Origin: an uncultured Eubacteriales bacterium
GTDB lineage: Bacteria; Bacillota; Clostridia; Lachnospirales; Lachnospiraceae
Length of the DNA stretch: 40,225 bases
Direction of reading: 5' to 3'
Assembly (NCBI GenBank): GCA_949289145.1
Contig: CASEML010000141.1
Location: 1-40,225, forward strand
The notes under the pieces are model-generated. The model did no database searches. It was not told the origin of the DNA and worked only from the letters and a program-made list of their open reading frames with translations. Both the position numbers and the translations under genes were made by a program. This document shows, one piece after another, positions 1 through 40,225 of the stretch. The first letter of the stretch is position 1; each line of letters begins with the position of its first letter.

Positions 1-133
1 CCGCTTAGAAAAGCGTGCCAGAAAAATTTTTAAAATGTGCCGTAAAAAACAACCGGAACTGCGGGCACAATATAGAAATGCTGCAAGGGAATTTACCTCC
101 TTGGAATTTTGGGAAAAATATCTTGGAATTTAA
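1..133 (+). CDS. C-terminal end of an upstream gene (partial)
   Basis: The second frame is open from the window edge to TAA at 131-133 and encodes about 43 residues. It is rich in Arg/Lys and ends in EFWEKYLGI. It lies 30 bp before the next gene on the same strand, so it probably belongs to the same operon. The fragment is too short to assign. A surface-glycan enzyme would fit the context, but nothing visible proves it. Confidence 0.5.
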   Translation, partial: RLEKRARKIFKMCRKKQPELRAQYRNAAREFTSLEFWEKYLGI

Positions 134-163
134 CCGATTGATATGGATGGAAGGAAAATTAAA

Positions 164-1345
164 ATGAAGATATTGCATATTTTATCTCGTTTGAAGGCGG
201 AGGGAAAGTATAAACTGGACACAGCAAGGCTTCAACAATTACAAAAAAGAAAAGCAACTGTGGAAGTGGTTCCGGAGCATCGGTGCAGCGGTTGCGGCTG
301 CTGTAAAAATGTCTGTCCGGTGGATGCAGTGACACTGGAGGAAAATGAATTTGGCTATCTGCTGCCGCAGGTAGAACGAGAAAAATGTATTAGATGTGGA
401 TTATGTCTAAACCGCTGTCCCGGAGTGAAAAAAACCATTACCGATTCCCAGGAACTTCCAAAGGCTTATGCGGTATGGGCGCAGGATCAGGTGCGAAAAG
501 TAAGCTCCTCTGGAGGTATGTTTACTCTGCTGGCACAGAGGATATTAGAGCAAAATGGTATGGTTTTTGGGGCTGCCTTCACCAAAGATTTGGAAGTGGA
601 GCATATCGGAATTGAAACGGAAGAAGAACTTTACAAACTTCGGGGAGCAAAATATGTGCAAAGCGATACGGGACTTGTCTATCGAAAGGTGAAAGAAGCC
701 TTAACGGCTGGCAGACCGGTACTTTTTTCCGGTTGCCCTTGTCAGGTGTCATCACTAAGAAATTTTCTTGGAAAAGAATATCCACAGTTGTTGACGGCAG
801 ATTTGGTATGCCATGGCGTACCTTCCCGTATGGTGTACCGAAAATATTTAGAAGAAGTATATGGAAAAGATACCATCGAAAGCTTTTCTTTCAGAACAAA
901 GGAAAAGGGGTATAGCTGCACTGTGCTGGAAGTGAAATTAAAAGATGGAAGAACACTTTATCCCAGCTTAAAAGATAATGACCCCTATGAAAAAGTATTT
1001 CATGGTTCTTATGCTTTGAGAAAAGCCTGTATAAACTGCAAGTTTGCTGAGATTCCAAGGCAGGGAGACGTGACGATTGGAGATTACTGGGGTGTCAGTT
1101 TGTACGATGAAAAGTTAAATGATGGAAAAGGAACCTCAGTTGTGTTGGTGAACAATAAAAAGGGCGAACAGGTTCTAAATGAAATCGGGCATGAGGCAAA
1201 ACTGATCCAAGAAACACCATTGGAAGTAGCAAAAAGAAAGAATCGTTTTGGGGCATATGTGCCGGTGCCGAAGGTAAGAGAGGAATTTTTGGCGGAGGCG
1301 GCTGAAAACGGATTTTTAGAAGCAGAGAGAAAGTTTTTGAAGTAG
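164..1345 (+). CDS. Coenzyme F420 hydrogenase/dehydrogenase beta-subunit-like Fe-S protein of a polysaccharide locus
   Basis: A 393-residue cytosolic redox-type protein. Two ferredoxin-like 4Fe-4S motifs are visible (C41, C44, C47, C51 and C75, C78, C81, C85 from this start). They are followed by the FrhB-type core: SSSGGMFTLLA, VLFSGCPCQVSSL, LVCHGVPS and a late CxxC motif leading to RQGDVTIGDYWG. Relatives commonly sit beside polysaccharide pyruvyl transferases in Clostridia and Bacteroidetes. Their substrate is unknown and the host is unlikely to make F420. I chose ATG 164 because GGAAGG lies 9 bases before it; ATG 143, in frame, has no such site. It is followed 8 bp later by a membrane protein and then by a paralogue fused to a pyruvyl transferase. 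Family call is firm; role is not. Confidence 0.85.
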   Translation: MKILHILSRLKAEGKYKLDTARLQQLQKRKATVEVVPEHRCSGCGCCKNVCPVDAVTLEENEFGYLLPQVEREKCIRCGLCLNRCPGVKKTITDSQELPKAYAVWAQDQVRKVSSSGGMFTLLAQRILEQNGMVFGAAFTKDLEVEHIGIETEEELYKLRGAKYVQSDTGLVYRKVKEALTAGRPVLFSGCPCQVSSLRNFLGKEYPQLLTADLVCHGVPSRMVYRKYLEEVYGKDTIESFSFRTKEKGYSCTVLEVKLKDGRTLYPSLKDNDPYEKVFHGSYALRKACINCKFAEIPRQGDVTIGDYWGVSLYDEKLNDGKGTSVVLVNNKKGEQVLNEIGHEAKLIQETPLEVAKRKNRFGAYVPVPKVREEFLAEAAENGFLEAERKFLK

Positions 1346-1353
1346 ATAAAGAA

Positions 1354-3216
1354 ATGGAAAGAGAAAAGAATGAATTTAGGACAATTGAATATCTTGTAGT
1401 CTTTTTATTGGCTCTTATACCAAGACGTATTTTTATTGCACTGCATCATCAGCCGTTTCGCACACCCATGGATGAAATGGTCACATTGTCTTCAGCGGCC
1501 TTTGGCGCCGGTTATGATTGGACTTCATTGGTGATCAATGCAAAACATTATTATGGTGGAGGCTTCACGATTCTTTTTAGCCCATTGTTAAAGATGGATA
1601 TGGATTCCACAAGTATTTTTTGCATAATATTATGTGTATATGCTGTAATGCAGAGTATTTCTGCTCCGATTTCCTGTTATATTACAAAAAAGTACCTAAA
1701 AATATCCAAAAGAACACATTTGTATCTAATTTCTTTAGTATGCTCATATTTGGTCGTAGCGCGGACTCAAACTACCTTAAATGAACATGCGTTAATAGGA
1801 ATCACATGGATTTTATGGCTTCTTTTGTGCAAGCTTGTGGAATACGAGGAGCATTATGGAAAGAAGGCATTTTATACGGTATTGTTGTTTCTGCTTATGT
1901 CCTATGCACTGACCATACACGAAAGAACAAAAATGTTTTGGATTGCCATTGTTATCATAACAATATGCTATTATTTGTTCCGGAAGAAATGGCTGGTTGC
2001 AAAAGTACCGGCAGTAATTTCGGGATTTTTAGGATATTATGGTGCCGGAAAATTTGTGGACTGGATCAAGAAAAGTGTGTGGCTGTGGCAGGAGGGGGAA
2101 GCACTGACAAATACGGAAGTAAGTATTGATATTACGAAGGATATGCTTACACAGCCAGAATTTTATCAAGGAATTCTATCCACTATTGTAGGACAGATTC
2201 ATACAAGCTTTACATTTACTTGTGGTTTAACAGCCATTGCACTTGTGATTGCATGGAGTGTTTTTTGGGCATATGTAAAAGGCGTCAAAGTGAAACAAGA
2301 GCCGTGGACGGAAGCAAAAAACTCCTATATGAAATATTTGCTGGTTTCTATTGTATTCTTTGGCCTGTGCATTGCAGGAACTATTTTTGCACAAAGCCTT
2401 ACATGGTCAGGCAAGGTTTTAAGCGCCTTGAACGGCGGCAGCAGCTATGGCTTCAAAGCATATACCTATATCCGGTATTATGGTATCTACTTAGGACCTT
2501 TCTTCCATGCAGTTCTTATGTTTATTTATTTTCGTATAGAGGAATTGCAGGGAAAATTTGAATGGTGTATTCGGGTTTTTGTATGGGTAGAATTTTTGTT
2601 TTTATTTATGGTATTTTTGTATATTGCTCCAAATAATGTGGCAGCTGAAGTATATTGGCCCTTTGCTTTATGGAATAAGCTTAGGGGAGATGGGGTAAGA
2701 TTCTATGTGTATTTAATAGGAGTTGCCATCTCAACAGTTATATTTTTAATCTCTTTATATTTATTTCAAAAGAAAAAGTACAGTATTTATCTTGGAATGT
2801 TTTTCGCAATTTTATTATTTCAATATGGCTGGAATGCTTATTACTGGGATGGAAATTATATGGATAATTACGAAGACAGAACAGATGCAGGCTATGAATT
2901 TATTAAAAATCTGGAAGAAGACGGCTTTGAAGTCCCTCAGGAAATTTATGTGAAATCCACTGCTTCCATGGGACAGGACCCTGCTTATGTGTATCAGATG
3001 CTCTTAAAGGAATATAAATTAATTCCCGAAGTTCCCGATCCTTCCACAGAGAAGGTTCTTGTGTTATGCAATGAGGCAGGGATAAGGAAAGTCCAGAAAA
3101 AAAAGTATAAAATTTACATTTTGGATGATAATGAATTTATTGCTACTAATTGGAATGAACTTTTAGAGTATATTGAAGAAAAGGGATTGGAAGAATATAA
3201 TGCTTTAGGTCAGTAG
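1354..3216 (+). CDS. Polytopic membrane protein, GT-C-like glycosyltransferase candidate
   Basis: A 620-residue integral membrane protein with about 12-13 hydrophobic segments from residue 10 to about 490. A soluble C-terminal tail of roughly 130 residues follows, with an alpha/beta look (EIYVKSTASMG, KVLVLCNEAG, KYKIYILDD). After the first membrane segment comes an acidic pair, D40-E41 in RTPMDEMVTL. GT-C lipid-sugar-dependent glycosyltransferases carry a catalytic acid in that loop. I recognise no specific family, so the glycosyltransferase assignment is inference from architecture and neighbours. The ribosome site before ATG 1354 is weak (AAAGAA); with the upstream stop only 8 bp away, translational coupling is likely. 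An O-antigen polymerase-like role is an alternative. Confidence 0.75.
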   Translation: MEREKNEFRTIEYLVVFLLALIPRRIFIALHHQPFRTPMDEMVTLSSAAFGAGYDWTSLVINAKHYYGGGFTILFSPLLKMDMDSTSIFCIILCVYAVMQSISAPISCYITKKYLKISKRTHLYLISLVCSYLVVARTQTTLNEHALIGITWILWLLLCKLVEYEEHYGKKAFYTVLLFLLMSYALTIHERTKMFWIAIVIITICYYLFRKKWLVAKVPAVISGFLGYYGAGKFVDWIKKSVWLWQEGEALTNTEVSIDITKDMLTQPEFYQGILSTIVGQIHTSFTFTCGLTAIALVIAWSVFWAYVKGVKVKQEPWTEAKNSYMKYLLVSIVFFGLCIAGTIFAQSLTWSGKVLSALNGGSSYGFKAYTYIRYYGIYLGPFFHAVLMFIYFRIEELQGKFEWCIRVFVWVEFLFLFMVFLYIAPNNVAAEVYWPFALWNKLRGDGVRFYVYLIGVAISTVIFLISLYLFQKKKYSIYLGMFFAILLFQYGWNAYYWDGNYMDNYEDRTDAGYEFIKNLEEDGFEVPQEIYVKSTASMGQDPAYVYQMLLKEYKLIPEVPDPSTEKVLVLCNEAGIRKVQKKKYKIYILDDNEFIATNWNELLEYIEEKGLEEYNALGQ

Positions 3217-3224
3217 GAGGAAGC

Positions 3225-5639
3225 ATGGCGAGATTACTAGAAAATAAACATAAGTTAGGCGACAGGGTTAATGGTGTCATATGCGGAATCAATGCAGTTG
3301 GTTCCCAAATTGCTGAAAATGTAAAAGAATATGGAAAGGAACGGCTGTATCGGTTAGATTGTGGCAGCAAGAATAAAAAAAACAGAGAGATTTCAAAAAA
3401 TAATATTGATTATAAGAAAGGAAAAAGTGTTGCAGCTTTAAAAGAAAATGCCTGTACAGGGTGTGGTGCATGTGTATCAGTATGTCCCTATGGTGCCATA
3501 GAGATTAAGGAAAACAGGGATGGCTTTTGGGTGGCCAAAGTAAACCATGATAAATGTACAGAATGTGGCAGGTGTAGTGCAATATGTCCTGCCATTCATT
3601 TTCACTGTGCCGGGACAAAGCAGCCAAATTGTTATGGTGCTATGGCGGTGGATGAGATTAGAGAAAAAGGCTCCTCCGGGGGTGTTTTTGAAGTGCTTGC
3701 GCGGGAGATGTTATCGCAGGGAGGTTATGTGTGCGGTGCTTCCGCCAAAAGTCTTACCTGTGTAGAACACGAGATTATAGACGATATCCAGGATATTGGG
3801 AGAATGCGGAAGGCAAAATATGTGCAGAGCAGAGCATATTTTATCTATCCTGAAGTAAAAAAATTGTTAGAAAATAATGAGAAAGTATTATTTTCCGGCA
3901 CACCTTGTCAGGTGGCGGCATTGCATAATTACCTGGGAAAATCATATGAGAATTTATGTACCATTGATTTAATTTGTAAGGGTGTACCCTCACTGAAAAT
4001 TTTTCGAAAATATTTGTGGGAGCTGGCAAAGAAAATCGGTAAAGAAATACGGAATGTGGATTTTCGCAGCAAATGGATTTTTGGATGGCAGCCCGGTATG
4101 AAAGCGGAATGTAAGGATAATTCTATTTTTGCAGAAAACATGGCGTGTAATGTGTATCTACAGGCGTATGAAAACAGACTGATAACCCGCCCGTCCTGCG
4201 ATGAATGCAAATATGCCACACTGCCAAGGCAGGGGGATATTTCTCTGGGTGATTTCTGGAATGTGGGAAAGTATAAAGAAGAGTTAGATGACGGCAAGGG
4301 TACTTCCCTTTGTCTAGTGAACACGCCTAAGGGAAGCAGGTTATATGATGCCATCGCAGATAAGCTGCAGGTGAATAAAAAGGTTCCGCTGAGAGTAGCA
4401 AAAAAATGCAATAGAGCGGTTTATATGGGTGAAAAAGCTAACCCATTGAGAAAAAGATTTTTTGAAATGGTTCCTAATGCTTCCATTGAGAAAGCAGTTG
4501 ATTATACCTTGAATGATAAATATGACACAGCCTTATTAGGACTTTGGTATGGCAGAAATTATGGAAGCATGATGACTTATTACGCTCTAAATCGTGTAAT
4601 CCAAAGATTGGGACTGTCTGTCTTGATGATTGAGGATCCAAACATGCATTTTTATGAGAATGTAAATGGAAGAACCCATCCTAAAAAATTCGGGCAGAAG
4701 TACTATAATATCAGTAAAGCATACCCTCTGTCAGAACTTAATAAGTTAAATGAAAAGTGCGATACTTTTATTCTTGGCTCAGATCAGTTATGGAATTACC
4801 ATTTAAGCAAGAAATATGATCAAATGTATTATTTGGATTTTGTTTCGGATAATAAGAAAAAAATTGCTTATGCGACATCTTTTGGTGCGGCAAAATATAA
4901 TGGACCTAGTGGTGTAAAACATTTAATAAATACAAATTTAAAAAGATTTGATGCAATTTCTGTACGAGAGGATTATGCAGTAGACATCTGCAGGGATACT
5001 TTTGGCATTGAAAGTGTTCAAGTGCTGGACCCAGTGTTTGTATGTGAATATGAGGAATATGAAAAGGTAATAGAGGATGCCGCTCCTCAGGAAAGTGAAA
5101 AGTTTATTTTTTGCTATATATTGGACCCTACATCAAAAAAAGGGAAAATGCTTGCAGATTTGTATAAAAAATATAATACTAAGTTGGATGTTGTATTGGA
5201 CGAGCCGCCTTGGAATTACAAGATGAACCGGGAGAAATTTGAGCTTCCCGATCAGCAGGGAATAGAATTTAGGAAAAATGTATCGGTACAGGAATGGCTG
5301 TGGTTCTTTAAAAATGCGGAATACATTGTGACGGATTCCTTTCATGGAGCGTGTTTTTCTATTATATTTAAGAAGAAATTTCTTGTAATACGAAATAATA
5401 AACGTGGTGGTTTGCGCTTTACTTCCCTGTTAGAAGGATTTGACATGATGGATCGTCTGGTTGAGTCGGAAGAATCAGTAGTGAAAACAGATAAATTATT
5501 GCAGCCAATCGATTATGGTAAAGTATATGAAATAATGAAAAAAGAAAAACAAGAATCTGTGGAATGGCTAAAAAATGCGTTGTTTTCTACCAAAAAAGTG
5601 AAAAATTACATGGCATATGGGATTCAAGAGGACAGGTAG
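3225..5639 (+). CDS. Fusion of F420-beta-like Fe-S domain and polysaccharide pyruvyl transferase domain
   Basis: An 804-residue two-part protein. After about 70 unassigned N-terminal residues come two 4Fe-4S motifs (C77, C80, C83, C87 and C111, C114, C117, C121). The FrhB-type core runs to about 400 (SSGGVFEVLA, VLFSGTPCQVAAL, RQGDISLGDFWNVG). From about 433 to 760 it has a polysaccharide pyruvyl transferase fold: LGLWYGRNYGSMMTYYAL, FILGSDQLWN, ISVREDYAVDICRDTFG, VLDPVFV and TDSFHGACFS (703-712). The pyruvyl transferase family usually adds pyruvate ketals to glycans; fold members can have other substrates. The two activities are often separate neighbouring genes, so this fusion links them physically. 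AGGAGG precedes ATG 3225 at ideal spacing, 8 bp after the upstream stop. Domain calls are strong; the joint reaction is unknown. Confidence 0.88.
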   Translation: MARLLENKHKLGDRVNGVICGINAVGSQIAENVKEYGKERLYRLDCGSKNKKNREISKNNIDYKKGKSVAALKENACTGCGACVSVCPYGAIEIKENRDGFWVAKVNHDKCTECGRCSAICPAIHFHCAGTKQPNCYGAMAVDEIREKGSSGGVFEVLAREMLSQGGYVCGASAKSLTCVEHEIIDDIQDIGRMRKAKYVQSRAYFIYPEVKKLLENNEKVLFSGTPCQVAALHNYLGKSYENLCTIDLICKGVPSLKIFRKYLWELAKKIGKEIRNVDFRSKWIFGWQPGMKAECKDNSIFAENMACNVYLQAYENRLITRPSCDECKYATLPRQGDISLGDFWNVGKYKEELDDGKGTSLCLVNTPKGSRLYDAIADKLQVNKKVPLRVAKKCNRAVYMGEKANPLRKRFFEMVPNASIEKAVDYTLNDKYDTALLGLWYGRNYGSMMTYYALNRVIQRLGLSVLMIEDPNMHFYENVNGRTHPKKFGQKYYNISKAYPLSELNKLNEKCDTFILGSDQLWNYHLSKKYDQMYYLDFVSDNKKKIAYATSFGAAKYNGPSGVKHLINTNLKRFDAISVREDYAVDICRDTFGIESVQVLDPVFVCEYEEYEKVIEDAAPQESEKFIFCYILDPTSKKGKMLADLYKKYNTKLDVVLDEPPWNYKMNREKFELPDQQGIEFRKNVSVQEWLWFFKNAEYIVTDSFHGACFSIIFKKKFLVIRNNKRGGLRFTSLLEGFDMMDRLVESEESVVKTDKLLQPIDYGKVYEIMKKEKQESVEWLKNALFSTKKVKNYMAYGIQEDR

Positions 5640-5649
5640 AAAGAAAAGA

Positions 5650-5678
5650 TTGATTCAGGGATAGAAATACATTATAAT
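5650..5678 (+). promoter_or_regulatory. Sigma-A-type promoter before the 5724 membrane protein
   Basis: TTGATT at 5650-5655 is followed by a 17-bp spacer and a perfect TATAAT at 5673-5678. It lies in the 84-bp gap after the fused Fe-S/pyruvyl transferase gene. Transcription would begin near 5685, with a leader of about 40 bases. Its -10 region, ATTATAATGAAAG, is identical over 13 bases to that of the promoter at 30681-30709. Confidence 0.6.
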
Positions 5679-5723
5679 GAAAGATATGAATTTTTTTGAA
5701 AAGAAAGGATGATAGGGGAAGAA

Positions 5724-7439
5724 ATGGAGCAGAATAAGATAAAAAGAAAAGAAGTACTATATATGGGACTTATGTATGCGGCACTTCTGCTATTTAAGTT
5801 GATTTTTGTCATTGGAAACCGCAGTTTTCCTATTATTTCAGACGAATTTAACTATGAATTCATGAGCTGGCAGTTGACAGAAAGAGGGATTTATGATTCT
5901 TCCCATTATCCGCTGCTTTATCCGCTTTTGATGGCACCGGCACATTTGTTTGGTGATAATTCATATTTTGTAATGAAGGTATTAAATGCAATTTATTCTT
6001 CTTTTGTACCAGTGATTACATATAAGATATGTCGCTTGTATGTGGAAGAAAAGCCCAGCCTTGCATGCTCCATTTTTACGATGGTAATTCCGTATCAGTA
6101 CATTATACCTATGTGTTTAATGAGCGAAAATGTATATTTTCCGTTATTTTTATTGGCAATCTATCTCTTTTTACGATCATATAAAAAGAATGTATATGAG
6201 GATATTGCAGCCGCTGTTTCGGTTGGACTGCTTATGTTGACCAGACATATTACCTTATCATTGATACCGATATTTGCACTTTTCTGGTTTATAAAACAGA
6301 TGGGAAAAAAGGAAAAGTTCGCAAAGATTATTTTGAGAGGTCTGGGTATTTGCGTTGGGATTGTGGTGGTTTACTCTCCGTGGCTTATTACAAAGCTAAT
6401 GCAGGGACATACATTGAAAAGTATCGTGGGGTTTGGAGTTGCATCAAACACCAATCCGGAACAGCTTACACTGCCAAGATTTGGGCTTTCCTTTGCCTAT
6501 TATTTCTTTTACGTGGCACTGATGGCGGCTCCGTTTTTAGGAGTGTTGGTAAAATCGGTGAGGGCAATAGATATAAAGAAGAATGAAAGACTTAGCAGCT
6601 ATAATCAGTTATGGTTTTTGTTAATGGGGCTGATAGGAATGCTGGTAATTGCAAGTACACGTCATTCATGGAGAGTATATTATAACTATCCGGAATTTAC
6701 AAAGATGAAGGGGCGGTATGTAATTTATGTTACGGTGCTGGCGGCTATTTTGGCCACGGTTACTATGTTTTATAAAAAAGTAGAATTTAAGCATAAGTGG
6801 TGTAATATTTTAGCTTGTTATATCATTCCATTGGGGGTACTGCTGGTAGCATATCTGGTGGAGATAGCAGGAAAGACGCCAATTTCCGTAAATACTTTAA
6901 TCGATATGTATGACAGCATAGACGGAAGGAGAATCTATTATGGCGGAAAGATTTTCTTTGCAGTGGCAGCAGTCAGCATGATTGGAATTCAGGCAGTTTA
7001 TGATTTTGGAAAAGAAAAATTGAAAGTGTATTTGCCGGTGGTCTTCGGGGTCTGTATTGTGGTGACAGAGTTGATGGGAGCAGGTGAATATTATGAAAAA
7101 GTAAAGAGTGCGAATATAACTGCTGTGGAAACCGGTTTGATAAAATATGAATGGGACATTATAGAGGATTTAAAAGCTATAAATACTGGTGAAAAAACAG
7201 TAGTTTATATGGAGGAAGGAGTAAGGCGCAGAGATCTTATTGAATGGATACCGAAATTTGCAAGGCTTACTAATTTTACAATGACAGAGAATCAAAGTAA
7301 AATCTCTGCAGATACCTATTATGTGCTAACTATAGAACCAGAGAAATATGAGGATGTATTGTTAGAAGAAATTAATATGTATACATTTAATAAACGAAAT
7401 ATATACCTGCTTCATGTAGAAAATGTAAGCAGCAATTAG
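5724..7439 (+). CDS. Polytopic membrane protein, GT39/GT-C-like glycosyltransferase candidate
   Basis: A 571-residue integral membrane protein with around 11-12 hydrophobic segments. It has the familiar layout of lipid-carrier-dependent glycosyltransferases: a first membrane helix, then a loop with the acidic pair D40-E41 (PIISDEFNYEFM), and HYPLLYPLLMAP entering the next helix. The last ~110 residues (after VVFGVCIVVTELMGAG) form a non-membrane tail with LKAINTGEKTVVYMEEG. I place the start at ATG 5724, because AGGGG lies 5 bases upstream; ATG 5709, in frame, has its AAGG too close. A promoter lies upstream and UDP-glucose dehydrogenase follows after 27 bp. The specific donor and acceptor are unknown. 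Confidence 0.78.
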   Translation: MEQNKIKRKEVLYMGLMYAALLLFKLIFVIGNRSFPIISDEFNYEFMSWQLTERGIYDSSHYPLLYPLLMAPAHLFGDNSYFVMKVLNAIYSSFVPVITYKICRLYVEEKPSLACSIFTMVIPYQYIIPMCLMSENVYFPLFLLAIYLFLRSYKKNVYEDIAAAVSVGLLMLTRHITLSLIPIFALFWFIKQMGKKEKFAKIILRGLGICVGIVVVYSPWLITKLMQGHTLKSIVGFGVASNTNPEQLTLPRFGLSFAYYFFYVALMAAPFLGVLVKSVRAIDIKKNERLSSYNQLWFLLMGLIGMLVIASTRHSWRVYYNYPEFTKMKGRYVIYVTVLAAILATVTMFYKKVEFKHKWCNILACYIIPLGVLLVAYLVEIAGKTPISVNTLIDMYDSIDGRRIYYGGKIFFAVAAVSMIGIQAVYDFGKEKLKVYLPVVFGVCIVVTELMGAGEYYEKVKSANITAVETGLIKYEWDIIEDLKAINTGEKTVVYMEEGVRRRDLIEWIPKFARLTNFTMTENQSKISADTYYVLTIEPEKYEDVLLEEINMYTFNKRNIYLLHVENVSSN

Positions 7440-7466
7440 AAAACGAATTTCAAGGAGGATAAAAAA

Positions 7467-8687
7467 ATGTTAAATGGTAAGGAATACAAAATTGCAGTAG
7501 CGGGTACCGGATATGTAGGGCTTTCCAACGCTATTTTGCTGGCGCAGAATAATGAAGTGTTTGCAGTGGATATTATACCGGAAAAAGTTGAATTGATTAA
7601 TCATAAAAAGTCTCCCATCGTAGATAAGGAAATTGAAGAATATTTAGCAACAAAGGAACTGAATTTAACAGCTACCGTAAACGGAGAGGAAGCATACAAA
7701 AATGCAGATTTTGTAATCATATCTACGCCTACTAATTATGATTCACAGAAAAATTATTTTGACACTTCTTCTGTAGAAGCAGTCATTGAGTTAGTGATGA
7801 AAATAAATCCGGATGCGATTATGGTAATCAAATCTACGATTCCTGTAGGATACACCACATCCATTCGGGAAAAATATAACTGTGAAAACATTATTTTCTC
7901 ACCGGAATTTTTAAGAGAAGGACGTGCTTTGTACGATAACTTATATCCAAGCAGAATTATTGTGGGAGCGCCCACCAAAGATAAAAGGCTTTGTGAAGCA
8001 GCAAAAACATTTGCAGAACTTTTAGCTCAGGGAGCGATCAAAGAAGAAATTCCCATGTTGTTTACTGATTTAACGGAAGCGGAAGCCGTGAAATTATTTG
8101 CAAACACATATCTGGCACTTCGCGTATCTTTCTTTAACGAATTAGATACTTACGCAGAAGTACGAGGATTAAATACAAAGCAGATTATCGAAGGAATCGG
8201 TTTAGATCCTCGTATCGGAACACATTATAATAATCCATCTTTTGGTTATGGCGGGTATTGTCTTCCAAAGGATACCAAGCAGTTACTTGCCAACTATAAT
8301 AACGTTCCCAATGAGATTATCAAAGCAATTGTGGCAGCAAATACAACTCGTAAAGACTTTATTGCGGAACAAATTTTATCCCATGCAGGATTTCCAGAAA
8401 AAAAGGATGTAGTAGTAGGTATTTATCGTCTTACCATGAAAGCAAATTCCGATAACTTCCGTCAGTCTTCTATTCAGGGAGTTATGAAGCGTATCAAGGC
8501 AAAAGGGGTAGAGGTAGTTATCTACGAACCAACCTTAAAGGAGGAAACGTTCTTCAATAGTAAAGTGATTTCTTCCATGGAAGAATTTAAGAAAATAAGT
8601 GATGTGATTGTTGCAAATCGTTATAGTGAAGAATTAGAAGATGTATTAGAAAAAGTATACACAAGAGATTTATATTTTAGAGATTAA
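7467..8687 (+). CDS. ugd: UDP-glucose 6-dehydrogenase (nucleotide-sugar dehydrogenase)
   Basis: A 406-residue cytosolic NAD-dependent enzyme that oxidises UDP-glucose to UDP-glucuronate for surface glycan synthesis. The N-terminus has the Rossmann motif [13 protein letters not shown] with an acidic strand end (VFAVDI). Mid-protein motifs are [19 protein letters not shown] and the hinge region [21 protein letters not shown]. The catalytic cysteine is C265 in [15 protein letters not shown]. Length matches the short bacterial Ugd/HasB type. AAGGAGGA sits at ideal distance before ATG 7467. It precedes three GT2 genes, one of which may use its product. A related UDP-aminosugar dehydrogenase activity is possible but less likely for this short form. 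Confidence 0.92.
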
Positions 8688-8703
8688 TTTGAGGTGACAC
8701 AAG

Positions 8704-9831
8704 GTGAACCAAAATATAAAAGTATCGGTAATTATGCCTGTATATAATGTGGAGAACTGTCTGTCTGAGTGTTTGGATACTTTGATGGAGCAGTCATTGA
8801 AAGAGATTGAAATCATATGTGTGGACGACGGCTCCACAGATAATTCTTTGGCAATATTACAGGAGAGGGCGGAAAAAGATAACAGGATCCGCGTAATTAA
8901 TCAAAAAAATTCCGGTGCAGCCACAGCCCGCAACCGGGGGTTTACTTATGCTTCCGGTGAATACGTTCTGTTTTTGGATTCGGATGATTTTTTTCATAGG
9001 GATATGTTAAAGAAGTCTTATGAATGTGCGAAGAAACAGCAGACTGATATTGTGATCTTCCGGTGCAGGGAATATGACAGCCTGAAACAAAATTATAATC
9101 CTATGGAGTATTCTATCAAAAAAGAAGAATTACCAGACAAAAATCCTTTTACTTTTCACGATATACCCGATTATATTTTTACCTTTGCAGTAGGCTGGGC
9201 ATGGGATAAGCTATATAAAAGACAATTTATTGTAGACAGCGGATTGAAATTTCAGGAACTTAGGACCTCCAATGACTTGTATTTTGTTTTTTCTAGTTTG
9301 GTAAAGGCCAACGGTATTTATATTTTGGATGAACATCTTATCTATCACCGGGTAAATAGAAGTACATCTCTTTCTGTAACAAGAGAGAAGTCATGGGATT
9401 GTTTCTACAAAGCTTTGAATGCCCTAAAAGAAGAATTAGTAAATATGGGTGTGTATCAGGAAGTAGAACGGGGCTTTTTAAACTGGGTTGTACATTTTGC
9501 TTTCTGGAATTTAGACACTATTACCGGAAAGGCATACAAAAATGTTTATATGCTTATGAAGGAAAGGCTGTTTATAGAACTGGGCATGGACAAAAAGCCG
9601 GAGGAATTTTACTTAAAGCACCGTTATTATGAACGGATGCATGAAGTTTTAGATACGGAATTAGAGGATTTCCTATTATTCCATATGCTGGAATACCGGG
9701 CGAAAATGAAAGAATTAAAAGAAGTAAAAGAAGAATTAAATTGGATCAAAACTTCCACAACTTTTCGGGTAGGAAAGAAAATTATGAAAGTGCCAATTAA
9801 ACTCAAGAAAATGATAAAAGGAGAAAGATAA
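8704..9831 (+). CDS. Family 2 glycosyltransferase
   Basis: A 375-residue cytosolic glycosyltransferase with an N-terminal GT-A fold. Visible motifs are VSVIMPVYNVENCLSECL, CVDDGSTDNS (nucleotide binding), ATARNRG and LDSDDFF (metal-binding acidic motif, about residue 97). A C-terminal helical part holds a short charged coil (KELKEVKEELNWIKTS), then STTFRVGKKIMKVPIKLKK. The next two proteins share this basic tail. The start is GTG 8704, with GAGGTG 7 bases upstream; no ATG fits better. Its stop overlaps the next start by one base (TAATG), so the two are translationally coupled. The sugar is unknown. Confidence 0.9.
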   Translation: MNQNIKVSVIMPVYNVENCLSECLDTLMEQSLKEIEIICVDDGSTDNSLAILQERAEKDNRIRVINQKNSGAATARNRGFTYASGEYVLFLDSDDFFHRDMLKKSYECAKKQQTDIVIFRCREYDSLKQNYNPMEYSIKKEELPDKNPFTFHDIPDYIFTFAVGWAWDKLYKRQFIVDSGLKFQELRTSNDLYFVFSSLVKANGIYILDEHLIYHRVNRSTSLSVTREKSWDCFYKALNALKEELVNMGVYQEVERGFLNWVVHFAFWNLDTITGKAYKNVYMLMKERLFIELGMDKKPEEFYLKHRYYERMHEVLDTELEDFLLFHMLEYRAKMKELKEVKEELNWIKTSTTFRVGKKIMKVPIKLKKMIKGER

Positions 9832-10937
9832 TGCCGAAAGTATCCATATTAGTACCAACCTATAATGTTTCACAGTATTTAGATGAATGTATGAAAAGTC
9901 TGATTCACCAGACCTTAAAGGATATTGAGATTATCTGTATCAATGACGGCTCTACTGATAATTCTTTAGAAATTCTTCAGAAATATGCTGCTAAAGATAA
10001 TAGAATTAAGATTATTGATAAAGAAAACGGCGGTTATGGAATTGCCATGAATATAGGATTAGAGCAGGCGAACGGTGAATATGTGGGAATTTTAGAACCG
10101 GACGATTATGTAAAGTTAAATATGTATGAAACTTTATATCATATTGCTAAACAAGAAGATTTAGATTTTATTAAGGCAGACTTCTATCGTTTTGTTCATG
10201 ATGAAAATGGCAAACTGATTCTTCATTATCATCAGTTATCACAAAATCCAAATTTGTATAACAGAGTAATTAACCCATACGATGAACCGGAAGTCTTCCG
10301 TTTGATTATGAATACCTGGAGCGGTATTTATAAGAGAAGTTTCCTGTTAGAAAACAATATCAAACACAATGAAACACCAGGGGCATCCTTTCAGGACAAT
10401 GGATTCTGGTTTAAGACTTTTTGTTATGCCAAGAGAACTTATTTTTTGAATAAGCCTTTCTATTTAAATAGAAGGGATAATCCTAATTCTTCTGTGCACA
10501 ACAAGGAAAAAGTGTTCTGCATGAATGAGGAATATGCATATATCCATAAATTTATGGAGGATAATCCAAAATTCTTAGAACGCTTTATAGATCAATACTC
10601 TTTCCGTAGATATCATAACTATATTAATTCTTATCACCGGGTGGGTGAAGAATACAAGGATATGTATTTAGAACGTTTCCAGAAGGAATTTAAGAAAGCA
10701 ATGGAACTAGGTGAATTGAGAGAAGAAAATTTTACCGAGTATGAGTGGGAAGGAATTCAGGTATTGCTGAAAAATGCTCTGGCATTTAAGTATTTTATGA
10801 AGTATGACGAAAAGAGAGAACAATATAATAGATTGAAGGCAAAGTATGAGGATATTGCAGGCTCTACTTCCTTTCGGCTTGGAAAAAGCATTATGGCAGT
10901 TCCTTGTAAGATCAAAGATGCAGTAATGAGAAAATGA
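9831..10937 (+). CDS. Family 2 glycosyltransferase
   Basis: A 368-residue GT-A type glycosyltransferase. Motifs are VSILVPTYNVSQYLDECM, CINDGSTDNSLEIL and an acidic segment LEPDDYV where many relatives have DxDD. MNIGLEQANGEYVG replaces the more common ARNxG motif, which may reflect a different donor or acceptor. A helical C-terminus ends in STSFRLGKSIMAVPCKIK, matching the tails of both neighbours. The start overlaps the preceding stop by one base, and AAGGAGAAAG lies just upstream. It probably adds one sugar of the lipid-linked repeat unit; specificity cannot be read from the sequence. Confidence 0.88.
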   Translation: MPKVSILVPTYNVSQYLDECMKSLIHQTLKDIEIICINDGSTDNSLEILQKYAAKDNRIKIIDKENGGYGIAMNIGLEQANGEYVGILEPDDYVKLNMYETLYHIAKQEDLDFIKADFYRFVHDENGKLILHYHQLSQNPNLYNRVINPYDEPEVFRLIMNTWSGIYKRSFLLENNIKHNETPGASFQDNGFWFKTFCYAKRTYFLNKPFYLNRRDNPNSSVHNKEKVFCMNEEYAYIHKFMEDNPKFLERFIDQYSFRRYHNYINSYHRVGEEYKDMYLERFQKEFKKAMELGELREENFTEYEWEGIQVLLKNALAFKYFMKYDEKREQYNRLKAKYEDIAGSTSFRLGKSIMAVPCKIKDAVMRK

Positions 10938-10966
10938 TTTAGGAATTGGATGAGGTGAGATGAAAA

Positions 10967-13114
10967 ATGGACCATATAAAGGTTTCGATTATTATACCTA
11001 TTTATAATGTAGAAGAATATTTAGAAGAATGTTTAGTTTCTGCTTTGAAGCAAACATTGCAAGAGATAGAGATTATATGCATAAATGACGGCACACTTGA
11101 TAATTCTATGGACATAGTAAATAAGTATATAAGGGAAGATTCTAGAATCGTAATTGTGGAAAAGGAAAATGGAGGACTTTCTTCAGCCAGAAATGCTGGA
11201 CTGGCAGTAGCAAAGGGAGAGTATGTATATTTTCTGGATAGCGATGATTATATTTTGGAAAATGCCATGGAAGTCTTATATAGGGAAGCACATGACAATA
11301 ACTTGGATAATATTTACTTTGATGCAGAGTCTTTTTTTGAGTCGGAAGATTTGAAAGAGGAAATGTCTGTTTATGTGGATTATTATGTAAGAAAAGCAGA
11401 TTACTCTCAGGTAGTCAGCGGAGTAAAAATGCTGAAAAAAATGGATGAGAATAATGAATTCAGACCATCCGCTTGTTTACAGATGGTCAGGAGAGAATTT
11501 TTATTAGAAAACAAGATACAGTTTTACAATGGAATCATACACGAAGACAATCTTTTTTCTTTAGAATGTATGTTAGAAGCAAAAAGAGTGAAACATGTAC
11601 CGCAACAGTTTTATATGCGCCGTATTCGTGATGATTCTATTATGACTGTAACCAAGGAATTTAAAAGTTCTTTTGGGTATTATATGTGTTTAGAGGGGCT
11701 TTTTGACAGATTAAAAGGGAAAGAATATCCTTTGGAGATAAAAATAGCGATAGCTAATAGATTATGCAATATACAGTCTAATGCATTGAATAAAATTATG
11801 GACATTCCGTCAGAAGAAATGGAAGAACTTATGGAAGACCTGCCTGTGCGCAGCCGCGTTATGTATAAAATGCTGGTGCAGCGTATGGCAGAGGAAAGAC
11901 AGCGTGGAAATCGGGAATACGAATGGAAAATGCGAAGTGAGAGGCGAATCGAACGAATAGAGTATAATGTGGAAGGCTTAAAAGGGAAACTGGAAAGAAA
12001 AGAAAAAGAGCTGGAGGAATTAAAGGAATCCTCTACATACAAAATTGGCAAGAAAATACTGGCGGGGCCAAATGCTGTGAAAGAAATACAGTACAATGTA
12101 AAAAATCGTGGTAAAAAGTATGCGTTATGGTCAATGAAAAACAAAATTGTCAAACCAAAAGAAATTTATGTAAGTATTATCATTCCTGTATATAACGCAG
12201 GTCAGTTTATAAGAGCTTGTTTGGAAACCGTTGAAGCACAAACGCTGAAAAATATTGAAGTGATTTGTGTAAATGATGGTTCAGAAGATGCTTCCATGAA
12301 GGTGCTGCAGGAGTTTGCAGAAAAAGATTCCCGTTTTCGTATTATTGACAAAGAAAATACCGGTGCCGGTGACTGTAGAAATATCGGCTTGCGGGAAGCA
12401 AAAGGCGAGTATGTACTGTTTTTGGATGCAGATGATAAATTTGAACCTGAATTGTGTGATAAGGCATATTTTAAGGCAAAAACTGACAATGCAGACATTT
12501 GCTTTTTTGGAGCCACTAGATTCAATATGCAGAATAAGAAAATGGAGCCCATGAATTGGGTTCTTCGGAAAGAACTGTTGCCTAAAACTACACCTTTTAC
12601 GAAAGAACAGGTGGGAAACCAATTTTTTCAGCTGACATCTGGCTGTCCATGGTCTAAGTTATTCCGCAGAGAATTTATTTTAGAACATCATTTGGAATTT
12701 ATGAATCTTCAAAACGCAAATGATCTGTATTTTGTAAGGTCCGCCATGGCCTTGGCAAAAAATATGACTTATGTAAATGAGTCTTTGGTGATTTATCGTT
12801 TTGCGGCAGGGAGCAACACTCAGTCTGCCAAGCATAAGGCACCATTGGAATTTTACAAAGCCTACAAGGCTTTGAAAGATAAATTGGTAGAGGAAAAAGT
12901 GTACGATTCTTTAGAGCAGAGTTTTGTGAATCTTGCCTTCGATGATTGTATGTTCAATTTAAGAACTACGGAAACTGACGAGGCAAAACTACAAATTAAG
13001 AGAATCTTGAGAGAAGAAGGTTTTGTATATTTTGGAATTGCAGGAAGACCGGAAGAATATTTTTACAATAAGAATTCCTATAAAGAATATCAGCAAATAA
13101 AAGAAAAAATGTAA
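10967..13114 (+). CDS. Tandem double family 2 glycosyltransferase
   Basis: A 715-residue protein with two GT2 domains. Domain one (about 1-300) has VSIIIPIYNVEEYLEECL, CINDGTLDNS, SSARNAGLA and LDSDDYI. A strongly charged predicted coiled coil follows (about 310-355). The tail motif STYKIGKKILAGP then appears at about 354-366, where the adjacent single-domain enzymes would end. Domain two (about 400-620) starts with YVSIIIPVYNAGQFI and has CVNDGSEDAS, DCRNIGL and LDADDKF. The internal tail suggests a fusion of two once-separate enzymes, so it may add two successive sugars or form an alternating polymer. GAGGTG precedes ATG 10967 by 9 bases. Both acidic motifs are intact; specificities are unknown. 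Confidence 0.88.
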   Translation: MDHIKVSIIIPIYNVEEYLEECLVSALKQTLQEIEIICINDGTLDNSMDIVNKYIREDSRIVIVEKENGGLSSARNAGLAVAKGEYVYFLDSDDYILENAMEVLYREAHDNNLDNIYFDAESFFESEDLKEEMSVYVDYYVRKADYSQVVSGVKMLKKMDENNEFRPSACLQMVRREFLLENKIQFYNGIIHEDNLFSLECMLEAKRVKHVPQQFYMRRIRDDSIMTVTKEFKSSFGYYMCLEGLFDRLKGKEYPLEIKIAIANRLCNIQSNALNKIMDIPSEEMEELMEDLPVRSRVMYKMLVQRMAEERQRGNREYEWKMRSERRIERIEYNVEGLKGKLERKEKELEELKESSTYKIGKKILAGPNAVKEIQYNVKNRGKKYALWSMKNKIVKPKEIYVSIIIPVYNAGQFIRACLETVEAQTLKNIEVICVNDGSEDASMKVLQEFAEKDSRFRIIDKENTGAGDCRNIGLREAKGEYVLFLDADDKFEPELCDKAYFKAKTDNADICFFGATRFNMQNKKMEPMNWVLRKELLPKTTPFTKEQVGNQFFQLTSGCPWSKLFRREFILEHHLEFMNLQNANDLYFVRSAMALAKNMTYVNESLVIYRFAAGSNTQSAKHKAPLEFYKAYKALKDKLVEEKVYDSLEQSFVNLAFDDCMFNLRTTETDEAKLQIKRILREEGFVYFGIAGRPEEYFYNKNSYKEYQQIKEKM

Positions 13115-13138
13115 GCTGGTGTAGATAGGAACGATCTT

Positions 13139-14386
13139 ATGGGGGGAAGAGCAGTGTATTCAATTATAAAAAAGATTCCGGGAATCAGGAAAATAGTAGA
13201 ACGGTTTCATATGCTGGACAGGCAGGTTTCTGATTTAAATAAAAAAATTCAAAACCTTGAAAAAAATTCAAAGGAACAGCAAGAGATGCTGGAAGAACAA
13301 TTAGAGATAATTGAAAGACAACAAAAAGCTGCTGTCCAACAACAAGAGGCAATGAACAGGCTAAAAGCTAAATTAGAAGCCTCCAGCAAGGTATTACAAA
13401 TATATAGAAACGAAATTGAAAATGAATTTGAAAATCAGCTGCATAGTATTAAAACCTTGGAAAATGAGTTTATATACCAACAAAAAATATTAGCTGACTT
13501 TAAAGGGCAATATGGAAGGGAACGCTATGAAATGCAGCTGGATATGCGGACGAATTTATACAAAGCTTTGCCGGAAGAAAAGTATGCCCAAGAGTTGAAA
13601 AACTGGTATTTATTATCAACAGGAAAGATTCTTGACTTAGAAAATCCAAAAACATATAATGAGAAAATTCAATGGCTTAAGTTATATGAGCATGACGAAA
13701 GAAAAACAAGATTATCAGACAAGTATTTAGTACGAGAGTGGATTAAGGAAACAATAGGGGAAAGTTACCTTGTCCCATTACTGGGCGTATGGCGCTGCTT
13801 TGACGATATTGATTTTTCAGAATTGCCAGATAAGTTTGTGTTAAAAGCAAATCACGGTTGCGGTTATAATATAATTGTTAAAGATAAATCTATGCTAAAT
13901 AAAAAAGAGGCCAAAGAAAAGTTTGACCGTTGGCTTGCAACAAATTTTGCGTATGTTAATTTTGAGATGCACTACAAAAATATTCAGCCTTTGATTATAG
14001 CAGAAGAGTACATTGAAAACGAAGGAGAAGATTTATATGACTATAAGGTGTGGTGCTTTCATGGTCAACCAAAATATATTATGTTTCTGGCAAATAGGAA
14101 AAAGGGGTTGAAAATGGTTTTTTATGATACTGAATGGAATCGAATGCCATTTACATATTCGGTTGATCTATATGAAGAGGAAGTTCCAAAACCGGATAAT
14201 TTAGAAGAATTATTAGAAATATCTAGAAAGTTAAGCAAAGATTTTAAACACGTAAGAGTAGATTTTTACCGTTTAAATGACGGTTCCTATAAATTTGGAG
14301 AAATGACTTTTAGCAGCGCGGCCGGAAAAGCAATTTGGCATCCGGAAGAATATGATAGAATTTTTGGTGACATGTTGGAATTGTAA
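13139..14386 (+). CDS. TupA-like ATP-grasp protein with long N-terminal coiled coil
   Basis: About 415 residues. Residues 25-120 are a charged, Gln/Glu/Lys-rich predicted coiled coil. The rest resembles the TupA-like ATP-grasp family of surface-glycan loci: NPKTYNEKIQWLKLYEHD, LSDKYLVREWI, KFVLKANHGCGYNIIV (nucleotide-binding lysine region), PLIIAEEYIEN, DYKVWCFHGQPKYIM and VRVDFYRLNDGSYKFGEMTF. ATP-grasp enzymes ligate a carboxylate to an amine or hydroxyl, so it might amidate a uronic acid made by the upstream Ugd; that is inference. Start is uncertain: ATG 13139 has TAGGA 8 bases before it, while GTG 13154 follows GGGGGGAAG. The coiled coil may tether it to the adjacent GT2 enzymes, which also carry coils. 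Confidence 0.8.
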   Translation: MGGRAVYSIIKKIPGIRKIVERFHMLDRQVSDLNKKIQNLEKNSKEQQEMLEEQLEIIERQQKAAVQQQEAMNRLKAKLEASSKVLQIYRNEIENEFENQLHSIKTLENEFIYQQKILADFKGQYGRERYEMQLDMRTNLYKALPEEKYAQELKNWYLLSTGKILDLENPKTYNEKIQWLKLYEHDERKTRLSDKYLVREWIKETIGESYLVPLLGVWRCFDDIDFSELPDKFVLKANHGCGYNIIVKDKSMLNKKEAKEKFDRWLATNFAYVNFEMHYKNIQPLIIAEEYIENEGEDLYDYKVWCFHGQPKYIMFLANRKKGLKMVFYDTEWNRMPFTYSVDLYEEEVPKPDNLEELLEISRKLSKDFKHVRVDFYRLNDGSYKFGEMTFSSAAGKAIWHPEEYDRIFGDMLEL

Positions 14387-14423
14387 AGATTTGAATGTTA
14401 CAGAGCCAAAGTAAGGAGACAAG

Positions 14424-15713
14424 ATGAAAGAAACATGTAAAACAGTAGTTGCTCTAATTCTTGGTTTAATGGCAGCAACTATACTTATGCTGTTAGTTAA
14501 TTTATTACCAGATAAAAACATGAAACAACATATAGCAGAATCCGTAAAAGTTATGGAACAGGAACAGGATTATCATGAGGTGATACCTGGGATGATTTCT
14601 AGTAGACTGGATAATTTTACAGATTCTATTATGTTAGTGAGCAGTGCGCATAAAGCGGACACTGGACTAATAGACAGAACAATGAATGCATATCGCGTTC
14701 TGTATGAAGGAAAAACGCCATCAGAAACACTGGCCGCATATGGCAAGGGAGATACGGGATATAGCGTAAGCCCTTATTCTCGATATTGGCATGGATATCA
14801 GGTGATTTTAAAACCTTTGTTGCTGTTTTTTAATTACCAGGAAATCCGTTATCTGAATATGTGTTTGCAATTCTTGCTGATGGTTGGAATCACAATGGAA
14901 ATGGTAAAGAAAAAAATGGAGCTATATATTGTCCCTTATCTGATAATGCTTTTTAGCCTTATGCCCTTCAGTATTGGTCTTTCACTGCAGTTTTCCAGTG
15001 TGTTCTATATTGCTAATATTGCAGTATTTGTACTTTTGAAGTGGTTTGATACAATAAAAGAAAAAAAGAGTTTTTTCTTGTTTTTTCTCATTGTAGGTAT
15101 GTTGACAAGTTTTATGGATTTCCTGACTTATCCGTTAGTTACCTTAGGAGTTCCTATAGTTTTTTATTTTTTGTTAATGGAGAAAAAGAACCTTCTTTAT
15201 AACGTAATAAAAGTTGTAAAATACAGTGCTATATGGGCAGTTGGCTATATTGGCATGTGGTCAGGTAAATGGGTCATCGGAAGTATTTTACTAAGAAAAA
15301 ATATTATTACAGATGCAATAGATGCATTATTAAACAGAACTTCCTCGGAAACAGCGGAGACCTCCTTTACCCATTGGAGCGTGATTGAAAAAAATGCAGA
15401 TGCAATGTTTAGTACACCAATAAAACTGTTGTTTCTTGGGACAATGCTTATACTTTTAGTAGTTTTGATCGGCAAAACCATAAGGGACCGAAAGAATTAT
15501 TTTACTAATTGGCATTATCTTTTAATAGCATGCATGCCTATTGCCTGGTATATTGTTGCCGCAAATCATTCCTATATGCATTTTTGGTTTACTTATCGGG
15601 AACTGTCGATTTTAATTTTTGCTGTTTTAATATGGGAATCTGTGAATGTAAAACAATCTATAAAAATTCATAGTATAAAGGGTGAAAAGGATGAAAAAGC
15701 AAACAGCTTGTAA
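14424..15713 (+). CDS. Polytopic membrane protein of unknown function
   Basis: A 429-residue membrane protein. One N-terminal membrane helix (about 8-28) is followed by an outside loop of roughly 90 residues with acidic positions (RLDNFTDSIML). The motif YSRYWHGYQVILKPLLLF leads into about eight more hydrophobic segments. I do not recognise a named family. The layout (single helix, long loop, then a helix bundle) fits a GT-C-like transferase or a polymerase/ligase of surface glycan. AAGGAG lies 6 bases before ATG 14424. Its 3' end overlaps the next membrane protein gene by 23 bases, so the two are co-translated and may work as a pair. Confidence 0.7.
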   Translation: MKETCKTVVALILGLMAATILMLLVNLLPDKNMKQHIAESVKVMEQEQDYHEVIPGMISSRLDNFTDSIMLVSSAHKADTGLIDRTMNAYRVLYEGKTPSETLAAYGKGDTGYSVSPYSRYWHGYQVILKPLLLFFNYQEIRYLNMCLQFLLMVGITMEMVKKKMELYIVPYLIMLFSLMPFSIGLSLQFSSVFYIANIAVFVLLKWFDTIKEKKSFFLFFLIVGMLTSFMDFLTYPLVTLGVPIVFYFLLMEKKNLLYNVIKVVKYSAIWAVGYIGMWSGKWVIGSILLRKNIITDAIDALLNRTSSETAETSFTHWSVIEKNADAMFSTPIKLLFLGTMLILLVVLIGKTIRDRKNYFTNWHYLLIACMPIAWYIVAANHSYMHFWFTYRELSILIFAVLIWESVNVKQSIKIHSIKGEKDEKANSL

Positions 15714-17658
15714 TATTACATTTCTAGCAATCTTAGCAATTTCCATCTTATTGATTATTTTTAAAGGGACAGAAAGTTTGTTTCATTCGGATGATGCTAC
15801 GGTTGTTTTGGTGGCCAGAGAGCAGATTCTTCAAAAGAAACTAATAATAGATGATTGGAATCACAGCACTTCTTTGTGGACCATAGGATTACAGACTTTC
15901 GTGATTCCTTTTTTACTATTTATAAAAGATTGGATTTTATGTAGGGAACTTGCTGTCATTCTGCAAACAGTTCTATTTTTAGTTGTTGTTTATAAGATGT
16001 TGAAATTTTTCGATATTAGAGAAAGGCTGTTTTGTCTGGCATTATGTATCATTCCTGTTTCGGAAGAAATATTAGAACATACTTTTTTTCAGGCAACTTA
16101 CCTAACTTTTCAATTATTTTATTATATCATAATAACAATGCTGCTTTATTTATACAAAAAAACAGATCCTTGGAAAAAAACACTTATATATGGAATGCTT
16201 TGTGTTTTGGTAATTGTTATTGGCTGCCATAGCAATCTGGCTGCCATTTCGGCTACTACAGTGCCAATTTTTGGAGCAATTATTTTATATTATTTGATAG
16301 AAAATTTTATTTTACATCAGAAGAAAAAGCCTGATAAGAAAATGGTATATGTAGGTGTAATATTAATTTGCAGTACCGTAGCATCATTGCTGATATATTT
16401 GCTTCTCAGCAAAATAACAGGATTTGAGTTTGCCAATGTAGGTGTCAGCGAATTTATTGGTAAGTCAGGATATGGCTTAAAAATTAGTGAGTATGTGGAC
16501 GAATTTCTTCTGCTATATGGAGGTGTTGGTGAAAATTCTCTGTTTTCACTGGAGGGGATATTAAGGGTATTGAGAATAGTTTACATGATCTTCATGTGCT
16601 TTCTGGTGCCTTGTTATTTATTGTGGAATTACAAGAGTTTAGAAAGTATGCAAAAACTATTTTTGTTGTATAGTGTCTTAACCTATGTAATCTTATCTCT
16701 GGTTGCTTTGACCACAGGGAAATGCTCTTCTAGGTATTTTATTCCGGTCTATTTTAATAATGTGGTATTATTTGGAATTTTCAGCAGACATATGGAGAAA
16801 GAATTTTTGGTGCTTACAAAAATGTTTCAGTCCGCTATAGCAGTTCTGGCAATTGGATGCAGTCTTTTCTATTTAGCTTATGATTATGAAGAAAATAGAA
16901 ATGATATAGGAATGTGGCGTTCCGGATATGATACAGCAGATCAGGGACTGGTTCAATTTTTAGAAGAAGAAAATATTGGTTTTATATATGCTCCGTATTG
17001 GCAGGCATATGCGAACATGGTAATATCTGATGGAAAAGTTCAGGCAATGGCATATGAAGATAATGAACCGATGAAAATAAAGAGATGGCTAAACTCTGAC
17101 AGATGGTCTGATCCTGAGTATTATAATGGCAGGACAGCAGTCTTATTTTTGCCAACTGTAGAATTGGATCATACTTATTGGGAACTATCTAGTGAATATT
17201 TACAGTATGGAAAATGGAATATATTAGTATTTGAACAGAATTTATTATTGTACGATGAGTTTTCACAGAAAAAAGAACAAATAAATGAGAAAGTAAATAT
17301 AGATAAGATAGTTATAGAAGGAAAAGAACTAAGGTATACAGGAAATGCAGAGCAAAAAGAAAATTCGGTATATTTATATAGAGATGGAATCCAAAAGTGG
17401 AACTCCTGCAATCTGGAGGCTGGAGAATATAGTATTGTAATTGAAGGAAAAAATTTAAAACAAATGTCTGTTTTTTCTTATTACTTAGATGAGGCTGGAC
17501 GTATTATGACCGTTGATATGAAGGAAGTACATAAGAAAAATCAAACAATCACATATAAAATTAAAATTAATGAATCCAGAAAGATAGAATTTTATGAAAA
17601 AAATGAAATAGGCGATGTAATGCGTATTGATAGGATTAAAATTGAAAAAATAAAATAG
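15691..17658 (+). CDS. Polytopic membrane protein, GT-C-like, with extracytoplasmic C-terminal domain
   Basis: A 655-residue membrane protein. Helix one is followed by FHSDDATVVLVAREQ with the acidic pair D34-D35, the position of the catalytic acid in GT-C enzymes. About ten further hydrophobic segments run to about residue 400. The last ~250 residues are soluble: an alpha/beta part (NIGFIYAPYWQAYANMV), then a beta-rich segment (IVIEGKELRYTGNAEQ, AGEYSIVIEGKNL) that could be a small carbohydrate-binding-like sandwich. The start is ATG 15691, which has AAGGGTG 6 bases upstream; GTG 15682 is the alternative. It overlaps the preceding gene by 23 bases. Function is inferred from architecture only. 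Confidence 0.72.
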   Translation: MKKQTACNITFLAILAISILLIIFKGTESLFHSDDATVVLVAREQILQKKLIIDDWNHSTSLWTIGLQTFVIPFLLFIKDWILCRELAVILQTVLFLVVVYKMLKFFDIRERLFCLALCIIPVSEEILEHTFFQATYLTFQLFYYIIITMLLYLYKKTDPWKKTLIYGMLCVLVIVIGCHSNLAAISATTVPIFGAIILYYLIENFILHQKKKPDKKMVYVGVILICSTVASLLIYLLLSKITGFEFANVGVSEFIGKSGYGLKISEYVDEFLLLYGGVGENSLFSLEGILRVLRIVYMIFMCFLVPCYLLWNYKSLESMQKLFLLYSVLTYVILSLVALTTGKCSSRYFIPVYFNNVVLFGIFSRHMEKEFLVLTKMFQSAIAVLAIGCSLFYLAYDYEENRNDIGMWRSGYDTADQGLVQFLEEENIGFIYAPYWQAYANMVISDGKVQAMAYEDNEPMKIKRWLNSDRWSDPEYYNGRTAVLFLPTVELDHTYWELSSEYLQYGKWNILVFEQNLLLYDEFSQKKEQINEKVNIDKIVIEGKELRYTGNAEQKENSVYLYRDGIQKWNSCNLEAGEYSIVIEGKNLKQMSVFSYYLDEAGRIMTVDMKEVHKKNQTITYKIKINESRKIEFYEKNEIGDVMRIDRIKIEKIK

Positions 17659-17695
17659 CATGGCAGTCAGTGTGGAATCCTAAATGGAATCTGAT

Positions 17696-17724
17696 TTGCA
17701 ATGTAATATAAAGAATGATATAAT
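17696..17724 (+). promoter_or_regulatory. Sigma-A-type promoter with extended -10
   Basis: TTGCAA (17696-17701), a 17-bp spacer and perfect TATAAT (17719-17724) lie in the 129-bp gap between two membrane protein genes. TG precedes the -10 by one base (TGATATAAT), making an extended -10. Transcription should start near 17731, giving a leader of about 57 bases. It probably drives the 17788 gene and the aminotransferase block after it. Confidence 0.65.
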
Positions 17725-17787
17725 GAAAAATTAGATATGAAATGTCTAAGATATTGAGGAAATATTTGCAGGAGAAACAATATTGTT

Positions 17788-19200
17788 ATGTATAAAATTA
17801 TTAAAAAACTAAAATTAAATAAGAGTGGTCCTAATTGGTTAGAATATTTATTTCCGGTTTTGTTATGGGGGATATGGATGATTTTATATTCATATATTGA
17901 TTTACGCAGTCTAACCATTTGGTCTACTACATTATTGGACTGTCTGGTAGACGGAAATTTATATGATTTTTATGAGATTGTACATGAAAATATTCACGGT
18001 ACCCCACATCAATATTGTGGATATAATTATATATCAATTATTCCATGGGCAATATGGAATATACCAATTTGGCTGATACAGCGTTTCCTTCATATAGAGA
18101 TTTTAGAAAATGTTTGGTTATTATTATGGTCACATTTATTTTTAGTTGTACTTTTTGCTGTTATAGTATATATTTCAAAAAAAATAGTAGAAATTTTTAT
18201 AGATGATAAAGAAAGAACAGCATGGAATTCCTATTTAATTTTTACATTTCCATTTGCGTTTTTTGGTGTAGTTTTAGCGGGGCAGTCGGATATTATCATA
18301 ATATTTGCAGCAGTTTTGGCAGTGTATTTTCTATTGAAGGATAAACAATGGATTTTTATTATGATTATGTCAGTTGCCATTGCTGCAAAGCCATTTTTTA
18401 TTTTTGCATATATAGCAGTTATATTATTGATTGAAAAAAATCTTATAAAAATACTATTAAAGGCTGCGGCTAGTATGGTAGTTACACTGTTATTTCAACT
18501 GATTTACGCAAATGCACCCATGTATGCAGAATCATATGCAGCAGGAACAGGAAATTCAATCATCCAAAAAACTTTTGCCAGTGGAATCGATGCTAATATC
18601 ACATATCAGGCACCGTTGGTTGCTATTGGACTGGTGGTTATTTATTTTGTGGCCTATTGTATATCTTATGAACAGACAAAAGAGAAAAAGTATTATATTA
18701 TTTATATGATGGTTGCACCAATGCTTGTATATTTTGCGTTTGCTCATTATGAGTTTTATAGAATGATTTATTTGGCGCCATTTTTAATGATACTCATTAC
18801 AATTAATTCAAAAATATACAGGCTTAATGTTATATTGGAAACAGTGCTGTCTGTCACAGGGACTTTTCTTATGATATATTATCGTTGGACTGCTTCGGTA
18901 AGCTATTTTAATTCTTCGGTAGCCAAAGCATTTGGAATGCAGCGGAGTGGAGTAAAGTATGATAATTTATATGATTTACTTGTAATGAAAATAAAAGATA
19001 TTTCCATGTATCAGAACGTTGCAGCTGGTATTTTTGTTACAGCCATAGGCATCCTTTTGCTTATTAATATTCCGGGAGTCACAAAAAGAATCAATCAACC
19101 GGTAGAGAAATGTGAGAGATATCTATACTGGCTGAATACGGTGGTTTTGTATACTATGATGGGAATTCTGCTGTTGTGCAGTTTTAATTGGATTCCATAG
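17788..19200 (+). CDS. Polytopic membrane protein, GT-C/GT87-like mannosyltransferase-type candidate
   Basis: A 470-residue membrane protein with about 11 hydrophobic segments and little soluble sequence. After helix one comes YIDLRSLTIW (D38), then DGNLYDFYEIVHENIHG and YISIIPWAIWNIPIWL. That pattern recalls polyprenyl-phosphate-sugar dependent transferases of the GT87/PIG-M kind. A mid-protein AAKPFFIFAYIAVILL also fits. The call is by architecture. The ribosome site AGGAG (17770-17774) is 13 bases from ATG 17788, longer than usual, so translation may be modest. The gene is very AT-rich, more than its neighbours. It has its own promoter upstream and leads into the aminotransferase after 34 bp. 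Confidence 0.75.
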   Translation: MYKIIKKLKLNKSGPNWLEYLFPVLLWGIWMILYSYIDLRSLTIWSTTLLDCLVDGNLYDFYEIVHENIHGTPHQYCGYNYISIIPWAIWNIPIWLIQRFLHIEILENVWLLLWSHLFLVVLFAVIVYISKKIVEIFIDDKERTAWNSYLIFTFPFAFFGVVLAGQSDIIIIFAAVLAVYFLLKDKQWIFIMIMSVAIAAKPFFIFAYIAVILLIEKNLIKILLKAAASMVVTLLFQLIYANAPMYAESYAAGTGNSIIQKTFASGIDANITYQAPLVAIGLVVIYFVAYCISYEQTKEKKYYIIYMMVAPMLVYFAFAHYEFYRMIYLAPFLMILITINSKIYRLNVILETVLSVTGTFLMIYYRWTASVSYFNSSVAKAFGMQRSGVKYDNLYDLLVMKIKDISMYQNVAAGIFVTAIGILLLINIPGVTKRINQPVEKCERYLYWLNTVVLYTMMGILLLCSFNWIP

Positions 19201-19234
19201 TAGAAAGCGAGATAGAGAAGAAAGAAGGAAAATT

Positions 19235-20365
19235 ATGATTAATTTTAATGTACCTCCATACGTAGGAAATGAATTAAAATACATTGAAGAAGCTATTCAG
19301 CATCAAAAAATATGTGGAGACGGTATATTTACAAAAAAATGTTCTGAATGGTTTGAAAAGCACATGAATGCGAAAAAGGTATTGTTGACTACCTCCTGTA
19401 CACACGCTACAGAAATGGCAGCATTGCTGTTGGATTTAAAACCGGGTGATGAGGTGATTATGCCGGCGTATACTTTTGTGTCCACTGCAGATGCTTTTGT
19501 GATGAGAGGTGCTGTCCCTGTATTTGTGGATATAAGACCGGATACCATGAATATTGATGAAAATTTAATTGAAGCAGCAATTACAGAAAGAACAAAAGCC
19601 ATTGTGCCGGTACATTATGCCGGGGTTTCCTGTGAAATGGATAAAATTATGGAAATCGCCAGAAAATATAATTTGGCGGTGGTAGAAGATGCGGCACAGG
19701 GAGTTATGTCTTCTTATAAGGGAAAGGCATTAGGAACAATTGGTGATTATGGCTGTTTTAGTTTTCATGAAACTAAGAATTATTCTATGGGCGAAGGAGG
19801 CGCATTATTAATAAATGATGAAGCCCATGTGGAAATGGCAGAAATTATAAGAGAAAAAGGTACAAACAGAGCGAAATTTTTTCGCGGACAAATTGATAAA
19901 TATACATGGATGGAAGCAGGTTCTTCCTACTTGCCAAGTGACATGAATGCAGCTTATCTTTGGGCACAGTTGGAAATAGCAGATGAAATTAATGAGAAAC
20001 GCTTAAGAATATGGAATACATATTATGAAAAGCTAAAAGAACTAAAGGAAAAAAAAGTAATTGAACTTCCTTGTGTTCCGGAGGGATGTATTCATAATGG
20101 GCATATGTTTTACATTAAGGCAAAGGATTTAGAAGAAAGAACCAGGTTGATTTCATATTTAAAAGAAAAAGAAATTATGGCAGTATTTCATTATATACCT
20201 TTGCATACAGCACCGGCAGGTTTGAAATACGGAAGATTTCATGGAGAAGATAAATATACGACAAGAGAAAGTGAACGCCTGGTAAGACTTCCAATGTATT
20301 ATGCTTTAGAAGTAGAACAGGCAGAGAAAATAGCGGAAACTGTAAAAGAATTTTATGCTGAATAA
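19235..20365 (+). CDS. rffA: dTDP-4-amino-4,6-dideoxygalactose transaminase (RffA/WecE-like)
   Basis: A 376-residue PLP-dependent sugar aminotransferase of the DegT/DnrJ/EryC1 family. It closely follows the enterobacterial WecE/RffA pattern along its whole length: FNVPPYVGNELKYIEEAI, CGDGIFTKKC, GDEVIMPAYTFVSTADAFV, FVDIRPDTMNIDE, PVHYAGVSCEMD, FSFHETKNYSMGEGGA, EKGTNRAKFFRGQIDKYTW, SSYLPSDMNAAYLWAQLE and AVFHYIPLHTAPAG. PLP lysine is K181 and the pyridine-ring aspartate D152. The family makes dTDP-4-amino-4,6-dideoxygalactose from dTDP-4-keto-6-deoxyglucose and glutamate. The ketosugar can come from RmlB at the right end of this window. AAGGA precedes ATG 19235. MaoC and GNAT genes follow within 15 bp each. 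Confidence 0.92.
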   Translation: MINFNVPPYVGNELKYIEEAIQHQKICGDGIFTKKCSEWFEKHMNAKKVLLTTSCTHATEMAALLLDLKPGDEVIMPAYTFVSTADAFVMRGAVPVFVDIRPDTMNIDENLIEAAITERTKAIVPVHYAGVSCEMDKIMEIARKYNLAVVEDAAQGVMSSYKGKALGTIGDYGCFSFHETKNYSMGEGGALLINDEAHVEMAEIIREKGTNRAKFFRGQIDKYTWMEAGSSYLPSDMNAAYLWAQLEIADEINEKRLRIWNTYYEKLKELKEKKVIELPCVPEGCIHNGHMFYIKAKDLEERTRLISYLKEKEIMAVFHYIPLHTAPAGLKYGRFHGEDKYTTRESERLVRLPMYYALEVEQAEKIAETVKEFYAE

Positions 20366-20379
20366 AAGGATTAGAAAAA

Positions 20380-20796
20380 ATGACTAAGTATAGTATAAGG
20401 AATTTGGAAGTAGGTCAGGGCGTAGAAAAAAAATTTTTTATTGATGAAGAGTTAGGAAAAAAATTCGCCGAGATTTCAGGCGATTTTAATCCCGTGCATT
20501 TGAATGACGACTATGCTAAAAAGACAATGTTTAGAGGAAAAATAGCGCATGGTATGCTGCTTGGAAGTTTTATTTCAGGTATATTGGGAAATGAATTTCC
20601 AGGAGAGGGAACCATATACTTAAAACAAGATTTTAGTTTTCTTAAACCTGTACGATATGGGGACTGCATAAAGATTTGCGTAGTGGTGAACAGTATTGAT
20701 GAAGAAAAATCAAGAGTAGAATTACAAACAGACTGCTATAACCAAAAAGGAGAAAAAGTACTTTTGGGAAAAGCATTAGTGATGTTACCGCAGTAG
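20380..20796 (+). CDS. MaoC-family (R)-specific enoyl-CoA hydratase-like protein
   Basis: A 138-residue single hotdog domain. It has the hydratase-2 signature AEISGDFNPVHLNDDYA, with the catalytic pair D35 and H40 intact, then FRGKIAHGMLLGSFISGILG and LKQDFSFLKPVRYGDCI. Family members hydrate trans-2-enoyl-CoA to (R)-3-hydroxyacyl-CoA. This is unexpected inside a sugar pathway. It sits 14 bp after the aminotransferase and 11 bp before an acyltransferase, so I infer that it shapes the acyl group placed on the aminosugar, for instance (R)-3-hydroxybutyryl from crotonyl-CoA. A role as an acyl-ACP handler or thioesterase-like hotdog is an alternative. AAGGA precedes ATG 20380. Confidence 0.87.
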   Translation: MTKYSIRNLEVGQGVEKKFFIDEELGKKFAEISGDFNPVHLNDDYAKKTMFRGKIAHGMLLGSFISGILGNEFPGEGTIYLKQDFSFLKPVRYGDCIKICVVVNSIDEEKSRVELQTDCYNQKGEKVLLGKALVMLPQ

Positions 20797-20807
20797 GAGG
20801 AAAGAAA

Positions 20808-21728
20808 ATGTCAAAAATATCATTTGTAGATAATAATTTTCAACTGGTAGACAGCTTTTTGAAAAGAGATTATAAAGATTTGGCTGAAAAAATCAGGAAA
20901 GAGAAAGATAAGCTTACATTTTATAAACAGCAGGAAGATATGCTTGGCGGTTATCAGATAACTTCCAATGAGCCATTAACTGCATTATTTGGCAAGCCTT
21001 TTTTTGTAGTGCGTTTTGTGTTCGCTAACATTGATAGTATGCATAATAAAGCACAAGAAAATGATATCATAGAGATATTTAGACATTTAAAGCAGCTAAT
21101 AGAAACTCAAAAGGGATATTATAATATTCGTATTCCTTCCCATATTGTAGATGCGGTAAAGGCATATAATACCGTTTTTCAAGGTGGTTATTTTTGTGGC
21201 GGTACGGTAGAGGAAGTAATTTCAGGAAAGAAAGTAGAAATTCGTTTAAGGGACGGAATCAAAGTATTTTTTGCTGATTTAGAATATATTAATCAACATA
21301 AAGAAGAATTAATGGAAATGACTTTTGAATCATTTAAAAGTTATCAAGGTCAATATCATATTTCACCGGTAACAGAAGAAAAGGCCGGTAAAATATACGA
21401 AAATTGGATAAAGTACAGTTTGGAACATTGTGAAGGCAAAGAGGTGGTAATTGCAGAATATCAGGGGATTCCAATTGGATTTGTTACTATTGCGGAAAAA
21501 GAAAATGCAGTAGAAGGTGTTTTATCAGCAGTAAAAGAAGAGTACCGGAAGTTTGGTGCATATCGTGCTATGATTTCTTATATTGTAAATTACGGAGCAG
21601 AAAAAGGAAAAAGCTTTATTACCAGCACTCAATTTGATAATTTTATTGTTCAAGGTGTTTGGAATTCAATAGGTTTAAAACCTTTTTATTCTATTTATAA
21701 TTTTCATATAGAGAAAAATGAGGAATAA
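20808..21728 (+). CDS. GNAT-family sugar N-acyltransferase, probably acting on dTDP-4-amino sugar
   Basis: A 306-residue protein. Residues 1 to about 150 are a divergent N-terminal domain; about 165-306 form a GNAT fold. Visible parts: EVVIAEYQGIPIGFVTI (central strands), EYRKFGAYRAMISYIV (CoA pyrophosphate loop region) and TSTQFDNFIVQGVWNSIGLK near the end. The last motif resembles that of dTDP-fucosamine acetyltransferase (WecD/RffC), which also follows the RffA step. This protein is about 80 residues longer than the enterobacterial enzyme. Given the MaoC gene directly upstream, the acyl donor may be a hydroxyacyl-CoA, not acetyl-CoA (inference). AGGAGGAAAG precedes ATG 20808. Confidence 0.83.
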   Translation: MSKISFVDNNFQLVDSFLKRDYKDLAEKIRKEKDKLTFYKQQEDMLGGYQITSNEPLTALFGKPFFVVRFVFANIDSMHNKAQENDIIEIFRHLKQLIETQKGYYNIRIPSHIVDAVKAYNTVFQGGYFCGGTVEEVISGKKVEIRLRDGIKVFFADLEYINQHKEELMEMTFESFKSYQGQYHISPVTEEKAGKIYENWIKYSLEHCEGKEVVIAEYQGIPIGFVTIAEKENAVEGVLSAVKEEYRKFGAYRAMISYIVNYGAEKGKSFITSTQFDNFIVQGVWNSIGLKPFYSIYNFHIEKNEE

Positions 21729-21732
21729 ACAG

Positions 21733-22683
21733 ATGGAAAAAGTATCGTTTGTCATACCGTGCTATTGCTCGGAAAAAAGTCTGGAAAGTGTGGTTGATGA
21801 AATTCAGACTGCCATGGAAAAAATTGAAAGATATGATTATGAGATTATTTTAGTAGAGGATGCATCTCCAGATCATACATGGGAAACCATAGAAAAGATT
21901 GTTTCAGGGAATCCTAAGGTTCAGGGAATCAGCTTTGCTAAAAATTTTGGGCAACATTCAGCCTTGATGGCAGGGTTTCATCAGATTCAGGGAGAAATCG
22001 TAGTATGTCTGGATGATGATGGTCAGACACCGGCATGTGAAGTAGAAAAGTTTTTAGAGTTGATTGAACAAGGTGCCGATGTGGTATATGCATCCTATGA
22101 AAATAAAATGCATGGAGGATTTCGAAACTGGGGCAGTCAATTAAATAGTAAAATGGCAGAGTGGCTTTTAGGAAAACCAAAGGAACTGTATGTGTCTAGT
22201 TATTTTGCTGCACGAAGATTCGTGATAGACGAAGTGATAAAATATGAAAATTCCTATCCTTATGTATTGGGACTGGTATTAAGAACTACAAAAAGAATTG
22301 TGAATGTAGAGGTTGATCATAGAGAACGGATGCAGGGACAGTCAGGGTATTCTATGAAGAAATTATTGGGGCTTTGGATTAATGGTTTTACTTCCTTTTC
22401 TGTAAAACCTTTGCGTATGGTCACATATGGTGGAATGATTGTGGCAGTCATAGGAGTTCTGTATGCTATATGGACAATTATCAAGAAGCTTTTTAACTCG
22501 ATGGCACCAGTAGGCTGGAGTTCAACCATGGCAGTTATGTTAATCTTAGGAGGCACCGTTTTATTTGTATTAGGAATGATAGGAGAATATATCGGAAGAA
22601 TTTATATTAGCATTAATAATGCCCCTCAATATGTAATAAGAAAGAAAGCTGTCCATGAAGGTGAAGGAGAGAAAGCTAAATGA
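21733..22683 (+). CDS. ArnC-like undecaprenyl-phosphate glycosyltransferase (GT2)
   Basis: A 316-residue GT2 enzyme with two C-terminal membrane helices (about 235-257 and 270-292). Motifs are VSFVIPCYCSEKSL, ILVEDASPDHTWE, FAKNFGQHSALMAGF, CLDDDGQTPACEV and RMQGQSGYSMKKL, a pattern close to ArnC. Such enzymes move a sugar from a nucleotide to undecaprenyl phosphate at the inner membrane face. I choose ATG 21733, with AGGA 8 bases upstream; the in-frame ATG 21718 would overlap the GNAT gene by 11 bases and has only a weak site. Position suggests that it loads the N-acylated 4-amino-4,6-dideoxygalactose. Its stop overlaps the next start (ATGA), coupling it to the flippase pair. Confidence 0.88.
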   Translation: MEKVSFVIPCYCSEKSLESVVDEIQTAMEKIERYDYEIILVEDASPDHTWETIEKIVSGNPKVQGISFAKNFGQHSALMAGFHQIQGEIVVCLDDDGQTPACEVEKFLELIEQGADVVYASYENKMHGGFRNWGSQLNSKMAEWLLGKPKELYVSSYFAARRFVIDEVIKYENSYPYVLGLVLRTTKRIVNVEVDHRERMQGQSGYSMKKLLGLWINGFTSFSVKPLRMVTYGGMIVAVIGVLYAIWTIIKKLFNSMAPVGWSSTMAVMLILGGTVLFVLGMIGEYIGRIYISINNAPQYVIRKKAVHEGEGEKAK

Positions 22684-23042
22684 ATTCAATAAGAGGAAAT
22701 TATAAATCTTATATTATGTTGCAGATTATAATTGCAGTATATTCTCTCAGCAGTGTGTGTTCAAAATTTGCTGCAGGGCAGGAAGTTATGTCATGGAAAT
22801 TTTTACTTTTGTATGGAGCCATACTTTTTCTGCTTGCGGTTTATGCAGTTGTTTGGCAGCAGGTTTTAAAAAAGATACCATTAGTTACTGCGTATGCAAA
22901 TAAATCTATTACGGTAATCTGGGGGATGATTTGGGGAATTTTAATATGGCATGAGAAGGTTGCGGTCAATCATATAATAGGGGCAGTAATCATTATGCTT
23001 GGCGTATATATAATTGCAACGGAAGAAAAGGAAAAAGTATGA
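22680..23042 (+). CDS. Small EamA/SMR-like membrane carrier, ArnE-type partner
   Basis: A 120-residue protein of four membrane segments in the EamA/small-multidrug-resistance fold: KSYIMLQIIIAVYSLSSVCS, FLLLYGAILFLLAVYAV, TVIWGMIWGILIW and HIIGAVIIMLGVYIIA. ArnE/ArnF pairs flip undecaprenyl-phosphate aminoarabinose. This gene sits immediately after an ArnC-like synthase with a 4-base ATGA overlap, and the next gene has the same size and fold with another ATGA overlap, so a heterodimeric flippase is the natural reading. Sequence alone cannot exclude a drug exporter. AAGGAGAG lies upstream of ATG 22680. Confidence 0.82.
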   Translation: MNSIRGNYKSYIMLQIIIAVYSLSSVCSKFAAGQEVMSWKFLLLYGAILFLLAVYAVVWQQVLKKIPLVTAYANKSITVIWGMIWGILIWHEKVAVNHIIGAVIIMLGVYIIATEEKEKV

Positions 23043-23371
23043 AATATATTTTAGTGTTTTTAGTGTCTGTTTTTATATCATCATTATCACAGGTATTACT
23101 AAAGGTCAGTGCTGGCGAACAACACTCCAGTATATGGAAGGAATATTTAAATATACGGATTATTTGTGCTTATGGCTTGTTTTTTCTGGCAACGTTAATT
23201 ACTATATTTGCTTATAGGTATGTTTCATTATCCATGGGGGCTGTTTTAGAGGCAAGTGGCTACATTTTTGTGGCAATATTAGGCAGAGTGGTGCTGAAAG
23301 AAAAGATTGGAAGGAAAAAGCTCATTGGATTAGGAATGATTTTAGCGGGTATTGTGATTTTTAATTTATAG
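23039..23371 (+). CDS. Small EamA/SMR-like membrane carrier, ArnF-type partner
   Basis: A 110-residue four-helix EamA/SMR protein. ISSLSQVLLKVSAGE marks the first helix, with the family's typical small-residue/LLK pattern. IICAYGLFFLATLITIFAYRYV, MGAVLEASGYIFVAILGRVVL and LIGLGMILAGIVIFNL follow. It overlaps the preceding carrier by ATGA and is best read as the second half of an ArnE/F-like flippase moving the lipid-linked sugar made by the 21733 enzyme. The ribosome site (GGAAAAAG) lies inside the upstream gene. Substrate is inferred from context. Confidence 0.82.
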   Translation: MKYILVFLVSVFISSLSQVLLKVSAGEQHSSIWKEYLNIRIICAYGLFFLATLITIFAYRYVSLSMGAVLEASGYIFVAILGRVVLKEKIGRKKLIGLGMILAGIVIFNL

Positions 23372-23390
23372 CAATATAAAGGAAATGGTT

Positions 23391-24443
23391 ATGCTTAGTG
23401 ATAAAATATTTTCAAAAAGGAATACCAATATAATAAAAGGAATTGCTGTTTTAATTTTATGCTGGCATCATTTATTTTGGAGAAATATACAAGTGCCTGT
23501 AAATTTGGAAACGGCAGGCATTATGGAAGTACTGGTACCCCTGACAAAAGTATGCGTGGCATTATTTACGATGTTAAGCGGGTATGGAATCAACGAAAGT
23601 TATAAAAAAAGTAACAAATCATATGCAAACTTTACTTTTTTACATGTGAAAAAACTGCTGATAAATTACTGGTGGATTTATGTTCCCGTTTTTATATTAA
23701 GCTTTTGGTTACATGCAGGAGGAACTCCTATGCACATTTATGGTCAGGGAGCGCTTGGCATAAGGAATTTTCTTTTGGATTTTTTGGGGTTACGTGCCAT
23801 GATTTATTCTCCGACTTTAAATAATACATGGTGGTATATGGAAGCAGCTATTATTTTCTATCTTTGTTTCCCGATATTTCACAAGGCATTGAACAAGGTT
23901 CCGGAGATTGTCATTGGAGTCAGCGCGATACCTGTGCTTCTTGCAAGTGTAAATATATTTTGGGATGCATTGATTACAACAGACAGGGAATTGTTTTATG
24001 TGTTTCCATTTGTTGTGGGGATGGAATTGTCGCGAAGAGAAATATTAAATAAAATGGTACGATATTGTGAAAGAAATAGGAGAGAATTTATAATGTTATC
24101 CTGCTCCTTTTTTGTGATTCTAGGTGTGATGCGGACACAAATTTCGTATATTGCAGATACTTTTTATGCTTTTTCTATTATATCCATTGGTATAGGAATT
24201 GCATCATTTGAAAATATAGTTTTGAAGGCGCTGGAATTTTTAGGAAAACATTCTATGAATATATTTTTAATACACTCTATGGTATACTATTATTTTACAA
24301 GCGGAAGAAAACTTTTTGATCGTATTGATATGGTGCTTCTCAAATACTTGTTGCTGATTGTTATTTGTCTGGGAAGTTCCATCATAATTGAAACCATAAA
24401 AAAATATGTACGCAGATTACGGACAAACAGCTTATCGGAGTGA
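23391..24443 (+). CDS. Acyltransferase 3 family membrane O-acyltransferase
   Basis: A 350-residue polytopic protein of the OafA-like acyltransferase-3 family. The N-terminal motif is NIIKGIAVLILCWHHLFW, with the catalytic-type histidine at the end of helix one. Later come VALFTMLSGYGI, NNTWWYMEAAIIFYLCFPIF and HSMNIFLIHSMVYYYF. Family members O-acylate (usually acetylate) surface polysaccharides across the membrane. ATG 23391 has AAAGGA 7 bases before it, better than ATG 23385, which is too close. It lies 19 bp after the flippase pair, so it may modify the sugar those genes export. No extra SGNH domain is fused. Confidence 0.85.
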   Translation: MLSDKIFSKRNTNIIKGIAVLILCWHHLFWRNIQVPVNLETAGIMEVLVPLTKVCVALFTMLSGYGINESYKKSNKSYANFTFLHVKKLLINYWWIYVPVFILSFWLHAGGTPMHIYGQGALGIRNFLLDFLGLRAMIYSPTLNNTWWYMEAAIIFYLCFPIFHKALNKVPEIVIGVSAIPVLLASVNIFWDALITTDRELFYVFPFVVGMELSRREILNKMVRYCERNRREFIMLSCSFFVILGVMRTQISYIADTFYAFSIISIGIGIASFENIVLKALEFLGKHSMNIFLIHSMVYYYFTSGRKLFDRIDMVLLKYLLLIVICLGSSIIIETIKKYVRRLRTNSLSE

Positions 24444-24460
24444 GTCATTAGGAGGAAATT

Positions 24461-25411
24461 ATGGATAAAATTGCGGTATTAATACCATGCTATAATGAAA
24501 GTAAGACAATTGAAAAGGTGGTTACAGATTTTAAAAAGGCATTACCGGAAGCTGTAATTTATGTTTATGACAATAATTCTTCAGATGATACTGCAGAAAT
24601 TGCCAGAAAAGCAGGAGCAGTGGTACGCCACGAATATATGCAGGGAAAAGGAAATGTTATTCGCAGAATGTTTCGTGAAATCAATGCAGAGGCATATGTT
24701 ATGACAGATGGTGATGATACATATCCGGCAGAGTGTGCACGAGAAATGGTCGATAAAATTCTGGAACGGAATGCAGATATGGTAGTAGGGGACAGGCTGT
24801 CCTCTACTTACTTTTCCGAAAATAAAAGACCATTCCACAATTTTGGCAATACGCTCGTAAGAAAGTGCATTAATGTTCTGTTTAAAAATGATATTAAGGA
24901 TATCATGACGGGATACAGAGCTTTCAGTTATGAATTTGTGAAAACCTTTCCGGTACTTTCCAAGGGATTTGAAATTGAAACTGAGATGAGTATTCATGCA
25001 GTTGATAAGAATATGTTTGTAGAAAATGTAGTAGTCAATTACAGAGACAGACCTGAGGGAAGTGAATCAAAGCTGAATACCTATTCAGATGGGTTTAAGG
25101 TGCTTAAGACCATTGCCAGATTGTATAGAACTTATAAGCCCATTGGCTTTTTTGGCCTTATTGCACTGGTTTTGGCAGTGATTGCTGCATTATTGTTTAT
25201 ACCGGTGGGCATTGCTTATATGAATACAGGGCTGGTACCAAGATTTCCCACATTGATCACCTGTGGCTTTATTATGATTACTGCAATTCAGTCCTTTTTT
25301 TCAGGATTAATTTTACAGACTATTTTGCAGAAAAACCGACAGGATTTTGAAGCCGAATTATGCAGGGCAACAAAACAGAAGCAGGAAATGCTGAAGGAAA
25401 TTTCAGAGTAG
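24461..25411 (+). CDS. GT2 dolichyl/undecaprenyl-phosphate glycosyltransferase-like protein
   Basis: A 316-residue protein. Its N-terminal GT-A domain has IAVLIPCYNESKTIEKVV, YVYDNNSSDDTAEIA and TDGDDTYPAE (acidic metal site). It then has DIMTGYRAFSYEFVKTFPVL, KGFEIETEMSIHA and two C-terminal membrane helices (about 225-247 and 262-287). The helix pair and the GYRAF/EIETEM motifs fit the DPM1/dolichyl-phosphate-glucose synthase type, which makes polyprenyl-phosphate sugars. AGGAGGAAA precedes ATG 24461. It is one of four such enzymes in a row. Sugar unknown. Confidence 0.87.
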   Translation: MDKIAVLIPCYNESKTIEKVVTDFKKALPEAVIYVYDNNSSDDTAEIARKAGAVVRHEYMQGKGNVIRRMFREINAEAYVMTDGDDTYPAECAREMVDKILERNADMVVGDRLSSTYFSENKRPFHNFGNTLVRKCINVLFKNDIKDIMTGYRAFSYEFVKTFPVLSKGFEIETEMSIHAVDKNMFVENVVVNYRDRPEGSESKLNTYSDGFKVLKTIARLYRTYKPIGFFGLIALVLAVIAALLFIPVGIAYMNTGLVPRFPTLITCGFIMITAIQSFFSGLILQTILQKNRQDFEAELCRATKQKQEMLKEISE

Positions 25412-25428
25412 AATTTCATTGTAGAATC

Positions 25429-25437
25429 TGATATACT
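25429..25437 (+). promoter_or_regulatory. Possible extended -10 promoter element
   Basis: TGATATACT in the 76-bp gap before the 25488 gene reads as an extended -10 (TG, one base, TATACT). I see no convincing -35 hexamer at 16-18 bp, so activity is uncertain. Confidence 0.25.
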
Positions 25438-25487
25438 ACAAAAAGCAGAGGTATTTAGGAATAAGAGAAAATAGGAGGGCTAGTGGA

Positions 25488-26459
25488 ATGCGTCCTTGTT
25501 TATATATGGTGATTCCATGCTACAATGAAGAAAAAGTATTGCCCATTACAAGTGAAATTTTTCTGAAAAAGATGAAGGAACTTGTAGAAACAGGAAAGGT
25601 AAGTGAAGAAAGTAAAATTTTGTTTGTAAATGACGGAAGTCGGGATCGTACATGGGAAATTATTAAGGAATTATCCCAAAAGGAGAAATATATTATCGGA
25701 ATCTGCCAGAGCAGGAACAGAGGTCATCAAAATGCTGTATTGGCGGGACTTATGGAGGCAAAAGATAAATGCGATATTACGATCTCCATAGATTGTGACG
25801 GGCAGGATGATGTAAATGCCATGAATCATATGGTGGAAGAATATATAAATGGAGCAGAAATTGTGTATGGCGTCCGGTCCAAAAGAGAAACAGATACTTT
25901 CTTTAAACGTTTTACTGCGGAATCATTTTATAAACTGTTAAATGCTATGGGAGCAGAAGTCATATATAACCATGCAGATTATCGTCTGGTCAGCAGTAAG
26001 GTGCTGAAGGAACTGGCAAATTATAAAGAAGTAAATCTTTTCTTAAGGGGAATGTTTCCACTGGTAGGATTCAAAAGTACAAGTGTATATTATGAACGTG
26101 CTGAGAGAATAGCGGGAGTAAGTCATTATTCATTAAGTAAAATGCTAACATTGGCTTTTGATGGGATTACAAGTCTCAGTATAAAGCCACTGAGGATCAT
26201 TACAGGCGTAGGATTTATTGTAGCATTATTAAGCTTCATTGCTGCGCTTAAGTTCTTATTTGATAAGTTTTTTGGATATACGGTAGACGGCTGGGCCAGT
26301 CTTGTCTGTATCCTTTGTATGGTAAGTGGAATACAAATGATCTGTATGGGAATTTTAGGAGAGTATGTGGGAAAAATATATATGGAAGTCAAGCAGCGCC
26401 CTCGTTATATTATCAGTGAGCGGACATATGACAACAAAGAGGATGAGGAGACGGAATAA
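25488..26459 (+). CDS. GtrB/DPM-like undecaprenyl-phosphate glycosyltransferase (GT2)
   Basis: A 323-residue GT2 enzyme. Motifs are YMVIPCYNEEKVLPI, FVNDGSRDRTWEII, CQSRNRGHQNAVLAGL, SIDCDGQDDVNAMNHMV and ERIAGVSHYSLSKML. Two C-terminal membrane helices follow (about 238-258 and 268-292). This is the layout of GtrB/CsbB enzymes, which place a sugar on undecaprenyl phosphate for use outside the cell. GGAGGG lies 10 bases before ATG 25488. It probably works with one of the flippases and one of the GT-C-like proteins nearby; the pairing cannot be decided here. Confidence 0.88.
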   Translation: MRPCLYMVIPCYNEEKVLPITSEIFLKKMKELVETGKVSEESKILFVNDGSRDRTWEIIKELSQKEKYIIGICQSRNRGHQNAVLAGLMEAKDKCDITISIDCDGQDDVNAMNHMVEEYINGAEIVYGVRSKRETDTFFKRFTAESFYKLLNAMGAEVIYNHADYRLVSSKVLKELANYKEVNLFLRGMFPLVGFKSTSVYYERAERIAGVSHYSLSKMLTLAFDGITSLSIKPLRIITGVGFIVALLSFIAALKFLFDKFFGYTVDGWASLVCILCMVSGIQMICMGILGEYVGKIYMEVKQRPRYIISERTYDNKEDEETE

Positions 26460-26533
26460 AATAGTTAAGGGCTATTTGCCGGACTTTATCGGATATATCA
26501 ACCTTACAGATTAGACAATAGCGGAGGGAACAT

Positions 26534-27496
26534 ATGAAGTTATCACTGGTAGTACCTTGTTATAATGAGGAGGACAACGTAGAGTTGTTTTATGAAGAAG
26601 TGAGAAAATGCTTTCAGGGAAAAATAGATGAGTATGAATTAATCTTTGTTAACGACGGAAGCAAAGATAATACCAGGAAGAAACTAAAACAAATTTATCT
26701 AAACAGCGGCAAGCAGCATGTAAAGGTTATTGGATTTTCCAGAAATTTTGGAAAAGAGGCGGCTATTTACGCTGGCTTGCAGCAGGCTGAGGGAGAGTAT
26801 ACAACGGTGATTGATGCAGACCTGCAGCAGCGGCCGGAAGTAGTTTTGCAGATGGTACAGGTGTTAGATGAGAATGAAGATTATGACTGTGTAGCCGCTT
26901 TTCAGGAAAAGCGCAGCGAAGGAAGGTTATTAACGTTTTTTAAGAATGTGTTCTACAAAATTATTAATAAAGTGGCAGACACAGAGTTTATTTCCGGTGC
27001 CAGCGATTTTCGTACCTTTCGTGCCAATATGCGGTCGGCAATCTTAAGTATGAGCGAATATCACAGATTTTCCAAGGGGATATTTTCCTGGGTAGGATTT
27101 GAAACAAAATTTATTCCTTATGTGGCAGAAAAGAGAAACGCAGGCACTACGAAATGGTCCTTTAAAAAATTATTTAAGTATGGAATGGATGGAATCATTT
27201 CATTTTCAGTGGCACCTTTAAAGCTGGCCACATGGGCGGGAACTATTTGTGCTGAATTGGCTTTACTGTATATGGTGATTATTTTTCTTCAGAAGATATT
27301 TTTTGGCATTGATGTTCCGGGACATGCTACTGTAGTAACATTGATCTTGTTTATTGGCGGTGTGCAATTGTTTTTTCTAGGAATTTTGGGAGAGTATATT
27401 TCTAAAATGTATATTCAGGAGAAAAAGCGACCGATTTACATAACCAGAGAAACATTTGGAATTGAAAAACCAAGGGAAGAAAGTGAAAACCAATAG
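26534..27496 (+). CDS. GtrB/DPM-like undecaprenyl-phosphate glycosyltransferase (GT2)
   Basis: A 320-residue paralogue of the previous protein. Motifs are LSLVVPCYNEEDNVELFY, FVNDGSKDNTRKKL, FSRNFGKEAAIYAGL, TVIDADLQQRPEVV, SGASDFRTF and RNAGTTKWSFKKLFKYG. Two membrane helices occupy about 236-256 and 268-290. It has the classic GtrB pattern (AxYAGL, DADLQ.P, W/YS.KKL). A GtrA-family flippase lies two genes downstream, its usual partner. GGAGGG precedes ATG 26534. The 74-bp gap upstream shows no clear promoter. Sugar unknown (glucose is common in this family). Confidence 0.9.
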   Translation: MKLSLVVPCYNEEDNVELFYEEVRKCFQGKIDEYELIFVNDGSKDNTRKKLKQIYLNSGKQHVKVIGFSRNFGKEAAIYAGLQQAEGEYTTVIDADLQQRPEVVLQMVQVLDENEDYDCVAAFQEKRSEGRLLTFFKNVFYKIINKVADTEFISGASDFRTFRANMRSAILSMSEYHRFSKGIFSWVGFETKFIPYVAEKRNAGTTKWSFKKLFKYGMDGIISFSVAPLKLATWAGTICAELALLYMVIIFLQKIFFGIDVPGHATVVTLILFIGGVQLFFLGILGEYISKMYIQEKKRPIYITRETFGIEKPREESENQ

Positions 27497-27512
27497 AAAG
27501 AGAGCGGTAAGA

Positions 27513-28337
27513 ATGTCTATGGAAGAACAATATTCCGTTTTAATGTCCGTGTATTACAAAGAAAAAGCTGAATATTTAGAGCAAAGTATGGAAAGCATCT
27601 GGAATCAGTCCTGCCCTACGGATAACTTTGTGCTGGTGTGTGATGGAAAGCTGACAAAGGAGTTAGAGCGGGTAATCCTACAGCAGAAACAAAAATATAA
27701 GGACAGGCTGACAGTGGTTTCTTTGAAGGAAAATATTGGGCTTGGCAAAGCGTTAAACCAGGGAATGGAATATTGTAAGCACAATTTGATTGCACGTATG
27801 GACAGTGATGATATCAGCAAGCCGCAGCGGATGGAAAAACAGCTGCAGGCTATGAAGAAGCATAATGTTGTGATTGTAGGCAGCGCAGTGGAGGAATTTT
27901 CCGGAACTACAGAGCAGATCATGGCAGTTAGAAAAATGCCGGAGACAAGTGAAGAGATAAGGAAATTTGCGGCAAAAAGGAATCCTTTTAATCATCCTAG
28001 CATTATGTATCGGAAAAATGTGGTGGAAGCAGTAGGGGGATATTTGGATTGTCCTTTCTTTGAAGATTACTATTTGTGGGGGCGTATACTAAAAGCCGGA
28101 TATGATGGGTATAACATACATGAAAGTCTTTTATACATGCGGGCAGGAGAGGATATGTACCAGCGCAGAGGGGGCTTTCATTATGCAAAGCTTGCGGTGG
28201 CTTTTCGGTGGAAACTTCATAAAATGGGATTGTCCAGCTTGCAGGACTTTATCATATCGGCTGGTGGACAGGTATTGGTGTGTTTGATTCCCAATAAACT
28301 GCGGACAGGATTTTATAGAAAATTTTTGAGAAAATAA
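27513..28337 (+). CDS. Family 2 glycosyltransferase, AmsE-like
   Basis: A 274-residue GT2 enzyme without obvious membrane helices. Motifs are YSVLMSVYYKEKAEYLEQSM, LVCDGKLT (binding-site Asp), NIGLGKALNQGM, ARMDSDDISKPQRMEKQL (acidic motif) and FNHPSIMYRKNVVEAVGGY. The pattern matches short glycosyltransferases of the AmsE type from exopolysaccharide loci. ATG 27513, with a weak GAGAGCGG upstream, is preferred over an in-frame TTG at 27456 that would overlap the previous gene and lacks a ribosome site. ATG 27519 is also possible. Confidence 0.87.
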   Translation: MSMEEQYSVLMSVYYKEKAEYLEQSMESIWNQSCPTDNFVLVCDGKLTKELERVILQQKQKYKDRLTVVSLKENIGLGKALNQGMEYCKHNLIARMDSDDISKPQRMEKQLQAMKKHNVVIVGSAVEEFSGTTEQIMAVRKMPETSEEIRKFAAKRNPFNHPSIMYRKNVVEAVGGYLDCPFFEDYYLWGRILKAGYDGYNIHESLLYMRAGEDMYQRRGGFHYAKLAVAFRWKLHKMGLSSLQDFIISAGGQVLVCLIPNKLRTGFYRKFLRK

Positions 28338-28350
28338 TGGAGTTGCTATC

Positions 28351-28791
28351 ATGAAAAAAATACAAGAGCTGTTTTTGAAATATAAAGAAGTAATCATGTA
28401 TTTGATTTTTGGAGTGTGCACCACTGCAGTGAATTGGATTATTTATACTGTGATCGTGGTGTTGGGTGAGGAAGTGAATCTGACTGTTGCCAATATCATT
28501 GCATGGGTCGGGGCAGTTGCTTTTGCTTATATTACCAATAAATTATGGGTATTTGAAAGTAAAAGCTGGAATCCTAAAATTGTGCGGAAGGAATTGGGAA
28601 TGTTTCTGAGCGCAAGAATATTTTCAGGAATCTTTGAAATCGGTTTATTTCCCGTTTTGATGTGGATGGGCATGAACCAATCCATTTTCGGTGTGGAAGG
28701 TATGCTGGCTAAGATTGTAGTCGGCGTGCTGGTAATTGTTTTAAATTATATTTTTAGTAAACTATTGGTTTTTAGGAAAAAGGAAGCCTAG
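28351..28791 (+). CDS. GtrA-family membrane protein (lipid-linked sugar flippase)
   Basis: A 146-residue GtrA-like protein with four membrane segments: EVIMYLIFGVCTTAVNWIIYT, ANIIAWVGAVAFAYITNKLW, ARIFSGIFEIGLFPVLM and AKIVVGVLVIVLNYIFSKLLVF. FGVCTTAVNW, TNKLWVFESK and the closing NYIFSKLLVFR are typical. GtrA proteins are thought to flip undecaprenyl-phosphate sugars made by GtrB enzymes, two of which lie upstream (25488 and 26534). It begins 13 bp after the preceding gene with GGAG as ribosome site. Confidence 0.9.
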   Translation: MKKIQELFLKYKEVIMYLIFGVCTTAVNWIIYTVIVVLGEEVNLTVANIIAWVGAVAFAYITNKLWVFESKSWNPKIVRKELGMFLSARIFSGIFEIGLFPVLMWMGMNQSIFGVEGMLAKIVVGVLVIVLNYIFSKLLVFRKKEA

Positions 28792-28819
28792 TAAAGCAGT
28801 GATGGAAATGGAGGAAGCT

Positions 28820-29590
28820 ATGAAAGTTGTCATTTTAGCAGGAGGTTTTGGTACACGGATCAGTGAGGAAAGCCATTTAAAGCCTAAGCCAATGATAGAG
28901 ATTGGGGAACAACCGATCTTATGGCATATTATGAAACATTATTCTGCCTATGGGTTTCATGAATTTATTATATGCGGTGGTTATAAGCAGCATATGATCA
29001 AGCAGTATTTTGCAGATTATTATTTATATAAAAGTGATGTGACTTTTGACTTTGCAAATGGAAACAATATGCAGATACATGACAATGGGGCAGAGCCGTG
29101 GAAAGTAACCATTGTGGATACTGGCTATGCAACCATGACCGGCGGCCGTATTAAGCGGATTCAAAAATATGTGGGTGAAGAAACCTTTATGATGACTTAT
29201 GGAGATGGACTTAGCGATGTTTCTGTGGATAAGCTGGTAGAATTTCACAAACAAAGTGGAAAAATAGCAACGATTACGGCGGTGCAGCCGGGAGGACGTT
29301 TTGGGGCGCTGGATATTGACAGCGTGGACCAAATCCATGGTTTTGCGGAAAAAAAGAAGGAAGACGGTGGCTGGATCAATGCAGGCTTTATGGTGCTGAA
29401 TCCGGAAATTTTTGATTATATCAAAGATGATACTACGGTATTTGAAAAAGAGCCTTTAGAGCGATGTGCGGCCGAGGGACAGCTTATGGCTTACCGTCAT
29501 GAAGGGTTCTGGCAGTGTATGGATACCATGCGTGATAAAAAGCAGTTAGAGGATTTATGGAACAGCGGGCAGGCGCCCTGGAAGCATTAA
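28820..29590 (+). CDS. rfbF: Glucose-1-phosphate cytidylyltransferase
   Basis: A 256-residue enzyme that forms CDP-glucose from glucose 1-phosphate and CTP. Visible motifs: MKVVILAGGFGTRISEES (nucleotide loop), KPKPMIEIGEQPILWHIMKH, FIICGGYKQHMIKQYF, TYGDGLSDV, GGWINAGFMVLNPE and GFWQCMDTMRDKKQLEDLW. Length and order match RfbF. GGAGGAA lies close before ATG 28820; upstream in-frame starts (GTG 28799, ATG 28802, ATG 28808) would only add a few unaligned residues. It is followed 20 bp later by its pathway partner, CDP-glucose dehydratase. Confidence 0.94.
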   Translation: MKVVILAGGFGTRISEESHLKPKPMIEIGEQPILWHIMKHYSAYGFHEFIICGGYKQHMIKQYFADYYLYKSDVTFDFANGNNMQIHDNGAEPWKVTIVDTGYATMTGGRIKRIQKYVGEETFMMTYGDGLSDVSVDKLVEFHKQSGKIATITAVQPGGRFGALDIDSVDQIHGFAEKKKEDGGWINAGFMVLNPEIFDYIKDDTTVFEKEPLERCAAEGQLMAYRHEGFWQCMDTMRDKKQLEDLWNSGQAPWKH

Positions 29591-29610
29591 ATAGAGAAAA
29601 GGTGGAGAAA

Positions 29611-30672
29611 ATGCAGGAATTTTATCAGGGAAAAAAGGTATTGGTCACTGGACATACCGGATTTAAAGGGACATGGCTGTGCAAGATGTTACTGCAGCTG
29701 GGGGCAGAGGTCTATGGATATTCTTTAGAACCGCCTACGAATCCAAGCCTTTATGAGATTTGCGGCATAGACAGGCAGATGGTTTCAGAAATAGGCGATA
29801 TCAGGGATTTAACACATTTGAAAGTATTTTTTGATAAAGTACAGCCGGAAATCGTTCTGCACTTGGCAGCACAGCCTATTGTAAGGGAAAGCTATAAAAA
29901 TCCTGTATATACTTATGAAACAAATGTGATGGGAACAGTGAATATACTGGAATGTGTTAGAACTACAGCAAGTGTAAAAAGTTTTTTGAATGTAACTACG
30001 GATAAGGTTTATGAAAACAAGGAATGGCAGTGGGGCTACCGGGAAAATGAGCCGCTGGATGGATTTGACCCCTATTCTAACAGCAAAAGTTGTTCTGAGC
30101 TGGTGACCCATAGTTATAAAAATAGTTTTTTTGCAGACAAACCAGTGGCCATTTCAACGGCAAGAGCAGGCAACGTGATTGGAGGCGGTGATTTTGCTGT
30201 GGATCGGATCATTCCTGACTGTATTCGGGCGGCACAGGCAAAGAAGCCTATTATAGTTCGTAATCCTTACTCTACCAGACCTTATCAGCATGTGTTAGAG
30301 CCTTTATATGTATATCTTTATATTGCTATGATGCAGGAACAGGATAGGAAGTATGCAGATTATTATAATGTGGGACCGGATGAATGTGACTGTGTAACTA
30401 CCGGAGAGCTGGTGGATTTGTTCTGCAGCAAATGGCAGGAAGGGCTTTCATGGAAAAATCTATCGGAAGAAAATGCAGTACACGAGGCTAATTTTTTGAA
30501 ATTGGACTGCAGTAAACTGAAAGCAGTTTTGGGCTGGAAACCGGCATTTCATGTGGAAGAAGCTGTTGAACTGACGGTAGATTTCAGTAGGAAGTACTTG
30601 GCAGGGCAGGATATAAATGAATGTATGGAGCAGCAAATTCAGATGATTTTTGAAAAAGTCTTACAAAAATGA
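29611..30672 (+). CDS. rfbG: CDP-glucose 4,6-dehydratase
   Basis: A 353-residue short-chain dehydrogenase-type enzyme that converts CDP-glucose to CDP-4-keto-6-deoxyglucose. It starts KKVLVTGHTGFKGTWLCKML (NAD binding, with the TGHTGFKG variant typical of RfbG). Next come LHLAAQPIVRESYKNP, TTDKVYENKEW (Thr-Asp-Lys in place of Thr-Asp-Glu, usual in this family), DPYSNSKSCSELV (catalytic Tyr and Lys) and STRPYQHVLEPL. ATG 29611, behind GGTGGAG, is preferred over an upstream in-frame start at 29557 that overlaps rfbF. No RfbH-type dehydrase, reductase or epimerase for the product is in this window. Confidence 0.93.
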   Translation: MQEFYQGKKVLVTGHTGFKGTWLCKMLLQLGAEVYGYSLEPPTNPSLYEICGIDRQMVSEIGDIRDLTHLKVFFDKVQPEIVLHLAAQPIVRESYKNPVYTYETNVMGTVNILECVRTTASVKSFLNVTTDKVYENKEWQWGYRENEPLDGFDPYSNSKSCSELVTHSYKNSFFADKPVAISTARAGNVIGGGDFAVDRIIPDCIRAAQAKKPIIVRNPYSTRPYQHVLEPLYVYLYIAMMQEQDRKYADYYNVGPDECDCVTTGELVDLFCSKWQEGLSWKNLSEENAVHEANFLKLDCSKLKAVLGWKPAFHVEEAVELTVDFSRKYLAGQDINECMEQQIQMIFEKVLQK

Positions 30673-30680
30673 AATAATAG

Positions 30681-30709
30681 TTGCTTTAAAATTAGTAATA
30701 AATTATAAT
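30681..30709 (+). promoter_or_regulatory. Sigma-A-type promoter before the 30791 nucleotidyltransferase
   Basis: TTGCTT (30681-30686), a 17-bp spacer and perfect TATAAT (30704-30709) stand in the 118-bp gap. Transcription would start near 30716, leaving a leader of about 75 bases. The -10 context, ATTATAATGAAAG, repeats that of the 5650-5678 promoter. Confidence 0.58.
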
Positions 30710-30790
30710 GAAAGGTAAGCGTGCGGTATAGATTCGGTTACAAGGATATGCCGGAAGGTTAGAGAAATCTAATTAAGCAGGAGGAAAAAG

Positions 30791-31711
30791 ATGAGAGAAA
30801 CAGTATTGGTAATCATGGCAGCAGGAATCGGAAGCAGATTTGGCGGAGGAATCAAGCAGTTAGAGCCAGTAGGACCAAATGGTGAAATTATTATGGATTA
30901 TTCCATTCATGATGCTTTGGAAGCGGGGTTTAATAAAGTAGTCTTTATCATTCGTAAGGATTTGGAAAAGGATTTTAGGGAAGTAATTGGGAATCGTATG
31001 GAGAAAATAGCAAAATGCGAATATGCATTTCAAGAAATAGATGATCTTCCTGAAGGGTTTGAAGTTCCGGAGGGAAGAACAAAACCATGGGGAACCGGTC
31101 AGGCAGTATTAAGTTGTAAGAATATTTTGAAAGATCCTTTTGTGGTGATTAATGCCGATGATTATTACGGAAAAGAAGCTTTTGTGAAGGTTCATGATTA
31201 TCTTGTCAATGTGGATGAAAACCAGGACAAGCTGCCAATGTGTATGGCAGGTTTTATTCTTGGAAACACGTTAAGTGACAACGGAGCTGTTACCAGAGGT
31301 GTAGCCAAAATAGATGAAAATCATATCCTTCTTGACGTAGATGAAACCAGCGGAATTGTGCGCAGAGGCGGAAAAGTCGTTGCTGTGGATGATGATGGAA
31401 ATGAAAAGGAAATCGATCCCGAAAGCTATGCATCAATGAACATGTGGGGACTTACACCTAAATTTTTAGATATATTGGACAGTGGTTTTGTAAGATTCTT
31501 AAGCCATCTTGGGGATAAAGCCTTAAAGAAGGAATTCTTACTCCCGATTATTATCGATCAGTTGATTAAAGAAGGAAAAGCAGAGGTAAAAGTGTTGGAG
31601 ACCAGAGACAAGTGGTTTGGTGTTACATACAAAGAAGATAAAGAATCTGTTGTAAATTCCTTTAAAAAATTAATACAGAATGGTGTATATGGCGAGAAGC
31701 TGTATGAATAA
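30791..31711 (+). CDS. Sugar-phosphate nucleotidyltransferase of unknown specificity
   Basis: A 306-residue nucleotidyltransferase-fold enzyme. The N-terminal signature is VIMAAGIGSRFGGGIKQLEPVG, followed by DYSIHDALEAGFNKVVFI, KPWGTGQAVLSC, INADDYYGKEAF (metal-binding Asp region) and MNMWGLTPKFLDIL. The glycine-rich loop and NADDYYG motif place it in the family activating sugar 1-phosphates with NTP. It is not an obvious GalU, RmlA or RfbF, and the GGGIKQ variation of the loop differs from them, so I give no symbol. GCAGGAGGAAA sits before ATG 30791 and a promoter lies upstream. It overlaps the next gene slightly. Confidence 0.85.
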   Translation: MRETVLVIMAAGIGSRFGGGIKQLEPVGPNGEIIMDYSIHDALEAGFNKVVFIIRKDLEKDFREVIGNRMEKIAKCEYAFQEIDDLPEGFEVPEGRTKPWGTGQAVLSCKNILKDPFVVINADDYYGKEAFVKVHDYLVNVDENQDKLPMCMAGFILGNTLSDNGAVTRGVAKIDENHILLDVDETSGIVRRGGKVVAVDDDGNEKEIDPESYASMNMWGLTPKFLDILDSGFVRFLSHLGDKALKKEFLLPIIIDQLIKEGKAEVKVLETRDKWFGVTYKEDKESVVNSFKKLIQNGVYGEKLYE

Positions 31712-33143
31712 AAGAACCATTACTTTTTTCTCAAAGCTGATTATTTTAATCAGCTTTGAATTAGTTTGTATGGCAATTATGGCTTTTGGCATACAAGATA
31801 AAACAAAATATGTTATATATGGTGCAGGATTTGCAGTAATACTGATAGGGGTGGCATTTTTGCTACCCAAAAGCGTATCAAAGAGGCAGGAAAAAATTGT
31901 ACTTACGGGCCTAATCCTGCTGTGTTTTGGCATAAAGCTGGTGGCGGCAAATATATTTCATCCCACACCGGTGGCAGATTATAAGACTTTTTACGAAATG
32001 GCACAGAGTCTTGCGGAGAGTTATCATTATACGGTAAACCCTTTGTATATTGCTCTGTTCCCCCATGTGTTTGGCTATTCGGAGTTTTTGAGTTTTTTCT
32101 TGAAAGTGTTTGGCACAGACATAACTGTGGCAGTGGGATTGAATCTGATTTTGTCGGTCATATCCATGGTGTGCCTTTATAAAATAGGAAAGTCTCTGGG
32201 AGGATTTTCCATGGCGGTAATTTGCAGTGTGCTTTGGATCGTATTTCCGTCCCAGTCTTTTTGGAACAGCTTTATCTTGTCGGAACCCTTATACACCACA
32301 GAACTTTTATTATTTTGGTGTTTGCTCCTGAAGATGGAGGAAACACAGAAAGATACAAAGAAGTCTGTGCTTTTCGCAGTGGCAGCGGGGGTTGTACTGG
32401 TATTGTTTCAGATGTCTCGAACGGTGGGCATTATTGTGATCGTGGCAATGCTTATTACATTGTTTATGGTAGAGATTTCTTCTGCGACCAGAAAAAGAGT
32501 ATTGCTTGTACTGCTGATCATTGCAGTATTTGCGATGGGAAACAAGCTGGCAAACTGGCATGTGGAAAGTAGGATTGGAACTTCTACCGGTGGATTTAGC
32601 TGGTATCATGTGTGTGTTGGATTGGAAGAGACTAGCGGAGGAAAATGGAATGAGCAGGATTGGAACCGTGTGCTGGGAAATGTAAACCGTTTCAGTCAGG
32701 AAGGATATGAGCACCCGGCACTGGAGGCGCAAAAGTTGGAAAAGTTGGAGGCAGAGCAAAAGGTGAAGAAACTGTCAGAACCTTTTCAGCTTATGAAAAC
32801 AAAGTTGAAAACTTTGCTGGGCAATGACAGCAGCGGAATTATTATTCATTTAAAATACAGTCAGGTTTCCTTAAAAGCAAAAACCTGTGAGAAAATAGAA
32901 TTTTTGACCAACAGTTTTTATTATATGATTGTGTTGCTGAGCATTTTGGCAGGTATTTTGTTTTTTCGAGAGAAAAAGGGAAATGTTGCCTTTATATTCT
33001 TATATGTGATTGGGCTTACCATGGGACACATGTTGATTGAAGTACAGGAGAGATATCATTATTCTATTCTGGCAGGCTTTCTGGTGGCAGCCGCCTATGC
33101 AGTCAGCATTTTGTCCGGCAAGAGGAAGAAAGGAAAAGGATAA
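31704..33143 (+). CDS. Polytopic membrane protein, GT39/ArnT-like glycosyltransferase candidate
   Basis: A 479-residue membrane protein with about 11 hydrophobic segments. The loop after the third segment carries PTPVADYKTFYEMAQSLA (D92) and YTVNPLYIALFPHVFGYSEFL, a pattern seen in lipid-linked-sugar dependent glycosyltransferases. LSEPLYTTELLLFW also recalls the 'SE' motif of GT39-like helices. A charged extracytoplasmic loop (EAQKLEKLEAEQKVKKLSEP) lies before the last helices. ATG 31704, overlapping the previous stop by 8 bases behind GAGAAG, is chosen; ATG 31680 and 31689 are in frame but lack ribosome sites. It ends facing the gene-free repeat region. Confidence 0.75.
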   Translation: MNKRTITFFSKLIILISFELVCMAIMAFGIQDKTKYVIYGAGFAVILIGVAFLLPKSVSKRQEKIVLTGLILLCFGIKLVAANIFHPTPVADYKTFYEMAQSLAESYHYTVNPLYIALFPHVFGYSEFLSFFLKVFGTDITVAVGLNLILSVISMVCLYKIGKSLGGFSMAVICSVLWIVFPSQSFWNSFILSEPLYTTELLLFWCLLLKMEETQKDTKKSVLFAVAAGVVLVLFQMSRTVGIIVIVAMLITLFMVEISSATRKRVLLVLLIIAVFAMGNKLANWHVESRIGTSTGGFSWYHVCVGLEETSGGKWNEQDWNRVLGNVNRFSQEGYEHPALEAQKLEKLEAEQKVKKLSEPFQLMKTKLKTLLGNDSSGIIIHLKYSQVSLKAKTCEKIEFLTNSFYYMIVLLSILAGILFFREKKGNVAFIFLYVIGLTMGHMLIEVQERYHYSILAGFLVAAAYAVSILSGKRKKGKG

Positions 33144-33245
33144 GTTTTTTGAGATACAAATTATTGTTGGTGGTTGGCGGGACGCTTATGATAGACACAG
33201 AATCTTCCTTAGCAGGCGGAAACAACGTTCAAGCCTTACAGTTTG

Positions 33246-33319
33246 CCAAAAACAAGAGTCATTGGATTCGCACTTACGTTTACCAAAAACAAGAGTCATA
33301 GCATTTACACTTACGTTTA
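33246..33319 (+). repeat. Two tandem 37-bp direct repeats
   Basis: Copies at 33246-33282 and 33283-33319 match at 33 of 37 positions. All four differences fall in an 8-base middle part, while the flanking 17 and 12 bases are identical. The conserved unit is therefore 29 bp, running across the junction (CACTTACGTTTACC then AAAAACAAGAGTCAT). Degenerate traces lie just before (CCTTACAGTTTGCC, about 33235-33247) and just after (CCA at 33320). Function unknown. Confidence 0.85.
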
Positions 33320-33329
33320 CCATAGCACA

Positions 33330-33408
33330 GCACATAGCCCATACAAATACTTCCCTGAAAGACTGTTTGGTTCTGTCTTCCAGGGAAGTATTTGTATGGG
33401 CTATGTGC
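33330..33408. repeat. 28-bp perfect inverted repeat (long hairpin)
   Basis: Arms at 33330-33357 and 33381-33408 are perfectly complementary over 28 bp, separated by 23 bases. Inside the loop AAGAC (33359-33363) and GTCTT (33375-33379) can add five more pairs after one A:C mismatch, leaving an 11-base loop. No T-run follows in either direction, so it is not a textbook terminator, though it could stop convergent transcripts or be the remnant of a small mobile repeat. Confidence 0.85.
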
Positions 33409-33443
33409 GTCCTTGCAAGCGGAAGTTTTCATTGTAACCTAAT

Positions 33444-34817
33444 TTAGTTTTGTGAATCATCTTCCGCTTTAGATGCAGTGGTCTGCCAGGATTCCACACC
33501 CTCAGTATTTTCTTTTTGGAATAGTATCTTTACCGTCAGTAATATCAACTTAATATCTAGAAAAAAAGTGTAGTTCTGAATATAGTATAAATCCAATTTT
33601 AATTTATCATATGGAGTGGTATTGTATTTGCCATAAACCTGAGCATATCCGGTTAAACCGGCTTTTACCTTAAGGCGAAAAGGAAATTCTTCGATTTCTT
33701 TGGCATATTGGTCGGCAATTTCTTTTCGCTCCGGTCTTGGTCCTACTACAGACATTTCTCCTTTTAAAATATTTAAAATCTGAGGAAGCTCGTCCAAATG
33801 AAGCTTGCGGAGGATATTTCCGATAGGAGTAATCCGGCTGTCATTTTTCATAGCAAGTCTGGCGCCTTCTTTTTCAGAATCTACCCGCATGCTTCGGAAT
33901 TTATAAATCATAAAAGTTTTTCCGTCTAAGGTCAACCGCTCCTGCTTGTAGAATACAGGTCCGCCGTCATACAATTTTATACAAAGTGAAAAAATAATCA
34001 TAAGCGGTGAAGTAAGAACCAAAAGAAGGAAAGAAACCACAATGTCTAAAGCACGTTTTGCTATTTTTTCTTCCGGAGCCAGACCAAAATTACGGGATAA
34101 CTGCAATGGAGTATCAAATAGGTGAATACTGTCAGAGCCCATAATGATAATATCAGAAAGCTTTGGCATAATATAACAGCGAATAGACTTTCCGAAACAA
34201 TATTTCACAATGTTGTTTCGGATTTCTGAATTAATATCACATACCAAAACAGCTTTGTGCTGATTGATCAATTCTTTGATCCGTTCTTCCCCTTCGCTTA
34301 CATGGACAGAACTGTGGATAGCATACTTATCACTTCTGGAGTTCAGTTTGTGGATTAAGTATTTTGGATTGCGGTCACCGTATACCAGCAATAATTGCCT
34401 TGCTGGATAAAGCTTTTTATAAATCCAATATGAAAAGAAAGTCCATGCTATAATGGCGATTCCGTCCATAATAGTCATTTTCACAATAGGCATATAGGGC
34501 ATAATGCGGTAACCTAAAAGACAGAGCTGAAGCCAAGTGACAATATTTACACAAATAATAGACAAAAACTGGGAGTACAGAACGTCCATAATCCGCAGAT
34601 AACCCACTTTATAAGCACTGTAAACATTGGAAAAGAACAAAAGAAGTAATGCATACAATGCAATCAATACCAAATGTCCGTTGTAAAAAAAGTTTTTCGG
34701 TAGTGTACCATCATAATAGGTAAACCACGTGTAAGCATAAATCAAGGTCTGAATAACCATGATAATAAAGGCAAGTAAGATAGATAACAGCCTTTTGTAA
34801 CGTTCTTTTTTTCTCAT
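33444..34817 (-). CDS. Undecaprenyl-phosphate sugar-phosphotransferase (priming glycosyltransferase)
   Basis: A 457-residue membrane enzyme of the WbaP/WcaJ/CpsE type that starts repeat-unit synthesis by moving a sugar 1-phosphate to undecaprenyl phosphate. Four N-terminal membrane helices (about 8-135) lead to a Rossmann-like region (LLLVYGDRN, AVLVCDINSEI). Next come the re-entrant helix (KRALDIVVSFLLLVLTSPLM, 254-273) and the catalytic domain: GGPVFYKQERL, KFRSMRVDSE, LRKLHLDELPQ with the catalytic pair D342-E343, MSVVGPRPER and GLTGYAQVYG. It is the only leftward gene. TTGACA-17-TAGAAT promoter and AGAGGA ribosome site are in place. The sugar (glucose, galactose or HexNAc) cannot be told from sequence. 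Confidence 0.93.
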   Translation of the reverse strand: MRKKERYKRLLSILLAFIIMVIQTLIYAYTWFTYYDGTLPKNFFYNGHLVLIALYALLLLFFSNVYSAYKVGYLRIMDVLYSQFLSIICVNIVTWLQLCLLGYRIMPYMPIVKMTIMDGIAIIAWTFFSYWIYKKLYPARQLLLVYGDRNPKYLIHKLNSRSDKYAIHSSVHVSEGEERIKELINQHKAVLVCDINSEIRNNIVKYCFGKSIRCYIMPKLSDIIIMGSDSIHLFDTPLQLSRNFGLAPEEKIAKRALDIVVSFLLLVLTSPLMIIFSLCIKLYDGGPVFYKQERLTLDGKTFMIYKFRSMRVDSEKEGARLAMKNDSRITPIGNILRKLHLDELPQILNILKGEMSVVGPRPERKEIADQYAKEIEEFPFRLKVKAGLTGYAQVYGKYNTTPYDKLKLDLYYIQNYTFFLDIKLILLTVKILFQKENTEGVESWQTTASKAEDDSQN

Positions 34818-34841
34818 AATATTTAATTCCTCTCAAAAAAC

Positions 34842-34856
34842 GATGTAAACTACATC
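34842..34856. promoter_or_regulatory. Operator-like palindrome at the start of the leftward transcript
   Basis: GATGTAAACTACATC is a perfect 6-bp inverted repeat around AAC. It begins about where the leftward promoter should start transcription (near 34856), a classic place for a repressor site. It could also be a small leader hairpin. Confidence 0.4.
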
Positions 34857-34862
34857 AGCCAC

Positions 34863-34891
34863 ATTCTAGCAGAGTTACAATAAAATGTCAA
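34863..34891 (-). promoter_or_regulatory. Sigma-A-type promoter of the priming transferase
   Basis: On the minus strand the consensus TTGACA (34891-34886) is followed by a 17-bp spacer and TAGAAT (34868-34863), preceded by TGC to form an extended -10. This is the best promoter in the window. Transcription would start near 34856, about 39 bases before the start codon. Confidence 0.75.
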
Positions 34892-34893
34892 AT

Positions 34894-34910
34894 GCTTGCA
34901 GAATGCAAGC
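34894..34910. promoter_or_regulatory. Palindrome between divergent promoters
   Basis: GCTTGCAGAATGCAAGC, a perfect 7-bp inverted repeat with a 3-base centre, overlaps the -35 of the rightward promoter and abuts the -35 of the leftward one. It is placed to affect both. A regulator is not identifiable from this sequence. Confidence 0.4.
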
Positions 34911-34925
34911 GTAATATGGTATACT
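34896..34925 (+). promoter_or_regulatory. Sigma-A-type promoter of the 34975 membrane protein
   Basis: TTGCAG (34896-34901), an 18-bp spacer and TATACT (34920-34925) with TGG before it (extended -10). Transcription would start near 34932, about 43 bases before ATG 34975. It is back-to-back with the leftward promoter. Confidence 0.55.
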
Positions 34926-34974
34926 AAAACGATTTCTAAATTGGATAGAACTCATTTTTCAGAAAGGTAAAGAT

Positions 34975-36036
34975 ATGATAGAATTTTTAAAATGTATATT
35001 TATGATAGTGATTTTTCTCGTGTTATTTACTTTCTTTGGCTTTTTGGGAAGCCATCTGATAAGAAGGAAAAGCTCTTTGATGGAAAATCTTGTGCTGGGG
35101 TTTTTTATTTATTTTGCCCTGTTTCAGCTGTTTGCATTACCATTGATTTTATTAAAACAGCACCTTACACTGCTGATGGTGCTGTGGCTGGCAGTTGTTG
35201 CCATTGTGCTGATACTTGGTTTTATTGTATTATATAAGGAAATGAAAGGAGAAAGGAGGAAGAAGAAAAATCTAATAAAGAGCAGGCAGATAATGTGTTA
35301 TCTGGCAATGGCGGTTTTGGTTCTGTTCTTTTGCTATTTTACCGCAATTCAGAATTACTGGGGCTGGGATACTGCATTTTATATAGGAACTATCAGCACC
35401 ACAGTAGATACAGATACCATGTATCTTATTAATGGGGAAAGCGGTGCGGCAGAAAAAGTACTGCCATTACGGTATGCTTTGTCAGGATTTTACATGAACA
35501 GTGCAGTTTTTTGCAAAATAACAGGTATTACGGCAGTTTACTTTCAAAAATATGTGATGGGCACGCTATGTGTATTGCTGTATTTTTCTATTTTGTATCT
35601 GGTGGGACAGGCATTATTTGAGAAATCTATTACGAAAACAGCAGGATTTCTCTGGGCAGCAGGGATTTTAAATTTATTCTTTGTATCGGAATACACCACA
35701 TCCCAATTTCTTATTCTCCGGGCTTACGAAGCTAAGGCGTATTGTGCGAATGTGATAATTCCGGCAATTTTTTGGTTATTGCTGCTTTTGCATAAGGATT
35801 TGCAGAATAAAGGGAATTGGAAGGCATTGTTTCTTGTTATGCTGGCCAGTGTTCCAGTGTCCATGTCTGCCATTTTTATTGCACCTGCTATGGTTGGAAT
35901 TGCTGTGTTAGGTGAGAGCATTGTAAATAAAAATTTAAAGATATTTATTAATGGCATGGTATGTATACTTCCCAATGCAGTGTATCTTGTGATGTATCTT
36001 TTGTATACGTTGGATGTTTGGGTGATAAAGGTGTAG
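34975..36036 (+). CDS. N-terminal part of a DUF6077-like polytopic membrane protein, ended by in-frame TAG
   Basis: 353 residues with about nine hydrophobic segments. The extracytoplasmic motif NYWGWDTAFYIGTISTTVDTDTMY (D132) followed by LPLRYALSGFYMN recalls DUF6077 membrane proteins of Clostridia, which look GT-C-like. The frame stops at TAG 36034-36036. After one further codon (AAT) the same frame continues from ATG 36040 for 272 residues with more membrane helices and the soluble tail such proteins normally carry. The natural product therefore looks like one chain of about 627 residues, broken by a single nonsense codon. AAAGG precedes ATG 34975. Either a recent pseudogene, a sequencing error, or two chains that assemble. 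Confidence 0.75.
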   Translation: MIEFLKCIFMIVIFLVLFTFFGFLGSHLIRRKSSLMENLVLGFFIYFALFQLFALPLILLKQHLTLLMVLWLAVVAIVLILGFIVLYKEMKGERRKKKNLIKSRQIMCYLAMAVLVLFFCYFTAIQNYWGWDTAFYIGTISTTVDTDTMYLINGESGAAEKVLPLRYALSGFYMNSAVFCKITGITAVYFQKYVMGTLCVLLYFSILYLVGQALFEKSITKTAGFLWAAGILNLFFVSEYTTSQFLILRAYEAKAYCANVIIPAIFWLLLLLHKDLQNKGNWKALFLVMLASVPVSMSAIFIAPAMVGIAVLGESIVNKNLKIFINGMVCILPNAVYLVMYLLYTLDVWVIKV

Positions 36037-36039
36037 AAT

Positions 36040-36858
36040 ATGTATGAAGTGAATTCTATTTTAGAAACTTTAAAAATTTATATAGGGCAGTCAGGTATTG
36101 GGCTGCTGTTTCTGGTATGTCTGCTGCTGATTCTGGGATATCATGTGCAGGGGAAGGACACTAGGAGTGGTAAGACGCTGATTTGGGTGATTTTCCTAAG
36201 CGTAGTGGTATTATTTAATGATGTATCTATGAAAGTTTTGGGAAAACTTACAGACAGTGCTACACTATACAGATTTTTCTGGGCTGTGCCGGTGATTTTG
36301 GTGACAGCTTATGGAGTGGTGAATTTCTTTTCAAAAGCCAAAGGAGTAGCGGCTAAACTTGTAGTGGCGGGGATATGTGTTTTGATGCTTGCCACCATGG
36401 GAGAAGGTTATGTGACTGCTGATAGCGTGAGGTATCCGGGAACCATGGAAAAGATTCCTCAGGATATTAAAACAATTTGTGAAATAATTGACGAATATAA
36501 AACCGTAGAAAATCCTGTGTGTGCGTTTGATCAGGCAGCCCAGCTGATGGTGAGAACGGAAAATCCCTCCATTGTGTGGGCGGTAAGCAGAAAAGCCTAT
36601 CTGTATTTTCAACAGTACGGGTATGATAACGGAAGCAGAAAATACCGCTATTCAGAAAATCTGTTAAAAGTAGTGGATAATGGAATACAGATTAAAAAGA
36701 AAAAACTGCGGAAATCTCTAAGAAAGAAAAAGGTAGAGTTTTTGGTAATAAAAAAGGAATACGACATGGATGCATACCTGAAAAAAGTGGGGCTGAATCC
36801 TGTGGGAGAAAGTGATAGTTATATAGTTTATCAATATATAAATGAAGATAAGGAGTAA
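36040..36858 (+). CDS. C-terminal part of the same DUF6077-like membrane protein
   Basis: 272 residues, in the same frame as the preceding open frame and separated from it by TAG and AAT only. About four hydrophobic segments (GIGLLFLVCLLLILGYHV, TLIWVIFLSVVVLFNDV, FFWAVPVILVTAYGVVNFF, LVVAGICVLMLATMG) lead into a soluble domain (about 110-272) with VCAFDQAAQLMVR and VEFLVIKKEYDMDAYLKKVGL. AAGGTG lies 6 bases before ATG 36040, so re-initiation is possible and the fragment could still be made. By itself it lacks the N-terminal acidic loop of the family. Confidence 0.7.
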   Translation: MYEVNSILETLKIYIGQSGIGLLFLVCLLLILGYHVQGKDTRSGKTLIWVIFLSVVVLFNDVSMKVLGKLTDSATLYRFFWAVPVILVTAYGVVNFFSKAKGVAAKLVVAGICVLMLATMGEGYVTADSVRYPGTMEKIPQDIKTICEIIDEYKTVENPVCAFDQAAQLMVRTENPSIVWAVSRKAYLYFQQYGYDNGSRKYRYSENLLKVVDNGIQIKKKKLRKSLRKKKVEFLVIKKEYDMDAYLKKVGLNPVGESDSYIVYQYINEDKE

Positions 36859-36862
36859 TAGA

Positions 36863-38815
36863 ATGAAACAAGGGAAGATGAAAAAAGTACAGGGATTATT
36901 TTGGACATTTTTAATAATGGTTTGCATGGCAGGAATTGTAAGAGTGAGCATGGAGCCTATTGTGTGTAATGCTGCGCAGACAGAGGAAATTCAGGCGGCC
37001 ATAAAATTAAAAAAAAGCAGTAAGCAATCCAAAATCAGTGTAACCGTAAGTGAACTCCGGAAACTAAAAGAAACGGAAAAAGTCCGCATTTATGTGTGGA
37101 ATAGTACATTGGGAAAAGAACATGGGAAGTGGTATACATTAACAGAAAGTGCAGGAGTATATGGGAAGACCGTAAGCATCTCAAAGTTTAAAAATGCTGT
37201 TGGGAAATATTATGTGGAAGCATATTTGAAAAAAGATACTGGGGAAGAGATTAAACTTGGCAGAAAGACCACAACCATTGCAGGAATTAGCGGAGGAAGT
37301 GTTTCATTTAAAAATGTGGATAAAGATGCCGGCACTTGTACAGTGCGAATCAGCAATCTTAGCTCTCCTGCTGCAATTACCAAAGTTCGTGTATGGGTGT
37401 GGAGCAATGCCAACGGTACGGATGATGCAAAGTGGTATACCGCAAAGAAAAAGGGAAATTACTGGACATTTAATTTTAGTGCCATGAATCATGATTACCA
37501 GTCAGGAAAATATAAATTCAGGGTAAAAATTTGGGATGAACGAGGTGTTGCGAGCTATCTTCGAGACAAGAGTAAGACAATAAGTGTAAACAGCAAGGTA
37601 TCCATGAAAATAAAGGAAAACAGTACTCAGAGTAAATATACAATTACAGTCAGCAATGTACGGTATAGTGCACAAGTACAAAAAGTTCAGGTGGTTGTAT
37701 GGAGTAAAAATAACGGAAAGGATGATAAAAAAACTTATACAGCAGTGAATAAGGGAAATGGAACCTATACGGCCAGTGTACCCATCAGCAAGCATAAAGA
37801 TAGCGGAACTTATTATGCTTATACATATGTGACTTTAAAAGGCAGTTCAAAAAAATTGGTGCAGAAGAAAACCTTCAATGTGACGGGAATCAGTGCTAAG
37901 GCTGTAACCTTTTCTTATCTAAATAATGAAAATGGTTCTGTTCAGGTGAATGTTTCCGGTGTTAAATCACCTGCTGCCATCAAAAAGGTGGAAGTGCGGG
38001 CTTATACCAGTAAAAACGGTACAGACGATCTGGTAAAAAGTGAAGCAGTAAACGTGAACGGTGTATACAAGAAAAATATCAGTGTTGCTGACCACAAATA
38101 TGAAACCGGAAAATACAAAATTCAGGTATATATTACCGATTCCAGAGGCATTGTAAAAAAGCTTAGTACAAAAACTCTTGAGTTAGAATGTTCTCAGACA
38201 TATAAAAATAAGACTACTTTTGCAGGGATTGACGTTTCCAAATTCCAGCAGAATATTGATTGGAGCAAGGTGAAAGCAGCGGGAATAGATTTTGTTATTA
38301 TTCGTGTGGGATACCGTGGATATCAGTATGGAACTATCGCAGAAGATCCGTATTTTGAAACAAATATAAAAGGTGCTTTGGCTGCGGGAATTGATGTGGG
38401 AGTATATTTCTTTAGTCAGGCAGTTACAGAGAAGGAAGCAAGGGAAGAAGCTCAATGGACAATGAAGAAGATAGCGCCATATAAAATCACCTATCCTGTG
38501 GTCATTGACACAGAGTATGTGGCCGGAGGGCGGGCAAATGCCATGACTGCCACCCAAAGAACCAAAGTAGTAAATGCTTTTTGTGAAGAGGTGAATAAGT
38601 CGGGATATACTCCTATGATTTATGCCAACAAGAGCTGGTTAGAAAATAATCTGGTTATGTCAGCTTTAAATCAATATGACGTATGGCTTGCGCGATATGC
38701 TTCTACTCCGGGATATACAGGAGCATATACTATCTGGCAATATAGCGATACAGGGACTGTTGATGGCATCACAGGATATGTGGATCGAAATATAGGTTAT
38801 AAGAGGTATTACTAA
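36863..38815 (+). CDS. Secreted GH25 lysozyme-like protein with four GBS Bsp-like repeats
   Basis: A 650-residue exported protein. An N-terminal hydrophobic signal (VQGLFWTFLIMVCMAGIV) ends near CNAAQT. Four tandem beta-sandwich repeats of ~95 residues (about 40-440) follow, each with a VRVWVW...NGTDD.KWYTA-type core, matching GBS Bsp-like repeats. Residues 454-650 are a glycoside hydrolase 25 domain: FAGIDVSKFQQNIDW, VIIRVGYRG, GVYFFSQAVTEKEAREEA, YPVVIDTEY (acidic pair D549, E551), YANKSWLE and IWQYSDTGTVDGI. GH25 enzymes cut the peptidoglycan glycan strand. ATG 36863 follows AAGGAG by 7 bases; an ATG at 36842 would overlap the previous gene. It may make room for, or anchor to, the wall polymer. 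Confidence 0.92.
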   Translation: MKQGKMKKVQGLFWTFLIMVCMAGIVRVSMEPIVCNAAQTEEIQAAIKLKKSSKQSKISVTVSELRKLKETEKVRIYVWNSTLGKEHGKWYTLTESAGVYGKTVSISKFKNAVGKYYVEAYLKKDTGEEIKLGRKTTTIAGISGGSVSFKNVDKDAGTCTVRISNLSSPAAITKVRVWVWSNANGTDDAKWYTAKKKGNYWTFNFSAMNHDYQSGKYKFRVKIWDERGVASYLRDKSKTISVNSKVSMKIKENSTQSKYTITVSNVRYSAQVQKVQVVVWSKNNGKDDKKTYTAVNKGNGTYTASVPISKHKDSGTYYAYTYVTLKGSSKKLVQKKTFNVTGISAKAVTFSYLNNENGSVQVNVSGVKSPAAIKKVEVRAYTSKNGTDDLVKSEAVNVNGVYKKNISVADHKYETGKYKIQVYITDSRGIVKKLSTKTLELECSQTYKNKTTFAGIDVSKFQQNIDWSKVKAAGIDFVIIRVGYRGYQYGTIAEDPYFETNIKGALAAGIDVGVYFFSQAVTEKEAREEAQWTMKKIAPYKITYPVVIDTEYVAGGRANAMTATQRTKVVNAFCEEVNKSGYTPMIYANKSWLENNLVMSALNQYDVWLARYASTPGYTGAYTIWQYSDTGTVDGITGYVDRNIGYKRYY

Positions 38816-38836
38816 AAGATTATCGGGAATTACTCG

Positions 38837-38865
38837 TTGAATTCTATGTAAGATTATGGTATTAT
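38837..38865 (+). promoter_or_regulatory. Sigma-A-type promoter of rmlB
   Basis: TTGAAT (38837-38842), a 17-bp spacer and TATTAT (38860-38865), preceded by TGG to give an extended -10. It lies in the 112-bp gap after the GH25 gene. Transcription would start near 38872, about 56 bases before ATG 38928. Confidence 0.6.
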
Positions 38866-38927
38866 ATCATAGGCAAGAAATGTCAGAAAACTAAATTTGA
38901 AAGAAGCCAGCAGCGGAGGAAATCAAT

Positions 38928-40004
38928 ATGAGAACATATTTAGTTACCGGAGGAGCAGGATTTATCGGCTCTAATTATATTCATTACATGTTTCGCAAGT
39001 ATGGAGATGAAATCAGAATCATTAATGTGGACTGCTTAACATATGCAGGAAATCTGGAAAATTTAAAAGATATTGAACATAGAGATAATTATACATTTAT
39101 CAAAGCAGATATCTGCGATAAAGAAGCTATTGAAAAAATCTTTGCAGAACATGATATTGACAGAGTAGTACATTTTGCGGCAGAAAGTCATGTAGACAGA
39201 AGTATCCGTAACCCAGAAGTGTTTGTACAGACAAATGTGTTAGGTACTCTGGTTATGCTGAATGCAGCAAAAAAGGCGTGGGAAAATGAGGATGGAACAT
39301 ATAAGGAAAACAAAAAGTTTCTGCATGTTTCCACGGATGAAGTGTATGGTTCTTTAGAGGAAGGGGATACTTACTTCTATGAAACAACACCATTAGACCC
39401 GCACAGCCCATATTCAGCAAGTAAGGCATCCTCTGATATGCTGGTTAAGGCATATATGGACACTTATAAGTTTCCGGCCAATATTACAAACTGCTCTAAT
39501 AATTATGGACCATATCAGTTCCCGGAAAAATTGATTCCGTTGATGATTAACAATGCATTACAGGGAAAAAAATTACCGGTATACGGTGACGGCAAAAATG
39601 TACGTGACTGGTTATACGTGGACGATCATGCAAAAGCCATTGATATGGTGCAGGAACAGGGAAAATTAGGTGAGCGTTATAATATTGGCGGACACAATGA
39701 AAAGCAGAATATTGAAATTATTGAAATTATTCTTGAAACTTTATTGGAAATTCTGCCGGAAAGTGATCCAAGACGTGCAAATATCGGCAGACATTTAATC
39801 ACTTATGTGGAAGACCGTAAGGGACATGACAGAAGATACGCGATTGCACCGGACAAGATTAAGGCAGATATTGGCTGGTATCCGGAAACTATGTTTAAGG
39901 ATGGAATTAAGCTTACTATTAAATGGTTCTTAGAAAATGAAGAATGGATGAAGAATGTAACCAGTGGGGATTACCAGAAATACTATCAGGAAATGTACAA
40001 GTAA
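38928..40004 (+). CDS. rmlB: dTDP-glucose 4,6-dehydratase
   Basis: A 358-residue extended short-chain dehydrogenase that turns dTDP-glucose into dTDP-4-keto-6-deoxyglucose. Motifs are YLVTGGAGFIGSNYIHYM (NAD binding), NVDCLTYAGNLENL, FAAESHVDRSI, STDEVYGSL (T136-D137-E138), SPYSASKASSDML (Y162, K166), NNYGPYQFPEKLIPL and DGKNVRDWLYVDDH, matching RmlB over its full length. GGAGGAA precedes ATG 38928, with its own promoter. The product is the substrate expected for the RffA-like aminotransferase at 19235. RmlA, RmlC and RmlD are not in the window, so a rhamnose branch cannot be shown here. Confidence 0.96.
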   Translation: MRTYLVTGGAGFIGSNYIHYMFRKYGDEIRIINVDCLTYAGNLENLKDIEHRDNYTFIKADICDKEAIEKIFAEHDIDRVVHFAAESHVDRSIRNPEVFVQTNVLGTLVMLNAAKKAWENEDGTYKENKKFLHVSTDEVYGSLEEGDTYFYETTPLDPHSPYSASKASSDMLVKAYMDTYKFPANITNCSNNYGPYQFPEKLIPLMINNALQGKKLPVYGDGKNVRDWLYVDDHAKAIDMVQEQGKLGERYNIGGHNEKQNIEIIEIILETLLEILPESDPRRANIGRHLITYVEDRKGHDRRYAIAPDKIKADIGWYPETMFKDGIKLTIKWFLENEEWMKNVTSGDYQKYYQEMYK

Positions 40005-40016
40005 GAAATGAAATGT

Positions 40017-40054
40017 GAGGGTGTTTTGCAAATATAGCAGGGTACCCTCGTTTT
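40017..40054 (+). terminator. Possible intrinsic terminator after rmlB
   Basis: GAGGGT (40017-40022) pairs with ACCCTC (40044-40049), followed by GTTTTG. The stem is short, the loop long (21 bases) and the T-run weak, but the place, 13 bp after the rmlB stop, is right. Confidence 0.4.
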
Positions 40055-40225
40055 GTACATGGGATGGAATTAGAGTGTTATAAATGATAGTGTCAAGTGA
40101 CCTATGAAAAAAATAGCTAAAGAAAAAAGGCTAAATTGAACCTTGAAAATATGTAAATATTAAAGATTGTGGCTACGGACGCCACCCTTGACAGCACAAC
40201 AAGAACTGCTGGGAGTCGATTACCG

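Follow-up and report, generated by a model that had tools for sequence, protein, structure and literature searches.

A Clostridia gene cassette predicted to make and lipid-load an N-hydroxyacylated 4-amino-4,6-dideoxygalactose

Hydroxybutyryl amino sugars and their transferases are already known, by routes other than the one considered here. The anthrose operon antABCD combines an enoyl-CoA hydratase of the crotonase type with an aminotransferase and an acyltransferase into a 3-hydroxyacyl 4-amino sugar (3-hydroxy-3-methylbutyryl on a gluco sugar), and is not known to have genes for lipid-phosphate loading. Viosamine is the gluco isomer, and FdhC and QdhC have a hexapeptide-repeat and not a GNAT fold. 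According to the accessible text of PMC3927599, the modified viosamine of P. syringae is a dTDP-4-amino-4,6-dideoxyhexose bearing an N-(3-hydroxy-1-oxobutyl) group, while that of PMC4869667 describes FdhC and QdhC as dedicated to (R)-3-hydroxybutanoyl transfer onto the dideoxyamino sugars Fuc3N and Qui3N. WecD uses acetyl-CoA (PMC7439462, in its accessible part), and three-component transmembrane glycosylation, as outlined in the accessible part of PMC8035078, employs an Und-P-sugar synthase, a small flippase and a GT-C enzyme.

The locus investigated here lies in a window of 40,225 nucleotides (the whole stretch of DNA analysed), where seven genes in the order WecE-MaoC-GNAT-ArnC-like-EamA-EamA-AT3 occupy positions 19235-24443 on the + strand. 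Their adjacency, positions and families agree with those given in an initial annotation of this DNA. The features are as follows:

17788..19200, + strand: multi-TM protein (470 aa, about 8 TM by hydropathy), candidate GT-C glycosyltransferase by position
19235..20365, + strand: WecE/RffA dTDP-4-dehydro-6-deoxyglucose transaminase, predicted to make dTDP-Fuc4N (TIGR02379, NF008687, identity to E. coli WecE)
20380..20796, + strand: MaoC-fold (R)-specific enoyl-CoA hydratase, PhaJ-like, putative supplier of (R)-3-hydroxyacyl-CoA (PF01575, 5cpg, 1iq6)
20808..21728, + strand: GNAT acyltransferase, 306 aa, with a WecD-like C-terminal domain (PF00583, hhalign)
21718..22683, + strand: ArnC/GtrB-like polyprenyl-phosphate sugar synthase (PF00535, PDB 9hwj)
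22680..23042, + strand: EamA half-size carrier 1 (ArnE-like), putative flippase subunit (PF00892, 3.4e-8)
23039..23371, + strand: EamA half-size carrier 2, putative flippase subunit (PF00892, 1.4e-8)
23385..24443, + strand: acyltransferase-3 (AT3) membrane protein, possibly for optional later O-acylation (PF01757, 6.6e-23)
38928..40004, + strand: RmlB dTDP-glucose 4,6-dehydratase, predicted source of the WecE substrate (TIGR01181, 487 bits, cut-off 365)

From WecE to AT3 the intergenic spacings are 14, 11, -11, -4, -4 and 13 bases. A GAGGAA motif precedes position 21733, so the ArnC-like gene may start there, which would make its spacing from the GNAT gene +4 instead of -11. The multi-TM gene ends 34 bases upstream of WecE and probably belongs to the cassette too.

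With WecE/WecD of the enterobacterial common antigen the cassette shares the aminotransferase (65% identical), the nucleotide sugar and a GNAT-type acyltransferase next door, but it has a 306-aa GNAT together with a MaoC protein, and an Und-P-sugar synthase where the antigen pathway transfers directly to lipid II. A recruited enoyl-CoA hydratase accompanying an aminotransferase and an acyltransferase recalls the anthrose operon, although the hydratase here has the MaoC fold (PF01575) and is not of the crotonase type. Likeness to the P. syringae viosamine island (VioA, VioB, VioS, VioR and an ACP), as far as the accessible text describes it, would lie in the hydroxybutyryl-type N-acyl group on a dTDP-4-amino-4,6-dideoxyhexose, whereas a KAS III, a ketoreductase and an ACP stand there in place of a single MaoC hydratase; a scan of the nine proteins at 17788-25411 returned no mVio-type KAS III, ketoreductase or ACP gene. 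The predicted acyl transfer has a parallel in FdhC and QdhC, which are dedicated to placing (R)-3-hydroxybutanoyl on a dideoxyamino sugar, but they act on 3-amino sugars, no hydratase gene is mentioned in the accessible text of PMC4869667, and in Pfam the GNAT matched only PF00583, with no hexapeptide-repeat assignment. The cassette may correspond to ArnC/ArnEF/ArnT or CsbB/GtcA/YfhO glycosylation, with a synthase-family protein of 2 TM, small carriers as putative flippase and, as candidate GT-C enzyme, the about 8-TM protein at 17788-19200 that lacks a family match; unlike those systems, the cassette has paired EamA proteins instead of GtrA and its own sugar-building and acylating enzymes. 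No description of a WecE-MaoC-acyltransferase system was found among the papers listed, as judged by titles and abstract openings, which is weak evidence of absence as most subscription journals fell outside that scope.

The aminotransferase, a member of PF01041, scored 654 bits against the curated full-length WecE model TIGR02379 (cut-off 434.85), 656 bits against NF008687 and 574 bits against PDB 4piw. It is 65% identical to E. coli WecE, with K181, presumably the PLP lysine, aligned in the motif HETKNY. The family evidence is thus strong that it makes dTDP-4-amino-4,6-dideoxygalactose (dTDP-Fuc4N), as initially proposed, in which case the RmlA/RmlB product dTDP-4-keto-6-deoxyglucose would be aminated as the first step; RmlA is encoded elsewhere in the same genome (500 bits).

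For the MaoC protein, the best PDB matches of the family profile were 5cpg (2.3e-41) and 1iq6 (2.5e-37), the latter being, we assume, the Aeromonas caviae (A. caviae) enzyme. Identity to 1iq6 is 41%, and D35, H40, S66, L69 and V134 agree with its residues. D35 and H40, already read as intact in the initial annotation, align with the PhaJ catalytic pair, and the catalytic D/H is kept in all 17 aligned MaoC rows. At the positions corresponding to the chain-length residues L65 and V130 of A. caviae PhaJ (accessible text of PMC4823750), 17/17 rows have L/I and V/I. It is thus well supported by sequence that MaoC is a PhaJ-type (R)-enoyl-CoA hydratase with short-chain pocket residues kept, in line with the earlier assignment as a MaoC hydratase. 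In the second step, a short enoyl-CoA, most likely crotonyl-CoA, would be hydrated to (R)-3-hydroxybutyryl-CoA. The same genome carries a run of thiolase, enoyl-CoA hydratase (crotonase-type, PF00378), 3-hydroxyacyl-CoA dehydrogenase, acyl-CoA dehydrogenase, ETF beta and ETF alpha, and with such a butyrate-type operon in the host, crotonyl-CoA should be available as the MaoC substrate that we infer. Counting against this explanation, the best match of the operon's acyl-CoA dehydrogenase is the acryloyl-CoA reductase model, below its cut-off.

The GNAT protein had PF00583 as its sole Pfam match (E 1.4e-4) and matched no NCBIfam model. E. coli WecD was aligned by hhalign to residues 168-279 (E 2.2e-4, probability 45), and the N-terminal half matched SACOL1063 (E 0.008), so that this half is perhaps a second, degenerate GNAT fold; the two halves show no similarity to each other, which leaves the double-GNAT reading weak. 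The position aligned with WecD Tyr208, which we take to be the general acid of WecD, is Trp in 23/23 GNAT rows, in an ungapped alignment that runs six residues beyond the hhalign block. Identification as WecD itself was rejected, as only the C-terminal domain aligns, the tyrosine is replaced and the WecD model TIGR02382 was not matched above its cut-off. That model had no match at E 0.001 in the same genome (88% complete), and its cut-off was exceeded in 0/60 genomes of the class as against 1/14 controls. As the third step, the GNAT would move 3-hydroxybutyryl onto N4 of Fuc4N from a slot that is filled by a one-domain GNAT at some other loci. Fuc4N synthesis and the linkage of a PhaJ-type hydratase with an acyltransferase are borne out at the level of sequence; as to the proposed N-(3-hydroxyacyl) group, we infer that the acyl placed on N4 is a 3-hydroxyacyl, most likely 3-hydroxybutyryl.

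Relatives of the GNAT were found at 25 loci, with L025, L033 and L037 each counted once, by alignment-based search of genome contigs, where a single-sequence search returned 0; a search against plasmids gave no match. The aminotransferase-MaoC-GNAT triplet, which the initial annotation suggested looking for across Clostridia, is present in other Clostridia: the WecE-MaoC-GNAT-ArnC order recurs in seven other loci, in five of them with both EamA genes directly after. The full six-gene order is kept in those five, with proteins 45-77% identical to the window's; it is more than chance and forms a conserved unit. Of the 23 evaluable relatives (L035 and L036 start inside the GNAT and were left out), 16 have MaoC immediately before the GNAT gene; adjacency was assessed by tblastn, and 'absent' refers to the locus stretch alone, which spans at most 19 kb, and not to the whole genome. 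Adjacent MaoC is lacking at three WecE-GNAT loci (L019, L020, L032) and for four more distant GNAT relatives (L033, L037-L039), so the GNAT may not need MaoC. The pair also occurs with NeuB, PseG-like, CMP-transferase, PIG-L and WbqC genes on stretches with no WecE; specificity of the pair for WecE was accordingly rejected, given its presence in nonulosonic-acid clusters, and the pair resembles a portable module for acyl decoration. In L028 a NeuB-like gene stands directly upstream of MaoC, with WecE 6.5 kb from the GNAT. In 2/29 other WecE loci a one-domain GNAT separates WecE from the ArnC-like gene, and L015 has both a one-domain GNAT, which does not align with the 306-aa family, and a MaoC-GNAT pair whose MaoC is an outlier. 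If the cassette works as proposed, the position after WecE, holding a one-domain GNAT, MaoC-GNAT or an ATP-grasp, would suggest a variable slot diversifying one sugar. Neither the pairing with nonulosonate genes nor the GNAT relatives without MaoC had been picked up earlier.

Across 16 loci, near-copies among them, the distances in MaoC are correlated with those in GNAT (r 0.86, a value reached in 0/2000 shuffles). The GNAT tree comprised 23 rows, namely the window and 22/25 loci (the incomplete L034, L035 and L036 were omitted, and only the second L033 GNAT was used), and in it 13 rows, 12 of them with WecE in the block, fall apart from seven GtrII/nonulosonate-type rows (support 88/89, 91/91). 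With fragments and L027 labelled apart, WecE-plus-MaoC rows were clustered (9 rows, 3 changes, 0/500 shuffles as low) and nonulosonate-plus-MaoC rows were not (3 rows, 3 changes, 500/500 as low). In the MaoC tree (17 rows) context separates the rows less clearly, with 3 changes for the WecE label (9/500 shuffles as low) and 3 for the GtrII label (19/500).

Taken together, we hold with slightly better than even confidence that the cassette makes dTDP-Fuc4N N-acylated with (R)-3-hydroxybutyrate, and that this sugar is attached to undecaprenyl phosphate, is flipped across the membrane and reaches a surface glycan through a GT-C enzyme. An unlikely but not negligible alternative keeps this logic with another acyl group, either the 3-hydroxy-3-methylbutyryl found in anthrose or a different short 3-hydroxyacyl (C5-C6, for example): A. 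caviae PhaJ and P. aeruginosa PhaJ1 supply C4-C6 monomers (accessible text of PMC4823750) and the two length positions allow I/L and V/I, but a C4 supply route is present in the same genome. Slightly less probable is plain Fuc4NAc, with a GNAT that uses acetyl-CoA like WecD and a MaoC neighbour with another job. The WecD-like C-terminal domain and the three WecE loci without MaoC fit such a product; the frequent placement of MaoC before GNAT in two different sugar contexts, their correlated divergence and the different one-domain GNAT filling the slot of two other WecE loci argue against it.

That the pair acts elsewhere than on N4 of Fuc4N, for instance on another amine or hydroxyl of the glycan or of a nonulosonate, we regard as distinctly improbable; its occurrence in loci without WecE and the extra one-domain GNAT of L015, which could serve N4, point that way, but the GNAT rows of WecE loci group apart with moderate support and the window has no other acyltransferase between WecE and the ArnC-like gene. 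Enoyl-CoA hydratases are reversible, so MaoC might instead work as a dehydratase and the sugar carry an enoyl (crotonyl) or butyryl amide. This is very improbable, because the operon's crotonase should already give crotonyl-CoA, and a dedicated (R)-hydratase would be needed only for an (R)-3-hydroxy product.

Going beyond the hydroxybutyryl-Fuc4N cassette, we propose tentatively, with somewhat less than even confidence, that MaoC and the 306-aa GNAT form a portable module with which butyrate-producing gut Clostridia carry out N-(R)-3-hydroxybutyrylation, and that it serves two or more unrelated routes to amino sugars (those to dTDP-Fuc4N and CMP-nonulosonates) through an active site without WecD's tyrosine. 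Fermentation crotonyl-CoA would then feed N-acylation in place of acetyl, and the surface sugar would therefore record the fermentation state. If true, the chemistry of surface glycans in Lachnospiraceae and related bacteria would be linked to butyrate-type fermentation; the genes would serve as a marker by which metagenomes could be read for N-hydroxyacyl sugars, and the three enzymes would be a compact set for producing hydroxybutyryl amino sugars.

The nearest solved relatives of the ArnC-like protein (2 TM by hydropathy) are PDB ArnC 9hwj (157 bits) and sll0501 (138 bits), and it scored 189 bits against the ArnC equivalog cut-off of 529. Family evidence supports a fourth step in which it would load the sugar onto undecaprenyl phosphate. 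In the fifth, the two EamA proteins would flip the lipid-linked sugar. Carrier 1 reached 38 bits against the ArnE model (cut-off 92) and carrier 2 matched the SMR models EbrA/EbrB best, below cut-off; true ArnE/F identity was therefore rejected, and 'ArnE/F-like' denotes a role, not membership. Of the initial annotation's ArnC and ArnE/F assignment, lipid-phosphate loading and small carriers (both PF00892) thus stand and membership of the ArnE/F families does not. O-acylation by AT3, earlier proposed to follow flipping, is not a general feature, and AT3 was rejected as a core member: a homologue lies near only 3/12 WecE-block loci, the window included, and one of the three is split over two frames. 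As the sixth step, a GT-C enzyme, either the protein at 17788-19200, which had no Pfam or NCBIfam match and is a candidate by position, or another nearby, would add the sugar to a wall glycopolymer. Multi-TM, GT-C-like proteins adjoin the cassette, a feature that the earlier reading had missed, and in L025 a YfhO protein follows it.

The seven-gene run described in the initial annotation was confirmed, with all genes on the + strand and with Pfam and NCBIfam assignments to DegT/WecE, MaoC, a weak GNAT, GT2, EamA (twice) and acyltransferase-3, in this order:

19235-20365, +, WecE aminotransferase
20380-20796, +, MaoC, candidate PhaJ-like (R)-enoyl-CoA hydratase
20808-21728, +, GNAT, putative acyltransferase
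21718-22683, +, ArnC-like protein
22680-23042, +, first EamA protein
23039-23371, +, second EamA protein
23385-24443, +, acyltransferase-3 (AT3) protein

The successive intergenic spacings are 14, 11, -11, -4, -4 and 13 bases, with the overlap between the GNAT and ArnC-like genes becoming a gap of +4 if the fourth gene begins at 21733. The window corresponds to contig C141 of an 88%-complete assembly that comprises 170 contigs and 2.93 Mb. The cassette is real and conserved, and the acyl group on the sugar is putative.

When searched for in the family, GNAT was matched at E 0.001 in 8 of 397 genomes, five strongly (E 1e-66 or better, own genome included) and three weakly. The own genome was the only match within the genus (1 of 5 genomes) and in a phylum sample (1 of 398, at E 1e-20). 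An alignment-based scan of named genomes yielded 25 GNAT loci. In 16 of the 23 that were evaluable, and in L010 too, MaoC is the gene immediately before GNAT; WecE is found in the GNAT block of 11 of the 25. The proposed search for the aminotransferase-MaoC-GNAT triplet returned a contiguous WecE-MaoC-GNAT-ArnC order in seven loci (L016, L017, L018, L025, L029, L030, L031), with both EamA genes immediately after in five of them (L016, L017, L025, L029, L031). L015 encodes the same four proteins plus an additional one-domain GNAT after WecE; its AT3 homologue, before the ArnC-like gene, spans two overlapping frames (9953-11054) and is therefore broken or misassembled. WecE and GNAT occur without MaoC in L019, L020 and L032. 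L038 and L039, among the most distant GNAT relatives, have no MaoC, and nearby proteins resemble the product of window gene 36842, which was called GH25 lysozyme-like by reading and has no NCBIfam match.

The predicted synthesis of dTDP-Fuc4N is the best-founded part of the proposal, because the RffA/WecE-like aminotransferase scores 654 bits against TIGR02379 (cut-off 434.85), shares 65% identity with E. coli WecE and has 4piw as its best solved relative (574 bits), and because RmlB is encoded within the window and RmlA outside it in the same genome. Across the family WecE is common, with 134 of 397 genomes having a match above the cut-off. RfbF and RfbG (glucose-1-phosphate cytidylyltransferase and CDP-glucose 4,6-dehydratase; 28799-30672), both above cut-off, are a predicted second deoxysugar route inside the same cluster.

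The 30 best-scoring WecE loci, own included, were fetched, and in 29 a frame was found within 400 bases downstream; the longest frame was taken at each locus, so that some may be spurious. These comprised nine large membrane proteins (L050, L058, L061, L065, L067, L071, L072, L074, L079), five of an ATP-grasp group (L051, L054, L055, L066, L077; Pfam-checked in four), five GT2 proteins, two one-domain GNATs (L062, L068; ArnC-like gene next in each), two FkbM methyltransferases and six single other types, the window's MaoC among them. The place after WecE can therefore hold varied enzymes, some probably acylating, of which MaoC-GNAT is one. The ATP-grasp group might add an amino acid to Fuc4N; an aspartyl-substituted Fucp4N is tabulated for Treponema medium (PMC10609480). 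The large membrane proteins, two of which (L050, L058) were scanned and had no Pfam match, are a candidate unnamed GT-C family.

In the overall proposal, MaoC would supply an (R)-3-hydroxyacyl-CoA for N-acylation of dTDP-Fuc4N by GNAT. A 17-row MaoC profile had the (R)-specific enoyl-CoA hydratases 5cpg and 1iq6 as top matches, the latter (41% identity to the window protein) being A. caviae PhaJ. The intact D35/H40 pair noted initially is invariant in all 17 aligned rows, as are N37 and S66, and the chain-length positions of PhaJ are occupied by I (12) or L (5) at Leu65 and by V (10) or I (7) at Val130. Furthermore, contig C121 of the same genome encodes, one after another, a thiolase, an enoyl-CoA hydratase, a 3-hydroxyacyl-CoA dehydrogenase, an acyl-CoA dehydrogenase and the ETF beta and alpha subunits, which is the order of a butyryl-CoA operon. 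Among the matches listed, thiolase alone of the six exceeded an NCBIfam cut-off; the short-chain-enoyl-CoA hydratase (375 vs 394 bits) and 3-hydroxybutyryl-CoA dehydrogenase (369 vs 408 bits) models came near, and the acyl-CoA dehydrogenase was best matched, below cut-off, by an acryloyl-CoA reductase model. From the MaoC relatives and residues together with this butyrate-type run, we infer crotonyl-CoA to be the likeliest MaoC substrate. There is precedent both for N-3-hydroxybutyryl amino sugars and for dedicated transferases (PMC3927599, PMC4869667, PMC10609480). Among the matches listed from open-licence literature, no pathway of this kind with a dedicated MaoC hydratase and a GNAT was found, and no Fuc4N bearing 3-hydroxybutyryl.

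The 306-aa GNAT protein matched PF00583 at E 1.4e-4 only and no NCBIfam model. In a profile comparison its residues 168-279 aligned with residues 96-202 of E. coli WecD (E 2.2e-4, probability 45), and against PDB sequences its N-terminal half was closest to a GNAT protein (E 0.008), with WecD itself ranking only at E 0.34. Two GNAT-like domains are thus possible within the protein, judging from these alignments; the two halves gave no mutual match. The position of WecD Tyr208, the general acid, is Trp285 in all 23 GNAT rows. The WecD model had no match in the own genome (88% complete) at E 0.001, and was above cut-off in none of 60 genomes of the class.

GNAT also occurs in a second sugar context, surrounded by NeuB-like, PseG-like, CMP-transferase, PIG-L, WbqC and GtrII genes in L023, L026, L033 and L034, with MaoC beside it in all of these except L033. 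L021, L022 and L027 encode MaoC-GNAT and a GtrII protein, other nonulosonate markers being absent from the sequenced stretch examined, and the L024 stretch was too short to place by context. Two tandem GNAT copies without MaoC lie close to a nonulosonate cluster in L012/L033. A midpoint-rooted GNAT tree separated, with moderate support (88/89, 91/91), 13 rows from seven that belong to the second type; 12 of the 13 have WecE in the block, and in the remaining one, L028, the gene immediately upstream is NeuB-like and WecE lies at a distance of 6.5 kb. By label count, clustering was seen for the nine WecE-plus-MaoC rows (0 of 500 shuffles as low) and not for the three nonulosonate-plus-MaoC rows (500 of 500), since fragments and L027 carried other labels. 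MaoC and GNAT divergence was correlated (r 0.86, 16 loci). Taking these observations together, we read MaoC-GNAT as an acylation module that is portable and goes with the acceptor sugar.

For export, the nearest solved relatives of the ArnC-like protein are ArnC and sll0501, with a score below the ArnC cut-off, and its gene is followed by those of the two half-size EamA proteins. In all 11 WecE-block relatives, crude hydropathy places multi-TM proteins of at least 400 aa no more than about 5 kb from the cassette; four were scanned against Pfam, of which one was YfhO and three matched nothing. Multi-component transmembrane glycosylation has this same arrangement of synthase, carriers and multi-TM protein (PMC8035078). 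Perhaps several three-component systems lie side by side at 21718-28791 of the window. This stretch encodes four GT2 proteins that resemble polyprenyl-phosphate sugar synthases (21718, 24461, 25488, 26534), with two TM each, and the same cluster holds a GtrA protein (28351, PF04138) and several multi-TM proteins. Further upstream, a single 804-aa protein (3225-5639) combines ferredoxin-type, F420-hydrogenase beta and polysaccharide pyruvyl transferase domains, and its relatives are encoded close to the cassette in L025 and L029.
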